A stretch of DNA of 64,000 nucleotides from Candidatus Thiodiazotropha endolucinida (GTDB taxonomy: Bacteria > Pseudomonadota > Gammaproteobacteria > Chromatiales > Chromatiaceae): the NCBI RefSeq assembly GCF_001715975.1, contig NZ_MARB01000018.1:1-64000 (forward strand). The letters run 5' to 3'. A program made the translations under genes and the position numbers. The notes under the pieces are model-generated. The model saw only the letters and a list, made by a program, of their open reading frames with translations, searched no databases and was not told the DNA's origin. Positions 1 to 64,000 of this stretch are shown here, in pieces. Position 1 is the stretch's first letter. Each line of letters opens with the position of its first letter.

Positions 1-178
1 CTCTATATCCCCAGCAAAATACTGATTTCTCTATTGTATCTAATCCAGTAAATTCGGACCCAAAAATCAACAGCCTGCTAGTAAACCCGAAAACCGGTTT
101 TTATCCACCTTAGGGGGGAAGCGTGGGGTTACCACCGGAAGTAACCTGAATGCCTTGTTTTTTATAAAATTATTTCGG

Positions 179-200
179 CGATAAAATCGTGATTTTATCG
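179..200. promoter_or_regulatory. Perfect 10-bp inverted repeat upstream of msrAB
   Basis: CGATAAAATC and GATTTTATCG are separated by two bases and lie about 70 bp before the msrAB start. No T-run follows, so an operator fits better than a terminator, although it could also belong to a gene left of the window. The rest of positions 1-267 shows no gene. Confidence 0.4.
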
Positions 201-267
201 TGATAGGCCGGTGAACTTTGCTATTCATATTTAGAACTAATCTAATTGTTATGTAGAGGATAACCTA

Positions 268-1422
268 ATGAAATTAACTGTGTGGAGTGGCCTGCTGGCA
301 TTAACGGCGATGTTTTCCGGTTGTGCCCAGTCGGTGACTGAACAGACTGAGCTGCCTGACGAGATGCTGCAGGGACTGTCGGTCGCGACTTTTGCCGGTG
401 GCTGCTTCTGGTGCATCGAGGCGGGTTTTGAAGAGCTGCCAGGTGTCAAAGAGGCTGTTTCTGGCTACAGCGGCGGAAGGGATAAAAACCCGACCTACCG
501 TAAAGTTGCAAGAGGAGGCACCGGGCATACTGAAGCTGTGCAGGTCTATTACGATCCCGAAGTCATCAGCTATTCGGGCTTGATTCAGGGACTGTGGAGG
601 ATGATGGATCCCACCGATTCCCGGGGCCAGTTCTATGATCGCGGCAGACAGTACCGCCCGGCCATCTTTTATCACAATCAAAAACAGAAAATGATTGCGG
701 AACGTTCACGCGACGAATTGGCCGCCTCGGGACGCTACAAGAAACCGATTACGATTGAGATTGTTCCGTTCAAATCGTTCTACAAGGCGGAAAAGAAACA
801 CCAGAATTACTACAGGAAAAATCCTATCCGATATAATTTCTATACTTTCAACTCAGGCCGCTATCAGTTCGTTGACGAGGTTTGGGGTGAGGAGCGGTTT
901 GTAGATTACACCCAATATCGCGACGAACCAGTTGAGGAGACCGCACCAGCCGGGAAGAATATCCGCTATAGCAAACCAACTGAAGCAATAATCAGGAGTA
1001 TGCTCACCCCGCTGCAGTACCGCGTGACTCAGGAGAACGATACGGAACAACCGTTCAATAACGCTTACTGGGATGAGAAGCGGGAAGGCATCTACGTCGA
1101 CGTAGTGACTGGTGAGCCTCTGTTTTCGTCCACCGACAAGTACAGGTCAGGGACCGGTTGGCCCAGTTTCACCAAGCCGATTCAGCCGGAAGTGGTGACG
1201 GAGAACGAGGAGCGTTCGCTGTTTGGTGTGCGTACCGAGATCCGCAGCCGTATCGGCGACTCTCATCTCGGCCATCTGTTTGACGATGGTCCGGAGCCGA
1301 CGGGTCTGCGATATTGCATTAACTCGGCAGCATTGCGATTTGTGCCCAGGGCGCAGATGGAATCGCAAGGCTACTCAGAATACCTGAAGCTGTTTTTTGA
1401 AATGATGGCTGAGAGTTCTTGA
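268..1422 (+). CDS. msrAB: Bifunctional methionine sulfoxide reductase MsrA-MsrB, lipoprotein
   Basis: Reduces both stereoisomers of methionine sulfoxide in proteins. A lipoprotein signal ends at the lipobox MFSGC (Cys19), so the enzyme should be anchored in the cell envelope. The MsrA domain (about residues 38-210) carries GCFWC with catalytic Cys46. The MsrB domain (about 240-365) carries GTGWPSF and [11 protein letters not shown] with catalytic Cys350. The paired CxxC zinc ligands of many MsrB proteins are not seen, so this is the zinc-less form. At 384 aa the length fits an MsrAB fusion plus signal. AGAGGA lies 7 bases before the ATG. It converges with the Met-rich repeat protein downstream, a plausible substrate (inference). 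Confidence 0.93.
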
Positions 1423-1489
1423 TTCCGGATCAACAACACCCACTCAAGCATGCTTGAAAAAGGAGTTTGAATTTTAAGGAATAAAAAAA

Positions 1490-1553
1490 CGCATATCAGC
1501 CGATCATAAAGATCGGCGATATGCGATTATACAAAACTAGTTATTCTAGTTTT
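1490..1553. terminator. Strong hairpin pair between msrAB and the convergent Met-rich gene
   Basis: The first hairpin has arms CGCATATC plus GCCGATC pairing with GATCGGC plus GATATGCG around loop ATAAA (1490-1525). A second hairpin, AAAACTAG / CTAGTTTT, runs into a T-tract (1533-1555). Poly-A precedes the first stem and T follows the second, so it could terminate transcription from both sides. Confidence 0.8.
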
Positions 1554-1711
1554 TTGTTGCACAACTTTTTTATTTTTCTCACATCTACCCATTACCAATA
1601 AGAGACTTTAACAGTGCTGCGTGTCTCTTTACTCTCACTTTCCGTGCTAAGCGCCAGCCGGTTAGTTATATATCATTGATATTATTATTGGTCGTTTCCC
1701 GTATTCCCCAA

Positions 1712-2239
1712 TTATTGGCCGGACATGCCTCCCATACCGGACATGCCTCCCATTCCGGACATCCCGCTCATGCCGCCCATACCGGACATCCCGCTCATGC
1801 CGCCCATGCCTCCCATACCGGACATGCCTCCCATACCGGACATTCCGCTCATGCCGCCCATGCCGGACATTCCGCTCATGCCGCCCATGCCTGACATTCC
1901 AACAGGATAGAGATGAACACCTTTAGGTGTAACCTTATAGGTACCATACATCCCGCTCATACCACTCATGCCGGACATCCCGCTCATGCCGCCCATGCCG
2001 CCCATGCCGGACATCCCGCTCATACCGCCCATGCCGGACATTCCGCTCATGCCACCCATGCCGGACATTCCGCTCATGCCACCCATGCCGGACATTCCGC
2101 TCATGCCACCCATGCCGGACATCCCGCTCATGCCGCCCATGCCGGACATTCCGCTCATGCCTGACTGCTTATCAGCAAACACGACTGATGCGCTTGAAAG
2201 GGCCAAAGAGAGAGTGATGATTGAGGCTAGTTTCTTCAT
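1712..2239 (-). CDS. Exported Gly/Met-rich tandem-repeat protein
   Basis: The 175-aa product starts at the ATG after a GGAGA ribosome site; an in-frame upstream extension lacks one. A Sec signal (MKKLASIITL to VVFA, 22 aa) is followed by a mature part of about 153 aa. That part is almost entirely SGM/GGM triplets, often ordered SGM-SGM-GGM. Two repeat blocks (24 and about 20 triplets) flank a short aromatic/basic linker, YGTYKVTPKGVHLYPV. I count 44 Met in the mature chain and no Cys or His cluster. No family recognised. Met-rich periplasmic proteins are known to bind Cu(I) or to act as sacrificial oxidant sinks regenerated by Met-sulfoxide reductases. The convergent msrAB makes the second role attractive (inference). 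Confidence 0.8.
   Translation of the reverse strand: MKKLASIITLSLALSSASVVFADKQSGMSGMSGMGGMSGMSGMGGMSGMSGMGGMSGMSGMGGMSGMSGMGGMSGMSGMGGMGGMSGMSGMSGMSGMYGTYKVTPKGVHLYPVGMSGMGGMSGMSGMGGMSGMSGMGGMSGMGGMGGMSGMSGMGGMSGMSGMGGMSGMGGMSGQ
1721..2170. repeat. In-frame tandem repeats of about 27 bp coding Gly/Met triplets
   Basis: On the plus strand, variants of CCGCTCATGCC, GCCCATGCC and GGACAT recur in units of 9 and 27 bp across the gene. They are interrupted only at about 1900-1960 by the unique linker. The units are nearly identical at DNA level, which implies recent slippage or unequal exchange. There are no unique spacers, so this is not a CRISPR. Confidence 0.9.
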
Positions 2240-3145
2240 GATTCGATCTCCAAATATAGTAATTTTTAATTTTGTAAACTGTTGTTTTATAGTGCCTAAT
2301 CGGCAAAAGCTGCGTGCAAAAAACACACCATTAAACGATTCGGTATCCGCGCCGGCAATCTGAAGTGATGATATGCCATTGATTTATAAATAATTTACAC
2401 AAGAGATTTAGGGTGGAAGATGATTTGTGGCAGGCAACTGTAAAAGGCGTGATTTTTATAAATACTTGACAGATTGGCAGTCTTTACGCTGGATACTGAC
2501 AATTTGTCATATCGAATGAGCAAGGATCAGAATTCCGCGTCCGGACATTTTTTTCAACATGTGCCTTTCAACATCATACAGCGAGGGGATCAACCTGATC
2601 CTCTATTCTATGCGGCATAGATGCACGTTACGGTCATACATCTGTTTTAGTGGCAAAACATGCGCTCTTCTTGGCAATGGCCCATTTCGAGGCAAAGTTA
2701 TGCAGCAGCCAGGTTGATAGCTGGTTGCATGAGGCCATGGTGGCCCACCACAACATGCCTGCTACTCATTTGGTAGTTCTTGTTCCGACTGAAATCAAGT
2801 AAATGAAATCGCCCATTTCCCAGTTGGCGAAATGTTGTACGAGTCATGTACGGCCATCCTACGGTACCTAAAAACCGCCTCCAGTTTTTGATTTTGCCAA
2901 TGGAGCGGCTGTTACCCGAGAATGATGTTTTGGAATGACAGTCTCTGGCTCGTAATCTTCTTCGTCCCTGTTTGTACAAAGCTTTATTAAGTTATCTAGC
3001 CATCTTTTCCAATAATATTGAAACCGTTTATCCCTTTGCCGCGTAAGTGATTGTGACGGGAGTATCTGAAACTTGTAGAGAAGAAGACTCCTGGTTGTAG
3101 TTCCTATATTTACAAACTTGTTTAACAACAGAGGAGGGTACTTGA
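2240..3145. other. Long intergenic stretch without a convincing gene
   Basis: The proximal part must hold the promoter of the minus-strand Met-rich gene. A TTGACA at 2467-2472 has no well-spaced -10. Two overlapping minus-strand reading frames (2698-2979 and 2868-3161) show no recognised domain, signal peptide or good ribosome site, and the second would overlap the start of the gene at 3146. They may be decayed mobile-element sequence, but I could not identify a family. Confidence 0.5.
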
Positions 3146-3580
3146 ATGAAATCCCTATCATTTGGTTGGATTAAAACGGCGTTGCCACTGGCTGTACTTT
3201 TTGCCGTACCGATGTGGGTTCAAGCTGAAATATTTACTGGTAAGATCAATGGCCATGAGTGCGCACACAAAGGCGAAACCTGTCCAGTTGATAGACTTGA
3301 TCCGCATATCGCGCTCGAGTCCGATTTTGTCTTGATGGTAGGCGAGGGTGATTATCTCTTCATGCCTAACCTGTCAAGAGATATCAAAGTCAGATACGTT
3401 CTCGATAACGTTCAGGTCAAAGGTGAAAAACATCCGAGATTCAATTCCATCAAGGTTTCTGAATTCAGCGTGAAGAAGGGTGGTAAGTATGTCACGGTGT
3501 GGACGCAGAAACAGGCGGATTTCGAATACGAAGCGCTCTACAGAGATGGTTTGGCCTTTCCTGGACAGAAAGTCAATTGA
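3146..3580 (+). CDS. Secreted protein of unknown function
   Basis: 144 aa with a clear Sec signal ending WVQA-EIFTG at about residue 27, so the mature protein of about 117 aa is periplasmic or exported. GAGGAGG precedes the ATG. The mature chain has two cysteines close together (NGHEC and GETCP), which could form a disulfide, followed by a beta-rich pattern. I recognise no family. A TlpA-like thiol oxidoreductase gene lies 82 bp downstream on the same strand, so the disulfide may be that protein's substrate (inference). Confidence 0.75.
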   Translation: MKSLSFGWIKTALPLAVLFAVPMWVQAEIFTGKINGHECAHKGETCPVDRLDPHIALESDFVLMVGEGDYLFMPNLSRDIKVRYVLDNVQVKGEKHPRFNSIKVSEFSVKKGGKYVTVWTQKQADFEYEALYRDGLAFPGQKVN

Positions 3581-3593
3581 ACCATGGGTTAAG

Positions 3594-3637
3594 CCAATTT
3601 GAAATTGGTGCTGGGTTCAGTTCCCTGCTGAACCCAG
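3594..3637 (+). promoter_or_regulatory. Two consecutive hairpins between the secreted protein and TlpA-like genes
   Basis: CCAATTT/AAATTGG (3594-3608) is followed by a perfect 10-bp stem, CTGGGTTCAG/CTGAACCCAG (3611-3637). No T-run follows, so this looks like an attenuator or mRNA-stabilising structure within an operon rather than a strong terminator. Confidence 0.45.
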
Positions 3638-3662
3638 GTTATGTATTTTGAGATGAATTTGT

Positions 3663-4205
3663 ATGAAAAGCCCAATGCTGGTTGCACTCTATTTTATACT
3701 TGCCTCTACAGCCTCCTGGTCCGCGGGATTGGGCATTCGCACCTACTCGGAACCTAAATTTGCATCAGACTTTTCCCTGCCGGATTTGACAGGACAGATA
3801 CACGAAGGGTCCGATTACAGAGATCGGGCTTATATCATCAGTTTTTGGGCGACCTGGTGTGTTCCATGCATCAAGGAGCTGCCCGATCTGCAGCGGGCGG
3901 CTGAGATCCTCGATGATGAGAATATCACCATTCTTACGGTCAACAGTGGTGAAAGCCGTGAGGTCATCGAACAGTTTTTAGTGCAACGTTCCGTTACACT
4001 TCCCGTACTCTTGGACCAGGACTCCAGTATGCTGCGGCAATGGCGGGTGTTGGCACTCCCTACCTCATATATCGTCAATGCGAAGGGGCAGGTTGTCGCA
4101 CGGGTGGTGGGCGGTATTGACTGGGATGAGCTGTCGATACTGGCGCGTGTGCGATCCTTGGCGGCAGCCAGTCAAAACGATGATTCACATCGTGAATCAA
4201 ACTGA
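3663..4205 (+). CDS. TlpA/ResA-like periplasmic thioredoxin-fold protein
   Basis: 180 aa. The N-terminal hydrophobic segment (about residues 4-21) is a signal or anchor. A thioredoxin-like domain follows, with the active site WATWCVPC and the cis-Pro segment ALPTSYIV. This is the layout of TlpA/ResA/DsbE proteins, which reduce disulfides outside the cytoplasm, often for cytochrome c maturation. Here the only neighbour is a small secreted protein with two Cys, so the partner is unknown. The ATG at 3663 lies just after TGAATTTGT, a weak ribosome site. Confidence 0.85.
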   Translation: MKSPMLVALYFILASTASWSAGLGIRTYSEPKFASDFSLPDLTGQIHEGSDYRDRAYIISFWATWCVPCIKELPDLQRAAEILDDENITILTVNSGESREVIEQFLVQRSVTLPVLLDQDSSMLRQWRVLALPTSYIVNAKGQVVARVVGGIDWDELSILARVRSLAAASQNDDSHRESN

Positions 4206-4277
4206 CAAATTGCCCCGAGCCATGATATGGGAACCCATAATCAATGGGGATAGTAGTGAATTTGATTCCTTACTATA

Positions 4278-4736
4278 TTACTGCTTGGGTGGAAAGGCTG
4301 GCGCTGCCTGGTATTTGTAGTCACCCTGGTCCGTCATGTAGCCGCGCATATCAATGATGATATTGGTCTTATGACGTCTGCCTTCACGGGCACGAACCGC
4401 ATCGAAAAAGGTTTTGCGCATTTTCCCGCCGCCTTCCGTATCCTGGTCGATGCTGAAGACGATATGCAGGGGTTCACCCGGTTTCCCCAGGGGGTGGGCG
4501 AGGGCATGCACGCGTTCGTTGTGAATGGTGTAGACCAGGATCTCCATCTTATTATGCAGGTATGGAATTCGAATGGAAAAGCCGGAACCCAAAGCGATAT
4601 AGGCAATCAACAGGAAAAAGAGAGCGCCCAGCATATAACCGCCATAACGGCGACCCGCAGAGATGATTACCAGTACGCCCCAAATTACGATGAGAAAAAG
4701 AAACAGGTACTTGGCGGTCAGTGGATCGTTCAACAT
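4278..4736 (-). CDS. Membrane protein, third gene of a TolQ/ExbD-like module
   Basis: 152 aa. Two hydrophobic helices near the N-terminus (about residues 9-27 and 33-52) are followed by a domain of about 95 aa that probably faces the periplasm. No family recognised. The start lies 4 bp after the stop of the ExbD-like gene, so the three genes at 5835-4278 form one operon. The soluble part ends with a run of polar and Pro residues (AAPAFPPKQ). It may be an accessory or coupling subunit of the channel (inference from context only). Confidence 0.7.
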   Translation of the reverse strand: MLNDPLTAKYLFLFLIVIWGVLVIISAGRRYGGYMLGALFFLLIAYIALGSGFSIRIPYLHNKMEILVYTIHNERVHALAHPLGKPGEPLHIVFSIDQDTEGGGKMRKTFFDAVRAREGRRHKTNIIIDMRGYMTDQGDYKYQAAPAFPPKQ

Positions 4737-4740
4737 ATGG

Positions 4741-5352
4741 TTACTTTTCCAGTCTTCTCAATGTGCCGTGGAAGATTTCGAACGGCTCAAAGGATTTACT
4801 CTCCTCTATCAGTTGCCGGTCCCGCATCTCGAATGAGATGACGCCTTTCTCCTGACCGGGATATTCCAAAGTCATCCTCTCCTCGTAGACGACATGCATA
4901 AGACGTCCTTCCCTATATCGAATGGAAATATTGACATCCACCGGTGTATTGCCCATACCATTGTCGCTGTAGTAAACAATGGAAAAACGATAGCGTCCGT
5001 CCGGGATGCCGCGAGAGAAGATGAACTCGTAGTTGAGTCCCGAGAAGTCCACATCGCGACCCAGGTCGTCACGTACCAGGTTGAATATCTCTCCATAGGG
5101 CGAGGCATAGCCGACGTTTTCATTTTTTTTGGGGGCGTTGGCCCAGAGGTCGATATCAGCGGGGCTGTCAGATGCCCAGGTGATCTCGGCAATCATGTCA
5201 CCGGCGGCTTTCTCTATCTCGGTCCGGGTGCTCTCCTGCTGGACCTTGATAAGGGGGATCAGCAACACTACCAGAGTAAGCATCAGCAGTGCCAGCAGAA
5301 TCAGCAGGTCACGAAAAACAATCGACATGCTGTCTTCGCGTGGTCGAGTCAT
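4741..5352 (-). CDS. ExbD/MotB-like single-span protein with an unusual periplasmic domain
   Basis: 203 aa. A short cytoplasmic N-terminus leads into one transmembrane helix (about residues 16-36) directly preceded by FRD. The Asp15 position matches the proton-channel Asp of ExbD, TolR and MotB. The remaining 165 aa should be periplasmic. They lack the OmpA peptidoglycan-binding motif and do not read like ExbD/TolR. They contain ADIDLWANAP and a beta-rich segment reminiscent of lipoprotein-like beta-sandwich domains. GAGGAAGAG precedes the ATG, and the TolQ-like gene ends 3 bp upstream. Confidence 0.7.
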   Translation of the reverse strand: MTRPREDSMSIVFRDLLILLALLMLTLVVLLIPLIKVQQESTRTEIEKAAGDMIAEITWASDSPADIDLWANAPKKNENVGYASPYGEIFNLVRDDLGRDVDFSGLNYEFIFSRGIPDGRYRFSIVYYSDNGMGNTPVDVNISIRYREGRLMHVVYEERMTLEYPGQEKGVISFEMRDRQLIEESKSFEPFEIFHGTLRRLEK

Positions 5353-5355
5353 GAT

Positions 5356-5835
5356 TTACTCTTCCTCAGATACAGGCTCTTCCGATCTGGCGGGGCCGTA
5401 GAGCATATCCCGGATCTTGTTCATGGCTTCCATGATCATGGCAGCAGACAAGCCAATCATGGTAGTGTCGATGGCGAAAGAGACAGACTTCAGAAACTGG
5501 CCGATCTCAGCGGAGAGGGTGGCGGCATCCTGCAGGTCTCTGACATCGATACCGGCCAGGGCTATGGAAAAGCCCAGTACCGTACCGAGCATACCCAGAC
5601 CGGTTGTCAACCAGGACCAGAAGTGCGCATCGGTCTTTCTCCCGCTATAGGCGAAGGCTTCCACCAGCAAGACAACAGACAGGATAATGCCAAAAAACCA
5701 GAGAGTTAAGGTGTTACCAAGAATACGGTCCAGATAGCCCAGGCTGTAGAGGGTGAAGATCAGAGCCCCGAACGTGAGGAGAATGGCAAGCTCGAACAGT
5801 CTTGCCCAGGGTGCTTCAGGTTGTTGTGCGTCCAT
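5356..5835 (-). CDS. MotA/TolQ/ExbB-family proton-channel-like protein
   Basis: 159 aa with four predicted helices (about residues 13-36, 42-64, 74-99 and 115-140). The third and fourth carry the family signature: GMLGTVLGFSIAL, then DTTMIGLSAAMIMEAM, as in ExbB/TolQ/MotA pore helices. Such proteins form the pentameric stator that converts proton or sodium flux into work on an outer-membrane or periplasmic partner. It is the first gene of the operon and is followed by the ExbD-like protein. No TonB, Tol, Pal or flagellar gene is nearby, so the machine driven is unknown. Confidence 0.8.
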   Translation of the reverse strand: MDAQQPEAPWARLFELAILLTFGALIFTLYSLGYLDRILGNTLTLWFFGIILSVVLLVEAFAYSGRKTDAHFWSWLTTGLGMLGTVLGFSIALAGIDVRDLQDAATLSAEIGQFLKSVSFAIDTTMIGLSAAMIMEAMNKIRDMLYGPARSEEPVSEEE

Positions 5836-6195
5836 CGTGGTTACTGCCTACAAATAATACAAGTATCGCACGTGGAACGTTATCTTATCGGGGCCTCGTG
5901 CAGCTTTCTATTTGTTTGTGCAGTCCTATCTTGCCATTTGGCTAGGTTACGAGAAATACCCCAAACTGGGCAGTTGATAGGATCTGGATGAGAATCAAAA
6001 AATGCCGGGTAAGGAGAATGTACACTGATCCATCAGCAAGATCATGGGTAATAGTTGGCTATACGATAGTCGGTTCGAGATATACCTGTGGTCGGTTACC
6101 TGCCGTTCATGGCCAAGCGGGATTCTCAATTGCTTATCGGGGACTAAAGCATGCTGATCGATAATATTATCGGGATATAGGCTTGTAACCGAGAT
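5836..6195. other. Intergenic region between the TolQ-like operon and narXL
   Basis: No gene seen. It must contain the promoter of the TolQ-like operon and the 3' end of the narXL transcript. A perfect palindrome CGATAATATTATCG lies at 6159-6172, 24 bp past the narL stop, without a T-run. The word TTATCGGG recurs three times (about 5883, 6134 and 6168). Confidence 0.5.
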
Positions 6196-6852
6196 TCAGA
6201 ACTGATCCTTATGCGTGACGGCCCATACAGCGGCTTCAACGCGGGTTTTTAATCCAAGTTTCTTCAGCAGATGTTTGACGTGGACCTTGACAGTTGATTC
6301 TGCAATCGAAAGTGTACGTGCAATTACTTTGTTGCTTTCACCCTCGCTGATATGAATTAGAATTTCACATTCCCTATCTGTGAGATCAAGAGTGGAAGGT
6401 GCAGTGTCGCGTGCCCCTTCCGCCTGCATGGCGCGGGCCAGACATTCGGCAACATTGGGCGATAAAGCAACTCGACCTTCAGCGACCTCATGTAGTTTTT
6501 GCATGAGTTGTGTTGGTTTCATGTCTTTCAGCAAATAACCGTCAGCACCGGATCGAAGTGCTGCGACAACATCTTCTTCTGCGTTGGATACGGTGAGCAT
6601 AACGACACGTGAGGTAGATGCACTACTCTTCAGTTGAGTCAAAACTTCCAGTCCATTCATCTCCGGCATATTCAGGTCGAGCAGCACAAGATCGGGTTTC
6701 AGCTTGTTTACCATGGCGATGCCTTCTGGACCGCTATCGGCCTCGCCGATGATTTCGATATCCGGACTCAGATCGGCCAGTTGTTGCAGTCCTTTTCTTA
6801 ACAGTGGATGATCATCAATAACGACAATACGTTGGGCAACCGTTGCGTTCAT
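6196..6852 (-). CDS. narL: Nitrate/nitrite response regulator NarL
   Basis: 218 aa. The receiver domain (residues 8-125) has DD at 13-14, phospho-acceptor Asp59 in LLDLNMPEMNG, Thr87 and Lys109. A LuxR-type helix-turn-helix (about 153-210) includes LTDRECEIL and SNKVIARTLSIAESTVKVH. Its start codon overlaps the narX stop as ATGA, so the two are translationally coupled. The kinase partner and the divergent narK/narG operon point to nitrate-responsive activation of that operon. Confidence 0.95.
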   Translation of the reverse strand: MNATVAQRIVVIDDHPLLRKGLQQLADLSPDIEIIGEADSGPEGIAMVNKLKPDLVLLDLNMPEMNGLEVLTQLKSSASTSRVVMLTVSNAEEDVVAALRSGADGYLLKDMKPTQLMQKLHEVAEGRVALSPNVAECLARAMQAEGARDTAPSTLDLTDRECEILIHISEGESNKVIARTLSIAESTVKVHVKHLLKKLGLKTRVEAAVWAVTHKDQF

Positions 6853-8747
6853 ATTTCTACCGCGTCCTGAGAAAGGTTGGGTTGATCGTTTTTAGGGAGA
6901 AATTGCAGACGCACCCGGGTTCCTTTTTCGGAACGGGGCTCAATCTGTATTTTCGCATTAAGAGAGCTTGCCCGTTCACGCATGATAGCAAGCCCGTAGT
7001 GGTGTGTTCGGTCTGCCTGGGGTGGTATACCGATGCCGTCGTCTTCAATATCGATAATGACTTTGCCATCTGCATTCTGCGACAGCCGGATCTCCGCTTT
7101 CGTGGCCTTAGCGTGGTAGGTGATGTTTGACAATGCTTCACGCACGATCTGTAAAATGTGAATCTCCTCATTGACACTGAGTGGATCGCCGCTGATCCGA
7201 TTGTCCAGATTGATTGTAAGACTGCTGCGTTCGCGGAATCCTTCAACGGTTTCATTAAGCGCGGCGGTTAAGCCGTTTTCGTCCATCTTCAATCGGAAAG
7301 TCGTCAGCAATTCCCGCAGTTGTCGGTATGAGGCGTCAAGTCCCTCCTCAAGTTCGGCTATGACTTCAGCGACCTTTGCGGATACGTCGTCCGGTTTGAT
7401 CAATATAGAGAGGCGTGCTACCTGGATTTTCAGATAGGAAAGCGATTGCGCCAACGAGTCATGCAGTTCACGAGCGATGACGCTGCGCTCATCAAGCAGT
7501 GCCAGTCGGCGACGCTGGTTGACGCGACGGGTGACGCCAATGGCGATACCGATGTGCCTTCCCAGCGTATTAAGCAGATGAGTCTGCCAGGACTCCATGG
7601 ATTTCCCGATTTCATATTCGATGAGCAACACGCCATATTGTTGTTCCTGGTCGTTAACCGGGATCGATAGGATATTGGAATCCCCGATGATCAATTTGCG
7701 TTGTTTACCGTCATCGATACAGATTTCACAATTAGCCGTTTCACACATGGGCGGGATCGTGCCGCTGTTGGCCAGGCGATGGGCATGACGACTGTCATGA
7801 TCGAGCAGGCAGAGAGTGATGCTCTTCACGTCGACCACTTTGGCGATATCGCTGAGCATCTTGCGATAGATCGGTTCGGAGATCGGGGCTTTGGTCAGTC
7901 CGCGGGATATGTCGTAGAGTAGTTCCAGCGAGTTGTTACGTTGAGTGAGTTCCTGCGTTTTCTCTTCAACACGCTGTTCCAAATCCTCATATATTCTTGA
8001 GAGCTGAATCGCCATTGTATTGAAAGCTTGGCCAAGACGTCCCAGTTCATCCGGTCCGGTGTGGCCGACACGTACACTGAGGTCGCCCTCGCCCGCCTTC
8101 TCCGCTGAACTCAACAGGTCGCGCAATGGGCTGACGATATCGGTCTGCATCAGATAGAGCGTGGCAGCTGCCACCATCAGTGTGAGCAGCAGGCTGATAC
8201 TCTGCATCAAACCCAATAGGTGTATGCGTGACTCCGCAGTTTCTTCCAACTGATAAACCAGCTTGTCGATATCATTGACAAAGCTCTTGATTAGGGTGTG
8301 GAAGTTACGACTGGTTCTGTCGAGACTGGCGGCTGAAGTGCCGGTTTCGATCTCCTGAATGAACGCTTTGATCAGTGGGCTTACCGCCAGACTCCAGCGT
8401 GATTCCACCAGGGAGTAAATTCTTTGCAAAGATTGGTTGTTGACCCCGGTAACAGCGCCGGTGAGCAGGGGATCGTTGAAACGGCTTTCGAATTCGTCGC
8501 TCAAGTCCTCGATATCTTTGCTGGTTATGAAGTCACCGTTACGCCGTGCTTCCAGCGCAGTGGCAATACGATAGGACTGCATACGCAAACTACCGGCAAT
8601 ATTGACGGCGCTCGCTTCACCATAAGAGATACGCGCGATAAATACGGCGCTGGCCATACCGGCAACTGCCAATACGGTGATGACCCCCATGGCCAATCCG
8701 GCCCGTGCGAGTAGTGTATGATTGAAAAAACCGAACAGGGGTTTCAC
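6849..8747 (-). CDS. narX: Nitrate/nitrite sensor histidine kinase NarX
   Basis: 632 aa. Two transmembrane helices (about 11-32 and 180-200) enclose a periplasmic sensor domain. The nitrate-binding P-box AGSLRMQSYRIA lies right after the first helix. A HAMP linker, a GAF-like central region (about 270-400), a HisKA_3 H-box with IARELHDSLAQS and a HATPase domain with the N-box (REALSNITYHAKA) and DDGIGI follow. P-box, H-box and NarL partner together identify NarX rather than a generic NreB-type kinase. It lies divergent to narK, with the FNR box between them. Confidence 0.94.
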   Translation of the reverse strand: MKPLFGFFNHTLLARAGLAMGVITVLAVAGMASAVFIARISYGEASAVNIAGSLRMQSYRIATALEARRNGDFITSKDIEDLSDEFESRFNDPLLTGAVTGVNNQSLQRIYSLVESRWSLAVSPLIKAFIQEIETGTSAASLDRTSRNFHTLIKSFVNDIDKLVYQLEETAESRIHLLGLMQSISLLLTLMVAAATLYLMQTDIVSPLRDLLSSAEKAGEGDLSVRVGHTGPDELGRLGQAFNTMAIQLSRIYEDLEQRVEEKTQELTQRNNSLELLYDISRGLTKAPISEPIYRKMLSDIAKVVDVKSITLCLLDHDSRHAHRLANSGTIPPMCETANCEICIDDGKQRKLIIGDSNILSIPVNDQEQQYGVLLIEYEIGKSMESWQTHLLNTLGRHIGIAIGVTRRVNQRRRLALLDERSVIARELHDSLAQSLSYLKIQVARLSILIKPDDVSAKVAEVIAELEEGLDASYRQLRELLTTFRLKMDENGLTAALNETVEGFRERSSLTINLDNRISGDPLSVNEEIHILQIVREALSNITYHAKATKAEIRLSQNADGKVIIDIEDDGIGIPPQADRTHHYGLAIMRERASSLNAKIQIEPRSEKGTRVRLQFLPKNDQPNLSQDAVEI

Positions 8748-8935
8748 CTCGTAAATAGAGAGAACCGGAGAAAATATACAGGTTATTTAGGATTAATCCC
8801 TTTTCCCCATTGGGATCGGAATCCATACAACTGACTTTAGCATGCTACATTTGAATACCATGCTATTCAAAGTGTTATAGGTGGTATGGCCTCTACTACC
8901 AAAGTATTAGCTGTACTTTTTTCAGCGGAAACCAC

Positions 8936-8949
8936 TTGATCTAAGTCAA
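8936..8949 (+). promoter_or_regulatory. FNR-type box upstream of narK
   Basis: TTGATCTAAGTCAA matches the FNR/Dnr consensus TTGAT-N4-ATCAA with one mismatch. Its centre lies about 70 bp before the narK start. TACCAAA, TACTACC and TACCATG words in the 80 bp before it resemble NarL heptamers but are too loose to call individually. This suggests activation under low oxygen plus nitrate. Confidence 0.75.
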
Positions 8950-9012
8950 TAACCTCCAAGCTCAAAAGAATCTATTTTCACCCTCCACGGTAATTTTGGA
9001 GGAGGGTGAATA

Positions 9013-10452
9013 ATGGCGTCACAGAGACAACAACAACTCTCTGTTTTAACGATGAGCACCCTGGCATTTACTGCCTGTTTTGCAGTCTGGGTGATGTTCT
9101 CCATCATCGGTATTCCGATCAAGGAGATGCTCTCGTTAAACGAGACCCAGTTCGGTGTATTGATTGCCACACCCATCCTTACCGGCTCGCTGGCACGTCT
9201 GCCCGTCGGCATGCTGACCGATAAGTATGGCGGACGCATCGTCTACTTCCTGTTGATGGTCAGCACCATTCTGCCGCTCTATCTGATTGGCGAAGCGAAT
9301 CAATATTGGCAGTTTCTTGTGCTTGGGCTCTTTGTCGGTGTCGCGGGCGCCTCCTTCGCCGTGGGTATCGCTTACACCGCGCGTTGGTTCAGTAAAGAGA
9401 AGCAGGGATTTGCCATGGGGATCTTCGGTGCCGGTAACGCCGGTGCCGCGCTGACCAAGTTTGTCGCTCCCTCCATTGTTGTCGCTTACGGCTGGCAAAC
9501 GGTGCCGAAGATCTATGCCATCGCCATGTTTGTCGTGGTGGTGGTTTTATGGATGTTTACCTTTTCGGATCCGAAACACAAAGTCGGTTCCCACGTTACG
9601 TTGAGGAATCAACTGCAGTTGCTCAAGGATCCCAATATCTGGAAGTACATGCAGTACTACTCGTTGGTGTTCGGTGGTTTTGTCGGACTGTCGTTGTGGA
9701 TGACGAAGTACTACATCGCCGAGTATGGATTCGACATTACCACCGCCGCGCTCCTGGCCTCGATCTTTGTCTTGCCCTCCGGCGTGATCAGCGCCCTCGG
9801 CGGCTGGTTCTCCGATAAGTTCGGCGCCTACAAGGTGACCTGGTGGGTGATGTGGATCTCCGGGGTCTGCCTCTTCATCATGTCCTACCCGCAGACCGAG
9901 ATGGTGGTGAAGACCATTAACGGCGATGTCAGCATCGGCGTGGGTCTCAATGTCTGGGTATTTACCGCGCTCTTGTTCGTGGTCGGCATCGCCTGGGGTT
10001 TCGGCAAGGCCTCGGTGTTCAAGTTTCTCTCCGACGAGTATCCGGACAATATCGGCGTCGCCTCCGGTATCGTCGGTCTCGCCGGCGGCATGGGCGGCTT
10101 CCTGCTTCCCATCATGTTCGGCGCCCTTATCGATTTCACCGGCATCAACAGCGTGGTCTTCATGCTGCTCTACGGCGCCACCTGCGTCTCACTGGTCTGG
10201 ATGCACTACACCTTCGCCAAGGAGCGTCAGGAGGAGGAGAAAAAGGCTGCCCAGCAGCACGCCTACGACGCCTATGTCCGTGCCCATGAGAATCCCGGAG
10301 AGTACGCCGCCGCCCGTGCCGCCGTGGAGCAGGCCGATCTGCTCGAACAACTGATGGCCAAGTACGCCGAAGCGCGAAGAGTGGCGGAACTGGAAGCGGA
10401 GAAGATCCGCACCGGTCAGCTACGCGTTCAGCCCGCTGACGTTCTCGAATAA
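9013..10452 (+). CDS. narK1: Nitrate/nitrite MFS transporter, NarK1 type
   Basis: 479 aa with about 12 membrane helices. MFS motifs include RLPVGMLTDKYGGR in the first cytoplasmic loop and the nitrate-signature glycine runs FGAGNAGAALTKF and VGLAGGMGGFLLP. This NarK family imports nitrate, often with protons. A charged, Ala/Glu-rich tail of about 70 aa (from about 405) extends into the cytoplasm and looks helical. GGAGGGTGAATA lies before the ATG. It is the first gene of narK1-narK2-narGHJI, 37 bp before the next. Confidence 0.93.
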   Translation: MASQRQQQLSVLTMSTLAFTACFAVWVMFSIIGIPIKEMLSLNETQFGVLIATPILTGSLARLPVGMLTDKYGGRIVYFLLMVSTILPLYLIGEANQYWQFLVLGLFVGVAGASFAVGIAYTARWFSKEKQGFAMGIFGAGNAGAALTKFVAPSIVVAYGWQTVPKIYAIAMFVVVVVLWMFTFSDPKHKVGSHVTLRNQLQLLKDPNIWKYMQYYSLVFGGFVGLSLWMTKYYIAEYGFDITTAALLASIFVLPSGVISALGGWFSDKFGAYKVTWWVMWISGVCLFIMSYPQTEMVVKTINGDVSIGVGLNVWVFTALLFVVGIAWGFGKASVFKFLSDEYPDNIGVASGIVGLAGGMGGFLLPIMFGALIDFTGINSVVFMLLYGATCVSLVWMHYTFAKERQEEEKKAAQQHAYDAYVRAHENPGEYAAARAAVEQADLLEQLMAKYAEARRVAELEAEKIRTGQLRVQPADVLE

Positions 10453-10489
10453 ACCTAGCCGCAGACACATTTAGCTGGAGGAGCAAACA

Positions 10490-12097
10490 ATGGCAGATAT
10501 CACGACCTGGAACCCCGAGGACTCCCGATTCTGGGAATCCTCGGGTAAGAGACTCGCCAACCGTAATCTGTGGATATCCATCCCCAGTCTGCTGTGCGGT
10601 TTTGCGGTCTGGCTCTACTGGGGCATCATCACGGTGCAGATGCTCAACCTGGGCTTTCCCTTTGCCAAGGCGGAGCTCTTTACCCTTGCGGCCATCGCCG
10701 GCCTGACCGGCGCGACCCTGCGTATTCCGTCCAGCTTCTTTATCCGTATCGCGGGTGGCCGGAATACCATTTTCTTCACTACCGCACTGTTGATGCTTCC
10801 GGCAGCCGGAACCGGGTTTGCCCTGCAGGACCCGAACACCCCGCTGTGGGTGTTCCAGGTGCTGGCATTCCTGTCCGGTTTTGGTGGCGGTAACTTTGCC
10901 TCCTCCATGTCCAACATCAGCTTCTTCTTTCCGAAGCGGATGCAGGGCCTGGCGCTGGGTTTGAATGCGGGACTGGGTAATGCTGGCGTTACTACCATGC
11001 AGATCCTGATCCCATTGGTGATGACGTTTGGTATCTTCGGCGGCGAGCCGATGATTCTGCAGAACACCTCCGGCACCTTGATCGGCAAGATCCCGGCCGG
11101 TTCTGAAACCTACATCCACAACGCCGGTTTCGTCTGGCTGCTGTTGTTGATTCCGCTGGCCTTCGCCGGCTGGTTCGGCATGAACAATATCCGTACCGAC
11201 GAGGTATCTCCGCATATAGGCTCCGCCAGCGGTGCCATGTCGAAGATCGCCGGCATGTTGATCATCGGTTTCATCACCGCGGCAGCCGGTCTCTACATCA
11301 TCCTGCCGGCACCGACCGGCCTGGGTGCGCCGGGCTGGGCCAAGTGGCCGGTTATTGCCGGCATCCTGTTCGCCACGGTCATGCTGATGAAGATGATCCC
11401 GGGTGACATCAAGCCGAACCTGCAACGCCAGTTCAAGATCTTCGGCAACAAGCACACCTGGGTCATGAGCATCATCTACACCATGACCTTCGGCAGCTTC
11501 ATCGGCTATTCCGCTGGTTTTGCCCTGGCTATCAAGGTGGTGTTCGGCTTCTCCCACGTCATGGGACCCGATGGCGTGATGAACCACGACATCGCCAATC
11601 CCAACGGTCCGTCCGCATTGATGTACGCCTGGATGGGGCCTTTCATCGGTGCCCTGATACGTCCGGTGGGCGGCTGGATCGCCGACAAGGTGGGTGGTGC
11701 AAAGGTAACCCAGTACGTGGCCATCGTAATGATTGCCTCGGCCCTTGGCGTCGCTTACTTCCTGCAACAGGCCTATTCGTCGGCCACCCCGGAAGAGTTT
11801 TTCCTGCCCTTCCTGATATTGTTTCTGGTGCTGTTTGCCGCGACCGGCATCGGCAACGGCTCCACTTTCCGAACCATCGCCATGGTGTTCCCCAAGGAAC
11901 AGGCGGGTCCGGCCCTGGGTTGGACCTCGGCGGTGGCCGCCTACGGCGCCTTCATCATCCCCAAAGTGTTTGGTGAACAGATCAAGCTGGCGACCCCGGA
12001 GGTTGCGCTCTACGGCTTTGCCATCTTCTACTTCGTCTGCCTGCTGCTCAACTGGTGGTACTACCTGGGCCCCAAGGCGGAATTTAAAAATCCGTAA
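10490..12097 (+). CDS. narK2: Nitrate/nitrite MFS transporter, NarK2 type
   Basis: 535 aa, about 12 helices, longer than NarK1. It begins with the NarK2-like WNPEDSRFWESSGKRLANRNLWIS and has the nitrate-signature segments NAGLGNAGVT and FGSFIGYSAGFA. In denitrifiers with adjacent NarK1 and NarK2, the second type is usually assigned nitrate/nitrite exchange (family knowledge). GGAGGAGCAAACA precedes the ATG. It lies between narK1 and narG on the same strand. Confidence 0.93.
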   Translation: MADITTWNPEDSRFWESSGKRLANRNLWISIPSLLCGFAVWLYWGIITVQMLNLGFPFAKAELFTLAAIAGLTGATLRIPSSFFIRIAGGRNTIFFTTALLMLPAAGTGFALQDPNTPLWVFQVLAFLSGFGGGNFASSMSNISFFFPKRMQGLALGLNAGLGNAGVTTMQILIPLVMTFGIFGGEPMILQNTSGTLIGKIPAGSETYIHNAGFVWLLLLIPLAFAGWFGMNNIRTDEVSPHIGSASGAMSKIAGMLIIGFITAAAGLYIILPAPTGLGAPGWAKWPVIAGILFATVMLMKMIPGDIKPNLQRQFKIFGNKHTWVMSIIYTMTFGSFIGYSAGFALAIKVVFGFSHVMGPDGVMNHDIANPNGPSALMYAWMGPFIGALIRPVGGWIADKVGGAKVTQYVAIVMIASALGVAYFLQQAYSSATPEEFFLPFLILFLVLFAATGIGNGSTFRTIAMVFPKEQAGPALGWTSAVAAYGAFIIPKVFGEQIKLATPEVALYGFAIFYFVCLLLNWWYYLGPKAEFKNP

Positions 12098-12235
12098 TCG
12101 TTAGCGAATGTGGACGGGCCTGCGTACCCCCCAACCACAAGGTTGAGTCGGAGACTCCCAGGCCTTGGCAGGTCCGTTCCACCCTATTCTGACAGCGGGC
12201 GCCGGCAGTAGCGGCGCCCAGAGGAGACACGAATC

Positions 12236-15200
12236 ATGAGTCACTTTCTCGATCGCTTGAAATATTTCAAGAAAGTCGAAGAGACCTTTTCCGGCGGTCA
12301 CGGCATCGTCACCGCCGAGGACCGACAGTGGGAAGACACCTACCGCAACCGCTGGCGCCACGACAAGGTGGTGCGCTCCACCCATGGTGTCAACTGCACC
12401 GGTGGCTGCTCCTGGAAGATCTACGTGAAGAACGGTCTGGTCGCCTACGAGATGCAGCAGACCGACTATCCGGAGACGCGCCCGGATCTGCCCAACCATG
12501 AGCCTCGCGGCTGTCAGCGTGGCGCCTCTTTCTCCTGGTATCTCTACAGTCCGCACCGCATCAAATACCCGCTGATTCGCGGCCGACTGCTGGACCTTTA
12601 TCGTGACGAGCGCAAGAGCGGCAAGGATCCGGTCGAGGCCTGGGCAAGCATCCAGGCCAATCCGGAGAAGCGCAAGAAATACACCTCGGTGCGCGGGCTC
12701 GGCGGTTTCGTGCGCAGCACCTGGGACGAGGTTGTGGAGATGATTGCGGCCGCCAACATCCACACCATACAAAAGTGGGGTCCGGACCGTATCTACGGCT
12801 TCTCGCCGATACCGGCCATGTCCATGATCTCCTACGCGGCAGGCTCGCGTTATCTGTCGCTGATCGGCGGCGCCTGCGGCTCGTTCTACGACTGGTATTG
12901 CGACCTGCCCGCCGCCTCGCCGCAGGTTTGGGGCGAACAGACCGACGTGCCGGAAGCGGCCGACTGGTACAACTCGAAATACATCATCATCTGTGGCGCC
13001 AACCTGCCGATGACCCGGACCCCGGACGCCCACTTTGCCATCGAATCGCGCTATAACGGCACCAAGATCGTCTCCATGGCGCCGGACTATGCCGAGTATG
13101 TGAAGTTTGCCGACCTCTGGATGCCAGTGCGACAGGGCACCGACTCCGCCGCCTTCATGGCCATGGGACATGTGGCGCTCAATGAGTTCCACATCAAAAA
13201 GAAGGACCCCTACTTCCAGGAGTACGCGCGCAAGTATACCGACCTGCCGATGCAGGTGATGCTGAACAAGGACGGCGACCGTTACGTCTCCGGGCGCTTC
13301 CTTCGCGCCTCTGATTTCGCCGGCAATATGGGCGAGGAGAACAACCCCGAATGGAAGACCGTGGTCTACGACGCCAAAGGCAAATCCTTCGTGGTGCCCA
13401 ATGGCTCGGTGGGGTTCCGCTGGGGCGAGGAGGGTAAATGGAATCTTCTGGAGAAGAATGCCAAGGACCAATCTGCAATTGAGGCGGAACTCTCCTGCAT
13501 CGACAGTCATGATGCGGTGGTTACCGTCGCTTTCCCGCACTTCACCCAGGGAGAGGACTCGGTTCAGCTACGCAACATCCCGGTGCGCAAGCTGAAATTG
13601 GCCGACGGCGAAGAGGCCTATGTCTGCTCGGTGTTCGATCTGTTGGTGGCCCAGTACGGCATCGATCGCGGTTTGGGCGACAACCTGGCCACCTCCTATG
13701 ATGATGCCAATGTGCCCTATACCCCTGCCTGGGCGGAGAAGGTCACTGGCGTAAAACGTGCCGACCTGGAGCGTACCGGTCGCGAGTTTGCGGAGAATGC
13801 TTTCAAGACCCAAGGCAAGTCCATGGTCATCATGGGCGCGGCGATCAACCACTGGTACCACAATGACATGGGCTATCGCAGCATCATGAATCTGCTGCAC
13901 ATCTGCGGCTGCGTCGGTCAGACCGGTGGCGGCTGGGCGCATTATGTGGGGCAGGAGAAGCTGCGTCCGCAGGCCGGTTGGGCGCCTATCGCCTTCGGCC
14001 TAGACTGGCACCGCCCGCCGCGCCATATGAACTCCACAACCTATTGGTACTTCCACACCGACCAGTGGCGCTACGAAAAGGTGCAGGCCGACAACATCCG
14101 CGGCGCTACCGCCAGCGACAGGTACAAGGGCTACCAGATCGGCGACTATAACGTGGTCTCCCAGCGTCTTGGCTGGCTCCCTTCAGCGCCCCATTTCAAC
14201 AAGAATCCGCTGGAGATCGTCGAGGAGGCTGAGGCCGCCGGTGCCACAGACGAGCAGGGTGTCTCCGACTATCTGGCGGAGTCTCTGAAGAGCGGTAATA
14301 CCGCCTTCGCCATCGAAGATGTGGATGCGGAGGAGAACCATCCACGCAACCTCTTCGTCTGGCGCGCCAACCTGATCGGCTGCTCCGCCAAGGGCCACGA
14401 GTATTTCCTCAAACACCTGCTGGGCGCACAGAACGGCGTCATGCAGGAGGGTGTGGACGGCAAGCAGTGCAAGGAGATCAAGTGGCGCGACAAGTCGCCC
14501 GCCGGCAAGCTGGATCTGATGGTGGACATCAACTTCCGCCTCAACTCCACAGGTGCCTACTCCGACATCATCCTGCCCACCGCCACCTGGTATGAGAAGG
14601 CCGACCTCAACACCACCGATATGCACCCCTTCGTGCATCCGCTGGGCAAGGCGGTCGACCCGGCCTTCGAATCCAAGTCGGACTGGCAGATCTTCAAGAC
14701 CATCGCCAAGAAGTTCTCGGAGCTGGCCGAGACCCATCTCGGTGTGCGGAAGGATGTGGTCTCCCTGCCCATGCAACACGACTCCCCCATGGCCATGGCC
14801 CAACCCTTCGGTGAGGTCAAGGACTGGAAGCGTGGCGAGTGCGAGCTGATCCCGGGCAAGACGGCCCCCCTGTTCAAGGTGGTGGAACGCGACTACCCCA
14901 GTACCTATAAGAAGTTCACCTCGGTGGGTCCGCTGATGAACAAGCTGGGCAACAACGTCAAGGGGCTGGACTGGAACACCGACATGGAGATCGAACAGCT
15001 GTGCGATCACAACGGTGTGATTACCGAGGAGGGTGTCTCAAAGGGGCGGCCGTCCCTGATGGAGGATGTACAGGTCTGCGACACGGTGCTGCAGATGGCG
15101 CCGGAGACCAACGGCGAGGTGGCGCACAAGTCCTGGTCGGCGCTGTCGAAGAAGACCGGCATCGACCACAGCCATCTCTACGAGGGTCGTCACGAGGAGA

Positions 15201-15997
15201 AGATCCGCTACAAGGATATCCTGGCGCAGCCGCGCAAGATCATCACCGCGCCCACCTGGTCCGGTATCGAGTCGGAAGAGGTGAGCTACACCGCGGGCTA
15301 TACCAATATCCACGAGCACATCCCCTTCCGTACGCTCACCGGTCGCGCCTCCTTCTACCTCGACCACGAGTGGATGCGTGACTTCGGCGAAGGCCTCTGC
15401 TGCTTCCGGCCGCCTCAGGATCTCGGTGCACACACCAACCTGCCGCAGAACCTGGCGAATAAACTCAAGGGCAAGAAGACCCTGACCCTGAACTGGATCA
15501 CCCCCCACTCCAAGTGGGGCATCCACTCCTCCTACCAGGACAACCTGCGCATGCTCACCCTGTTCCGCGGCGGTCCCTATTTCTGGGTCAACGAGGACCA
15601 GGCCAGGAGTATCGGTCTCAAGGACAACGACTGGGTGGAGGCGGTCAACGCCAACGGCGCCACCGTGGCCCGTGTGGTGGTCTCCCAGCGTGTGCCCGAG
15701 GGGATGGCGCTCATGTATCACGCCCAGGAGAAGAACGTGAACGTGCCCGGCTCCAATACCACCGGTAAGCGTGGCGGCATCCTCAACTCGGTGACCAAGG
15801 TGGTGATGAAGCCCACCAACATGATTGGCGGTTACGCTCAATTGAGCTACTCGTTCAACTACTACGGCACGGTGGGCAGTCAGCGCGACGAGTACGTCAT
15901 CGTGCACAAGATCGAGGACCGCGACGTCGATTGGCTGGAACGCCCGCTCACCCCCGAGCGCGAAGCCCAGCTCAACCCGGAAGGCGTCAACAACTGA
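12236..15997 (+). CDS. narG: Membrane-bound respiratory nitrate reductase, catalytic subunit NarG
   Basis: 1253 aa, close to the usual length of about 1245. Reduces nitrate to nitrite on the cytoplasmic face at a Mo-bisMGD centre. The N-terminal FS0 iron-sulfur motif is present (HGVNCTGGCSW, then RGCQRGASFSW), with His as the first ligand as typical for NarG, plus the Asp-bearing Mo segment within YNSKYIIICGANLPMTRTPD. GGAGACACGAATC precedes the ATG. It is the third gene of the operon after two transporters and receives electrons through NarH and NarI. Confidence 0.97.
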   Translation: MSHFLDRLKYFKKVEETFSGGHGIVTAEDRQWEDTYRNRWRHDKVVRSTHGVNCTGGCSWKIYVKNGLVAYEMQQTDYPETRPDLPNHEPRGCQRGASFSWYLYSPHRIKYPLIRGRLLDLYRDERKSGKDPVEAWASIQANPEKRKKYTSVRGLGGFVRSTWDEVVEMIAAANIHTIQKWGPDRIYGFSPIPAMSMISYAAGSRYLSLIGGACGSFYDWYCDLPAASPQVWGEQTDVPEAADWYNSKYIIICGANLPMTRTPDAHFAIESRYNGTKIVSMAPDYAEYVKFADLWMPVRQGTDSAAFMAMGHVALNEFHIKKKDPYFQEYARKYTDLPMQVMLNKDGDRYVSGRFLRASDFAGNMGEENNPEWKTVVYDAKGKSFVVPNGSVGFRWGEEGKWNLLEKNAKDQSAIEAELSCIDSHDAVVTVAFPHFTQGEDSVQLRNIPVRKLKLADGEEAYVCSVFDLLVAQYGIDRGLGDNLATSYDDANVPYTPAWAEKVTGVKRADLERTGREFAENAFKTQGKSMVIMGAAINHWYHNDMGYRSIMNLLHICGCVGQTGGGWAHYVGQEKLRPQAGWAPIAFGLDWHRPPRHMNSTTYWYFHTDQWRYEKVQADNIRGATASDRYKGYQIGDYNVVSQRLGWLPSAPHFNKNPLEIVEEAEAAGATDEQGVSDYLAESLKSGNTAFAIEDVDAEENHPRNLFVWRANLIGCSAKGHEYFLKHLLGAQNGVMQEGVDGKQCKEIKWRDKSPAGKLDLMVDINFRLNSTGAYSDIILPTATWYEKADLNTTDMHPFVHPLGKAVDPAFESKSDWQIFKTIAKKFSELAETHLGVRKDVVSLPMQHDSPMAMAQPFGEVKDWKRGECELIPGKTAPLFKVVERDYPSTYKKFTSVGPLMNKLGNNVKGLDWNTDMEIEQLCDHNGVITEEGVSKGRPSLMEDVQVCDTVLQMAPETNGEVAHKSWSALSKKTGIDHSHLYEGRHEEKIRYKDILAQPRKIITAPTWSGIESEEVSYTAGYTNIHEHIPFRTLTGRASFYLDHEWMRDFGEGLCCFRPPQDLGAHTNLPQNLANKLKGKKTLTLNWITPHSKWGIHSSYQDNLRMLTLFRGGPYFWVNEDQARSIGLKDNDWVEAVNANGATVARVVVSQRVPEGMALMYHAQEKNVNVPGSNTTGKRGGILNSVTKVVMKPTNMIGGYAQLSYSFNYYGTVGSQRDEYVIVHKIEDRDVDWLERPLTPEREAQLNPEGVNN

Positions 15998-16032
15998 GCC
16001 TGCGTCCAATAAACGAATAGTGAGACGAAACC

Positions 16033-17583
16033 ATGAATATACGCGCACAAATCGCGATGGTGCTGAACCTGGACAAATGTATCGGTTGCCATACCTGTTC
16101 GGTCACCTGCAAGAATATCTGGACCAACCGCAAGGGCATGGAGTACGCCTGGTTCAACAATGTCGAGTCCAAGCCCGGGGTCGGCTACCCCAAACAGTGG
16201 GAAAACCAGGGTAAGTGGCGCGGCGGCTGGGTGAAGCAGGACGGCAGGCTGGAGCTGCGCGCCGGTGGCCGCACCAGCAAGCTGCTCAACATCTTCGCCA
16301 ACCCCGACATGCCGGAGATCGACGACTACTACGAGCCATTCGATTACGACTACCCCAAGCTGCAGAACAAGCCGCTCTCCGAGGCCTGCCCGACGGCGCG
16401 CCCGGTATCGCAGATCACCGGTCAGCAGATGGAGAAGATCCATTGGGGCCCCAACTGGGAGGACGATCTGGCGGGGGAGTTCGAGAACCGCTCCCAGGAC
16501 AAGAATTTCGACGGCATCCAGAAGCAGATGTACAAGGATTTCGAAAAGACTTTCCATATGTACCTGCCCAGGCTTTGCAACCACTGCCTCAACCCGGCCT
16601 GTGTCGCCAGTTGTCCCTCCGGCGCTATCTATAAACGTGAGGAGGATGGGGCGGTACTGATCGACCAGGACCGCTGTCGCGGCTGGCGGATGTGCGTCAG
16701 TGCCTGTCCCTATAAAAAGATCTACTACAACTGGGAGTCAGGCAAGTCGGAGAAGTGCATCCTTTGCTATCCGCGGGTCGAGTCGGGCATGCCCACCGCT
16801 TGCGCCGAGTCCTGCGTCGGCCGTATCCGCTACATGGGGGTGGTGCTCTACGATGCCGACAAGATCAGCGATACCGCCGGTACGGATAACGAGGCGCGGC
16901 TCTATCGGCAGCAACTCGACATGTTCCTCGATCCCAACGATCCCGAAGTGATCCGCCAGGCGCTGGATGCCGGCATTCCCCAGCAGTGGATCGACGCCGC
17001 GCAGAAGTCGCCGGTCTACAAGATGGCGGTGGAGTGGGAGATCGCTTTTCCCATCCATCCCGAGTTCCGCACCCTGCCCATGATGTGGTACGTGCCGCCG
17101 CTGTCGCCGGTGCAGACCCAAATAGACCAGGACAACCTGCCCACCGAGGCGGACGGTGTCATTCCCAAGGCGGACGCCCTGCGTTTTCCCGCCCGCTATC
17201 TGGCCAACCTGCTGACGGCGGGCGACGAGGCGCCGATCATCAGCGCACTGCACCGCATGGTCGCCATGCGCAGTAATCAGCGCTCCAAAGCGATCGAGGG
17301 TCAGCCGAACCATGCGGTGCTGGAGGCCGTGGGTCTGACCGAGGAGCAGGCGGAGGAGATGTACCGGATGCTCGGTATTGCCGACTATGACGACCGCTTC
17401 GTCATCCCCACCGCCCATGAGGAGATGGTGCAGGAGGACCCCTACGCCTTCCAGGGGCAGAACGGCTTTGCCGCCGGCAACGTCAGTGCCCAGGGTGGTG
17501 GCGGTCAGGGGGTCACCCTGTTCCCGACTCCGCGTAAGCGTACCCATACCCCGCAGGGCATACAGCCCCGCAAGAGAGTTTGA
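16033..17583 (+). CDS. narH: Respiratory nitrate reductase iron-sulfur subunit NarH
   Basis: 516 aa. The electron-transfer subunit between NarI haems and NarG. The four cluster motifs are visible: CIGCHTCSVTC near residue 16; CNHCLNPACVASC; CRGWRMCVSAC, with the Trp of the [3Fe-4S] cluster; and CILCYPRVESGMPTACAESC. The start lies 35 bp after the narG stop. The extreme C-terminus (after about 475) is rich in Gly, Gln and basic residues and looks disordered. Confidence 0.96.
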   Translation: MNIRAQIAMVLNLDKCIGCHTCSVTCKNIWTNRKGMEYAWFNNVESKPGVGYPKQWENQGKWRGGWVKQDGRLELRAGGRTSKLLNIFANPDMPEIDDYYEPFDYDYPKLQNKPLSEACPTARPVSQITGQQMEKIHWGPNWEDDLAGEFENRSQDKNFDGIQKQMYKDFEKTFHMYLPRLCNHCLNPACVASCPSGAIYKREEDGAVLIDQDRCRGWRMCVSACPYKKIYYNWESGKSEKCILCYPRVESGMPTACAESCVGRIRYMGVVLYDADKISDTAGTDNEARLYRQQLDMFLDPNDPEVIRQALDAGIPQQWIDAAQKSPVYKMAVEWEIAFPIHPEFRTLPMMWYVPPLSPVQTQIDQDNLPTEADGVIPKADALRFPARYLANLLTAGDEAPIISALHRMVAMRSNQRSKAIEGQPNHAVLEAVGLTEEQAEEMYRMLGIADYDDRFVIPTAHEEMVQEDPYAFQGQNGFAAGNVSAQGGGGQGVTLFPTPRKRTHTPQGIQPRKRV

Positions 17584-17589
17584 GGAGGC

Positions 17590-18111
17590 ATGTCGATGCA
17601 AATCTATAAGTTACTGGCGCGGTTGCTGGAGTACCCGGATACCGAACTGATGGTGCATATGCCTGAGATCATCAAACGGGTGAAGAGCGACCGGGATATC
17701 AGCACGCAGGAGCGTGACGATCTGATGCAGTTCATCTCCTGGATGCAGTTGCACGATATGACCGGCATGCAGGCGGACTACGTACAGACCTTTGACATGA
17801 CGCCGGAGCACGCCCTGCATCTGACCCACCATCTTTTCGGTGACGATCGCGGCCGTGGCCCGGCACTGATCGATCTCATGGAGCACTACCGTGCAGAAGG
17901 GTTGGATATCGACCAGCAGGAGATACCCGACTACCTGCCACTGATCCTGGAGTACGCTTCGACCCTGGACGATATGCAGGCAAAGGTCTTTCTGGGCGAT
18001 GCCCGCAAAGTGATTACCGTGCTGGCGGAAAATCTTGAGAAGGCGAATAGCCCCTATGCGAGGCTGCTGCGGATTATTGAACATCGCGGCCAGTTGGGCC
18101 AGGCAGCCTAA
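17590..18111 (+). CDS. narJ: Nitrate reductase assembly chaperone NarJ
   Basis: 173 aa, a short NarJ (E. coli about 236). All-helical TorD/NarJ family with the usual opening YKLLARLLEYPD and LTHHLFGDDRGRGPALIDLM. It acts in the cytoplasm on NarG for cofactor insertion and membrane attachment. Gene order narH-narJ-narI and 6-bp spacing to narH confirm the assignment. GAGGAGGCATGTCG overlaps the start region; the second Met (17596) is an alternative start. Confidence 0.93.
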   Translation: MSMQIYKLLARLLEYPDTELMVHMPEIIKRVKSDRDISTQERDDLMQFISWMQLHDMTGMQADYVQTFDMTPEHALHLTHHLFGDDRGRGPALIDLMEHYRAEGLDIDQQEIPDYLPLILEYASTLDDMQAKVFLGDARKVITVLAENLEKANSPYARLLRIIEHRGQLGQAA

Positions 18112-18134
18112 GGTGAACCAGGAGGAGAACTTGA

Positions 18135-18830
18135 ATGAGCTTACATGATTTAGTATTCGGGGCTTACCCCTACATCGCCGGCGTGGTTTTCCTGCTCGGT
18201 AGTTGGATTCGTTTCGACCGCGAGCAGTACACCTGGAAGGCGGACTCCAGCCAGCTGTTGAGCAACAAAGGGATGCGCCTCGCCTCCAATCTGTTCCACG
18301 TCGGTATCCTCGGCATCTTTTTCGGCCACCTGGTGGGCATGCTGTTGCCTCATAGCTGGTTCCAGGCATTGGGCATCTCCGATGTCTCCCATCAGTACAT
18401 CGCCATCTATGCAGGCGGCATCTTCGGCATCATGTGTCTGGTGGGGGCTGCCTTACTCTTTATTCGCCGCATCAACAACCCACGAGTGAAGGCGGTGAGC
18501 CGTACGCGTGATACCTTCGTGATCGGCTGGCTGCTGGTCACTGTCGTTCTCGGTCTGAGTACCATACTGGTCTCTTCCGGTCACGCCGCGCAGGGTGATG
18601 TCTCGGAAATGATCGCACTCACCGAGTATGTGAAAAGCATTGCCACCCTGAGCGTGGATCCCAGTCTGATCGCCAATGTATCGCCGATCTTCAAGACTCA
18701 CATGCTCTTCGGTATGACGGTCTTCCTGATCTTTCCCTTCACCCGCCTGGTGCATGTCTGGAGCGTGCCGTTGACCTATCTGGGTCGCGCCTACCAGATC
18801 GTGCGTGTGAAACGGGTCAGTATGAACTGA
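18135..18830 (+). CDS. narI: Respiratory nitrate reductase gamma subunit NarI (cytochrome b)
   Basis: 231 aa with five helices. The quinol-oxidising dihaem b subunit anchors NarGH. Conserved His positions are in NLFHVGILGIFFGHLVGML and KTHMLFGMTVFLIFPFTRLVHVWS, matching NarI haem ligands. AGGAGGAGAACTTGA precedes the ATG. A hairpin follows before the DsrC-like gene, which may reduce read-through. Confidence 0.95.
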   Translation: MSLHDLVFGAYPYIAGVVFLLGSWIRFDREQYTWKADSSQLLSNKGMRLASNLFHVGILGIFFGHLVGMLLPHSWFQALGISDVSHQYIAIYAGGIFGIMCLVGAALLFIRRINNPRVKAVSRTRDTFVIGWLLVTVVLGLSTILVSSGHAAQGDVSEMIALTEYVKSIATLSVDPSLIANVSPIFKTHMLFGMTVFLIFPFTRLVHVWSVPLTYLGRAYQIVRVKRVSMN

Positions 18831-18848
18831 TGGAAACTTCGCTCAGGT

Positions 18849-18870
18849 CCTCTCTGCTTATGGAGAGAGG
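18849..18870 (+). terminator. Hairpin after narI
   Basis: CCTCTCT and AGAGAGG pair around an 8-base loop; flanking CTCA/TGAG can extend the stem. No T-run follows, so it is more likely a processing or attenuation structure separating narI from the dsrC-like gene 57 bp downstream. Confidence 0.45.
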
Positions 18871-18926
18871 GCTTGAGTGGGAAATCGAAACAATATCTTG
18901 TTCAGTTGCATGAATGAGGAAGCAGT

Positions 18927-19292
18927 ATGAGCACCAACCCTTACGCTACCCGAATCGAATACCTCGACGTCGACGGCAATCGGATAGCCACCGACCAGGA
19001 GGGCTATATCCAGGATATGGACGATTGGACAGAGGGGTATGTCTACGCACTTGCGAAAAAAGAGCGTTTGGAGATTACGCAGGATCACTGGGACGTTATC
19101 CGTTATATCCGGGAGTACTACCAGATGCATAGGGTGCAGGCCCAGGTACGGGACATGATCAAACACTTCAAACTGGTGTGGGGCCCGTCACGTGGCAACA
19201 ATCGTTATCTGCATGACATTTTTCCTCGTGGTGGGCCGCAGAAGCAGGGCAACCGCCTGGCCGGTATCCGCAGGACCAAGGGAGAGCACTAA
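18927..19292 (+). CDS. DsrC/TusE-family protein lacking both C-terminal cysteines
   Basis: 121 aa. The TusE/DsrC core is clear: YLDVDGNRIATDQEGYIQDMDDW, then ITQDHWDVIRYIREYY and a C-terminal FPRGGPQKQGNRLAGI. In true DsrC the last segment ends with a penultimate conserved Cys and another Cys 10 residues earlier, which form the trisulfide. Here both are absent and the tail is RRTKGEH. Cysteine-less homologues have been grouped as sulfur-related regulatory proteins (family knowledge). It lies directly after narGHJI and overlaps slyD by one base, suggesting a role linked to nitrate reductase rather than sulfur transfer (inference). Confidence 0.85.
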   Translation: MSTNPYATRIEYLDVDGNRIATDQEGYIQDMDDWTEGYVYALAKKERLEITQDHWDVIRYIREYYQMHRVQAQVRDMIKHFKLVWGPSRGNNRYLHDIFPRGGPQKQGNRLAGIRRTKGEH

Positions 19293-19837
19293 TGAGAGTC
19301 GAGCGGGATAAGGTCGTCACCATCGAATATCGCATGATGGACGCCAAAAATGAGCTGGTCGACAGCAGCGACTACAGCGATCCACTCTCCTTCATCCAGG
19401 GACGCGAGACGGTTTTTCCCGCCATCGAAAAGCGGATTGAGGGTTGCCAGGTGGGAGACAGACGGGAGTTCGTGCTGGAAGCGGAAGAGGCCTATGGCCC
19501 GAGAAACGAAGCGTTAATTCGGGTGATCCCGCGTGACCGTTTTAATTATGATGGCAAGCTGGAAGCGGGTATGACCTTCAGCGCCGGTGCGCCGACAAAC
19601 CGGAAACCGGTGACTGTGATCGAAGTCGATGAGGATCAAATCACGGTGGATGCCAACCATCCCCTGGCAGGTGAGTCACTAAAAGTCGATCTGATTGTGG
19701 TCGATGTGCGCGAAGCTATAGAGAAGGAGCTGGCCGATGGTATGGTGCAGGAGATGACGGATATCTACACTCGCGAGGCGGCAGCCGAAGAGAGAAACTC
19801 CACGGCATATTCCGTTTTGGTCAAAGGCCCCGTGTAA
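19292..19837 (+). CDS. SlyD-like FKBP-type peptidyl-prolyl isomerase
   Basis: 181 aa. FKBP fold with inserted flap: an N-terminal strand VVTIEYRMMDAKNELVDSS, then VFPAIEKRIEGCQVGDRREFVLEAEEAYGPRNE, and the IF domain around VIEVDEDQITVDANHPLAG. These are SlyD-family landmarks. The His/Cys-rich metal tail of E. coli SlyD is missing. Its ATG overlaps the stop of the DsrC-like gene (TAATG). A prolyl isomerase next to narGHJI is common in other bacteria, though usually of the parvulin type, so this may be an FKBP replacement helping fold the reductase. Confidence 0.88.
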   Translation: MRVERDKVVTIEYRMMDAKNELVDSSDYSDPLSFIQGRETVFPAIEKRIEGCQVGDRREFVLEAEEAYGPRNEALIRVIPRDRFNYDGKLEAGMTFSAGAPTNRKPVTVIEVDEDQITVDANHPLAGESLKVDLIVVDVREAIEKELADGMVQEMTDIYTREAAAEERNSTAYSVLVKGPV

Positions 19838-19951
19838 TCCGGCCCTAGCTTGCCCTTGAAAAACAATTTCAGTTTCAATCGATGTGCGTCGACTACAAAG
19901 GTTGCTAGGCGTCGGCGGATGATTGGATCTGATGTCTTTTTTCAGTCAGGG

Positions 19952-20173
19952 TTATCTGTTGATTTTCAAATCGGGCAGATTGCTGCTGCCGATCACCTGC
20001 AATACGATGCCGACGCCCACAAAGAACACAATACTGGCCATCAGACTGGCCGTGACGGGGTCCTGGCTGCCCTCTCCGAAATAGAAGGCAGCCGCCCCGC
20101 AGAGGATACCGATGAAATAGCTGATGAATGCAATGGCCATCAGGATTTTCTGTAAAGGTGTGCGCTGTTTCAA
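19952..20173 (-). CDS. Small two-helix membrane protein
   Basis: 73 aa with two hydrophobic segments (about residues 10-32 and 42-62) and a basic N-terminus. No family recognised. It lies between slyD (convergent) and the FNR-type regulator upstream on the same strand, 137 bp away. Codon pattern and clean topology make it a likely real gene. Function unknown. Confidence 0.6.
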   Translation of the reverse strand: MKQRTPLQKILMAIAFISYFIGILCGAAAFYFGEGSQDPVTASLMASIVFFVGVGIVLQVIGSSNLPDLKINR

Positions 20174-20310
20174 CTGGTTATCCCGTCTGAGGTAAGAGGT
20201 TAGTCTAAGAGCAATTCTAACTGAATAATGGGTCCTTTACCCTCCCTGGCTCTGTCAACACGCTAAGCGTGTGTAGGTTCAGCTTCATTGGTATGTTGAT
20301 AGGCCCTAGG

Positions 20311-21033
20311 TCAGATAGCGATATCCAGATCGGTAGTGTCCTTGAGGATACGAATTCGACGCTTTGAATTTACGATATATCCCGCCTTTTCGAGTTTACC
20401 CAGCATCCGGCTGATCGATTCCGGTGTGGCGCCCAGGTAGCGAGCGATATCGGTTTTTGTCATGGTCAGTTTGATTTCGTTTGTCTGATTGCCCTGCCGA
20501 ACCCGGACACGATACTGAAGATCGGTCAGGAACCCCATCAGCCTCTGCGCCAACAGATGGTGGTGTGTGGATAGGGCTTCATGCTCTTTGTGTGCGATCA
20601 CCCGGCCCAGTTCGGTTATCAACTGGTTCTGAAGGTCGGGATAGTCCTTCGCCAGGATCGCCCATTTGTCGAAGGTCAGCTCACATACCCAGGTTTTTTC
20701 GATGGCCAGGGCATCCGTGGCAAATCTCCGTTGGTGGATGCCGTCCGCGCCGAACAGTTCCCCCGCCATGTAGAAACCGCTGATATGCAGGTCTCCGTCG
20801 AAAGTGACCGTCTCTGTCTTGACGGTACCGGCATGGACCACATAGAGGGCATTACAGGATTCTCCCGCGCGGTAGATATACTCGCCGGGAAAATAGGGGC
20901 CGATATTGGTGGTGGTGGTCTGTCCCGCTTGGTCTATTTGGTCACAATTGAGCCCGACATTGACGAAAAAACGCCGGAAGAGACAGTGGGCGCAGCGATG
21001 GTGTTCCTTTACTACACGTAGTTTGGGACTCAT
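20311..21033 (-). CDS. FNR/Crp-family transcriptional regulator with an altered Cys cluster
   Basis: 240 aa from ATG 21033; an upstream TTG would add 8 aa. The cyclic-nucleotide-like sensor domain is followed by a helix-turn-helix DIARYLGATPESISRMLG. Glu-Ser-x-Ser-Arg there matches the FNR recognition helix for TTGAT sites. Cys14 and Cys17 (CAHC) and Cys117 (TWVCEL) align with three FNR cluster ligands. The usual third N-terminal Cys, five residues after CxxC, is Phe23; Cys30 is the only nearby substitute. It probably reads the TTGAT boxes upstream of narK and nrdD, but whether it holds a 4Fe-4S cluster is open. Confidence 0.87.
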   Translation of the reverse strand: MSPKLRVVKEHHRCAHCLFRRFFVNVGLNCDQIDQAGQTTTTNIGPYFPGEYIYRAGESCNALYVVHAGTVKTETVTFDGDLHISGFYMAGELFGADGIHQRRFATDALAIEKTWVCELTFDKWAILAKDYPDLQNQLITELGRVIAHKEHEALSTHHHLLAQRLMGFLTDLQYRVRVRQGNQTNEIKLTMTKTDIARYLGATPESISRMLGKLEKAGYIVNSKRRIRILKDTTDLDIAI

Positions 21034-21518
21034 GGTTAGCCTGTGAGCGGAATGCAATGAAGCGGGTTGAAATCGGCTTTCATCGGGTATAGGGCTTGGA
21101 TCGGCCTCATCTGGTTGCCGGGATAGTATACGCGATCATAAGTGTGGAATGTAGAGATATCATTGACAATTATAAATGGCTCAGGAACCTCTTTCATGTA
21201 AAGAGTTGTCTTTTTTAGGTGGTCACCGGATTGCATCTGCAGGTTGATTTTTTTGTACAGGCAGAGGGTGGTGATATTGGAGTTGTTACTGATTTCACTT
21301 TTGCCATGGCGGGGCTTTGTCCCACTGAAATAGGGTGGAAATCCATAACGGAGGGTCGGGTTGGGACAATTTTACACTGACCGCATTGTTGAGCTATTCT
21401 GGCGGCCATTCAAGCAGGCAGCACCGACTTGCGGTTGGCGTCGAAATCTCTCTATCGGCTGGTGGATGAAAGACCGTAAATCAGTAACATCCATTTCAGC
21501 CTTATCAGGATAAGCATC
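21034..21518. other. Divergent intergenic region between the fnr-like and Sel1-like genes
   Basis: No gene seen. It should contain both divergent promoters. TTGACAATTATAA at 21159-21171 resembles a -35 hexamer or half an FNR site but not a full palindrome. No terminator or repeat recognised. Confidence 0.4.
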
Positions 21519-21887
21519 ATGATAATCAGATCGATACTGCTCCTTATAGTTTTGATAATGCCGCCCACATCAGCTATTGCCGGATTTGAAGAGGGCGAGG
21601 CGGCGAATCGCAAGGGTGACCGGGATGCCGCCTTTGCCGAGTATCAGGCAGCGGCGTTGGCCGGTGACAGTCGCGCCTATGGGAAGCTTGGCAGTATGTA
21701 TCTCTATGGTCTCGGCACCAAGAGGGATTACAGTATGGCCTATGTCTGGTTTGGTTTGAGCAAGGAGTCCGGCGATAAATACGGAGAAGGTTTCCAGCAG
21801 ACAGCTGCATCTGTGATGTCGGCCGAGGAGGTTCGGCAGGCAGAGATGCTGCTGAATGACTATCGTAAGAAGCTCGCAGGTCCGTAA
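21519..21887 (+). CDS. Secreted Sel1-like repeat protein
   Basis: 122 aa. A signal peptide ends at about AIAG (residue 22). One to two Sel1/TPR-like helical repeats follow: FAEYQAAALAGDSRAYGKLGSMYLYGLGTKRDYSMAYVWF. Sel1 proteins act as periplasmic scaffolds; the partner here is unknown. Isolated gene on the plus strand; AGGATAAGCATC precedes the ATG. Confidence 0.8.
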   Translation: MIIRSILLLIVLIMPPTSAIAGFEEGEAANRKGDRDAAFAEYQAAALAGDSRAYGKLGSMYLYGLGTKRDYSMAYVWFGLSKESGDKYGEGFQQTAASVMSAEEVRQAEMLLNDYRKKLAGP

Positions 21888-22188
21888 GAACAGGCCAATT
21901 AGCTGATACCAGCCCGCTATTAAAAAAACCATTATCCGCACGCTGACCGGTGCATTCTGCAGAATGCCGGGCCAGCGTAAAATTACTCTGATTTATCCCA
22001 ACCAAGAGAACTTGATATAGGGTAAGGCGTATTCGGGATTATTTTGATAAAGAGAGAATAGAGCTGTACGAATTGGGAAATAGGGTTGCCTGTTCGCCTG
22101 ATCTGATGGACGAATAAAAGACGTAAGCTATCAACAAGACAGCTTGGATAGATAATTGCTTAAAGTCACGTCAAGTGGAGAAGTGATT

Positions 22189-22590
22189 ATGAAAGATTTG
22201 GTTTGGAACAAAACACTGAGCGTCGAGGTCGATGAGATCGATGAAGATCATCGCAGACTGGTGGATCTTTTCAATATCCTCAATCATGCTGTAGCGGATG
22301 GGGATCCAGCGGACTATCAAGAGGCGGTATTGGAAGAACTGATATGTTGCACCGTCTGGCACTTCAGGCATGAAGAGCGTTTGATGCTGAAGTATGCCTA
22401 TGAAGAATTTGAAGAGCACAAGACGGAACATCGTAATTTAATTGAAAGCGCCAAAGAGCTGCAGCAGAAATTTCTGCAGACAGATAGACGGATCGCGAAC
22501 AAGGACTTCGAATTTCTGGAGCATTGGCTGACCGAGCATATCCTGGTTGCAGATATGAAGTTGGGCGCTTATCTTGCCGAAGTGATGTAA
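22189..22590 (+). CDS. Bacteriohemerythrin
   Basis: 133 aa, single-domain, oxygen-binding di-iron protein. The start is the ATG after GGAGAAGTGATT; a longer TTG frame is unlikely. Ligand pattern present: VDEIDEDHRRLVDLFN, TVWHFRHEERLM, EEHKTEHRNL and HWLTEHILVADMKLG, giving the His/His/His/Glu/His/Asp set. Cytoplasmic, with no signal. In microaerophiles it may buffer or deliver oxygen. Monocistronic. Confidence 0.92.
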   Translation: MKDLVWNKTLSVEVDEIDEDHRRLVDLFNILNHAVADGDPADYQEAVLEELICCTVWHFRHEERLMLKYAYEEFEEHKTEHRNLIESAKELQQKFLQTDRRIANKDFEFLEHWLTEHILVADMKLGAYLAEVM

Positions 22591-22624
22591 TCGTCGTTTA
22601 CCAGAGGTTTTTTTGCGACAAAAA

Positions 22625-22757
22625 GGGTCAGAGGGGAATGACGCTTACTGATACCAAGAACCACCGTCATTCCGGCACAGGCTCTGCGCCGGGATGGCGA
22701 AAATCCTGAAATTCATCTTGAGTAATTACCATTCGGGTCGGAGAGCAATTGTCTCTG
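22625..22757. repeat. Palindromic repeat element, short copy
   Basis: Shares a series of near-identical segments with 32990-33419: GAATGACGCTTACTG at the left edge, CCACCGTCATTCCGGC, GCGAAAATCCTGAAATTC, CCATTCGGGTC and GAGAGCAATTGTCTC. The outer ends are inverted relative to one another. This copy lacks about 50 bp of the central CCGG-rich palindrome and holds no inserted element. It fills the gap between the hemerythrin gene and the gene at 23010. Confidence 0.75.
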
Positions 22758-23009
22758 ATTTAATAAACAATTCCTGCTGACTCCGGTTGCATTTTTTGAA
22801 TGGTAATATTCACCTAACAAAATATTTCTTGCTGTATATAGTGGTTGCATCGGATTTCCGAAAATGCGAACCGGGTGGTGAGTAGTGAATTGTGCCGAGT
22901 GATTCATGGCAACCGGCCATTTGGATATGTTTTTGCCGATACATGGACAATAAACTGGTTCGTGCTGTCTGTAAGCTGAACCAGACACCAGCATAAGGAG
23001 ATATAGAAT

Positions 23010-23366
23010 ATGACTTATATTAACCGAGCCGTTTTTTTTACCGGTGCGCTGGCAACATTGATTGTTATATCAAGCGAGACGGCCCTGGCAGCCTGTAACG
23101 CAACGGTGAATGGTCGCCCGATGACTCAGCAGGAGTGCGCCTTATCCATGCAGGTCTACGGCTATGTCATTCCGGGAGACTATTTGATGGACGGCTATGG
23201 TAACTGGGTCAATGCCAATAATCCCATGCACCGGGGGAACACCTACAGGGATGCACAGAACTCACGCAGCGGTTCCTGGGGTGGCGGATCCTACGTCAGC
23301 CCCAGTACTGTGTATGACGCAAGCGGTGGTTGTGAAGGGGGCGACTGCGTGAATATTATCGATTGA
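23010..23366 (+). CDS. Small secreted Cys/Gly-rich protein of unknown function
   Basis: 118 aa. A Sec signal ends TALA-ACN at about residue 27. The mature chain has a conserved-looking N-terminal block (CNATVNGRPMTQQECALSM, then YVIPGDYLMDGYGNWVNAN). A low-complexity Gly/Ser segment follows, and a tail with two Cys (GGCEGGDC). Four cysteines could make two disulfides outside the cytoplasm. No family recognised. AAGGAGATATAGAAT precedes the ATG. Confidence 0.75.
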   Translation: MTYINRAVFFTGALATLIVISSETALAACNATVNGRPMTQQECALSMQVYGYVIPGDYLMDGYGNWVNANNPMHRGNTYRDAQNSRSGSWGGGSYVSPSTVYDASGGCEGGDCVNIID

Positions 23367-23419
23367 ATTCACCTCTTTGCTTATCACAGTTGATTACATC
23401 TCTATAAGCCTGCTGATTA

Positions 23420-23646
23420 GGGCCTGTTAACACTAATCCAATACACCCTGCTGGGGCTGTTTTTGTGTCCAGCAAGGCAGAATGAGCGAGGTGTAGTTAT
23501 GCTACATGAGCGAATGATAACGCCGCTGGGCGCAAAAACAGCCCCAGCCCTTCGGGTTGCGCCCCGAAGGAAGTGCCCTTGGGGTGCGCCTTGATTGGCG
23601 CTTTTTCAGGCACAACAGGGCGTATTGGATTAGTGTTAACAGGCCC
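23420..23646. mobile_element. 227-bp MITE-like element, copy 1
   Basis: Terminal inverted repeats of about 30 bp begin GGGCCTGTTAACACTAATCC and end with its complement. The element is flanked by TA on both sides (23418-23419 and 23647-23648). The interior has GC-rich palindromes (GGGGCTGTTTTTG / CAAAAACAGCCCC; CCTTCGGG). There is no reading frame for a transposase, so it is non-autonomous. TA target duplication is typical of IS630/Tc1-mariner transposases. The second full copy (33157-33383) is exactly the same length. Confidence 0.85.
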
Positions 23647-23821
23647 TAGGGAAGCATCCCTGCCCTGGAACGGTTAAATGGGAGCGGAATCGAGTTGAGT
23701 GACTGTCTGTCTGGTCGTTATCGGGATGGTGTCTATTTGAGTAATGGGGTAAAAGCCCGATTCTGGTCAACCGTAGTGAAAGCGTGTTATTTAGGCCGGT
23801 TATTTGTCTACCATTCAATCT

Positions 23822-24091
23822 ATGCCGACGCTCTCGTTTACCTCCAATCTCACACGCCACACCCCCTGTCCGGACGCGGCCTTCGAGGCGGCGACGGTGG
23901 CCCAGCTCTTCGACCTTTATTTCAGCCAGTGGCCGGATGTGCGGGGTTATGTGCTGGATGATCAGGGGGCGGTGCGCAACCATGTCATCGTGATGGTGGA
24001 TGGCCGGGGTCTGCATGACCGGCGACGATTGAGCGACGCACTGGAATCGGAAAGTGAGGTCTTCGTCATTCAGGCACTCTCGGGAGGCTAG
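23822..24091 (+). CDS. MoaD/ThiS-like ubiquitin-fold protein ending in Gly-Gly
   Basis: 89 aa from the ATG at 23822; an upstream TTG would add 6 aa. The fold pattern is that of sulfur carriers (TLSFTSNLTRH, a central helix, then VFVIQALSGG). The C-terminal diglycine is what E1-like enzymes adenylate. No moaE, moeB or thiF gene lies nearby, so a Moco role is not indicated. It sits 3 bp before the beta-propeller gene and is probably co-translated. It might be a small protein modifier or a sulfur donor for an unknown pathway. Confidence 0.75.
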   Translation: MPTLSFTSNLTRHTPCPDAAFEAATVAQLFDLYFSQWPDVRGYVLDDQGAVRNHVIVMVDGRGLHDRRRLSDALESESEVFVIQALSGG

Positions 24092-24094
24092 ACC

Positions 24095-25213
24095 ATGGCT
24101 GATCGTTTACTGGTGGGAACGCATAAAGGGCTGTTTCGGATAAAACGGGTAGACGAGGGACGCTGGGAGATCGAGCGGAGCTGGTTTTTAGGCGATCCGG
24201 TTTCCACGGTTTTGGCGGTGCCGGGTACCGGTCACATCCATGCCGCCCTGGACTTGGGACATTTCGGTGTCAAAATGCAGCATTCCCGGGATGGCGGCGA
24301 CAACTGGAACGAGGCGCCGGTCCCCGCCTATCCCGACAAGCCGGACGGTCTGGAGGACAAGGATCCTTTCCGCGGCCTTGAGATCCCCTGGAGCACCCAG
24401 AAGATCTGGTCTTTGGCGGCCGGTATGCCCGGGGAGCTCTGGTGCGGCGTCATCCCCGGCGGTCTCTTCCGTTCCACCGACGGTGGCGAGAGCTGGGCAC
24501 TGATGCGGGCCCTGTGGGACGACCCCAGACGCAGGCAGTGGATGGGCGGCGGCTACGACTTCGCCGGCATCCACTCGATCTTGGTCGATCCCCGCGATCC
24601 GGCCCATGTCACGGTCGGTGTATCGGTTGGCGGGGTCTGGACCACAATCGACAGCGGGGCCCACTGGGAACTGATCGGCGAGGGTCTGCGCAGCGCCTAT
24701 ATGCCGCCCGACCAGGCAGCCGATCCACTCACCCAGGATCCCCATCGCATCGTGCACTGTCCCGCCTCACCGGACCGCCTCTGGATGCAGCACCATAACG
24801 GTATCTTCGTCAGTGACGACGGAGGCAGGCACTGGCGGGAGCTGCACGATGTGTTGCCCTCCGGTTTCGGCTTCGCCGTTGCGGCACACCCCGCCGATCC
24901 CGATACCGCCTGGTTCGTTCCCGCGCAAAAGGATGAGCAGCGCATTCCCGTCGATGGGCGGCTGGTGGTCACCCGCACCCGCAACGGTGGCGAACGGTTC
25001 GAGATCCTCGCTACCGGCCTGCCGCAGGCCCACGCCTACGACCTGGTCTACCGGCATGCTTTGGCTGTCGACGAGCAGGGTGAACGGCTCGCCTTCGGCA
25101 GCACCACCGGCTCACTCTGGGTCAGCGAGGATCAGGGCGACGCCTGGCAGGCCATCAGTCACCATCTGCCGCCAGTCTTGTGTGTTCAGTTCCAGCAGAG
25201 CACATCCGATTAG
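24095..25213 (+). CDS. BNR/YCF48-like beta-propeller protein
   Basis: 372 aa, no signal peptide, so cytoplasmic. Several Asp-box (BNR) motifs of the S-x-D-x-G-x-x-W type are visible: SRDGGDNW, STDGGESW, TIDSGAHW, SDDGGRHW, RNGGERF and SEDQGDAW. They imply a six- or seven-bladed propeller. Such proteins are annotated as sialidase-like, but no sialidase Arg triad is evident. The last codon and stop (GAT TAG) come from a fragment of the MITE right end, so the natural tail may have been altered slightly. Confidence 0.8.
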   Translation: MADRLLVGTHKGLFRIKRVDEGRWEIERSWFLGDPVSTVLAVPGTGHIHAALDLGHFGVKMQHSRDGGDNWNEAPVPAYPDKPDGLEDKDPFRGLEIPWSTQKIWSLAAGMPGELWCGVIPGGLFRSTDGGESWALMRALWDDPRRRQWMGGGYDFAGIHSILVDPRDPAHVTVGVSVGGVWTTIDSGAHWELIGEGLRSAYMPPDQAADPLTQDPHRIVHCPASPDRLWMQHHNGIFVSDDGGRHWRELHDVLPSGFGFAVAAHPADPDTAWFVPAQKDEQRIPVDGRLVVTRTRNGGERFEILATGLPQAHAYDLVYRHALAVDEQGERLAFGSTTGSLWVSEDQGDAWQAISHHLPPVLCVQFQQSTSD

Positions 25214-25226
25214 TGTTAACAGGCCC
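25208..25226. repeat. MITE right-end fragment overlapping a gene stop codon
   Basis: GATTAGTGTTAACAGGCCC, followed by TA, is identical to the right terminus of the 227-bp elements. It supplies the stop codon of the propeller gene. The rest of the element is absent, so this is a footprint or decayed copy. Confidence 0.75.
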
Positions 25227-25256
25227 TAGAAAGTTTGCTGGTACTATAATCGCCCC

Positions 25257-26144
25257 ATGTTGTTCAACTATATCGAACCCGTCTTCCGTCCGCCCAGCGA
25301 GGCGGAGTCATTGATCCTGCAGGTCACCAATGGCTGTTCCTGGAACAGATGTACCTTCTGTGAGATGTATACGGAACCGCAGAAGCGATTCAAACCCAAC
25401 CCCATCGAAGTCATCCGTGAAGAGCTGGCGCAATTTGTCGCCATGAATATTCCGGTGCGGCGTGTGTTTCTCGCCGACGGCGATGCGATGACGCTCTCAT
25501 ATCGCCGATTGCATCAGATCATGCAGGCGATTAACGAATATCTGCCAGACATCCAGCGGGTATCGGCTTATTGCCTGCCGCGCAACATCAAGAACAAGTC
25601 AGTCGATGAATTACAGGCACTGCGTCAGATGGGCCTGGAGCTGGTCTATGTCGGTTGCGAAACCGGCGATGACCTGGTGCTGGAGCGGGTCGAAAAAGGC
25701 GAGACCTGGCAAACCTCACTGGATGCCCTGTTGAAGCTGCAGCAGGCGGGAATCAGACGTTCGGTGATGATTCTGAACGGCCTGGGCGGAATACGTTACA
25801 GCGAACAACATGCGCTTAATTCAGCTTCGCTGATGAACGAATCACAACCCGAATATCTCGCCACGCTGGTGGTCAGCTTCCCAAAGGGGCAGCAGCGCCT
25901 GGTGCAGGGTTACGCCGGGGAGTTCGAAGCGTTGAATCTGCGTCAGTTGCTCGAGGAGATGGAGATACTGCTATCCGCACTCGAACTCGAAAAAACCATA
26001 TTCCGCAGCGATCATGCATCGAATTATCTGATACTCAAAGGCGTGCTGAACAAGGACAGGGAGCGGTTATTGAACCAGGTCCGAAGCGCCATCGCACACC
26101 CCGAGTCGTCGAAGTTTCGGAAGGAGTGGCAAAGAGGTTTGTAA
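25257..26144 (+). CDS. Radical SAM protein, B12-independent YgiQ/Elp3-like group
   Basis: 295 aa. The cluster motif is CSWNRCTFC near residues 27-35, i.e. CX4CX2C rather than canonical CX3CX2C, in the context LQVTNGCSWNRCTFCEMY. Radical SAM core landmarks follow: RRVFLADGDAMTL, the GCE-like VYVGCETGDDLVLERVEKGE, and GIRRSVMILNGLGG. No accessory binding domain is evident and the substrate is unknown. It starts 43 bp after the propeller gene, beyond the MITE footprint. Confidence 0.88.
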   Translation: MLFNYIEPVFRPPSEAESLILQVTNGCSWNRCTFCEMYTEPQKRFKPNPIEVIREELAQFVAMNIPVRRVFLADGDAMTLSYRRLHQIMQAINEYLPDIQRVSAYCLPRNIKNKSVDELQALRQMGLELVYVGCETGDDLVLERVEKGETWQTSLDALLKLQQAGIRRSVMILNGLGGIRYSEQHALNSASLMNESQPEYLATLVVSFPKGQQRLVQGYAGEFEALNLRQLLEEMEILLSALELEKTIFRSDHASNYLILKGVLNKDRERLLNQVRSAIAHPESSKFRKEWQRGL

Positions 26145-26225
26145 AACTTTAACCCCAGCGCAGAAATAGGTCCTATCCCTTGAAAATTGCCTGTAACAAA
26201 TGCATGCAACCTGAAAGGCATGGGG

Positions 26226-26612
26226 TCACTTGACTGCCAGGGCCTCAACAGATGCAATCATGTAGTCGACTGCCTGGCGAACCTGTTCATCCTTGAGGCG
26301 GTCATTGCCGCCCCTGGGTGGCATGCGATACTTACCGTCGTCCCCCTTGATGCCGCTCAACGCACTCCGATAGAGGGCAGGCGCGCCTTTTTCGATCCGT
26401 GGTGCCCATGCGGGTCTATCTGTCACAGCCGGCGCGCCTGAGACACCCAGGAGGTGGCAGTTGCGACAGGTTCCCATCCAGACACTGCGTCCCTTTGCGA
26501 GGCGTTCTTCCGCGAAGCGCGGCATATCCGGTATTGCCCCGGATTCCGGCGGCTGCTCGCCACAGCCGGCGAGCAGATAGAGACAGATTGTGGTAACCCA
26601 GACACGTGACAT
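26226..26612 (-). CDS. Monohaem c-type cytochrome lipoprotein
   Basis: 128 aa from the ATG at 26612; an upstream ATG adds 9 aa but lacks a ribosome site. The lipobox LLAGC puts it on the membrane. One haem site CRNCH lies in SVWMGTCRNCHLLGVSGAP, with a downstream KYRMPPRGG as likely axial Met. It resembles cytochrome c5-type electron carriers. It converges with the radical SAM gene and has no operon partner in the same direction. Confidence 0.85.
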   Translation of the reverse strand: MSRVWVTTICLYLLAGCGEQPPESGAIPDMPRFAEERLAKGRSVWMGTCRNCHLLGVSGAPAVTDRPAWAPRIEKGAPALYRSALSGIKGDDGKYRMPPRGGNDRLKDEQVRQAVDYMIASVEALAVK

Positions 26613-26687
26613 TGTTGCTCTTGATTTAAACAGGGACATATCAGCAGTAGTATAGCCTGCCCCTTTGGAGTAACGAATAAACCACGT

Positions 26688-27152
26688 CTATTTACTGCAT
26701 TGCCCCTTAGTCGCCATCCCCAGTTCCATGATCTCCCTTTTGCCTGTCTCTTTGTCTACCTGTTCCAGGTTGGCGCCGCCGACAAACACGCCTAATTTGA
26801 TATATTGCTCGATAAAATAATTCTCACCGCTCACGGTGTTGAGAACAAGCTCGTTGGGCGAAAATTCAGACTCCGTTGAAATCGTATGCGATGTGTTGCC
26901 TGAGACCTCTTCATAGAAAAAAATCCCTGGAGCAGTCTCGCCAATACACTTCCCGTCGATCCAGACATCTTTTTTAAGAGAGCCTCCGCCTATTGATTTT
27001 TTTCGGAAGACATAGATACCCGCTTGCCCATCTGATGGCTTGTTGAAGGCCTTGGCGAGATTTGAAGCTTCCTCATTCGACATCTGTACTGACGCACAGC
27101 CGGTAAATAGCAAAGACAATAGTGTAATTAGAGTCATCCCTTTCAACATCAA
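26688..27152 (-). CDS. DUF2846-type lipoprotein
   Basis: 154 aa. The lipoprotein signal ends at LLFTGC. The mature domain has the DUF2846 pattern: GIYVFRKKSIGGGSLKKDVWIDGKCIGETAPGIFFYEEV, followed by a beta-rich half. Function unknown; such proteins lie in the periplasm or on the outer membrane. It sits downstream of the diguanylate cyclase gene on the same strand with only 31 bp between them, so it may be co-transcribed. Confidence 0.8.
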   Translation of the reverse strand: MMLKGMTLITLLSLLFTGCASVQMSNEEASNLAKAFNKPSDGQAGIYVFRKKSIGGGSLKKDVWIDGKCIGETAPGIFFYEEVSGNTSHTISTESEFSPNELVLNTVSGENYFIEQYIKLGVFVGGANLEQVDKETGKREIMELGMATKGQCSK

Positions 27153-27183
27153 GCTTCTCCTGTAGTTATGAAATGGTTTGCGA

Positions 27184-28464
27184 TCAGTCTGTTATTTTAC
27201 GGTAATCCACCACCACCTGATTTCGGCCTTGCTGCTTGGCTTTATAGAGGCATAGATCAGCCCGTTTCATAATGCCCTCCTGGGTGTCGCCTTCAATACC
27301 AAACGAAATTCCGAAGCTGGCAGTGACCTGGCCCGCCTCTCCAAAATCGTGCTGCTCGATCGTTGTTCTTAGGCGCTCGGCATTCTTTATTGCCTGATCA
27401 AGACCGACATCCGGCATTACGATGATGAACTCTTCACCGCCCCAGCGTCCAATGAAATCCTGCACCCGAGTGCAGTGTTTAAGGATCATGGAGAACTCGC
27501 GTAATACATGGTCGCCAGTAAGGTGACCATATCTGTCATTGATGGACTTAAAGTGATCAATATCTGCAATAATAATGACTAGTTGGCTGTTGTTCTCGCT
27601 AGAGTCCGTTAATTGCCTGCGCAGGAATTCATCGCTGTGGGTGCGGTTGCTAAGTTGAGTCAACTTGTCGGTAATCGATATTTTTTGGATCTTGGAATAA
27701 TCGTGTTCCAGGGTATCCGAGAGTTTGTTGAACCAGTGAATCAAATACCCCAATTCATCATTATGTGGGTGCTGAAGGCGACGGCTGAAGTCTGGATTCC
27801 CTTCAGCCAGTGCCTTCATTCTATCGATGACCTGGGTAAAACTTCTTTTGGTGGAAAGTGACAGTTGTGTGGTGACGGAAACCATTATCAACAGCAGCAG
27901 AATGGCAATTCCCGTGCCCCATGCGAGTAATTGGTTAAGTTTGTGGTTTGAATGTTCGATCGCCTGAGTTAGCCGTATCTTGATCTGTTCCTTTTGATGT
28001 TTCAGGTGGCTTGTGGTGAGGTTGCTATATTGCTCCACTGTATGGATCAATTTTTCATGTGTTGAAAATTCACGGTCGTTTTTGAGTAAAACCAGAGAAA
28101 GTGTCAGCGCATTGGTGTAATATTGATTAAAGTCATGCCTTAATTGACTGATTAATGCCGATTCCAAAATCTCAGGTGATGCTGCAAGACGGTCAATGTT
28201 GGTGTTTATCTGGATTTTGAATTCGTTTGTATTTGTGACCCAATCCCGCTCCCCGGCAAGAACTGCATCCTTGAACTGCACAACAATCTGTTTGAACAAA
28301 CGCAAGTTCTCGTTGGAAAGATCAAGCAATGTCAGGTACTTCTCGCTTAAACCTTCAATTTCTTTATTATTGTCAGTATACTCTTGCAGTCCAAAAAGAA
28401 TCAGCCCGGTATAAATCGTAAGACTGAGAAACGGCGTCATCAGCATTTTCTGAAAAATCGTCAT
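27184..28464 (-). CDS. Membrane diguanylate cyclase with HAMP domain
   Basis: 426 aa from the ATG at 28464; an upstream TTG frame is less likely. Two helices (about 9-27 and 180-203) flank a helical periplasmic sensor of about 150 aa. HAMP follows (RMKALAEGNPDFSRRLQHPHNDELG), then a GGDEF domain with active site RWGGEEF. The inhibitory site RVQD lies five residues before it. It makes c-di-GMP and is probably product-inhibited. It is divergent to the porin and PstS-like pair, 86 bp away, which suggests a functional link. Confidence 0.92.
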   Translation of the reverse strand: MTIFQKMLMTPFLSLTIYTGLILFGLQEYTDNNKEIEGLSEKYLTLLDLSNENLRLFKQIVVQFKDAVLAGERDWVTNTNEFKIQINTNIDRLAASPEILESALISQLRHDFNQYYTNALTLSLVLLKNDREFSTHEKLIHTVEQYSNLTTSHLKHQKEQIKIRLTQAIEHSNHKLNQLLAWGTGIAILLLLIMVSVTTQLSLSTKRSFTQVIDRMKALAEGNPDFSRRLQHPHNDELGYLIHWFNKLSDTLEHDYSKIQKISITDKLTQLSNRTHSDEFLRRQLTDSSENNSQLVIIIADIDHFKSINDRYGHLTGDHVLREFSMILKHCTRVQDFIGRWGGEEFIIVMPDVGLDQAIKNAERLRTTIEQHDFGEAGQVTASFGISFGIEGDTQEGIMKRADLCLYKAKQQGRNQVVVDYRKITD

Positions 28465-28549
28465 CGTATCATTCTTGTTCCTGATATCTTGATCGCACAA
28501 CTACGCTTCGATACCTGAAAATGTTTCGGAAAACAAATCGTTCAGTATA

Positions 28550-29686
28550 GTGGGATATAAAAGCTACATAAAGATTGCGCTGTATTTTCTGTTGTCGGTT
28601 TTAATTAGCACAAATCTTAGTGCGAATGAAAATCGCTGGCAGGAACTACTCACCATTAATGGTTTTTATACACTGGATCTGACCTATGCCGACGACGCAA
28701 TCCCCATAATCTCAAATGGCAATATACCACGAGTACTTGATGCGGAGGAGTCCACTTTTAAAAACTCGGTTTTTGGACTCCAGGTCGAATTGGAAATATT
28801 CTCTGGACTGAGTGCCTTTTTGCAAGGCTCCGTGTTCTATGACGAGCAAAATGAAAGCGACGAGTCACTGGATTGGGCTTACCTAAGATACGATCCGGGC
28901 AATAACTACGATATACGCATAGGCAAATTTTTAGTTCCCTTTCTGCAGGGAACAGAGCTTAAGAGTGTTGGCTATTCACGCCTCTGGGCTCGCCCTCTGG
29001 TGCCTGGTTCCGGTGCGGGTGGTTTCATCGAGACCCGGGGTTTAGAGCTTATAAAGCGCATCCCATTGGAAGATTCGTTTCTCAGTCTGCAATTCAGCCT
29101 GGGAGAGCCCGAGCATCAACGATGGACAGTAGACGGTCAACGACTGGGCCTGGTTGCGGTAAAGTATGAAAGGAGTGATTTCTGGCTGAGAGCTGCCCTG
29201 TTACGCGCAGACTATGAAGTGTTCACCCCGCTGGGTCAGGTTATTGACGATAAAGCCAGGGTGAACATGTTCAGCATAGAAACCGAAATACGGTTTTATG
29301 ATTTTGTCGTCAATGCCGGGTTAAGCGATTCTGACGCAGATTTCAGCCCAGATGATAAGTTGTCTTATTTATCTGTCGCTTATCCTATCGGGCGGTTTAC
29401 CCCTTATATTCTCGCGGCACGTACAAGCCGACAATTTGAGGCCTTCACACCCCCGCCGCCACCGGTCTCAGCGCCCCCTCCCCCTGGCGGCAGGCCACCG
29501 TCCCAACGGGTAGGCGACAATGACCATGAGACCTTAGCCATCGGGTTCCGCTATGATCTTGGAGGGACCCATGCAATTAAGGCCCAAATTGAACGCATTG
29601 ATATTGTCGATGAATCCGATCCGCGACGTGGTCGTGTAGATAGTGAGGCAAATGTCTTCACCATTTTGCTGGAAGGGATCTTCTGA
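28550..29686 (+). CDS. Outer-membrane porin-like beta-barrel
   Basis: 378 aa. A GTG start at 28550 is the only plausible initiator; its ribosome site is weak. A signal peptide ends around LSANEN. The rest alternates polar and hydrophobic residues as in trimeric or phosphate-selective porins (YDIRIGKFLVPF, GFIETRGLELIKR) and ends in Phe. A striking Pro-rich insert lies in a predicted loop near residue 305, built of PPPPP and PPPP runs with Gly and Arg. Its stop overlaps the next ATG (TGATG). Confidence 0.75.
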   Translation: MGYKSYIKIALYFLLSVLISTNLSANENRWQELLTINGFYTLDLTYADDAIPIISNGNIPRVLDAEESTFKNSVFGLQVELEIFSGLSAFLQGSVFYDEQNESDESLDWAYLRYDPGNNYDIRIGKFLVPFLQGTELKSVGYSRLWARPLVPGSGAGGFIETRGLELIKRIPLEDSFLSLQFSLGEPEHQRWTVDGQRLGLVAVKYERSDFWLRAALLRADYEVFTPLGQVIDDKARVNMFSIETEIRFYDFVVNAGLSDSDADFSPDDKLSYLSVAYPIGRFTPYILAARTSRQFEAFTPPPPPVSAPPPPGGRPPSQRVGDNDHETLAIGFRYDLGGTHAIKAQIERIDIVDESDPRRGRVDSEANVFTILLEGIF

Positions 29687-30105
29687 TGAAACGGTTGATC
29701 CTTCTCCTCCTGCTATGCCATGTATCGCTGCTCCACGCCGAGATTGCGGTCGTGGTGCCTGCAGATTCTCCGATCGACTCTCTCAGCAAACAAGAGGTCT
29801 CCAACTTGTTTCTATCCAAGACGAATCGCTTAGCCGATGGTAAAAAAGCGATATTGATCGAAGTCCGAGACAATCGATTGCGTGATACGTTCTACCGTCT
29901 CATCTCAAATAAAACGCCGACCCAGCTCAAATCCTACTGGACCACACTGATTTTCACCGGCAAGGGTAAACCGCCGAGATCCTTTCCCGGTAAACAGGAA
30001 ATGATCGAGTACATGAAGCGCCACGCAACTACAATATCGTATTTGGAGAGTAGCGAAATCACCCCGGAGATGAAAATAGTCCTGCGATTCCCTATGCCAG
30101 ACTGA
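29686..30105 (+). CDS. Small PstS-like periplasmic binding-fold protein
   Basis: 139 aa. A signal peptide ends LLHA-EIAVVVPADSPIDSLSKQEVSNLFLSK. This opening and the ending TTISYLESSEITPEMKIVL are those of single-domain phosphate-binding-protein-like (PBP-superfamily) proteins, about half the length of real PstS. They are commonly found beside sensory diguanylate cyclases and porins. No ABC permease is nearby, so it is likely a sensor accessory rather than a transporter part (inference). Overlaps the porin stop by one base. Confidence 0.8.
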   Translation: MKRLILLLLLCHVSLLHAEIAVVVPADSPIDSLSKQEVSNLFLSKTNRLADGKKAILIEVRDNRLRDTFYRLISNKTPTQLKSYWTTLIFTGKGKPPRSFPGKQEMIEYMKRHATTISYLESSEITPEMKIVLRFPMPD

Positions 30106-30123
30106 AGTCATGTCCGGGACGAG

Positions 30124-30927
30124 TCACTCCAATGGATGCTCCCTGACTGTTACCAGGTCACGATAAGCGTGCCAAGTGCCATGGGCAGCCAGGGGGAATC
30201 CGATAATAAAACCGAGAAATGCCGTCATGAAACAGGCATAAATAATAGTGACCAGCATTCCTCCCCATAGCAGCATGGACACCAGGTTGTAGCGAACCGC
30301 GGCCAGGCTGGTACGCATGGCGGATATGAAACTGACAGGACGATCCATCAGCATTGGGATGGAAACCGCGCTGAAGGCAAACACCACAATGGCCAGCATT
30401 CCACCGACAAAGGTGCCTACGGTGAGTATCTGTAGGCCCTCCCAGGAACCTAGTACCACCGCTATGTATCCCTGCCAATCGGAAGGGATCTGACCGTCAT
30501 AAAATGAGAAGAATATCAGTCTTGCCAACATATACCAGACAATGAAGCTGACCAGCAATACCAACCCCATACTGAATAACTGAAGGCTGTTTCGTGACCA
30601 GGCGAAGCTCGCCACTTTCAGACTGGAATTCTCATTCTGCTCCAGCTGCTGGCTGATTGAGTATGGACCTATACCGATAAATGGCGCGATCAGCAGAAAA
30701 CCCGCCAGTAACGGTAGCAGCAGGTAAAAGTTACCGGTGACGATGACTCCAACGGAAATCACAATGCTCAGCAGGGTTAAACTGGTGCCGAAGAACAGGC
30801 TCTGCCCCGGCGCCTGTTGAATATCTTTCCAAGCCGCGGCGAGCCACTGCCAAACCTGCTCCGTGGGTATCTCATTTATCCCGATATTTTCCTTTGCGTT
30901 GATTCTGAGTGTGTAAACTTGTTTCAT
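30124..30927 (-). CDS. DUF2189 integral membrane protein
   Basis: 267 aa from the ATG at 30927. About six helices, arranged as three long hairpins. DUF2189 landmarks: WLAAAWKDIQQAPGQSLFFG, a long hydrophobic hairpin, GIGPYSISQQLEQ, and the C-terminal FPLAAHGTWHAYRDLV. Function unknown; often found with respiratory genes. It converges with the PstS-like gene with 18 bp between stops. Confidence 0.85.
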   Translation of the reverse strand: MKQVYTLRINAKENIGINEIPTEQVWQWLAAAWKDIQQAPGQSLFFGTSLTLLSIVISVGVIVTGNFYLLLPLLAGFLLIAPFIGIGPYSISQQLEQNENSSLKVASFAWSRNSLQLFSMGLVLLVSFIVWYMLARLIFFSFYDGQIPSDWQGYIAVVLGSWEGLQILTVGTFVGGMLAIVVFAFSAVSIPMLMDRPVSFISAMRTSLAAVRYNLVSMLLWGGMLVTIIYACFMTAFLGFIIGFPLAAHGTWHAYRDLVTVREHPLE

Positions 30928-31314
30928 GGTCAAATCAATAGAGTTTGTTACCGGTAGGAGACCACCAGAGAATAGCAGAAATAGTCGATCGTTGAATACT
31001 TACATTTAACCATTCAACGGAGATCTCAGATGTTATTATGCGTTTAACTATGGCCTATTATTTGCCTCGAAAGCAGCTAGTTCTCTGGCCCCGTTTTTTT
31101 TGCAAGCAGTTGAGTCAGATAGTGTAGAGAAGGGCTCCGACTCCAATTATCTATGTTTAACTTTGCCAGTATCGGCATACTCCGATCAGCCTGACATGGC
31201 AAATGATACCAGGTATATCGAGATAACTGTGAGGGGCAGCAGTGGCACTGCCCCTTTGGTCGCTTTCCCCCAAAAATCCCATTATCATAATTCACCACCA
31301 CCGATCGGTTGAGT
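30928..31314. other. Intergenic stretch between the DUF2189 and osmC-like genes
   Basis: No gene seen; AT-rich. One GC-rich hairpin, GGGGCAG/CTGCCCC, sits at 31233-31254, about 60 bp past the osmC-like stop. The promoter of the DUF2189 gene should lie near 30930-31000. Confidence 0.4.
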
Positions 31315-31845
31315 TCAATGGGTCGAGAATTCGGTATGCACCGGTGGCGGTGAACGCAGGGTCTGTAACACGATACAGCTGTATTCTGCTGCGTTGCACA
31401 AGCGCTCGACAAGCTCTACAGGCGTGCCTTCTTTGGCCCGCTGATCCACATGGCAACGCAGGGCCTGGAATCCAACCGGAACATCGCGATTGACCAGCAT
31501 AGTGCCGCGCACGTCCACTTCGGCATCGACAGACACTTCGAGGTGATCGAGTTCCACCCCCAGTAGGTTGGCGATCATGCGTACCGTACTGTCAAGACAG
31601 GCCGCCAATGCTGCACACAAGATATCACCTGGCGTGGGCGCATCATGGGGACCGCCTATCGCACGGTGTACACCCACCGGTATGGTGGTACCGATACCCG
31701 GCATTGGCTCGACTGTTGTATGAAACGGATCTTGTGCGTCGGCATGCCTGGTTCGGGCATGGTCGATCACCTTGGCGGCACCTGGTTCGGTGGTGTACTT
31801 TTGACGTAACGGCTTCTGGGATTCGCGGACTTGTTTCGAATTCAT
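31315..31845 (-). CDS. OsmC/Ohr-family peroxide-reducing protein
   Basis: 176 aa. The family's two redox cysteines are visible in AALAACLDSTVRM and NAAEYSCIVLQTL. GVHRAIGGPHDAPTPGDILCAALAAC gives the usual helix entry. OsmC/Ohr proteins reduce organic hydroperoxides with lipoyl or thiol donors. The start follows AGGAGAATAAGCC. A truncated methyltransferase pseudogene lies immediately upstream. Confidence 0.88.
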   Translation of the reverse strand: MNSKQVRESQKPLRQKYTTEPGAAKVIDHARTRHADAQDPFHTTVEPMPGIGTTIPVGVHRAIGGPHDAPTPGDILCAALAACLDSTVRMIANLLGVELDHLEVSVDAEVDVRGTMLVNRDVPVGFQALRCHVDQRAKEGTPVELVERLCNAAEYSCIVLQTLRSPPPVHTEFSTH

Positions 31846-31878
31846 GGCTTATTCTCCTGGTGGTTGGTCGGGCCGCCG

Positions 31879-32119
31879 GTCAGCAACCTCGTCGAGATCG
31901 CTGCCGGTAGCGACCGACAGTCTTGAATAACTGGCCGATGAAACTCTCGGGTGTACAGTTGGCCAGACCGATGACACCGCCGGTTTTACACACCCGTTGC
32001 AGCTCGCTTGCGGCTTGTGCCTGGTTCGGCGAGAACATGACACCGAAGGTCGAGGTGACATAGTCAAAACTCGCATCTTCGAACGGCAGCTCTTCGGCAT
32101 CGGCCTCGCGGTATTCGAT
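31879..32119 (-). pseudogene. Fragment of a class I SAM-dependent methyltransferase
   Basis: Reading the minus strand from 32119 gives IEYREADAEELPFEDASFDY, then a typical VTSTFGVMF, RVCKTGGVIGLANCTPE and IGQLFKTVGRY. These are motifs II-III and the post-III region of a UbiE-like methyltransferase. A TAA lies directly before the fragment (32120-32122) and a TGA ends it (31879). The N-terminal SAM-binding half and the C-terminus are missing. It has no start codon and is a remnant. Confidence 0.8.
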
Positions 32120-32275
32120 TTATACAGAGGTCTAGAGTTGATTACCGATAATTACCTGCCGCTTTAGGGGGTGATCGGCCAGGTGGGTGTATTTAATTTC
32201 CATAATTTTTACCCAATAATGTATCAATAAAATGCAATATCAAAACTCAGCACATAACGATAGGCTACTCTGATC

Positions 32276-32884
32276 ATGAAAAACAATGTGTTTTCTCTCT
32301 CTTTGATAGTCGCTACATCGTTAATGTTTGCCGCCTGCGGCGATGATATCGATCCGCCTCATCAAAACCCGTCGCAACAACAGGACACCCAACCACTACA
32401 AGCCATTTCGCTGCCACTGAAAAATCCGAGCTTCGAGCAATCTGATCAACACCTTAATGGCTGGGGGTTTTCACAGCATGCGGGAGAACAGGCGTACGCG
32501 GTATCCGTCGACACAACTGACAGTACCGATGGCAAAAACAGTTACCGTATCGAACGCAAGCTGGTTCAGGCCTGGGGGATGATCAATCAATGGTTACCGC
32601 TTGATAATGCCACGGGAAAATCCATCAAACTGACCGCTATGATCAAAAGCGAAAACCTGGGTCCGGATGGATTCGACCTCAATCTGGTGTTTCGAAAAGC
32701 CAACCGAAAAGTCATTGGTAAGATCGGTACAGAGGCAATCACAGGCACCAATAATTGGCAACGGATTGTAGCAACAGGCGTTATCCCTGCCGATACGGCT
32801 CATTTGCAGATTACAGCAGTGTTGAATGACGCCGGTACTGCTTGGCTGGATGATGTTCGGGTCAGCATCACCGATGAGAATTGA
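32276..32884 (+). CDS. Lipoprotein with a carbohydrate-binding-module-like domain
   Basis: 202 aa. The lipobox FAAC (residues 18-21) is followed by a polar linker rich in Gln, Pro and Asp. The rest has the beta-sandwich pattern of CBM-like or discoidin-like domains (LPLKNPSFEQ, LNGWGFSQH, NSYRIERKL, and a terminal AWLDDVRVSI). It could bind a surface polymer. No neighbouring enzyme explains it. Confidence 0.75.
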   Translation: MKNNVFSLSLIVATSLMFAACGDDIDPPHQNPSQQQDTQPLQAISLPLKNPSFEQSDQHLNGWGFSQHAGEQAYAVSVDTTDSTDGKNSYRIERKLVQAWGMINQWLPLDNATGKSIKLTAMIKSENLGPDGFDLNLVFRKANRKVIGKIGTEAITGTNNWQRIVATGVIPADTAHLQITAVLNDAGTAWLDDVRVSITDEN

Positions 32885-32989
32885 TACGCAGCTTGCGTTT
32901 ATGGTTGCTCACCGGAGTTATAGGGGGCAAGCCTGTAGATTCAATAAATAATCAGAAAAAATACCGAAACTAAAGGTGGTCAGAGCGTA

Positions 32990-33419
32990 AAGGGGTAAGA
33001 GAGGAATGGCACTTACTTAAGCCAAAAACCACCGTCATCCCGGCGCAGGCCGGGATCCAGAATGCTTGATCGTGACGATATTCCTGGATTCCGTTACCTG
33101 ATCAAGTCCGGTACAGGCTCAGCGCCGGAATGACGAAAATCCTGATATTCGTCTTAGGGCCTGTTAACACTAATCCAATACGCCCTGCTGGGGCTGTTTT
33201 TGTGCCCAGCAAGGCAGAATGAGCGTAATGTAGTTATTCTACATGAGCGAATGATAACGCCGCTGGGGGCGAAAACAGCCCCAGCCCTTCGGGTTGCGCC
33301 CCGAAGGAAGTGCCCTTGGGGTGCGCCTTGATTGGCGCTTTTTCAGACACAACAGGGCGCATTGGATTAGTGTTAACAGGCCCTAAGTAAGCGCCATTCG
33401 GGTCAGAGAGCATTTGTCT
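32990..33419. repeat. Palindromic repeat element, long copy interrupted by a MITE
   Basis: The outer arms are GAATGGCACTTACTTAAG (33004-33021) and, once the insertion is removed, CTTAAGTAAGCGCCATTC. Inside are CCGTCATCCCGGCGCAGGCCGGGATCCAG and its counterpart TCCGGTACAGGCTCAGCGCCGGAATGACG. The 227-bp MITE lies at the TA inside the right arm. The related copy at 22625-22757 has the empty site. Confidence 0.8.
33157..33383. mobile_element. 227-bp MITE-like element, copy 2
   Basis: Same length and the same terminal inverted repeats as copy 1, with scattered substitutions and TA on both sides (33155-33156 and 33384-33385). Removing the element and one TA restores CTTAAGTAAG, matching CTTGAGTAAT in the uninterrupted repeat at 22718-22727. 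This documents a precise insertion with TA duplication. Confidence 0.88.
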
Positions 33420-33436
33420 CAAATATAAGATGCAGT

Positions 33437-33742
33437 TTATTGATCATTGTCACTGGAACACTGCCAGCCCCTTGATTCTAATGTCTTAATGAACTCAATC
33501 GCTTTTCGCTCACAATAATCATCGTCATTTTCAGCATTCCATAATGTACGCGGCATTACGTTTTCATCCGGCTTGGTATAATAGACTTTGCAGGGTAATG
33601 TGGCGGGTTCATTTGGATGGAAGATAAGGACATTTCTTGTCAGTTCCGCATAGTGACAAGTCCATGAATTCGCAAAGCTATCGGATGGCGCTATAAGAAT
33701 AGTCAGTAGGAGCACCCATGAGTTGTAAGCCAGATACTTCAT
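33437..33742 (-). CDS. Small secreted protein, paralogue A
   Basis: 101 aa from the ATG at 33742, preceded by GGAGCG; an upstream ATG adds 9 aa. A Sec signal ends SFA-NSW. The mature part has four cysteines (WTCHY, LPCKV, YCERK, WQCSS), so two disulfides are likely. Nearly identical in its mature part to the protein at 34918-35223. No family recognised. Lies next to a repeat element. Confidence 0.75.
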   Translation of the reverse strand: MKYLAYNSWVLLLTILIAPSDSFANSWTCHYAELTRNVLIFHPNEPATLPCKVYYTKPDENVMPRTLWNAENDDDYCERKAIEFIKTLESRGWQCSSDNDQ

Positions 33743-33908
33743 GGCATCGCTCCAGTTACATGCAAACATAGATCATCTTCCGGGGTTATTAGTGCCTGAG
33801 CCTATTTGTGAATTCCAGTGAAGGTTGTCGTCCAACGGAGCGACAGAATTTTGCTGGTCTCTTCGATTATTCATTTTTTATACGGGCAGCATTGCCGTGG
33901 TAGAAAAA

Positions 33909-34700
33909 TCAACCGTAGGCTTCGCAGGCCTCGAACAGTCGCTCCATTGTATTGCGGTCTTTGCTGAAACCACAAGAGACTTTCCGGCGATTCTCGAAAT
34001 AGCGTCCCGTTGTCTCGATCCCGGCGCCGCCAATAGCCAGCCAGACGGGGGTATCCGCTCCTTCCTCAGGACTCTGGTGACCGCCGAAGCCGAGATTGTT
34101 GCTTAGGGTCGAGTTTACGTCGCCGGGATGGCAGGCGTTGACACAAACTCGTTGGTCAGCCAGACGTTCAGCAAAGGCGGCGCTCAGGATACGATCGGCC
34201 TGCTTGGACTGACGGTAGGCGGTGTCGTTGTTGTAGTGACGTTGGCGAAACTCCAGGTCGTCCAGGTCCAGCCCGCCTGCCCAGTAGCTTGCCACATTCA
34301 CCACCTGCGCCCCATCAGCTGCGAGCAGGTACGGGGTGAAGGCTCGGATCATGCGAAAATAACCCAACACGTTGGTGGCGAACTGCAGTTCCACCCCCTC
34401 CGGGGATTCCTCCCGCCGACGGGGTGTAATGGCTGCGTTGTTGACAAGGATATGCAGTGGTCCGTTCCAACGTGCAGCAAGATCGCGTATCGCATCGCCC
34501 CGGGAAAGATCCGCCAACTCAAAACGCACATGGGCATTGCCCGTTTCGCGCCGGATACGCTGCACGGCGCGTTCCGCCTTGTCCTGGTTACGGGTAATCA
34601 GCACCACCTCCCGCTCACCATCGGCAGCCAATCCTTTAGCAATGGCCTCGCCAATGGCGCCGGTGGCGCCTGTTACGAGGGCGCAGGTTCGATACGACAT
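33909..34700 (-). CDS. Short-chain dehydrogenase/reductase
   Basis: 263 aa. Rossmann motif TGATGAIGEAIA, structural NNAA, catalytic Ser in VVNVASYW and YxxxK as YRQSK. The sequence resembles the retinol-dehydrogenase-like SDR group (LITRNQDKAERAV, HPGDVNSTLSNN). NADP preference is likely from the Arg after the second strand. The substrate is unknown. It sits between the two paralogous small secreted proteins, all on one strand. Confidence 0.88.
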   Translation of the reverse strand: MSYRTCALVTGATGAIGEAIAKGLAADGEREVVLITRNQDKAERAVQRIRRETGNAHVRFELADLSRGDAIRDLAARWNGPLHILVNNAAITPRRREESPEGVELQFATNVLGYFRMIRAFTPYLLAADGAQVVNVASYWAGGLDLDDLEFRQRHYNNDTAYRQSKQADRILSAAFAERLADQRVCVNACHPGDVNSTLSNNLGFGGHQSPEEGADTPVWLAIGGAGIETTGRYFENRRKVSCGFSKDRNTMERLFEACEAYG

Positions 34701-34861
34701 CGGATCCTCACTTGTTTGGAATCAAAGGCTCTTGGGTCGAATATAGCAGTATTTACTGACCTGAACGTAAGCAAACTCACTACAGTAGATCAGCATCCAG
34801 GACGGTTGAGCAACATTATGGAATTATGCGGGTGTCCCCAAATATCTTCAAATATCTTCTT

Positions 34862-34906
34862 GCCCCGGAGAGGAAAATAGTTCTGCGATTCCCTATATCG
34901 GACTGA
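34862..34906 (+). pseudogene. 3' fragment of a PstS-like gene
   Basis: GCC CCG GAG AGG AAA ... GAC TGA encodes APERKIVLRFPISD and a stop. This matches the last 14 residues of the PstS-like gene at 29686-30105 (TPEMKIVLRFPMPD) almost base for base, including the bases after the stop (AAGTCAT). Nothing of the upstream gene remains, so it is a relic of a duplicated or rearranged segment. Confidence 0.75.
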
Positions 34907-34917
34907 AGTCATACGGA

Positions 34918-35223
34918 TTATTGATCATTGTCACTGGAGCACTGCCAGCCCCTCGCTTCTAATGTCTTAATGAAATCAATAGCTTTACGCTCACAATATG
35001 TATCATCATTTTCAGCATTCCATAATGTACGCGGCATTACGTTTTCGTCTGGCTTTGTATAATAGACTTTGCAGGGCAATCTGGCGGGTTCATTTGGATA
35101 GAAGATAACCACGTTTCTTGTTAATTCCGCATAGTGACAGGTCCATGAACTCGCAAAGCTCTCAGATGGCATCACAAGAAGAGTGAGAAGAAGCACACAT
35201 GATTTGTAAATCAGATTATTCAT
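34918..35223 (-). CDS. Small secreted protein, paralogue B
   Basis: 101 aa. Signal peptide ends SFA-SSW. The mature chain differs from the 33437-33742 product at only about a dozen positions and keeps all four Cys (WTCHY, LPCKV, YCERK, WQCSS). The two genes are 1.2 kb apart in the same orientation with an SDR gene between them, so they arose by duplication. Function unknown. Confidence 0.75.
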   Translation of the reverse strand: MNNLIYKSCVLLLTLLVMPSESFASSWTCHYAELTRNVVIFYPNEPARLPCKVYYTKPDENVMPRTLWNAENDDTYCERKAIDFIKTLEARGWQCSSDNDQ

Positions 35224-35439
35224 ATTCCCACCAACGATGGTAAAAACAGAGAAAGGAGGAAGGTTGAGAGCTTGCGCATATCAAGTCCTTTTGTTTGTGT
35301 TTGCCGGTTTGAACTTGTGGTTCTAAGTTATTGTAGCGCGTGGGTGGTTCGATTTCATGCGGTAATGAGCTGTACAAGGTGTTTGACCAAAAGGTGGACA
35401 ATTTACGGGTGTCCACTATTATTTTTTTACGTCTGCTAC

Positions 35440-35506
35440 GTTCGTAAAGCGGAAGTTAAAGGCTGGATTATCCAACTTCAGATGTCGGCCATAAGCGGAC
35501 GTTAAC
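35440..35506 (-). repeat. Left flanking repeat of the SIR2/SMC/HD-Hsp90 operon
   Basis: Read on the minus strand it gives TTAACGTCCGCTTATGGCCG, then CTGAAGTTGGATAATCCAG and TTAACTTCCGCTTTACG. It aligns with the plus strand at 43819-43886. The inner edge lies 2 bp beyond the last stop codon of the operon. AACGTCCGCTT-type palindromes are common intergenic repeats in gammaproteobacteria, so this may be a repeat rather than a transposon end. Confidence 0.6.
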
Positions 35507-35508
35507 AA

Positions 35509-36477
35509 TTAAATATTGCTCAGGACGTAATTCGCAGCATCAAGCCTTTTGTTCATTTGGTTGATTAACTTTTTATATAGTTCCATATTCATTGCGATGT
35601 ATGAAGACATACCATTCATGCTAAGGTTTTGATACGCAGTGTAGTTATTGCTATATAACATCAATTGATCTTTTGCGCTCTCAGCTTCGAATTCAGCCAT
35701 TCGGCGTTTCTCTTCTCGCCCCACAGGAAGAGTCATAAATATTCTTTCATCATAGCGCCACGGATTTTCTAAAACTTCATACTCCCACATCGTTAGGTAG
35801 TCTGTGTCCCTATACACCTTTACAATAGCATCGGAGTACTTAGGGTTGGCCACAACAAACAACGAAAGCTCTTCCATAGACTGAATATCTTTATTCGTAA
35901 TCCGACGGGCCTCTGACAATATAAAGTTGGTAATTTCAGTTAGCCGCTGTATTGGATTTGGAGCACTCGCAAAGTCCAATTCTTCCTGACTAGCCTCCCT
36001 CACCATACCATTTATTTCAGTGAATGCTGGAGAACGATTTATATCTTCTGGAGTACAATACAAACTATTCTCTACTATATGTACTCCGGCATATTCGAAG
36101 GATTCCGCTACAAGCCTAGAGCAGAACTGCTTGTTTTCTGGTTTAGATTGATTTCCAGTTTTAGTCCTGATTGCATCTCTAACAGAATATGCTTTTCCAA
36201 CTTGTGATCGAGCGTACATAACTGCGCTCTTAACACATTTTTTATCGTTGGGGCGGAGAATTTTTACATTGTTCGGCTTCTCAAAAATAAGCCGTTGAAT
36301 ATTGGCAGAATGAACCCCTTGTGAATCCGAGTGTATGTAGCTTCCGTGCCCGATACAAAGAATTGCATGGGAGTACTCGCTATTTGTAAAGTTTCGAACT
36401 GCCTTGCTTACGAGCCCACGTTGAGCGGTCAAGAAAACATCACCTTCCTTTAATTTTTGAATGTCTAAGATTAACAT
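35509..36477 (-). CDS. YiiX/NlpC-P60-like permuted papain-fold hydrolase
   Basis: 322 aa from the ATG at 36477, which follows AAGG; a GTG would add 11 aa. The N-terminal half matches the YiiX (DUF830) type: GDVFLTAQRG, catalytic His37 in SEYSHAIL, and Cys119 in KQFCSRLVAESF, in the permuted His-before-Cys order. Members hydrolyse amide or thioester bonds. The C-terminal 150 aa are helical and unrecognised. Last gene of the six-gene operon, 60 bp after the HD-Hsp90 gene. AT-rich like the rest. It could be the effector or a modifier (inference). Confidence 0.75.
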   Translation of the reverse strand: MLILDIQKLKEGDVFLTAQRGLVSKAVRNFTNSEYSHAILCIGHGSYIHSDSQGVHSANIQRLIFEKPNNVKILRPNDKKCVKSAVMYARSQVGKAYSVRDAIRTKTGNQSKPENKQFCSRLVAESFEYAGVHIVENSLYCTPEDINRSPAFTEINGMVREASQEELDFASAPNPIQRLTEITNFILSEARRITNKDIQSMEELSLFVVANPKYSDAIVKVYRDTDYLTMWEYEVLENPWRYDERIFMTLPVGREEKRRMAEFEAESAKDQLMLYSNNYTAYQNLSMNGMSSYIAMNMELYKKLINQMNKRLDAANYVLSNI

Positions 36478-36537
36478 GAAACAAACCTTAATGATGGAGT
36501 ATGGACACACATGTAATCGTTACTAATTTTTGACAAC

Positions 36538-39003
36538 TTAACCTCTATTTTTGTTAGCCTGCTCCAAGCTTTCACGAAAAATTTCGTTTTTTGTGTTTTC
36601 TTTCAGTATCTCAACAAGCTTATGCCAATATTTGTCTGATACGGAGTTTGAAATACTTGAGCATATTTCGAGTGCCAACATCCCTTCAAAATTTTGCCAT
36701 TTTTCACTCATGATGATTTGAGTTCTGGCAGAATTAAGATCCAAATCCATATTTCCACAAATATCAACCACTATAACCATAGGGAATGGCCAATCTAGCT
36801 TTACTTGGTTTTTTTGCATTCTCCAAAATTCAGGAAACAACGATGTAGGAACTTCAATTCCGTGCAAGGATAGTCGCGATTTAGATTTGCAGAGATCGTT
36901 TTGTGAATCAGATTGGTCAATCGACCCATTTTCGTCAATCGTAATTGATGTCGTAGATTCACATATTTCATTACTGCTCATCCTCAAGCTCTTTTCCAAA
37001 GGAAAACTTTCGCCCTCTATATCTATAGATCGAGAAGTCATTTCAATGCTGGAAACTGGAACATTATTGCTCTCCAGAATTGCAACAACGACTGAACCTT
37101 TGAACCCTTTTGTTTCATCTTCAAGTTCGATCTTAAACTCCCTAATATTGACATGCTTATCCCATGAGTAATTTTTTAGAGAGTCCGCTTTTATTTCTTC
37201 AAATGAGTTCTCATCTCTTACTTTCTCATGAGATTTTGTTTCGACTCTGATTTTGAAGGGTGGATTTGGAATGACATTCTCAACGGATTGAATGAAGTCG
37301 TCTTCACTAAGATCATCCCATGGATTGACATTTTTTCTAAGAAACAATTTTGTTGATGTTCCGGGTTTTTTTCTTTCGCCAGGCTTTACCCAAAATATGC
37401 TGTCCTGCCCTTCGATAGTCAAATTGATAGGTTCGCTAGAATCATGTGGACCATAAACTCTTCTCGTATCTACTACCAACGTATCCGCGACCATGAAGCA
37501 AGATAAAATCCCTATTCCGAACCTTGAAGTTGGATTAAATTCAGCCTTTGATTGGGATTTTAAATCAAAGAAATCTGGTGACTTATAAAACGATGATCCT
37601 ACCTTGGAATAGTATGTATCAATGATGTACTGATCCATACCAGTACCATTATCTATGATCTCAAGTACGTCGCCCTCATTTTCGGTAGAATATTTTATAT
37701 GTACCTCCGGTTCGTATAAATTTCCCCAGCTTTTTTCCATAGCGCTTCGTAGTAAGCAGGCATCAATAGAATTTTGCAACAACTCACGAAGAGCCACCTC
37801 TGGATCACCATACAATTTTGTACCCATCAGCAGGTCTATAACCTGATTTTTACTTAAGTTGAACTGTGCCTTCTGATAAAGGTATAGCGGCTCTCCACTA
37901 ATGGTCTTCTTTGTTTCTATTTTTGACCTATCAACATTGAAGGGTATTTCTATCAAGTGTTCTTTCCCTTGGGCTCTATCATAATCATTAATTGATGAAA
38001 TAATATTGTTACAAGCACTTAGTTCGGCATCAATAACATCACAAAAGTCATGGATAGATGCTTCGATTGCAGGATGTTCACATTTAGCATGAAACTGAAT
38101 TTTTTCCTTGCTGATAGACCATGATTCGATGGCTCTATGCTTATTCCATTCCTTTATTGATATCGGATGCCGTACAAAAAGATGTGAGAACAGTACAGAT
38201 GGCGTTCTCTTCGCGTCAAAATCGAGAATATCAGCGAGTCTTAAGATTACAGCTACCAACTGAAAGTTCGCATGAATGCCGTCAGCACAAAGATAATTCC
38301 GATCTAATTGCAAGAGAGAAAGAGCATCATCATTATGACTAGAACAAATTTCGGCAAATTCGACTGTTAAATCTACATCTCGGTATTTGATTTTCCCTAG
38401 CCAATCACTCTCTATGATATCGCGAGCACGACTGGCATGAGTAACTCGAATGTAATCAGAGACGATGTAGTATTTTAATAAACCGGCATCGCTATTTTTT
38501 CCTTGGGAAATATATGATTCCAGTTGCGCATTCAGATCAGGTTTTGATAAATAGAATCTGCAAAATTTGTTGTATTCGATTTCGTCCTCGGCAGATAGAG
38601 ATGGAGATGTATCCCAGACCTTCTTCCATGCACAGACGTCCTTTTCATCAGCGGCCATTCCAATGTCATGAAAAAATGCGCTTAGCACCAACAACATTAG
38701 CTCTGGAATTGAAAGCTCTTCGATCTTTTTAGGAGAAAGCAGTTTCTCCATCAACATCAAAACACGGAACAGATGATCGCCGTCGTGGAGAGTAAATTCT
38801 CCCATATGCATAAGAATTGTCTTAGTATTTTGATACGCAAAAAACGTAGCATCATCCACGAGAGATAGAACATGGTTTCCAGCCGGGTCACTATCACATT
38901 TATTTTTCAGAACACGGTAAATAGAACTCTTAGGCAACCTATCTTGTGTTTCCGCTTTCCAATCATCATAGTTCATAACAGAATCTTCATATGCTTCTTT
39001 CAT
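36538..39003 (-). CDS. HD-domain plus Hsp90-like GHKL ATPase fusion protein
   Basis: 821 aa. The N-terminal half has an HD-type pattern: LHDGDHLFRV (72-81), FFHDIGM (110-116) and RLADILDFD (255-263). This suggests a metal-dependent phosphohydrolase or nucleotide-binding fold. The middle has an HtpG-like ATPase: RELLQNSIDA (406-415), IIDNGTGMD (449-457) and FGIGILSCFM (495-504). The C-terminal 300 aa look like the Hsp90 middle domain. Much longer than HtpG (about 630) and without its usual C-terminal dimer domain. Overlaps the SMC gene by 4 bp (ATGA). Likely a sensor or switch in the operon (inference). Confidence 0.8.
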   Translation of the reverse strand: MKEAYEDSVMNYDDWKAETQDRLPKSSIYRVLKNKCDSDPAGNHVLSLVDDATFFAYQNTKTILMHMGEFTLHDGDHLFRVLMLMEKLLSPKKIEELSIPELMLLVLSAFFHDIGMAADEKDVCAWKKVWDTSPSLSAEDEIEYNKFCRFYLSKPDLNAQLESYISQGKNSDAGLLKYYIVSDYIRVTHASRARDIIESDWLGKIKYRDVDLTVEFAEICSSHNDDALSLLQLDRNYLCADGIHANFQLVAVILRLADILDFDAKRTPSVLFSHLFVRHPISIKEWNKHRAIESWSISKEKIQFHAKCEHPAIEASIHDFCDVIDAELSACNNIISSINDYDRAQGKEHLIEIPFNVDRSKIETKKTISGEPLYLYQKAQFNLSKNQVIDLLMGTKLYGDPEVALRELLQNSIDACLLRSAMEKSWGNLYEPEVHIKYSTENEGDVLEIIDNGTGMDQYIIDTYYSKVGSSFYKSPDFFDLKSQSKAEFNPTSRFGIGILSCFMVADTLVVDTRRVYGPHDSSEPINLTIEGQDSIFWVKPGERKKPGTSTKLFLRKNVNPWDDLSEDDFIQSVENVIPNPPFKIRVETKSHEKVRDENSFEEIKADSLKNYSWDKHVNIREFKIELEDETKGFKGSVVVAILESNNVPVSSIEMTSRSIDIEGESFPLEKSLRMSSNEICESTTSITIDENGSIDQSDSQNDLCKSKSRLSLHGIEVPTSLFPEFWRMQKNQVKLDWPFPMVIVVDICGNMDLDLNSARTQIIMSEKWQNFEGMLALEICSSISNSVSDKYWHKLVEILKENTKNEIFRESLEQANKNRG

Positions 39004-41108
39004 TTACTGGCAACAATATGTTGAATCGCGGATTCTAAGCCGTCAATTTCTACTTTTTCACCCATATCTACGGTATAGAAGCTGTACTTTGGGCCACTAT
39101 TTGGGTTCCAATCTTCAAACTGAATAACCTTCATTTTCGACCCATTTGGAGGTAGTAGAAAATCAAGAAGTCGATTTGTTAAGTCCTCGTGATGACTTGT
39201 CACAATCACCTGTCGTTTTGAGTCCTCATCATCAGTATATGCAAGTTTTCGTAGTAAAATAGCTGCAGGTATTAACTGGTTCATATCAAGAGAAGTTGTG
39301 AAGTCATCAAAGCCAATAACTCTATGACCGAGCTTATTTGAAAGCGCCAAATTCAGGTTAATGGTCCAACATATCGCTAACTGTGATTTTTGCCCGGTCG
39401 ACAAATCATCGAACTTAATATTAGACTTCGTCTTGAAACCCCATGAAGGTTTCTTCTGTGTCCCGAAATTCTTTATTTCTATAGGTAAAAAATCTTTTGG
39501 GAAATGAAAGTTAGCCAATAAAGAATTCATATTTTCAATAAGCAGCTTCAATTCGTTTTTAGGAATTTCTCCTATTAATGAAAGCAGCTGACTTCTTGCT
39601 CCAGCCTCCTGCTTGCAAATTGCTGTAGCTCCCTGAATAATTGCTTCAGCTGCATCTATATTCTCAGAGTTAAGCATCTGGGATTCGTCATTCATTTTTT
39701 CGAGTTCAAGCTGCGCCCAATTTTCAAAAATTGTCCCCAGATTGTTAAGCAAAGAGGCCTCATCAATAGTTGAGGAGCTGCTTTGTTTAGGATGAACTAT
39801 ATTACTTAAGAAACCTACCAATTCCCCCACTGAAAACTCGTTTTTACTTAAAAGGGGTTCTAATTCACTTGAGTGCCTATCAATTTCCAAGGCTACAGTT
39901 TGCGCACGCTTCAAATAATTGATTTTAGAAGCTAGTTCCTGACCTCTATTTTCTATAACCTTTATTTGCTCAGATAGCTCACGAAATCTCTTTTCTGAGA
40001 AGTCGCGAAACGTACTAATATTTTTTCCTAGCTTACCTTTTAATTCTATCAAAGTAGCTTCGTCGGGATGTTTTTCCCATGCGCGCAACCAGATATCAAT
40101 ATTGTCTTTAAACGCATTAAGCCAATTTTTTAGAGATGCCCCTTCTCCTGAAGTATCCTCTAATTTACCTGATAAATTGTGATATTCACTTCTTAGATTT
40201 TCTTGCTCTAATTCCAGTTTACCAATCGCTTCAGAATAAACATGCCCTTTAGTCGTAATATAGAGGTAATTTGAAAGGTCCACTGAAGCGCCAGGATCTG
40301 ACCGGCTTATTTTAAGCATCTCTGGCAATTGATTCACAGATGAAAGAAAACCTTTATCGATCGAAATGGAAACATCTTCTGAGTTTGAAGAGCGATACTC
40401 CTTCAGGTTTTCACCAATATTTCTAAGCTGTTGAGGTAGCTTTGCCCCTACTGGTTCAGACAGATTGCTAATCTCGGTAACCGCCTTTGAGAGATTTCTA
40501 ATTTGCGATTCCCATTTGCTCTGTAAGTTGCCGTTTTTGAGTGTTAAAGTGCTATCTTTTAGCATCTTCTTGATACGGGTTTCATTTGGGAGTTGATCGA
40601 CCAAAACATTAACTTGGTTGGCTAAGCGCTTTCTCTCTTCCCCGTAATTTTTACTATATTTTAATTGTTGAATTTTACGCTGCCAGATTTCTAACTGAGA
40701 CTGTATTTTCTTGAGTTCCTGCCTGATCTCGTCCGCTTGATTGTTTTCCGGTTCTAGAAGCTGAATTACATCGCTGCAAGCTAGTTCTTTAATATTTTCT
40801 TGGTAAAAAAATGATGATACGGATTCGATAGATTTGTGATCTATGCTTCCCTTTCCCTGTAACTTGTATTGTTTATCATTAATACAAACCCCCCCGTCCG
40901 TCTCATCTAAAGTAAGGTAATTTCCCGCACTTTCTTCAGTGTGGTTTAAAGACCAGTCTAAAGCTTCGAGCAGAGAAGTTTTACCAACACCATTTTTTCC
41001 TGTGATTAAAATAAGGTCTGCATCTAAATCAAATTCATGAATTTTTCGAAAACCTTTGAAATTTTCAAGCTTAATTGTTTTTATAAATTCAGAAGTATCC
41101 GACATCAT
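39000..41108 (-). CDS. SMC/RecF/RecN-type ATPase
   Basis: 702 aa. Walker A GKNGVGKTS (37-45), a long coiled-coil centre (about 150-480), ABC signature DLSTGQKSQLA, Walker B VIGFDDF followed by TTSLD, and switch His in IVTSHHED. The coiled coil is short for a canonical SMC and there is no clear hinge. Resembles the DNA-end- or DNA-loop-sensing ATPases found in many defence systems. Starts with two Met after GAGGGGGTAA and overlaps both neighbours, so it is strictly co-translated. Confidence 0.85.
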   Translation of the reverse strand: MMSDTSEFIKTIKLENFKGFRKIHEFDLDADLILITGKNGVGKTSLLEALDWSLNHTEESAGNYLTLDETDGGVCINDKQYKLQGKGSIDHKSIESVSSFFYQENIKELACSDVIQLLEPENNQADEIRQELKKIQSQLEIWQRKIQQLKYSKNYGEERKRLANQVNVLVDQLPNETRIKKMLKDSTLTLKNGNLQSKWESQIRNLSKAVTEISNLSEPVGAKLPQQLRNIGENLKEYRSSNSEDVSISIDKGFLSSVNQLPEMLKISRSDPGASVDLSNYLYITTKGHVYSEAIGKLELEQENLRSEYHNLSGKLEDTSGEGASLKNWLNAFKDNIDIWLRAWEKHPDEATLIELKGKLGKNISTFRDFSEKRFRELSEQIKVIENRGQELASKINYLKRAQTVALEIDRHSSELEPLLSKNEFSVGELVGFLSNIVHPKQSSSSTIDEASLLNNLGTIFENWAQLELEKMNDESQMLNSENIDAAEAIIQGATAICKQEAGARSQLLSLIGEIPKNELKLLIENMNSLLANFHFPKDFLPIEIKNFGTQKKPSWGFKTKSNIKFDDLSTGQKSQLAICWTINLNLALSNKLGHRVIGFDDFTTSLDMNQLIPAAILLRKLAYTDDEDSKRQVIVTSHHEDLTNRLLDFLLPPNGSKMKVIQFEDWNPNSGPKYSFYTVDMGEKVEIDGLESAIQHIVASK

Positions 41109-41712
41109 TTACCCCCTCTAAAACTTGCTCCCCCAAAAGGCTGTTAATGTCACTAATAAGTTCAGATCGCCACGCGATTCCAAATTCATCTGATTTGTCG
41201 CTTTCTACAGATATCATAAGATTATCCGCATATCGGCTGAATAGCGTAGCATCTGCTCCTTTCGGTGGTTTAGCGCTATGGACAGCTTCCTTTAATAATC
41301 GGGTGAACTCCACTGAGGTTACTCTGCGCGGAGAATAGTCAACGCTCTTCAATGGACCAAGCCAGCGTTCCTTCGCTTCTTCTATATCCGTTTTTACACT
41401 CTGAACTATAAAGCGCCCTCTATGCCAGTCCTGATCACCTGTGAGATGGCTCCAAGATTCTGATGTTTCTTGCAACTCGATCAGAGCGACCAAAGGTGAA
41501 AATAATTGGTAGTCATGCAGTAGATCTACCAAACGATCCATCAACTTTGCCATAATTATTCTTATAGCTCCCCAGTCCCTTTCATCAGTCTCTGAATCTA
41601 CTGGTTTCCAAACAACCAAATTACAAGCCGTGTGGCAATGCACGGAAATTGGCACAATTAATTTGCTAGTTTCAGTTGGGACTGATAATTCGACATCCAA
41701 TAATTTGTTCAT
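41089..41712 (-). CDS. Unrecognised 207-aa protein of the defence-like operon
   Basis: 207 aa, no signal or membrane helix, mixed alpha/beta. No motif I can name. A His/Cys cluster VHCHTACNL lies near residue 25 and a charged, Trp-containing centre at 80-125. It overlaps the SMC gene by 20 bp and starts 1 bp after the SIR2 gene stop. Tight coupling suggests a stoichiometric partner of one of them (inference). Confidence 0.7.
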   Translation of the reverse strand: MNKLLDVELSVPTETSKLIVPISVHCHTACNLVVWKPVDSETDERDWGAIRIIMAKLMDRLVDLLHDYQLFSPLVALIELQETSESWSHLTGDQDWHRGRFIVQSVKTDIEEAKERWLGPLKSVDYSPRRVTSVEFTRLLKEAVHSAKPPKGADATLFSRYADNLMISVESDKSDEFGIAWRSELISDINSLLGEQVLEGVNDVGYF

Positions 41713-41713
41713 A

Positions 41714-43570
41714 TTAGTTGTCCTTTTCAGGCTTTAAATAAGGCCGCCGTTTTATGCTGGGCTGATTTGCATAGTAGTAATTTGTAGGGGAGTCGATCGC
41801 GTCCAGTATTGTATCAGCCACGCTTTCCATATTTCCTTCATAAGGAGTCTGATAAAATATGTGTTTCCACCCGAGAGTAACAATGGTCTTAGGCGTGATA
41901 GTTTTTTTGCATTTATTAATGGCTCTATCTCTTCTGAGATCCGGTCGAATATGTGCACCTGCCTGCCCCAAAGTGATAGTAAGATAGTTATTTCCGCTTG
42001 GAACGCCAACATTATTCCCACCCCTTGCAACTGCTGGATCAGCATTAAGATAAAGTACTTTGTTAGTAGAAGACCCTTTTTCAGTTGTTTTAAAAATAAG
42101 CGCTACCCCTTTACCATTAGTTACATCAATAGCATCTGCAAGAACACCCTTTAAAAGATACAAGAGCAGCAGAAGCTCTGACATCAGCGCCTTGTTTTCT
42201 TCTACTGGGTCATAAAGTCCGGTCTCTTTGGCATTCAATACTGAAAGACAACCAACTAGAGCGCTAAAATGCTTCCCATCAACAGCATCATTCCCACAGA
42301 TGGAAGTAAAAGAATTTAACCAGTCCGGGGCTTTAGTGAAATGTTTCTGATCATCACCTTCAGCTTTATCTATTGATGAAATAACTTGATGCATAATTGT
42401 GGATGCAAATGGCACTATAGCTGTAAAGCTGGCGTTTGTTGACAATTGGCTTAATCTAAGCGCTTTTAGAATCACAGATCTTATGACACGCTCATAAATA
42501 TCCTCCCAGAGGTCATTTGCTGAGAGATTATTGCCTGTCTCAGGGTGACGGATAATGAGTTGATCACCATCCTGAGGGTCTTGTTTATGATGAAGAGCGT
42601 ATGTTTTTACAATTTGTTGTTGGTGAAAACTAGGCTGAGACTCAAATATGGCTACTATTGGTGCTGCAGGCGTTTCCAGAACAGGCTTGAAGTTGTCTCC
42701 AAGTTCATCTGTATATTCGTCTAAAACGGTCTGTACTGTGTGATGAACCTGTGGCTCGTTGCTTCCAAAGCCGGTAAAAATAAGGGATTTACTACGCAGC
42801 CGATCGCGAAATATATCAGAAGCCCATTGCCGATTTCTCCACTTCTGTAGTTGGCGTTCGGTTAACAAAATAGATTCACATTTTTGGGGATCACTTCCAT
42901 CTCCTAGCTTTTCCGAACAACCATTTACCTTATAAACTCTCAGGCGATTAATGACTCCATTCTTGGCACCTTTTTTTCTATAATCATCTAAGCTTGAAAT
43001 CTTATCAAAATGTTCCCCACCAGATATTTCTTCATACGCTTTTTCAAAATTACAGTCATAGTTAGTTGTAAGAACTTCACTAAGCAACCCTTCTCGTGCA
43101 AGCTTTGCAATAGCGATGTGTGCTTTTGTTGGCTGCAGGTCTTTATATTTGGCAATCTGTAGTAATTTTACTAAATCTTGGTATGCATCATTACTTTCAC
43201 GAAACTCCCAAAGATAAAGTTCAGATAATTCCCCAAGTTTATAGTCTTTGGCAGCTTCCCTGACATCACAAAAGAAACATTTGGATTTGATTAAGTTATT
43301 TTCATCAACTAATGGATCTAGTGCTTTCAGCTCATCTACATAATCATTGTTACAGATTGAACCATGTAGGTTTTTATCATATCGGTTATAACGTTTACTT
43401 AGTAACTTACGTTTAAGCTTATCCACCATCCAGTCAACTGTATGAAATCTTTCGCCGCCATCAGAGTGTGTGCTTGATACTGATATACCTGCTCCAGCAA
43501 CAGGTACGCAGCACTTGTTTAATATTTTATCTACTACATATTCAAAAGCATCCATTAAACCTGCTTCCAT
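41714..43570 (-). CDS. SIR2-like domain protein, probable NAD-dependent effector
   Basis: 618 aa. N-terminal SIR2 landmarks: PVAGAGIS (23-30), TTNYD (168-172), then YKVNG (213-217) where SIR2 proteins usually have LHG, and FTGFGSNEPQ (265-274). The Asn that contacts NAD (TTNYD) is kept, but the catalytic-type His is Asn216. The C-terminal 330 aa are unrecognised and may be the sensor. SIR2 effectors of ThsA/DSR type deplete NAD on phage infection (family knowledge). Overlaps the 80-aa gene by 16 bp. The start may instead be Met6. Confidence 0.78.
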   Translation of the reverse strand: MEAGLMDAFEYVVDKILNKCCVPVAGAGISVSSTHSDGGERFHTVDWMVDKLKRKLLSKRYNRYDKNLHGSICNNDYVDELKALDPLVDENNLIKSKCFFCDVREAAKDYKLGELSELYLWEFRESNDAYQDLVKLLQIAKYKDLQPTKAHIAIAKLAREGLLSEVLTTNYDCNFEKAYEEISGGEHFDKISSLDDYRKKGAKNGVINRLRVYKVNGCSEKLGDGSDPQKCESILLTERQLQKWRNRQWASDIFRDRLRSKSLIFTGFGSNEPQVHHTVQTVLDEYTDELGDNFKPVLETPAAPIVAIFESQPSFHQQQIVKTYALHHKQDPQDGDQLIIRHPETGNNLSANDLWEDIYERVIRSVILKALRLSQLSTNASFTAIVPFASTIMHQVISSIDKAEGDDQKHFTKAPDWLNSFTSICGNDAVDGKHFSALVGCLSVLNAKETGLYDPVEENKALMSELLLLLYLLKGVLADAIDVTNGKGVALIFKTTEKGSSTNKVLYLNADPAVARGGNNVGVPSGNNYLTITLGQAGAHIRPDLRRDRAINKCKKTITPKTIVTLGWKHIFYQTPYEGNMESVADTILDAIDSPTNYYYANQPSIKRRPYLKPEKDN

Positions 43571-43797
43571 TCATTTGGGTCTTCAGGGATTCCTAGATCG
43601 GAAGTATCAACTAATTCTGATGTCTCAGGATGAAGGACCGAAAAAGTAGCATCATTTGCTAGGTCTTCGACTGCATGGACTATGCTGACATAGCTACCCA
43701 AATCTTCATCATCAAAAACTGGATGAAATCTCCCATCCAATGATTGGGCGATAAAGAAAATTCCTATTTTGGTTTTCCATTTTAGTAGCAGCTTCAT
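43555..43797 (-). CDS. Small acidic protein, first gene of the SIR2/SMC operon
   Basis: 80 aa. Pattern KTKIGIFFIAQSLDGRFHPVFDDEDLGSY..AVEDLANDATFSVLHPETSE...DLGIPEDPNEW. I recall similar short orphan proteins in proteobacteria but no assigned function. It overlaps the SIR2 gene by 16 bp. It could be a regulator or inhibitor of the operon's toxic component, or an unrelated hitchhiker (inference). Confidence 0.65.
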   Translation of the reverse strand: MKLLLKWKTKIGIFFIAQSLDGRFHPVFDDEDLGSYVSIVHAVEDLANDATFSVLHPETSELVDTSDLGIPEDPNEWKQV

Positions 43798-44143
43798 TTT
43801 CTACTCTGATTTCTTTTACAACGTCCGCTTTGGGTCGTAACCTGAAGTCTGATAATTCAGTCCTTAACGTCCGCATTGGTCGCAAAGCAGCAGCTATGTC
43901 CTTTCAGTTAGCATGTTTGCACGAAGAATGAAGTGCAATACACCAACGAGACTTATACGGTCAGAGAATGGCAATTAAGGCAGGAGATCTAAAAGTAGCT
44001 GAATGCAGTGAGTTATGCCTTCCATGGCAAATCCAAAAATATCTATAAGATTATCGAACAAATCTAAGAATGGTCATTATGAGTCTAGTTTTAACCTGTA
44101 AACATCCAATTTATGGTGAATCCCTGCGTTACAACTTTTCAGC
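43798..44143. other. Intergenic region between the SIR2/SMC operon and nrdB, with the right flanking repeat
   Basis: At 43819-43886 lies ACGTCCGCTTTGGGTCG, then CTGAAGTCTGATAATTCAG and TTAACGTCCGCATTGG. It is the inverted counterpart of 35440-35506, 22 bp before the first gene of the operon. The rest (43890-44143) is AT-rich and contains no gene. The operon promoter should be here. No sigma70 match is convincing. Confidence 0.55.
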
Positions 44144-45301
44144 TCAGTCCCACTTCAATGCCCCACCCGTCTGATACTCTGTAACCCGCGTCTCAAAAAA
44201 GTTCTTCTCCTTCCGCAAATGCGCCTGCTCATCCAACCAGGGTAGGGTGGCCTCAGCCCCGGGAAATGGCTCATCAATCCCAAGCTGCCGGGCACGCCGA
44301 TTGGCGATAAACCGGAACTGCCCCACATGGTCCTCCTGGGAGTAACCGAGAATAGGATCACGCAGGATGTAACTCGCATAGCCGATCTCGGCCGCTTCCG
44401 ATTCGTCCCACATCTCGCGAAGTACCTGTTTGTCCAGGGTGATGTTCTCTTCCTGGATGATCTGCTTGACCACCCGGATACCAAATGAAGCGTGCAGCAC
44501 TTCGTCGCGCATGATGTATTGCAGCTGTTCGGCGGTGCCTTTCATCAGGCCGCGGCGCTGCAGGGCGAAGATGGGGCTGAAGCCGTTGTAGAACCAGCAG
44601 CCTTCGAAGATGGCGGCGAAGAAGATGTAGGCCATGACGAAGTTCTGTAGCTCGTCCGGGTCGCGCAGGTCGATGTCGGCGCGCAGGATGGAGGCGAGGC
44701 GGCGGTTGGTGATCTGGATCTTTTTGTTGATCTCCGGCACCACCCGGTAGCGGTTGTAGATCTCGCCCTGGTCGAGGCCGATGGTCTCGATACAGTGTTG
44801 GTAGGTCCAGGTGTGGAGCGACTCCTCGTAGACCTGGCGCGCCTGGTAGATCTGCAGTTCGGGTGCCGACATCTTCTCCATCACCGCCAGGCCGATATTG
44901 CGCATCGCCAGGATGTCGGAGGTGGTGAGGTAGGAGAGCACGTTCTCGTAGACGTGGCGCTCCTCCAGGGTCAGCTTGTGCTGGTAGTCGTGGACGTCCT
45001 GGGCCATGTTGATGTCCAGTGGGGTCCAGTGGTTCTTGTTGGCGTTGAGGAAGTACTCCCAGGCCCAGGGATACTTGAAGGGCGCCAGCTGGTTGATGTC
45101 GGTCATGCCGTTGATGACCCGCTTGTCGTCCGGGTTAACCGGTTCCATGGAGGCCATCGCCTCGGCCTGCTCTTCCGCCTGCATGGCGCGGGCCGCCTCT
45201 TCCACCACATGGGGATGGGCCGGTTGGGTCTCGGTGTTCGCAGGGGCCGGCGTCGATTCGATGGGCGCCGGCTTCGCGAGTGGATCGTCCCAGTTCAGCA
45301 T
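44144..45301 (-). CDS. nrdB: Class Ia ribonucleotide reductase beta subunit NrdB
   Basis: 385 aa from the ATG at 45301, which follows GAGGAATTGAAG; ATG and TTG codons further up add 7-11 aa. Generates the tyrosyl radical for NrdA. ESLHTWTYQH gives Glu, His and the radical Tyr in the class Ia spacing. FFAAIFEGCWFYNGF and MRDEVLHASFG supply the later Glu/Glu/His ligands. A Pro/Ala-rich N-terminal extension (about 50 aa) precedes the core. Separated from nrdA by an inserted ImmA-like gene. Confidence 0.94.
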   Translation of the reverse strand: MLNWDDPLAKPAPIESTPAPANTETQPAHPHVVEEAARAMQAEEQAEAMASMEPVNPDDKRVINGMTDINQLAPFKYPWAWEYFLNANKNHWTPLDINMAQDVHDYQHKLTLEERHVYENVLSYLTTSDILAMRNIGLAVMEKMSAPELQIYQARQVYEESLHTWTYQHCIETIGLDQGEIYNRYRVVPEINKKIQITNRRLASILRADIDLRDPDELQNFVMAYIFFAAIFEGCWFYNGFSPIFALQRRGLMKGTAEQLQYIMRDEVLHASFGIRVVKQIIQEENITLDKQVLREMWDESEAAEIGYASYILRDPILGYSQEDHVGQFRFIANRRARQLGIDEPFPGAEATLPWLDEQAHLRKEKNFFETRVTEYQTGGALKWD

Positions 45302-45339
45302 CTTCAATTCCTCATTAATCATTGTTTGTTTCAAGGAAG

Positions 45340-46026
45340 TTAGTACTTCACAAGTCCAAGTTCTTGTAATCGGATTGCCATTGATAGACCAGAAACTTTG
45401 AATTGCTCAGCAAGAGATTTGATATGCCTTCCTGCATAGGATGTAGCATTAGCGATGGCAAGCTCACATGCTAGCGAGTTAGTAGCGGCATCTAACAAAG
45501 AATAGTGATCATCAGGGCAAAGCCAGAATGCAACATTGTCATCAATAACAATTGGGTGTTTTGTTTGAAAAGTCTTCTCAAATTGTTCAATTACAAGTCT
45601 ACGAGGCATCAGAAAACAGGCAGAAAAATAGTCAGCTTGTTTTTCTTTCCAAGGTTTTTTGTATGTACTCGAAGAAAGACCGTCTATAGGTCTATCTCTA
45701 TGCATGATTTCATCTTCATGTAACGTCCAATGTGCAATCTCATGTCCGCCAGTGAAACGTTGAGTGTAAATTGGAAAACGAGTTGAAATAGCTATTTTTT
45801 TCGCATGTCTATCTATGAGGCCCGCTACATTTGAATTTCTTTGTGTATTAAGCAAAGGGAGTTCAGGCCAAGTTTGAAAGTCAATGCCAAGAACATGTGC
45901 AGCAACTTTTGGATCGACCATATACAGAGGGTGAACATTTTTTCCTGGCCAAAGGACATGTTTGTTATCCCAAATTTCAATTAGGATCTCTCTAGCTTGA
46001 ATTTCAATTCGATCTTTCCAGTTCAT
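45340..46026 (-). CDS. ImmA/IrrE-family metallopeptidase between nrdA and nrdB
   Basis: 228 aa. Zinc motif HEIAH (95-99) in FTGGHEIAHWTLHED, with KEKQADYFSACFLMPRRLV downstream as in COG2856 proteins, which cleave phage-type repressors or regulators. The gene is AT-rich in contrast with GC-rich nrdA and nrdB. Its last codons and the sequence just upstream share the 10-mer TACTTCACAA (45344-45353 and 46034-46043). No HTH partner is adjacent. It appears to be an intruder in the nrd operon. Confidence 0.85.
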   Translation of the reverse strand: MNWKDRIEIQAREILIEIWDNKHVLWPGKNVHPLYMVDPKVAAHVLGIDFQTWPELPLLNTQRNSNVAGLIDRHAKKIAISTRFPIYTQRFTGGHEIAHWTLHEDEIMHRDRPIDGLSSSTYKKPWKEKQADYFSACFLMPRRLVIEQFEKTFQTKHPIVIDDNVAFWLCPDDHYSLLDAATNSLACELAIANATSYAGRHIKSLAEQFKVSGLSMAIRLQELGLVKY

Positions 46027-46052
46027 AAAATATTACTTCACAATATAAGGTT

Positions 46053-48935
46053 TCACTGGCACGCCTCGCAGTCCGGATCGAGGATGGAGCAGGCCTGGGG
46101 CGCTTCGCCGCCGGCGCCGATCAAGTCGACACCACTACCGCTGTCCTCCTGCTTGATCGAGGTCTTCTCCGCACCGGTGGCGCCCATGGAGCGCAGGTAG
46201 TAGGTGGTCTTGAGGCCGCGCACCCAGGCCAGCTTGTAGAGGTTGTCCAGCTTCTTGCCGGAGGGCTCGGCCATGTAGAGGTTGAGGGATTGCCCCTGGT
46301 CGATCCATTTCTGGCGCCGGGAACCGGCCTCCACCAGCCAGCGGGCGTCGATTTCGAAGGCGGTCGCGTAGACCGCCTTGAGTTCCGCCGGAATACGGTC
46401 GATGGGCTGCAGGGAGCCGTCGTAGTATTTCAGGTCGTTGATCATCACCTCGTCCCACAGATCCAGCTTCTTCAGGTCGTGCACCATGTAGGGGTTGACC
46501 ACGGTGAACTCACCGGAGAGGTTCGATTTGACGAACAGGTTCTGGTAGGTCGGCTCGATGGACTGGCTGACGCCGCAGATGTTGGAGATGGTCGCGGTGG
46601 GGGCGATCGCCATGGTGTTGGAGTTGCGCATCCCCTGGATGCGGATCTTCTCCCGCAGGGTGTCCCAGTCGAGGCTCTGGCTCTCGTCCACCTGCAGGTA
46701 GTCGCCCCGTTCCGCCTTCAGCAGCTTGAGGGAGTCGATGGGCAGGACGCCCTGGCTCCACAGCGAGCCTTCGTAGGTGGAGTAGCGGCCGCGCTCGGCA
46801 GCCAGGTCGGAGGAGGCCTGGATGGCGTAGTAGCTTACCGCCTCCATGGAGCGGTCGGCGAACGTCAGGGCCTCTTCCGAGGTGTAGGCCAGACGCTGTT
46901 TGTAGAGGGCGTCCTGGAAGCCCATGATGCCGAGGCCCACCGGGCGGTGGCGCAGATTGGAGTTACGCGCTTGGGGCACGCTGTAGTAGTTGTAGTCGAT
47001 GACGTTGTCGAGCATGCGCATCGCGGTGCTCACCGTCTTCTCCAGCTTCTTCAGGTCGAGACCGTTCTCATCCACATGGGCGGTGAGATTGACCGAGCCC
47101 AGGTTGCAGACCGCGATCTCCTGGTCGTTGGTATGCAGGGTGATCTCGGTGCAGAGATTGGAGCTGTGCACCATGCCCATGTGCTGGTTGCTGTAACGCA
47201 GGTTGCAGGGATCCTTGAAGGTGATCCAGGGATGGCCGGTCTCGAACAGCAGGCCGAGCATCTTGCGCCACAGGTCCATCGCCTTGACGGTTTTGCTCAC
47301 ATCGAGCAGCCCCTTGGCCGCCTTCTCCTCATAGGCGAGATAGGCCTTTTCGAAGGCCTTGCCGGTGAGCTCGTGCAGATCCGGGGTGTCGTTGGGCGAG
47401 AAGAGGGTCCAGTCGGCCTCTTCGGCGACCCGCCGCATGAAGAGGTCGGGGATCCAGTTGGCGGTGTTCATGTCGTGGGTGCGGCGGCGTTCGTCACCGG
47501 TGTTCTTGCGCAGTTCCAGGAACTCCTCGATATCGATATGCCAGGTCTCCAGGTAGGCGCAGACGGCGCCTTTGCGCTTGCCGCCCTGGTTGACCGCCAC
47601 AGCGGTGTCGTTGGCCACCTTGAGGAAGGGCACCACGCCCTGGGACTTGCCGTTGGTCCCTTTGATGTGGGCGCCGAGGCCGCGCACCCGGGTCCAGTCG
47701 TTGCCCAGGCCGCCGGCGAACTTGGAGAGTAGGGCGTTGTCCTTGATGCTGCTGTAGATGCCGTCCAGGTCGTCGGGCACGGTGGTCAGATAGCAGCTGG
47801 AGAGCTGCGGGCGCAGGGTGCCTGAGTTGAACAGGGTCGGCGTGGAGCTCATGAAGTCGAAGGAGGAGAGCAGGTCATAGAACTCGATGGCCCGTGTCTC
47901 GCGGTCGATCTCGTTGATCGCCAGCCCCATGGCGACGCGCATGAAGAAGGCCTGGGGCAGCTCGAAGCGAATGCCGTCCTCGCTATGGATGAAATAGCGG
48001 TCGTAGAGGGTCTGCAATCCGAGATAGGTGAACTGCAGGTCCCGTTCGGGCTTGATGGAGGCGATCAGCCGGTCCAGGTCGTACTGGCCGAGACGGCCGT
48101 CGAGCAGTTCCAGCTCCTGGGCCTGCAGGATATAGCGTTTGAAATAGCTGCAGTAGCTGTCGGCCATCTCCGCCTGGGTGTTGACCGGGGTGTCGAGACC
48201 GAGAAAGCCGAGGGCCTCCCGGCGCAGGATATCGAGCAGCAGGCGGGCGGCGACCTGGGAGTAGTTGGGCTCCTGATCGATCAGGGTGCGGGCGCTCATC
48301 ACCAGGGTCTGGGAGACATCGCTCTCTTTCACCCCGTCGAACAGGTTGCGGCAGGCCTCCTGCAGGATACGGCCGGCATCCACCTCGTCCAGACCGTTGC
48401 AGGCCTCGTTGACCAGGGCCTGCATGCGTTCGATGTCGAGGGGGCGGCTGGAGCCGTCGGCCAGGGTGACATTGACGATATGCGCTTGAGGAATGCCTTC
48501 GACCTCGGCGCGCTTGGCCTCCTCTTCCAGGCGTTTTTGGGTCTGGCGTTCTCGATAGAGGACATAGGCGCGGGCGGCCTTGTGTTCGCCGGAGCGCATC
48601 AGCGACAGCTCCACCTGGTCCTGGATATCCTCGATGTGCACGGTGGCGTTGTCGGGCAGGCGGCGGGTCAGCGCGCCGACCACCTGGTCGGTGAGGGCCT
48701 GGACGGTATCGTGGACACGGCTGGAGGCGGCCGCACTGCCGCCCTCGACGGCGAGGAAGGCCTTGGTCATGGCAACGCTGATCTTGCTGGGGTCGAAGTG
48801 AGTAACCTTGCCGTTCCGGCGGATGACCTGGATGCCGCTGGTGGTGTTGGCGCGCGCGTGTGTTTGAGGCTCCTGCATCATGGTCGGCTGGGTGACTGAA
48901 ACGGAAGCGTCGCTATTGGCTGCTTGTGTGGCCAT
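46053..48935 (-). CDS. nrdA: Class Ia ribonucleotide reductase alpha subunit NrdA
   Basis: 960 aa from the ATG at 48935, right after AGGAGAAGAG; an upstream frame of 11 aa has no ribosome site. An N-terminal ATP-cone (about 35-130, IQVIRRNGKVTHFDPSKI) gives allosteric dATP control, and a second cone-like segment follows it. Catalytic landmarks are SGTLRPQLSSCYLT, and SSNLCTEITLHT with the radical Cys and Glu. A C-terminal tail CSILDPDCEACQ serves as the shuttle cysteines. Longer than E. coli NrdA (761) because of the N-terminal region. NrdR and DnaA boxes lie upstream. Confidence 0.95.
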   Translation of the reverse strand: MATQAANSDASVSVTQPTMMQEPQTHARANTTSGIQVIRRNGKVTHFDPSKISVAMTKAFLAVEGGSAAASSRVHDTVQALTDQVVGALTRRLPDNATVHIEDIQDQVELSLMRSGEHKAARAYVLYRERQTQKRLEEEAKRAEVEGIPQAHIVNVTLADGSSRPLDIERMQALVNEACNGLDEVDAGRILQEACRNLFDGVKESDVSQTLVMSARTLIDQEPNYSQVAARLLLDILRREALGFLGLDTPVNTQAEMADSYCSYFKRYILQAQELELLDGRLGQYDLDRLIASIKPERDLQFTYLGLQTLYDRYFIHSEDGIRFELPQAFFMRVAMGLAINEIDRETRAIEFYDLLSSFDFMSSTPTLFNSGTLRPQLSSCYLTTVPDDLDGIYSSIKDNALLSKFAGGLGNDWTRVRGLGAHIKGTNGKSQGVVPFLKVANDTAVAVNQGGKRKGAVCAYLETWHIDIEEFLELRKNTGDERRRTHDMNTANWIPDLFMRRVAEEADWTLFSPNDTPDLHELTGKAFEKAYLAYEEKAAKGLLDVSKTVKAMDLWRKMLGLLFETGHPWITFKDPCNLRYSNQHMGMVHSSNLCTEITLHTNDQEIAVCNLGSVNLTAHVDENGLDLKKLEKTVSTAMRMLDNVIDYNYYSVPQARNSNLRHRPVGLGIMGFQDALYKQRLAYTSEEALTFADRSMEAVSYYAIQASSDLAAERGRYSTYEGSLWSQGVLPIDSLKLLKAERGDYLQVDESQSLDWDTLREKIRIQGMRNSNTMAIAPTATISNICGVSQSIEPTYQNLFVKSNLSGEFTVVNPYMVHDLKKLDLWDEVMINDLKYYDGSLQPIDRIPAELKAVYATAFEIDARWLVEAGSRRQKWIDQGQSLNLYMAEPSGKKLDNLYKLAWVRGLKTTYYLRSMGATGAEKTSIKQEDSGSGVDLIGAGGEAPQACSILDPDCEACQ

Positions 48936-49217
48936 CTCTTCTCCTGAATGTGTTCGCATCGTAGCCATTACTGCGCCGGGTCTACGGATCTGACTGCCCT
49001 GGCTGTCGATTGTCTATAGGTGGTTAAACTATTGTCTTTGCCGTGCGGACAGGGTGGCCGGTTTGCGCGGGTCGTTGCATGCCCTGTCTGCGTCAGGCCT
49101 CTTGCTGTGGGGGCATCTAACCCCGAGGCCGGTTTTTCTCTCTATGGCCGATTATTTCTCCGGCCTTATCCTCTGGTCGCTGATGTGGAATCAAAAGCCA
49201 GATTATTAAAACAGTAA

Positions 49218-49265
49218 ACACAATATATATCCTATTTGGCTGATGTCAACCACAAGATATTGTGT
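49218..49265. promoter_or_regulatory. Two NrdR-type boxes upstream of nrdA
   Basis: ACACAATATATATCCT (49218-49233) and CCACAAGATATTGTGT (49250-49265) match the 16-bp NrdR palindrome and start 32 bp apart, the three-helical-turn spacing expected of NrdR. They lie about 280-330 bp before the nrdA start. They suggest repression by NrdR-ATP/dATP. Confidence 0.75.
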
Positions 49266-49272
49266 ATGAAGC

Positions 49273-49313
49273 TGTGGAAAAGGGTGCTCTCTCTGTGCGT
49301 GAATTGTGGATAA
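49273..49313. promoter_or_regulatory. Two DnaA boxes near the nrdA promoter
   Basis: TGTGGAAAA (49273-49281, complement TTTTCCACA) and TGTGGATAA (49305-49313, complement TTATCCACA) fit the DnaA consensus TTWTNCACA. Paired DnaA boxes also occur at the E. coli nrdAB promoter. The surrounding 48936-49658 contains no gene apart from these sites and a MITE relic. Confidence 0.6.
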
Positions 49314-49569
49314 GTTATGGATTGTTATGACCTTTTCCCAAAAAATCATCGGCTTATTGTGTTGGGCGATGATTGTCCTCCATGACATGCCGGTCGGGAC
49401 AAAACGGCATAATTTATCCGGGTGTAAACAGTCCTTGACACATTGGGAATTATATTCCTTCAAATGATGGATCCGCTCAATTCCGATGAGTAAGAAACCG
49501 ATCCGCATTGCCGGTCCGGACCGGGAGAGGAAAGGGGTTGGCAACCAGATCCAGAATGCGTATCGTTAA

Positions 49570-49626
49570 CGGCCTGTAAAACAACGATATTTAACTAGTG
49601 GTCATTGGGTTTGTGTCAACAGGCCC
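49570..49626. repeat. Shrunken MITE relic
   Basis: ACGGCCTGTAAAAC at the left and GTGTCAACAGGCCC at the right resemble the two ends of the 227-bp elements, with only about 57 bp between the outer edges and TA following. It may be an internal-deletion copy. It precedes the CBS gene. Confidence 0.5.
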
Positions 49627-49658
49627 TAAAACAATCGAACTGACGAGGAGTTTTGTAA

Positions 49659-50111
49659 ATGCTGGTAAGCGAAATCATGACAAGAACACCAAAAACGGTG
49701 ACTCCGGATACCAAACTTCTGGAGGTGGTCTCTCTGATGTGCCTGTTTCGTTACAGCGGCCTTCCAGTGGTAGAGGACGGTAAGTTATTGGGCATCATTG
49801 CGGAGAAAGATGTATTGCATCGCATGTTTCCCACCCTCGAGGAGGTCATGGATGGAATGTCGGCGCCCGACTACGACAGCATGATGCTGCAATATAAGGA
49901 TGTGGTGAATCTACAGGTGTCTGATCTCATGACGCCGAATGTCATTACGGTCGGCCCGGATATGCACATACTGCGGGCCGCCACGATCATGGCGCGTCAT
50001 AAGTTCCGCCGTATCCCGGTTGCCGATGGCGGACAGTTGGTGGGAATGCTCAGCCTGGGCGATATTCACAAGGCGATCTTCCAGGCCAATCTGGCTGAGA
50101 GTATCAGTTGA
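49659..50111 (+). CDS. Two-CBS-domain protein
   Basis: 150 aa with two CBS repeats: SEIMTRTPKTVTPDTKLLEVVSLM..GLPVVEDGKLLGIIAEKD and SDLMTPNVITVGPDMHILRAATIM..RRIPVADGGQLVGMLSLGDI. Stand-alone CBS pairs bind adenine nucleotides and act as energy sensors. No partner gene is adjacent. ACGAGGAGTTTTGTAA precedes the ATG. Cytoplasmic. Confidence 0.92.
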   Translation: MLVSEIMTRTPKTVTPDTKLLEVVSLMCLFRYSGLPVVEDGKLLGIIAEKDVLHRMFPTLEEVMDGMSAPDYDSMMLQYKDVVNLQVSDLMTPNVITVGPDMHILRAATIMARHKFRRIPVADGGQLVGMLSLGDIHKAIFQANLAESIS

Positions 50112-50142
50112 TACCGGGAAGGGTGATCCGCTAAGAAAACCA

Positions 50143-50277
50143 GCCGCGAATGAATGCTAATCACCGCGAATAAACGCAAATTTTTTGGCCTAGGGCCTGT
50201 TATCGCAAGAATGGACGTGTAACTGTTTCACAATACCATCGGCGAAAATTTGCGGTGATTAGCGGCCATTTGCGGCC
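50143..50277. repeat. Imperfect long inverted repeat between convergent genes
   Basis: The left arm CCGCGAATGAATGCTAATCACCGCG... and the right arm (complement CCGCAAATGGCCGCTAATCACCGC...) pair over about 35 bp each, including CTAATCACCGC and GCAAATTTT. A 10-bp MITE left-end fragment TAGGGCCTGTTA sits between the arms (50191-50202). It may act as a bidirectional terminator for the CBS and DUF302 genes. Confidence 0.6.
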
Positions 50278-50279
50278 GA

Positions 50280-50789
50280 TCAGAACTCGCCGGTGGCGCC
50301 GGCAACCATCACATCGAGCATTGCCTGATTGACGCGAATCGCGATCTCCGTGAGCTCGGGCGGCAGCAATTCACTGTTGATCAGCATATCTAGATTCAAC
50401 ATCATCAGCCAGAGCTGGCCGTCCTTATCTTCCACCATGGCGATACGACAGGGCATGTAGGCGGCGTAGATTGGATCGTGAATGATCATCTTCCGCGCAT
50501 CCTCCGGGTTACAGAACTGGAAGATGTCGAGATAGGGGGTCTTAAGGCCGCGCGCCTCCAGCTCTTTGGATACCTGCTGTCTGGCGACATATTTCAGGTT
50601 GATCTCCACTGCGCGGGACATCAGCGCCTGTACCGCGTCATCTCTGGTGACGCCGTCCTTGACGCTCATCTGCACCACTGTCTGTTTGATGTCGGTGATA
50701 TTGATTTCAGGTTGATCGCCAGCCAGGGCAGAGGCAGTCAAGAATAGGCTCAGCAGCAAAGCGAGTCCCAGTGCTTGTATCGATTTCAT
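50280..50789 (-). CDS. DUF302-like periplasmic protein
   Basis: 169 aa from the ATG at 50789 after GGGAGAATGCT. Signal peptide ends ASALA-GDQ. The domain has the DUF302 pattern with FCNPEDARKMI, the conserved YMPCRIAMVEDKDGQLWL and a C-terminal amphipathic helix. DUF302 proteins often sit beside c-type cytochromes in sulfur bacteria; here a dihaem cytochrome gene lies 50 bp upstream on the same strand. Function unknown. Confidence 0.82.
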   Translation of the reverse strand: MKSIQALGLALLLSLFLTASALAGDQPEINITDIKQTVVQMSVKDGVTRDDAVQALMSRAVEINLKYVARQQVSKELEARGLKTPYLDIFQFCNPEDARKMIIHDPIYAAYMPCRIAMVEDKDGQLWLMMLNLDMLINSELLPPELTEIAIRVNQAMLDVMVAGATGEF

Positions 50790-50839
50790 AGCATTCTCCC
50801 GAATGTTTCGGTTCATTGATTTATTGTGAAATTGTCCGT

Positions 50840-51451
50840 TTACTTCTTATTGTTGGGCGCCATCGATGAAATATAGGCAAGCAATGCCTCTATATCCTGG
50901 TCCGACAATTCGTCGAAGGTTTCATCTTCAGGGTCGTCATCATGTACCCGCTTGTCCCACTGGAACATCTTCATCTGCCGAAAGAGGTAACGCGGGTACT
51001 GCAGCGCCAATGCCGGGATCCCCTTGCGTGATTTTCCCATACCGTTCTTGCGGTGGCAGCTTTTGCAGTCGCCATTATAGAGCTCTTCGCCCCGTGCCAC
51101 ATTACCGGGCCAGAGCGGGATGTTGTTTAAGATGGGATTGATCTTCTCAAGATTGATACTTTCATAGTAGGCAGCGATGTCATCCACATCCTCTTCGCTG
51201 ATCGAATGCAGGGACGAGGTGACGACCATGCGGGGATTGATCCTCTCTCCCTTGATGTAGGCTTCGATCTGTTTGATCATATAACCGGCTGGCGTGCCGG
51301 CAAGTCTGGGTGAGGCCGGCCCTGGCGTTCCCTGTCCGTAGTGACCATGGCACAGGGCGCAGCTGCGTGCCTGTTTCTTGCCATTATCAAGATCGACTGC
51401 ATGCGCAAACATGGGGATGGATAACAGGAGGGTTATCAGTAGCCTGTTCAT
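50840..51451 (-). CDS. Dihaem c-type cytochrome (c4-like)
   Basis: 203 aa. Signal peptide ends MFAHA. Two haem sites, CALCH (GHYGQGTPGP follows) and CKSCH (RKNGMG follows), in two c4-like domains with matching IKQIEAYIKGERINPRM and FRQMKMFQWDKRV segments supplying Met ligands. Periplasmic electron carrier. Likely co-transcribed with the DUF302 gene downstream. Confidence 0.9.
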   Translation of the reverse strand: MNRLLITLLLSIPMFAHAVDLDNGKKQARSCALCHGHYGQGTPGPASPRLAGTPAGYMIKQIEAYIKGERINPRMVVTSSLHSISEEDVDDIAAYYESINLEKINPILNNIPLWPGNVARGEELYNGDCKSCHRKNGMGKSRKGIPALALQYPRYLFRQMKMFQWDKRVHDDDPEDETFDELSDQDIEALLAYISSMAPNNKK

Positions 51452-51953
51452 AGTTAAGCGGCTCCTTACTTATTAGGATGGTCGTTAAAAAACAAGGTAT
51501 GTATTGGTATATAAACCCAACCGCGAGCCGCAGAAGCCGTGTGCCTCAGTCCGTTATGGATTGAGGCAGTGAATAAATCATTGCTCTTTTGGCACCCCTA
51601 GCTGGAGATCTTTTTCAGGATTATTATTCCGGTTTTATATGGGCCGGTGATCGATTAACACGATCATTATGATCGCTTCTGATTCTCACAAAACTGCATG
51701 TCGCTTTCAATTATTCTTATTCTTTATCAACCATAAAATAATCAATGGAATTAGGTTGATCTGTGCTTTATTTATTGTGTCCTGGCAATACCCTGGCTAT
51801 ATTACATCTTACATAGAATAAATACTGAAGCAGTGAAAACCAGCTTACCAGTGGCAACCCTTATTACAGGTATAGTTTGATTTGCAGTCTCGATTGAGTG
51901 ATTTATTTCTGATCGCACTGCACGATGACGATAAATTGCATTATGGAGTTTCA
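51452..51953. other. Divergent promoter region between two cytochrome genes
   Basis: No gene recognised; AT-rich. It must drive both the gene ending at 51451 and the one starting at 51954. GATCGATTAACACGATCATTATGATCG near 51650 contains repeated GATC/CGATC words but no consensus site I can name. Confidence 0.4.
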
Positions 51954-52730
51954 ATGAGAAAGTCTATTTGGGTAACTTCCTTATTGTGCGTATTGGCTAC
52001 GGGGCAGGTGGTCGCACAACCAACCGATGATGCTATGCGTGAGTATGAGCAGGCAATGGAACTGACCCCGAACCTGGAGAACGGAAAAAAGGTATATCGA
52101 ATCTGCTCCGTTTGTCACACTCCGGAGGGATGGGGCCTCGAGAGTGGCGCCTATCCTCAGGTGGCCGGCCAGTTGCCGACTGTACTGATCAAGCAGCTGG
52201 CTGATATTCGTGCCCGTAACAGAGACAATCCCACCATGCTGCCGTTCACTTCCCCAAACCTGCTTGGCGGGGCCCAGGATATCGCGGATGTGGCGGCCTA
52301 TATTTCACAATTGCCGATGTCGCCGTACAACGGTGTGGGACATGGGAATGACCTTGAATGGGGTGAAAAACTCTATAAGGACAACTGTACCGAGTGTCAC
52401 GGTGAGTTGGGGGAGGGTGATCTGGAGGATCACATCCCCGCCATATACGGACAGCACTATCGCTATTTGCTACGTCAGTTCGAGTGGATAAAGATAGAAC
52501 GCCGTCGTAACGCCGACAAAAAGATGGTTAAGCAGATTCACAACTTTACCCATCGTGATATTCGAGCCGTTCTCGATTATGTTTCGCGCATCAGACCGCC
52601 AAAGGAGAAGATTGCGAAAGAGGGGTGGCGAAATCCGGATTTTCCCAACTTTGCCAGGCCGGCGCACTTGCACTCCGGCGCCGGTTACGCCATCGATAAA
52701 CGGCCGGGCAGGCCCATGCGGCCTGAATAG
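51954..52730 (+). CDS. Dihaem c-type cytochrome
   Basis: 258 aa from the ATG at 51954 after TGGAGTTTCA; an upstream TTG frame is less likely. Signal peptide ends GQVVAQ. Haem sites CSVCH (TPEGWG) and CTECH (GELGEG). Met ligands are likely in NPTMLP and the KKMVKQIHNF region. The C-terminal tail is basic and Pro-rich (RRPGRPMRPE-like), unlike ordinary c4. Divergent to the cytochrome at 50840. A terminator follows. Confidence 0.9.
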   Translation: MRKSIWVTSLLCVLATGQVVAQPTDDAMREYEQAMELTPNLENGKKVYRICSVCHTPEGWGLESGAYPQVAGQLPTVLIKQLADIRARNRDNPTMLPFTSPNLLGGAQDIADVAAYISQLPMSPYNGVGHGNDLEWGEKLYKDNCTECHGELGEGDLEDHIPAIYGQHYRYLLRQFEWIKIERRRNADKKMVKQIHNFTHRDIRAVLDYVSRIRPPKEKIAKEGWRNPDFPNFARPAHLHSGAGYAIDKRPGRPMRPE

Positions 52731-52756
52731 GTCCGTTACGGAGCACGGCAGGGCAT

Positions 52757-52786
52757 AAAAAAAGCGGGGTTAAACCCCGCTTTTTT
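52757..52786. terminator. Bidirectional rho-independent terminator
   Basis: AAAAAAGCGGGG TTAA CCCCGCTTTTTT is a near-perfect hairpin with A and T tracts on either side. It lies between the convergent cytochrome gene (ending 52730) and fccB (ending 52816). Confidence 0.95.
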
Positions 52787-52815
52787 ATTATGCCGATCCT
52801 TGGCATGCAGTCGGC

Positions 52816-54123
52816 TTACATGAAGATATCATTGGTGATATTGGTAAACCAGCTGTGGGCGTATGCGACTTCGCGCGCACGCATCTCCGGTGTTGCGTCG
52901 GTCGGCGTCAGACCACCGGATACCTTGGTGATCTTGGAGCCGTCCTCGGCCAGCTGATAGACAGCCGCAACGGAGATACCCCAATCCTTGCCAACGATGG
53001 AGTAGCAGGTGTTGACATAGGCCGGTGTGCCGGGCTCCTGACCGTTCAACAGGGCTGCCACGCTTGCGGCGCAGACCTTCGCTTCGGAATTAGCGGCATA
53101 ACCGGATTTCGGCATACCTTTGGCAATCGAGGCGTCACCGATCACATGGATGTCCTTGTGAATGGTGGATTCGAAGGTATGCAGGTTGATGGGGCACCAG
53201 CCGCTGTCGTTGGTCAGGCCGGCCGCAAAGGCGATCTTACCCGCCTTCTGGTTCGGGATGACGTTCAGAACATCGGCTTTTATCGTGTCATCGAAACCGG
53301 TAACGACAGATTTAGAGCCGGCGTCAACCTTGACCACGGCATTGTCGTTCGAGCCCTGGGCACTGCCGCGCCACTCGATCATGGAGTTGTCGGTCTCATA
53401 GCCGTAGAGTGCCTTCCAGCCCTGGGTGAAGAGCCCCATTTTGGAGAACTTAGGCTTCGGATCGAGGATGATGATCTTCGACTTCGGCTTATGCTGCTTC
53501 AGATAGTGGGCTATCTGAGAAGCGCGTTCGTAGGGTCCCGGAGGACAACGGAAGGGGTTGCCGGGAGGCGCGATAACGACAGTGCCGCCATCCTTCATGG
53601 CTTCCAGTTGCTTGCGCAGGGTAACGGTCTGGGAGCCGGCTTTCCAGGCGTGAGGAATCTCCTCAGCCACCTTGGCATCGTATCCATCGATGGTTTCCCA
53701 CTTGAAGTCGATACCTGGAGCAACGATACAGCGATCGTAAGGAAAGCTCTTTCCGCCGGCTGTCTTGACGGTCTTGGCGCTGGCATCGATGGCGGTGACC
53801 ACATCGTGGACAATGTTGACGCCGTGTTTGCCAAGTCCTTCATAGCCGAATTTGATGGTGTCGATACTACGGTCGCCGCCTAATACCTCGTTGGACAAGT
53901 AGCAGGTGTAGTAGTTTTTGTTGGCTTCGATCAGGGTGACTTCGATGGTTGGATCGGCCATACGCAGATATTTGGCGGCAGTGGCACCACCGGTACCGCC
54001 GCCGACAACAACCACTTTCTTGGAAGCGCCCAAGGCGATATAGGGGGTACCCATCATGCCGATGGCTGTAGCCGCACCCGCGCCTTTAACAAATCCTCTT
54101 CGAGTAATCTTCATATCTCTCAT
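52816..54123 (-). CDS. fccB: Flavocytochrome c sulfide dehydrogenase, flavoprotein subunit FccB
   Basis: 435 aa. Oxidises sulfide to sulfur in the periplasm and passes electrons to FccA. Twin-arginine signal [19 protein letters not shown]-binding [17 protein letters not shown]; the Cys that binds FAD covalently in [10 protein letters not shown]; the redox cysteine pair in [12 protein letters not shown] and [13 protein letters not shown]. The start may be Met4 (54114), which has better spacing. Six bases after fccA. Confidence 0.95.
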
Positions 54124-54129
54124 TCCCCC

Positions 54130-54747
54130 TTATTGCGTGCCCTGGGCGTAGTAGTTGAAGAGCGCCTCGAAGCCGGCATCGCCCTCTTTCTTGATCATCT
54201 GATTGACCTTCTTCTTCATCTTCTTCGTCATCTCACGATCGCCCGCCTTGTAGTCGGCCATGGTGTATTGAAGATAAGGTATCAGCTGACCCATCAGAAT
54301 ACCGGAGTCATCCTCTGCCGATGTGCCGCCTTCGGCATGACACTTCTCGCAGTACTTATCGTGCAGCTTGGCGCCTTTCTTGGCCAGCTTCGGATCGGAA
54401 TCCTGCTTGGCGGGGACAAAGGGCTGTTTAGCGAAGAATTCACCCATGGCCTTAATCTCATCATCGGAATAGCCCTTGGCGATACGTCCCATGATGGTGT
54501 TTTTAACCGAACCATCTTTGAAACCCAGCATCACTTCTTCGAAATAGACGGCAGAGATACCGCCGATGCTCGGGGTTGCCGGGCCCGCGCTTGCGCCGTT
54601 GGTTCCATGGCAACCGGCACAGGTAACGGCCAGCATGTTGGCACTGGCGCCCGTCATCGTCTTGGGCTTGTCAGCAGCGAAGGCCACAGATGAAGCACTG
54701 ATTGCCAGTGCGCCGATCAGGGCTCTCTTTAGTTTTGTGTACGCCAT
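54130..54747 (-). CDS. fccA: Flavocytochrome c sulfide dehydrogenase, cytochrome subunit FccA
   Basis: 205 aa. Signal peptide ends SVAFA-ADK. Two haem sites CAGCH (GTNGASAGPATPSIGG) and CEKCH (AEGGTSAEDD), as in the dihaem Allochromatium-type subunit. Met ligands are likely in NTIMGRIAKG and YTMADYK. The gene order fccA-fccB, with only 6 bp between, confirms the pair. GGAGGTAAC precedes the start. Confidence 0.93.
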   Translation of the reverse strand: MAYTKLKRALIGALAISASSVAFAADKPKTMTGASANMLAVTCAGCHGTNGASAGPATPSIGGISAVYFEEVMLGFKDGSVKNTIMGRIAKGYSDDEIKAMGEFFAKQPFVPAKQDSDPKLAKKGAKLHDKYCEKCHAEGGTSAEDDSGILMGQLIPYLQYTMADYKAGDREMTKKMKKKVNQMIKKEGDAGFEALFNYYAQGTQ

Positions 54748-54933
54748 GTTACCTCCTTTGGTATTAAAAACAGGCTTACATTATTTTAGATCAGGGTGCA
54801 AAGTGCGCCCTGTCGTATGAACCGGAGCAGCGATTGGAACTGTTCCTGTTGCAGTAGACTCAGATGGGTATCCTCCACGCCTCGAGAGAGGCAAATATTG
54901 GGAAATACTTCCCCCACCTGGGCAATGCCCTTT

Positions 54934-55866
54934 TTATTTTAGAAGGCCCGCAACCTCGACATGCTTTTTCTTTTTAGCGATGTCCAGGGCAGTATGGCCC
55001 TCATTGTCTTTATTCATTTTGTTTGCGCCGTGTTTAAGCAGCAGCTTAACCATCGGCTCCGAACCTTTACGGGCGGCTTCCATCAGCGGTGTGATGCCGT
55101 CCGTATCCGCCAGATTGACATCGGCGCCGGCCTCGAGCAGCAAGCGTGTGGCCTCGAGCCTATCCTGTCCCACAGACCAGATCAGGGCGGTAGCGCCGTC
55201 ACTGTCTTTGGCGTCGAGATTGGCATAGTGGTCGATAAGCACCGTAACCGCACTGTTGTTGCCGCTGTCGGCAGCAAGTATCAATGCCGTGGAGCCATTC
55301 TTATCCCGGCTTTCAATCTCTGCGCCATGCTTCAGGAGCATGGCGGCGGTGTCGGCATGTCCTTTCTCCGCCGCCATCATCAACGCGTTGTGACCATGCT
55401 TGTCCGAGGCCTTGGGATCGGCGCCCTTGAACAGCAGCTGTTCGACCATGTCCGTGATGCCGTAGCGCGATGCGATCATCAGCGAATCCCAGCCGGCGCG
55501 TGTGCGATCATGCAGATTGGCGCCCCGTTCCAGCAGCATGGCCGTCAGGGCGGGATGGCCGTTCTCGGCGGCGAATGTCAAAGCCGAACAGCCGGCTACA
55601 GTCCGCGCGTTCACATCCGCACCGCGGTTCAGCAGCACCACCACGCTCTCGAAATTGTCGTTCTCGACAGCCATCATCAGCGCGGTTTTACCGAATTTGT
55701 TTGCCGTGTCGACCGGGATTCCTCTGTCCAGCAGGGCGGATATGGTGTCGACATCACCGATGCTGGCGGCCAAGCGTAGATCTTTCTCGTCCTGTTTGTC
55801 GCCGCCATACAGGGGCGACATTAAAAGAAGCACTATGGTCGCAAGGAGCAGTCTGGTGTATTTCAT
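54934..55866 (-). CDS. Periplasmic ankyrin-repeat protein
   Basis: 310 aa from the ATG at 55866 after AGGAAAGCA. A signal peptide of about 20 aa ends SPLYGG. Eight to nine ankyrin repeats of 33 aa fill the rest, each with a variant of G-TALM-A-E-GH---V--LL--GA. The consensus is unusually regular. Bacterial periplasmic ankyrins can shield haem proteins or peroxidases (e.g. AnkB with catalase); here it lies between fccA and a NapC/NirT cytochrome gene. No catalytic motif. Confidence 0.9.
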   Translation of the reverse strand: MKYTRLLLATIVLLLMSPLYGGDKQDEKDLRLAASIGDVDTISALLDRGIPVDTANKFGKTALMMAVENDNFESVVVLLNRGADVNARTVAGCSALTFAAENGHPALTAMLLERGANLHDRTRAGWDSLMIASRYGITDMVEQLLFKGADPKASDKHGHNALMMAAEKGHADTAAMLLKHGAEIESRDKNGSTALILAADSGNNSAVTVLIDHYANLDAKDSDGATALIWSVGQDRLEATRLLLEAGADVNLADTDGITPLMEAARKGSEPMVKLLLKHGANKMNKDNEGHTALDIAKKKKHVEVAGLLK

Positions 55867-55945
55867 TGCTTTCCTGTCAAGAGACTTAACTTCATATTTC
55901 ATTGAGCAAAGCCAGTGAATTATATCAAACCCGCTTCAAGAGCGG

Positions 55946-56512
55946 TTAGGACTCATCGTCCTCATCCGGTTCGTCCGGCTCCTCGTGCGCGACGCCTTTA
56001 TGACAATCGATACAGGCCTTGCCCTCATCCATTGCCTTCGGGTGGCGTTTGCGGGCACTGCGATCCTGCTCACTCAGGTCCATATTGGCAAACTCATGGC
56101 AGGAGCGGCACTCACGGGAGTCGGAAGCGCGCATCTTCTCCCAGACCCTGGTCGCCATATCCCAGCGGAGGGCCTCATACTTTTCTTTGGTGTCGATGGT
56201 GCCCATGATCTCGTGATAGACATCCTTTGCGGCCATCACCTTTGCGATCATCTTGGGGATGAAGGGCTTGGGTACATGGCAGTCCGCACAAGTGGCCTGC
56301 ACGCCGGAAGCATTCTTGTAGTGAACAGTCTCCTTGAACTCTTCCAGGTTGATCTTCATGGAGTGACAGGAGGTACAGAAATCCATTTCATTGGTGAATG
56401 CGAGGCCCATACTGAACAGACCGGAAAAGATGATACCACCAACGAATATTATGCCCGCCAGGATGATAGAGATTTTACCCGCGGACCTGTAGCCAGCATG
56501 CTGTCTGAACAT
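55946..56512 (-). CDS. NapC/NirT-family tetrahaem cytochrome c
   Basis: 188 aa. One N-terminal membrane anchor (about 12-35) and four haem sites CTSCH, CADCH, CRSCH and CIDCH, with FTNEMDFCTSCHSMK providing the usual first-haem Met/Asp context. Family members oxidise quinol and feed periplasmic reductases, or run backwards from sulfide-derived electrons. A very acidic tail (EEPDEPDEDDES) is unusual. 79 bp upstream of the ankyrin gene on the same strand. Confidence 0.93.
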   Translation of the reverse strand: MFRQHAGYRSAGKISIILAGIIFVGGIIFSGLFSMGLAFTNEMDFCTSCHSMKINLEEFKETVHYKNASGVQATCADCHVPKPFIPKMIAKVMAAKDVYHEIMGTIDTKEKYEALRWDMATRVWEKMRASDSRECRSCHEFANMDLSEQDRSARKRHPKAMDEGKACIDCHKGVAHEEPDEPDEDDES

Positions 56513-56704
56513 ACTCCACCCTCGAAATTCTGCAAGGAAAACGTTCTGTATTCCTTGTGTCGTTTGTAGCTATCCCGTCTACTTCCTGTAAGACCGGGTT
56601 ATTTTTCTTGACTGGGGGATGTTACGTCAAGTCGAATGTCAATGCAAAAAATACTCTGTAAACAACTGCATGTGAAATTATTAGTAGGAACTAATCTAGC
56701 TCAG

Positions 56705-57328
56705 TTAGAGCTGTTGGACCGGGCGTTCTTGCGGCAAATGCCGATAAGTCTGCCACTTATGATTGATCTCTCCCAGTGCCATGAGTTCCCCCCGGAGGCG
56801 GTTTCGGTAGCCGGAATTGTCGATGGCGGGAAAAAGCGTGGTCCTTATCTCATGGGGCACGCCGCTGGCGGCCAACAGGCGGGCGGAGCGCCAGGCCGAC
56901 TCTCCGGAATGGCGCGCGCCGGTCAGTGCGGGATAATCTTCCGCCAGGGCCTTGATATCCAACCCCACCCAATCGATCAGCGGCAGCAGCTGTTCGAAGC
57001 GTTCGGGATAGATACCCGCCGTATGGAGGCCGACCCGATAACCCATCGATTTAATATCCCTGACGGCCTGTCCGATCGATCGCTGCAGCGTCGGTTCACC
57101 GCCGCTGAACACGACCCCATCCAGCAAACCGATGCGGACAGAGAGAAATTCGAGAATCTCTTTCCAGGATGGCTGATTGTCGTTTCGTCGCGGCAGTAGC
57201 TCCGGGTTGTGACAATAGTGGCAACGCATAGGGCATCCCTGACAGAAAACCACGGCCGCCAGATGCCCCGGAAAGTCGATGGTGGTCATGGGGGTCAACC
57301 CCCCCACCCGAAGCGCTTCGTCCGGCAT
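56705..57328 (-). CDS. nrdG: Anaerobic ribonucleotide reductase activating enzyme NrdG
   Basis: 207 aa from the ATG at 57328; earlier frames have no support. Radical SAM enzyme that makes the glycyl radical on the class III reductase. CX3CX2C as CPMRCHYC in FCQGCPMRCHYCHNPELL, then the SAM GGEP motif VVFSGGEPTLQ. Starts 2 bp after the glycyl-radical gene stop. Confidence 0.95.
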   Translation of the reverse strand: MPDEALRVGGLTPMTTIDFPGHLAAVVFCQGCPMRCHYCHNPELLPRRNDNQPSWKEILEFLSVRIGLLDGVVFSGGEPTLQRSIGQAVRDIKSMGYRVGLHTAGIYPERFEQLLPLIDWVGLDIKALAEDYPALTGARHSGESAWRSARLLAASGVPHEIRTTLFPAIDNSGYRNRLRGELMALGEINHKWQTYRHLPQERPVQQL

Positions 57329-57330
57329 GA

Positions 57331-57522
57331 TCAGCTGTCGATGTCTACCGATTCTTCGTCCAGGGGGAAATGGGGCTGGGCCTGGACGAAGTAGCGGCGC
57401 TCCGCCTGCTCCGACTGTTTGCCGGGATTGAATGCGGAGATGGGGCGGTGGTAGCCCATCACCCGTGTCCAGATCTCGCAACGGGTGCGTTCCTCGTCTT
57501 TCAGTTCAATGGTGTGATGCAT
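57331..57522 (-). CDS. Separate glycyl-radical domain of the class III ribonucleotide reductase
   Basis: 63 aa. RVMGYHRPISAFNPGKQSEQ and ERRYF match the C-terminal glycyl-radical segment of NrdD, the Gly in VMGYHRP being the radical site. The main NrdD protein stops just after its zinc ribbon and lacks this segment. The ATG has its own strong ribosome site (AGGAGATCAACC) and overlaps the nrdD stop in another frame by 17 bp, so it is a separate polypeptide rather than a frameshift error. Confidence 0.85.
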   Translation of the reverse strand: MHHTIELKDEERTRCEIWTRVMGYHRPISAFNPGKQSEQAERRYFVQAQPHFPLDEESVDIDS

Positions 57523-59551
57523 GGTTGATCTCCTGTTGTTTGCGCAGTATGAGTTCGTGATCGCATTTGGGACAGAATTCGTGCTCTCCGTTCAGGTAGC
57601 CGTGTCGCGGGCAGATGGAGAACGTCGGGGTGATGGTCAAGTAAGGTATGCGGAAACGCTGCAGGGCGCGTCTGACCAGTTTCGCACACGCCTCGTCGCT
57701 GCTGATCCGCTCATTCATATAGAGGTGCAGCACGGTGCCGCCGGTATATTTTTGCTGCAGCGGTTCTTGATGTTGCAAAGCAGCAAAGGGATCGTCGGTA
57801 TAGCCCACCGGGAGCTGGGACGAGTTGGTGTAGTAGGGTTTCTCTGCACTCCCCGCCTGCAGAATGGCCGGATAGCGTTTTCTGTCCTCCTTGGCGAAGC
57901 GGTAGGTGGTTCCCTCTGCCGGTGTCGCCTCCAGATTGTAGAGATTGCCCGTCTCCTCCTGAAACGCCACCATGGTTTGCCGTATATGGTCGAGGAAGCG
58001 GTGCGCGAACTTTATGCCTTCGGCCGTGGTGATGTTCTCCCGGTCGCCGGTGAAATTGCGGATCATCTCGTTGATGCCGTTGACGCCGAGGGTGGAGAAG
58101 TGATTCCTCAAGGTGCCCAGATAGCGTTTTGTATAGGGAAAGAGACCGGCGTCCATATGGCGCTGTATCACCTTGCGCTTGATCTCGAGACTGTTGCGGG
58201 CCAGTTTCAGGAGTTCATCCACTCTTGCCATCAGGGCAGCCTCATCGCCGGCGTAGAGATAGCCCAGGCGCGCACAGTTAAGGGTTACCACACCCAATGA
58301 ACCGGTCTGTTCCGCCGAGCCGAAGAGCCCGTTGCCCCGCTTCAACAATTCCCGCAAATCGAGTTGCAGGCGACAGCACATGGAACGCACCATGTTCGGA
58401 CTCAATTCGGAATTCAGGAAGTTCTGGAAATAGGGCAGACCGTATTTTGCCGTCATCCTGAACAGCCGCCTGGCGTTTTCACTCTCCCAAGGGAAGTCGG
58501 GTGTGATGTTGTAGGTGGGTATGGGAAAGGTGAAGACCCGGCCTTTCGCATCCCCGGCAGTCATTACCTCGATATAGGCGCGATTGATCAGGTCCATCTC
58601 ATGCTGCAGGTCGCCGTAGCAGAAGGGCATCTCCTGGCCGCCGATGATGGGCACCTGGTGGCGCAGGTCTTCGGGACAGACCCAGTCGAATGTCAGATTG
58701 GTAAACGGGGTCTGGGTACCCCAACGTGAGGGAACATTGAGGTTGTAGATCAACTCCTGTATGGCCTGATAGACCTGCTCATAGCTGAGGTTGTCTTTGC
58801 GCACGAAGGGCGCCATGTAGGTGTCGAATGAGCTGAAGGCCTGTGCGCCGGCCCATTCATTCTGCAGAGTACCGAGAAAGTTGACGATCTGGCCGACGGC
58901 GCTGCTCATGTGCTTTGGAGGCGCTGACTCCACCTTGCCGGGCACCCCGTTCAAGCCTTCATGCAGCAGGGTGTGCAGAGACCAGCCTGCGCAATAACCG
59001 GCGAGCATGTCGAGGTCGTGGATATGTATATCAGCCGTGCGGTGGGCTTCACCGATCTCAGGCGGATAGACATGATTGAGCCAGTAGTTGGCGATCATCT
59101 TGCCGGAGGCGTTGAGTATCAATCCACCCAGGGAGTAGCCTTGGTTCGCGTTCGCGGAGACCCGCCAGTCGGTGCGCTGCAGATATTCGCTGACCGAGGC
59201 GCTGACATCCAGCAGGGTACGGCGGTCTTCCCTCAGTTTTTTGTGTTGTTCGCGATAGACGATATAGGCACGGGCTGTCTTCAGGTGGTTGGCGCTTATC
59301 AGTACCTGTTCGACGATATCCTGGATACGTTCGATGCTAGGGATCATTTCGCGGTAGCCTGTATGGCTCAGCACCTTGATGACATGGGCGGTCAGTAAAC
59401 CGGCTTCGTCACCACCGAATTCGCCGCTGGCTTCACCCGCCTTGAGGATGGCGTTTTGTATCTTGTCGCTATTGAATTCGACCTCAGCGCCATCGCGCTT
59501 GGTGACCTTGGCGGGCAGCCAGGATTCTCTCTTCAAGGCGTGGGCATGCAT
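57506..59551 (-). CDS. nrdD: Anaerobic (class III) ribonucleoside-triphosphate reductase, catalytic part NrdD
   Basis: 681 aa. An N-terminal ATP-cone (about 12-105, WLPAKVTKRDGAEVEFNSDKI) and the ten-stranded barrel with active-site Cys in MCCRLQLDLRE and LNCARLGYL. A zinc ribbon near the end has CPRHG and CPKC. Then the chain stops at NHASHH, without RVxGY. The glycyl radical must come from the 63-aa gene that overlaps its end. NrdR boxes and an FNR box precede it. Confidence 0.95.
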   Translation of the reverse strand: MHAHALKRESWLPAKVTKRDGAEVEFNSDKIQNAILKAGEASGEFGGDEAGLLTAHVIKVLSHTGYREMIPSIERIQDIVEQVLISANHLKTARAYIVYREQHKKLREDRRTLLDVSASVSEYLQRTDWRVSANANQGYSLGGLILNASGKMIANYWLNHVYPPEIGEAHRTADIHIHDLDMLAGYCAGWSLHTLLHEGLNGVPGKVESAPPKHMSSAVGQIVNFLGTLQNEWAGAQAFSSFDTYMAPFVRKDNLSYEQVYQAIQELIYNLNVPSRWGTQTPFTNLTFDWVCPEDLRHQVPIIGGQEMPFCYGDLQHEMDLINRAYIEVMTAGDAKGRVFTFPIPTYNITPDFPWESENARRLFRMTAKYGLPYFQNFLNSELSPNMVRSMCCRLQLDLRELLKRGNGLFGSAEQTGSLGVVTLNCARLGYLYAGDEAALMARVDELLKLARNSLEIKRKVIQRHMDAGLFPYTKRYLGTLRNHFSTLGVNGINEMIRNFTGDRENITTAEGIKFAHRFLDHIRQTMVAFQEETGNLYNLEATPAEGTTYRFAKEDRKRYPAILQAGSAEKPYYTNSSQLPVGYTDDPFAALQHQEPLQQKYTGGTVLHLYMNERISSDEACAKLVRRALQRFRIPYLTITPTFSICPRHGYLNGEHEFCPKCDHELILRKQQEINHASHH

Positions 59552-59583
59552 GATCTGTGATCCTCCAGGTGATTTATTTTTAA

Positions 59584-59631
59584 AGCACTATATGTAGCGG
59601 TGTATATGAAGTAAAACACTATATATTGTGT
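59584..59631. promoter_or_regulatory. Two NrdR-type boxes upstream of nrdD
   Basis: AGCACTATATGTAGCG (59584-59599) and the perfect palindrome ACACTATATATTGTGT (59616-59631) start 32 bp apart, the same spacing as before nrdA. They lie 33-80 bp before the nrdD start. Confidence 0.85.
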
Positions 59632-59646
59632 TTTCAAGGTAAATAC

Positions 59647-59660
59647 TTGACACAGGTCAA
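59647..59660 (-). promoter_or_regulatory. FNR-like box upstream of nrdD
   Basis: TTGACACAGGTCAA is a perfect palindrome close to TTGAT-N4-ATCAA, about 95-110 bp before the nrdD start and 16 bp beyond the second NrdR box. It suggests anaerobic induction of class III reductase. Confidence 0.65.
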
Positions 59661-59830
59661 TTGCCTGTAAAATCTTGATCAGATTAGAGCCGTTTTAAGA
59701 TTCAGGGGGTTAGAATGGGGTGTTGATAAATTACCCTAAGTTCTGTTCAAAGTGGGGGAACCCGGCAGGCGGTGACATGACTTGGCAGCCATCCAATCAG
59801 CTGGGTCGATTGGATTGGAGTTAGCAGTCC

Positions 59831-60469
59831 CTAGCAACCGTCGCAGACAAAGGGATTGCTGCGTCGCTCTTCGCCGAAGGTGGATTCCGGGCCGTGCCCG
59901 GGGATGAATCTCACTGCGTCACCCAGCGGCCAGAGGCGATTACGGATCGAGTGGATGAGGGTGGCGTAGTCTCCGCGGGGAAAATCGGTACGACCGATGG
60001 AACCATTGAAAAGCACGTCCCCGACCTGGGCTGTTTGCGAGGCGCGATGAAAGAAGACCACATGTCCCGGTGTGTGGCCAGGGCAGTGATGGACCTCCAG
60101 ATGCTCATCCCCGACGGTGATTTCATCTCCCTGGTCCAGCCATTGGTCGGGTTGACAGGCTGCACCGCCGCCAAATCCGAACATGGCGGCTTGTTGCTGC
60201 ATATTATCCAGCAGGAAGGCATCTTCATGATGCGGCCCGATTATCGGCAGATTCAGTATCCCGGCCAGTTCGCCGGCGCCGCCGGCATGGTCGAGATGAC
60301 CGTGGGTGAGCAGAATGCGCTCTGGCACAAGCTCAAGTGCGTTGAGCTGATCCACGATCAGCCGGGTATCGCCACCCGGATCGATGATGGCTGCCTTGCG
60401 GGTCTTATCACACCAGAACAGGGTGCAGTTCTGTTGGAAAGGGGTGACGGGAATGATTTTATAGTGCAT
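59831..60469 (-). CDS. Metallo-beta-lactamase-fold hydrolase (GloB/YcbL-like)
   Basis: 212 aa. HxHxDH motif as LTHGHLDHAGG, with later metal ligands in CPGHTPGHVVF, QVGDVLFNGSIGR and FIPGHGPESTFGEE. This is the short YcbL/GloB2-like form, which hydrolyses S-lactoylglutathione or persulfide-like thioesters. Its ATG overlaps the stop of the thioredoxin-like gene upstream (ATGA), so they form an operon. Confidence 0.92.
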   Translation of the reverse strand: MHYKIIPVTPFQQNCTLFWCDKTRKAAIIDPGGDTRLIVDQLNALELVPERILLTHGHLDHAGGAGELAGILNLPIIGPHHEDAFLLDNMQQQAAMFGFGGGAACQPDQWLDQGDEITVGDEHLEVHHCPGHTPGHVVFFHRASQTAQVGDVLFNGSIGRTDFPRGDYATLIHSIRNRLWPLGDAVRFIPGHGPESTFGEERRSNPFVCDGC

Positions 60470-60840
60470 CAGGCGAGCTTCTTCAGCATGGTCTCCATTT
60501 GTGATTCCGTTTTCGCACCCAGAGCGACCTGCGTGACCACATTGTCTTTCATCAATACCAGTGTTGGCGTGGCCCTGATATTGAAGGTCCTGCTCGTCTC
60601 GGGATCCTCACGGACATCGACTTTGACGATACCCTCGTATTGCCCCGCCAAACGATCGACGATCGGTGTCATGGCACGACAGGGCGAGCAGTTTTGACTG
60701 TAGAAATAGAGCATCCGGTTGCCGTTCAGTTTGCTATCGATCTTTCTGCCAACCAGGCGTTTTGCCGACAGATAGCTGAGCATCGGCACAAGTATGAGAA
60801 AACTTGCAACCAACAGTAACACGATCATTATCCAGGACAT
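60469..60840 (-). CDS. Membrane-anchored thioredoxin-like protein
   Basis: 123 aa. An N-terminal helix (about 3-24) anchors a thioredoxin fold. The active site is CSPC in YFYSQNCSPCRAMTPIVDRL, and the cis-Pro is in NIRATPTLVLM. Probably cytoplasmic-facing or periplasmic; the direction is not clear. Co-translated with the metallo-beta-lactamase-fold gene. Confidence 0.88.
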   Translation of the reverse strand: MSWIMIVLLLVASFLILVPMLSYLSAKRLVGRKIDSKLNGNRMLYFYSQNCSPCRAMTPIVDRLAGQYEGIVKVDVREDPETSRTFNIRATPTLVLMKDNVVTQVALGAKTESQMETMLKKLA

Positions 60841-61022
60841 AGTGAGTGTTTACCCCGTCTCTGCTAATACCGATTCCCAGATGTTTTTTCAGGAACTGTT
60901 AACAGTTCCTGAGTCGGCCGGATACAATGACAGCCTACTTTCAGTGCAATAACGAGTCAAAGCTTGTCAGATTGCTGTTTTCTGGCCACACGACTTATAT
61001 CCTACTAAACATGGGGCTGCGG

Positions 61023-61685
61023 ATGGATCAGATGACAATTATTTTCGCCGTCGGAGGATTATTGATCCTCACCCTGATACTGGCAAGTATTGCCCACCGG
61101 TATCATGCTTTCGTGGAGGAGCGGCGGCAGCATGTGCAACGCATCCTGAAACGTGTGGAAGAGATCGATGGAATTATTCAGCGCATGGTTGGCCTGCCCA
61201 TACCGGTTGAACTGGAACGACTTTTACGACGGGACATAGTTGCCCGTTTGCAAGCAGTGAAAGGGATCCATGCCGGATTTAAGGGTATCAACGGAATGAT
61301 AGCCCAGGCTCGGCAGGCCGTAGAGCAGGCCGCGGTGAGTGCTGTAACAGGCGATTTGAGCGAACAGAAAGTAGAGCGCTTTTCACGCCTGACAGGTGAA
61401 ATCGAGTGGCTGCTGAAGGAGGACAGGTTACTGGTGGGGATAAACGATCAGGAGCGGGAGCAGCTGCTGGAGATGATCGACACCCGACGGATGGAAACCC
61501 TTTATGGCTACCATATGCGTGAAGCCAACCGCAAACTGAAAGGCAACCAGCTCCACCAGGCCCAGTGGCACTGTGAGCAGGTGAAATCGATGCTGTCGAG
61601 CCATGGCTTGGAGAATGAACAGATCGAGGGCTGGTATAAGGAGGCCGATCAGCTGCACCAGCAGGTTGCCCGACGCCTTTCGTGA
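61023..61685 (+). CDS. Single-span membrane protein with long helical domain
   Basis: 220 aa from the ATG at 61023; ATGs at 60927 and 61011 extend it by up to 32 aa and the true start is uncertain. One N-terminal helix (MTIIFAVGGLLILTLIL) is followed by coiled-coil-like sequence (VEERRQHVQRILKRVEEID). Overall charged and alpha-helical. No family recognised. Divergent to the thioredoxin-like gene and convergent with yacG. Confidence 0.65.
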   Translation: MDQMTIIFAVGGLLILTLILASIAHRYHAFVEERRQHVQRILKRVEEIDGIIQRMVGLPIPVELERLLRRDIVARLQAVKGIHAGFKGINGMIAQARQAVEQAAVSAVTGDLSEQKVERFSRLTGEIEWLLKEDRLLVGINDQEREQLLEMIDTRRMETLYGYHMREANRKLKGNQLHQAQWHCEQVKSMLSSHGLENEQIEGWYKEADQLHQQVARRLS

Positions 61686-61724
61686 GCCTGGCCGACTGTT
61701 CGATTGTCAGGTGGGATGCTGTGG

Positions 61725-61916
61725 TTAATTGCCGTTCTCACCCTCCGGATGGTCACCCAGGGGTTCCGAAATGCGGTGATTCTCATCCAGCCAGTCTCCC
61801 AGGTCGATGAGTCGACAGCGTTCACTGCAGAATGGTCGCCAGGCGGAGTCCGATGACCAGGCGACGGCTTTACCGCATGTGGGACATGGTACGGTTCTCT
61901 GATCTTCTTTACCCAT
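61725..61916 (-). CDS. yacG: DNA gyrase inhibitor YacG, zinc ribbon
   Basis: 63 aa. [10 protein letters not shown] and [15 protein letters not shown] form the YacG Cys4 zinc site and the conserved helix. Binds GyrB and inhibits gyrase (family knowledge). The zapD gene lies directly upstream on the same strand, the standard zapD-yacG order. Confidence 0.93.
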
Positions 61917-61922
61917 GGGCTT

Positions 61923-61936
61923 GGTGTCAACAGGCC
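61923..61936. repeat. MITE right-end fragment between zapD and yacG
   Basis: GGTGTCAACAGGCC followed by TTA resembles the right terminus (GTGTTAACAGGCCC) with two changes. It fills the 20-bp gap between the two genes and touches the zapD stop codon. Confidence 0.5.
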
Positions 61937-62704
61937 TTAAAAGATACAGGCGGTTAGCTGGAAATCTATATCGCTTGTTGTCTGTACCGGCTTACCGGTA
62001 CCGAGTACCTCCAGAAAGCGGATACTGAAGCGATGTTTGTTGCCGCTGATCTCGGTGAAGATGGCACTGTTTCTGGGGAGGCCGACGCGGATCAACTGGG
62101 CAGGGGATGAGCTGTCGAGGGTTTTCTGGAAGAAGCCCTGAAGGGCACGCTCCTGGGTTGGCAGGTTACTGCCGCGAACCAGGTTCAGTAACAAAACCAC
62201 TGCTTCACGCACCGGATGCAGCTCATACATCCACTCGCTCATCTGGTTTTGTCGGACCTCATGGGGTTGATTCAACCAGAAGTGGTATTGGGGCAGATCG
62301 AAATTACAGCCGCCTCCCGGGATGCTGCTGCGCTGCAGAATAGTGGTGAGAAACTCATTATTGCGCAGTTTGCGGGCGATCTGCCCATCCATGCGATAGA
62401 CTTGATGAATCGCCTGTTCGAGATCATCCAGTACCTGCCCCAGTGCCTGCATGTCTACACCGGGCTGTTGCCGTACCCGTTCCAAGCTTGTGGTATGGCG
62501 CTCCAACTCTTTGAGAATCTCCGTCTTGAGGTCCGAGCGGCCGAAGACCGTGATAATACTGAGCAGGCCGTCTATCGCGGCCCTGTTGCTCCAGGTGTCA
62601 GCCAACGGGCGAAAATGATCCACGTGAAGAAACAGATGCTCGAGTCGGAGAAAGGTACGAATCCTTTCGTTCAACGGATGCTCAAAGTGAATCAAATCGG
62701 ACAC
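61937..62704 (-). CDS. zapD: Cell-division Z-ring protein ZapD
   Basis: 255 aa, close to E. coli ZapD (247). It bundles FtsZ filaments. Family landmarks: [40 protein letters not shown], and [18 protein letters not shown]. Upstream of yacG, as in other gammaproteobacteria, although coaE is not adjacent here. The tail of the gene carries the MITE fragment. Confidence 0.94.
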
Positions 62705-62734
62705 GAGAGATCAGTCTTCCATTAGCTATTGTCT

Positions 62735-62762
62735 GGGCCTGTGAATATATGGGCCTGTTAAC
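62735..62762. repeat. Two tandem MITE left-end fragments
   Basis: GGGCCTGTGAA (62735-62745) and GGGCCTGTTAAC (62751-62762) both match the element's left terminus, and the complement-like GGCCC follows at 62775-62779. They are upstream of zapD. Confidence 0.5.
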
Positions 62763-62874
62763 GTTTTTCGAACCGGCCCTGGGACAGCCGTTATTATGTC
62801 AGGGCTTGATGATTACTGCTAACCCGGATCGGAGTTATTGACGCTTTTGTTATCGGGTTTGCAACTCTTGATAT

Positions 62875-63885
62875 CTATCCGCGCACACCCGGACTGACCG
62901 TGAAGCTGTCGATGATATTGACATAGTTGGCCCGTTCAAAGGCACTCGGATCGGCAACGCTGATCTGACTGACCCTGCCGCGAAACTCGTCAATCGATTC
63001 AAATCCCTGCTCTTCCATCCACGCTTCAATACCCGAAATGGTGGGATGAACTGCCCTGGGGCCCTGTTCCAGCAGCAGGCTGCAGAGGTGGACCACATCG
63101 GCGCCCGCCAGCAGCAGCTTGATGGCATCCTCCGGCGTATGTACACCGCCTGTTGCACCGAGAGAGAGCAGGGTGCGGCCATACAGAATAGCGATCCAGC
63201 GCATTGCCAGCAGGGATTCGGCGGAGGTCGAGGTCTGCAAACTGGTGCTGAGGCGCAGATTATCGACATTGATGTCGGGCTGGTAGAAACGGTTGAACAG
63301 CGACACGCCGCCGGCGCCCGCCAGCTCAAGTTGTTTCACCATGTTCGCCAGCGAACTGAAGGCCGGAGATAACTTCATGTTGATAGGAATTGATATCTGC
63401 TGTTTCAGCTGGCTGAGCAGTTCCACATAGCGCTGTTCGACTTCGCTGCCGCTGATATCGACATCGGCGGCGACATGGTAGATGTTCAATTCCAGGGCAT
63501 CGGCGCCTGCCTGTTCCATCTCCTCGGCGTGGGTGATCCAGCCGCCCGGCGTGGTGCCATTTAGGCTGGCGATGATGGGAATTTCCAGGGCCTCCTTCAA
63601 AGCCCGCAGATTCTCCAGATAGCGCTCCTGGCCGTTGGAGAAGTCATAGTGGTGAGGCAGGAAGCTGTCCGCCTCGGCAAAGCCGGTCTCCTGGTGGTGG
63701 AGAAAGCGCACCATGGTCTCCTCTTCAGCGGTGACCGCCTCCTCGAACAGGGAATACATGATGATGGCGGCAGCACCGGCGTCTTCCAATCGGCGGGCGT
63801 CGTCGATGCTGCGGGAGAGGGGAGAAGCGGACGGCACCAGCGGATTTTTAAGCTGCATGCCCAGATATTGGGTGGTCAGATCCAT
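62875..63885 (-). CDS. Dihydroorotate-dehydrogenase-like flavoprotein
   Basis: 336 aa. A (beta/alpha)8 FMN-type barrel opens with LTTQYLGMQLKNPLVPSASPLS and has IIASLNGTTPGGW, the substrate-binding N in LELNIYHV, and LGATGGVHTPEDAIKLLLAGADVV for phosphate binding. It resembles the DHODH-like group that often stands apart from pyrimidine operons. The catalytic Ser/Cys loop of PyrD is not clear, so pyrimidine synthesis is not certain. Nothing else is seen from 63886 to the window end. Confidence 0.85.
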   Translation of the reverse strand: MDLTTQYLGMQLKNPLVPSASPLSRSIDDARRLEDAGAAAIIMYSLFEEAVTAEEETMVRFLHHQETGFAEADSFLPHHYDFSNGQERYLENLRALKEALEIPIIASLNGTTPGGWITHAEEMEQAGADALELNIYHVAADVDISGSEVEQRYVELLSQLKQQISIPINMKLSPAFSSLANMVKQLELAGAGGVSLFNRFYQPDINVDNLRLSTSLQTSTSAESLLAMRWIAILYGRTLLSLGATGGVHTPEDAIKLLLAGADVVHLCSLLLEQGPRAVHPTISGIEAWMEEQGFESIDEFRGRVSQISVADPSAFERANYVNIIDSFTVSPGVRG

Positions 63886-64000
63886 AACATTCTCTCGGCA
63901 GGTGGAGGCATAGGGCGCATGTTATATGGTATATAGCATGTTACGCGATCTTTTTTCCCCGCGTCTTCCCGCTGTCCCTCCGCAGTCAACGATCAATCCT

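Follow-up and report, generated by a model that had tools for sequence, protein, structure and literature searches.

Six genes, all on the minus strand, make up the locus within the 64,000-nucleotide stretch of DNA analysed here (the window; Table 1). Read in the direction of transcription, these encode a short protein (S80), a SIR2-like protein, a second short protein (U207), an SMC/Rad50-type ABC ATPase (SMC), an HD-CE domain fused to an Hsp90-type ATPase (HD-Hsp90) and a YiiX-like hydrolase (C92). The tight packing of the six open reading frames, as first described, was borne out, with overlaps between S80 and SIR2 (16 bases), U207 and SMC (20 bases), and SMC and HD-Hsp90 (4 bases), and spacing of 1 base (SIR2/U207) and 27 bases (HD-Hsp90/C92), so that no overlap or gap exceeds 27 bases. 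The domains named at that stage are supported by Pfam matches to SIR2_2 (E-value, 1.6e-15), SMC_N (7.7e-14), HD-CE (2.2e-54) together with HATPase_c_3 for the GHKL ATPase (8.4e-8), and Peptidase_C92 for the YiiX-like protein (4.2e-10). U207 and S80 had no family match in Pfam, PADLOC or NCBIfam (E-value, 1), nor in Pfam at an E-value of 10. S80 additionally had no match among plasmid records and only its own copy among 104 same-class genomes, and no counterpart was noted at the related loci on AZO_p2 or in G382 (below). The block had been described as AT-rich against GC-rich neighbours; it is the lowest-GC stretch of the window (37.5–42.9% for each of the six genes), yet falls partly within the range of the window because kilobases outside the block (41.7–64.1%) reach down to 41.7%. 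No PADLOC 2023 model set covers the six-gene block.

Table 1. Coordinates of the six genes and of the substituted SIR2 codon in the window
Feature	Position	Strand	Basis
S80, 80 aa	43555-43797	(-)	ORF list; overlaps SIR2 start
SIR2-like protein, 618 aa, trio member 1	41714-43570	(-)	Pfam SIR2_2; relatives on AZO_p2 and in G382; Asn-type motif YKVNGC
U207, 207 aa, trio member 2	41089-41712	(-)	DQxWHRGxF motif; relatives between SIR2 and SMC on AZO_p2 and in G382
SMC/Rad50-type ABC ATPase, 702 aa, trio member 3	39000-41108	(-)	Pfam, PADLOC, motifs, relatives
HD-Hsp90, HD-CE domain fused to Hsp90-type ATPase, 821 aa	36538-39003	(-)	Pfam; 26 stand-alone relatives
C92, YiiX-like papain-fold cysteine hydrolase, 333 aa, GTG start	35509-36510	(-)	Pfam; plasmid relatives
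Codon of SIR2 Asn 216, at motif-His position	42923-42925	(-)	Alignment of 6 proteins

Genome contigs were searched with back-translated peptides of the window HD-Hsp90, an approach that favours close relatives, and yielded 26 relatives (53–87% identity) from several phyla, with record titles naming Gamma- and Alphaproteobacteria, Acidobacteriaceae, Flavobacterium, Bacteroides, Chlorobaculum, Paenibacillus, Desulfotomaculum, and others. None of the 26 loci held a relative of SIR2, U207, SMC, S80, or C92 whether the queries were the window proteins or their AZO_p2, G382, and plasmid (C92) counterparts, the flanks available being >5 kb upstream at 18/26 loci and >1.5 kb downstream at 21/26. HD-Hsp90 is a stand-alone gene and a module of its own, and the suggestion that it acts as the switch of the same system as SIR2 and SMC found no support at these loci. 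Its neighbours vary from locus to locus. Among ten hand-picked neighbour proteins from nine loci, PADLOC (at 1e-15) matched seven (type III restriction enzyme, twice; BrxH; a partial Ppl match; PDC-S06, three times) and left three without a match. Pfam placed several of ten upstream-side neighbours with kinds found in defence islands (PglZ, a DNA methylase, DUF3732 with NA37, AAA_13) and others of the same ten with housekeeping proteins (YidC, MnmE, a hydrogenase). At three of the 26 loci (L002, L003, and L005) the proteins directly upstream belong to one blast cluster, represented at L002 by an AAA_13/PDC-S06 protein.

Across 24/24 long HD-Hsp90 sequences, including that of the window, two sets of residues are invariant: H77, H112, D113, and D258, presumably of the HD metal site, and E407, N411, D414, D451, G453, G455, G496, and G498, presumably of the Hsp90-type ATP site, both assigned by eye from general motifs. 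Because these residues are invariant, both sites are probably active. Hsp90 ATPase domains are among the matches listed for HD-Hsp90 in solved structures. Of the 54 plasmid records that match the protein, many do so at the Hsp90 part alone and none covers >80% of its length, and HD-Hsp90 was rejected as a plasmid gene. PADLOC 2023 contains no system model covering HD-Hsp90, and the literature searched, at the level of titles and the beginnings of abstracts, names neither an HD-Hsp90 system nor the SIR2-U207-SMC trio. PMC13092281 lists a predicted system with a histidine kinase-like ATPase, which may overlap with HD-Hsp90.

C92 is likewise a separate gene, one that roams among plasmids. It matches 101 plasmid records, 16/101 over at least 80% of its length. 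In the three plasmid contexts read, its relatives adjoin AbiH in Providencia and an Eco57I-type methylase in Bradyrhizobium, and on an Ri plasmid come after a RES protein and close to an S8 peptidase. The SHA and CSRLVA motifs are kept in all of the three proteins aligned, and the comparison to solved structures returned one marginal cysteine peptidase.

SIR2, U207, and SMC are the conserved unit within the block, and a rare one. Searched against plasmid records, SIR2 had a sole match, on Azospirillum lipoferum AZO_p2, where a SIR2 protein, a 217-aa protein, and an AAA ATPase are encoded in the same order as in the window (SIR2, 36% over 279 aa, E-value 1e-43; small protein, 25% over 96 aa, 9e-6; SMC, 31% over 167 C-terminal aa, 2e-24, and 26% over 163 N-terminal aa, 2e-10). 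A third trio occurs in genome G382, from the same phylum as the window genome and another class, with the small gene present as an open frame that overlaps the end of SIR2 by 4 bases. The trios of AZO_p2 and G382 resemble one another (SMC, 33% over about 710 aa) more than either resembles that of the window; their SMC proteins, searched against plasmids, returned AZO_p2, and that of AZO_p2 also one ATPase-head match. The motif DQxWHRGxF is common to the three small proteins, and the order of effector, small protein, and SMC is found in 3/3 trios, the only ones known. The window SMC has no CxxC hook motif, and its matches among solved structures are to ATPase heads.

The rarity of the trio was apparent in genome samples that overlap one another. 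U207 was found only in its own genome among 369 same-class genomes (1/369), as was a three-row SIR2 profile among 229 genomes (1/229), and a profile of the SMC C-terminus matched 2/398 genomes of the phylum (its own and G382). A SIR2 pair profile matched 5/398 phylum genomes, namely its own, G382, and three with His-type relatives. An SMC profile matched 1/48 genomes of the class of G382 (G382 itself) and 0/385 genomes of a third class, with at most three candidates scored in the listed genomes in both searches. Viral contigs contained no relative of SIR2, HD-Hsp90, or SMC and phage records none of SMC, and a viral origin of the block was set aside on these results.

Two of the three trios are linked to type III-B CRISPR (cmr) genes. 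On AZO_p2, 24 bases separate the end of the SMC gene from cmr1, which is followed by cas10, cmr3, cmr4, cmr5, and cmr6, and on the other side of the trio lie cas6, cas2, cas1, and CRISPR-type repeats. The SMC gene of G382 is followed by cmr1, cas10, cmr3, cmr4, and cmr6, each identified by NCBIfam (cmr3 below the curated cut-off; cmr5 not identified by the same models), and a family of 19 repeat copies begins beyond SIR2. The two Cas10 proteins are 41% identical and keep the N-terminal HD and GGDD or GGDE. As the two cmr-linked trios may descend from one joined cassette, they do not amount to two proven independent events. The window trio is free-standing. None of the repeat families detected in the window is CRISPR-like and the window has no Rfam match, and a search of its genome limited to Cmr2 and Cas1 gave no match, the Cmr2 model being not very sensitive because controls matched in 4 of 14 genomes (compared to 9 of 14 for Cas1); CRISPR was discounted for the window on these grounds.

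The SIR2 proteins of all three trios carry YKVNGC or YKINGC (YK[VI]NGC), with Asn at a position held by His in three looser relatives from the same phylum (KIHGC). In the alignment of these six proteins the GAGxS and TNYD motifs, including the TNYD Asn, are kept. The TNYD Asn and the motif His are both taken here to be catalytic, the latter from work on sirtuins and ThsA. If that His is catalytic, a plain NADase effector or simple NAD depletion becomes doubtful, and the trio SIR2 may instead have a role in ligand sensing or possess altered chemistry. The proposal that SIR2 is an NAD-consuming effector is weakened by this substitution. Among solved structures, the window SIR2 had only marginal sirtuin matches (best E-value, 1.1), the SIR2 profile and one His-type relative had none, and no solved SIR2 structure aligned across the motif-His position.

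Taken together, we consider it somewhat probable that the block is an acquired defence island in which at least three modules, the SIR2-U207-SMC trio, HD-Hsp90, and C92, are juxtaposed, and we infer every biochemical role of the modules as well as their anti-phage function. This composite reading draws on the 26/26 HD-Hsp90 loci without the other genes, the contexts of C92, the trios in the same order, the cmr and cas10 genes downstream, the Lamassu-like order, and the invariant HD and Hsp90 boxes, and has against it a possible joint transcript, the number of trios (three, of which the two linked to CRISPR may share one origin), the bias of the HD-Hsp90 scan, the non-specific LmuB match (below), and the housekeeping neighbours of HD-Hsp90. 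The defence character proposed at the outset is supported by the neighbourhoods of the modules, though not as a property of a single six-gene system. SIR2, U207, and SMC would form one complex of the Lamassu/ABC-3C type, in which the SMC-like ATPase would sense a DNA state of infection, U207 would act as a bridge, and the SIR2 protein, kept silent before the ATPase rearranges, would serve either as output or as a ligand-binding switch. The AZO_p2 and G382 trios, each at the head of a type III-B CRISPR operon, probably provide Cmr with an additional arm for sensing or output, and the window trio would act free-standing. HD-Hsp90 would constitute a self-contained single-gene defence, with an ATP-driven Hsp90-type clamp gating the HD phosphohydrolase, and C92 would be an independent cysteine hydrolase.

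The preliminary description proposed one system of all six genes, in which SMC senses, HD-Hsp90 switches, and SIR2 and C92 act. The genes share a strand, have similarly low GC, and overlap or lie almost end to end (the overlap of SMC and HD-Hsp90 is 4 bases), so in this strain they may be transcribed together and function jointly. The genes are not conserved together elsewhere: 0/26 HD-Hsp90 loci hold any partner gene, C92 and the HD-Hsp90 fusion have no relative in the AZO_p2 record or the G382 genome (in G382 the Hsp90 ATPase part alone is weakly matched), and C92 occurs in unrelated contexts. One six-gene system was set aside on co-occurrence and is judged improbable. Lower still is the likelihood that the trio serves genome maintenance or regulation as a complex with no part in defence, for while an SMC/Rad50-type ATPase and a SIR2 without the motif His (3/3) would suit such a complex, the SMC profile is present in 2/398 phylum genomes, one of them its own, and two of the three trios are positioned inside CRISPR operons.

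It is also conceivable, though unlikely, that there is nothing new in the working of the trio, which would be an ordinary Lamassu type II system, with SIR2 as its effector, standing beside CRISPR operons twice by chance. According to a review (PMC10586767), the effectors that accompany the SMC-like LmuB of Lamassu/ABC-3C are varied and include SIR2, and the gene order of the trio is that of DdmABC (effector, small protein, SMC) as described in PMC12409362. LmuB is also the best PADLOC model for the SMC proteins of the window (2.6e-18) and G382 (2e-18), and second after mad3 for AZO_p2, but the match is weak and non-specific evidence because AAA_13 proteins beside HD-Hsp90, unrelated to the trio, score equally (3.2e-17 at L002; 2.2e-18 at L023). 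Furthermore, no LmuA model is among the PADLOC matches of the three trio SIR2 proteins, no LmuC model matched in the trio, Asn replaces His in SIR2, and the trio lies directly at the head of the operon in both cmr loci. Compared with an ABC-3C locus from Priestia, the trio SMC is matched solely in the ATPase head, and the MC1 middle component of that locus (one sequence) had no match to U by hhalign; nor did Pfam, PADLOC, or NCBIfam relate U207, a small gene in the expected place, to a known middle component.

Under the composite reading, most of what is new resides in the trio, whose SIR2 is of the Asn type and which is linked to cmr genes. Should the trio act together with Cmr, an SMC-type arm would join the cyclic-nucleotide effectors of type III CRISPR, and one module would serve both innate (Lamassu-like) and adaptive immunity. 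Whether defence SIR2 proteins can be sensors instead of NADases becomes testable through the Asn-for-His SIR2. HD-Hsp90 is the second candidate, a strongly conserved, phylum-crossing single gene, with a chaperone-type clamp as the proposed gate on a nucleotide hydrolase. A bolder extension, quite doubtful at present, is that SIR2-U-SMC is an exchangeable immune module whose SIR2 has given up standard NADase chemistry and recognizes a signal that is NAD-like or a nucleotide. Two lineages would have the module wired to type III-B CRISPR, where it would equip Cmr with an SMC-type arm for DNA sensing or output, and in the window it would stand free beside HD-Hsp90, an undescribed single-gene defence.

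By layout, the trio resembles a rare Lamassu-like variant. With Lamassu type II/ABC-3C (LmuA-LmuC-LmuB; DdmABC) it shares the order of effector, small protein, and SMC-like ATPase, and its first gene, SIR2, is of an effector type listed for Lamassu in the review cited above (PMC10586767), whereas the lack of a CxxC hook, the Asn-type SIR2, and the cmr linkage in two of three cases set it apart. Like the effector modules of type III CRISPR (CARF/SAVED), the trios of AZO_p2 and G382 sit directly alongside cmr and cas10; in contrast, the models used matched neither Cmr2 nor Cas1 in the window genome, and CARF or SAVED had no Pfam match in the trio proteins scanned (window, AZO_p2, and G382 other than its small protein). 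SIR2 NADase effectors such as ThsA, to which the window SIR2 has a weak PADLOC match (1.1e-5), share with the trio SIR2 the SIR2_2 fold, GAGxS, and TNYD, but differ at the motif-His position, which is Asn in 3/3 trios. HD-Hsp90 shares an HD-CE domain (2.2e-54), an Hsp90-type ATPase, and key residues with the HD-CE and Hsp90/HtpG families, and differs from them in that both domains are fused in a stand-alone gene of 810–820 aa.

Two copies of a 239-base element, 95% alike and each bounded by inverted GTTAACAGGCCCTA ends, lie in the window and have the appearance of a small mobile element that does not code for protein. Adjoining the AT-rich island is a group in which a short-chain dehydrogenase-like gene separates near-duplicate small proteins with signal-like starts (87% alike over 300 bases). 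Elsewhere in the window, genes that look like those for the large and small subunits of ribonucleotide reductase flank an AT-rich ORF (228 aa, 39% GC) with an HEIAH motif, which by eye reads as a putative ImmA/IrrE-like protein.

Among loci with a relative of the HD-Hsp90 protein, an AAA_13/PDC-S06-type protein was found directly upstream of it in L002, L003 and L005 (the L003 and L005 proteins being assigned to this type by blast cluster only). In L023 and L026 such a protein is likewise a neighbour of HD-Hsp90. The two may form a recurring pair.

At L043 and L044, looser His-type SIR2 relatives (KIHGC motif) have upstream a large protein whose start looks TIR-like by eye and downstream a protein of 890 aa. 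This three-gene block differs from the SIR2-U207-SMC trio and was seen in two genomes. Within the trio itself, the small protein of genome G382 carries 9-base tandem repeats (AES units) directly after its conserved motif. Walker B ends in DD in all three trio SMC proteins; in ABC ATPases this end is commonly DE.

Coordinates of the features described, by sequence
Feature	Sequence	Positions
239-base element, copies	window	23417-23655; 33154-33392
Near-duplicate small proteins	window	33437-33769; 34918-35223
Putative reductase small subunit	window	44144-45334
228-aa ORF	window	45340-46026
Putative reductase large subunit	window	46053-48968
AAA_13/PDC-S06-type protein	L002	6726-9011
His-type SIR2 block	L043	3212-10925
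His-type SIR2 block	L044	4952-11387
Small trio protein	L035 (G382)	11937-12683
Trio SMC	window	39000-41108
Trio SMC	L029 (Azospirillum lipoferum AZO_p2)	10408-12435
Trio SMC	L035 (G382)	9892-11943
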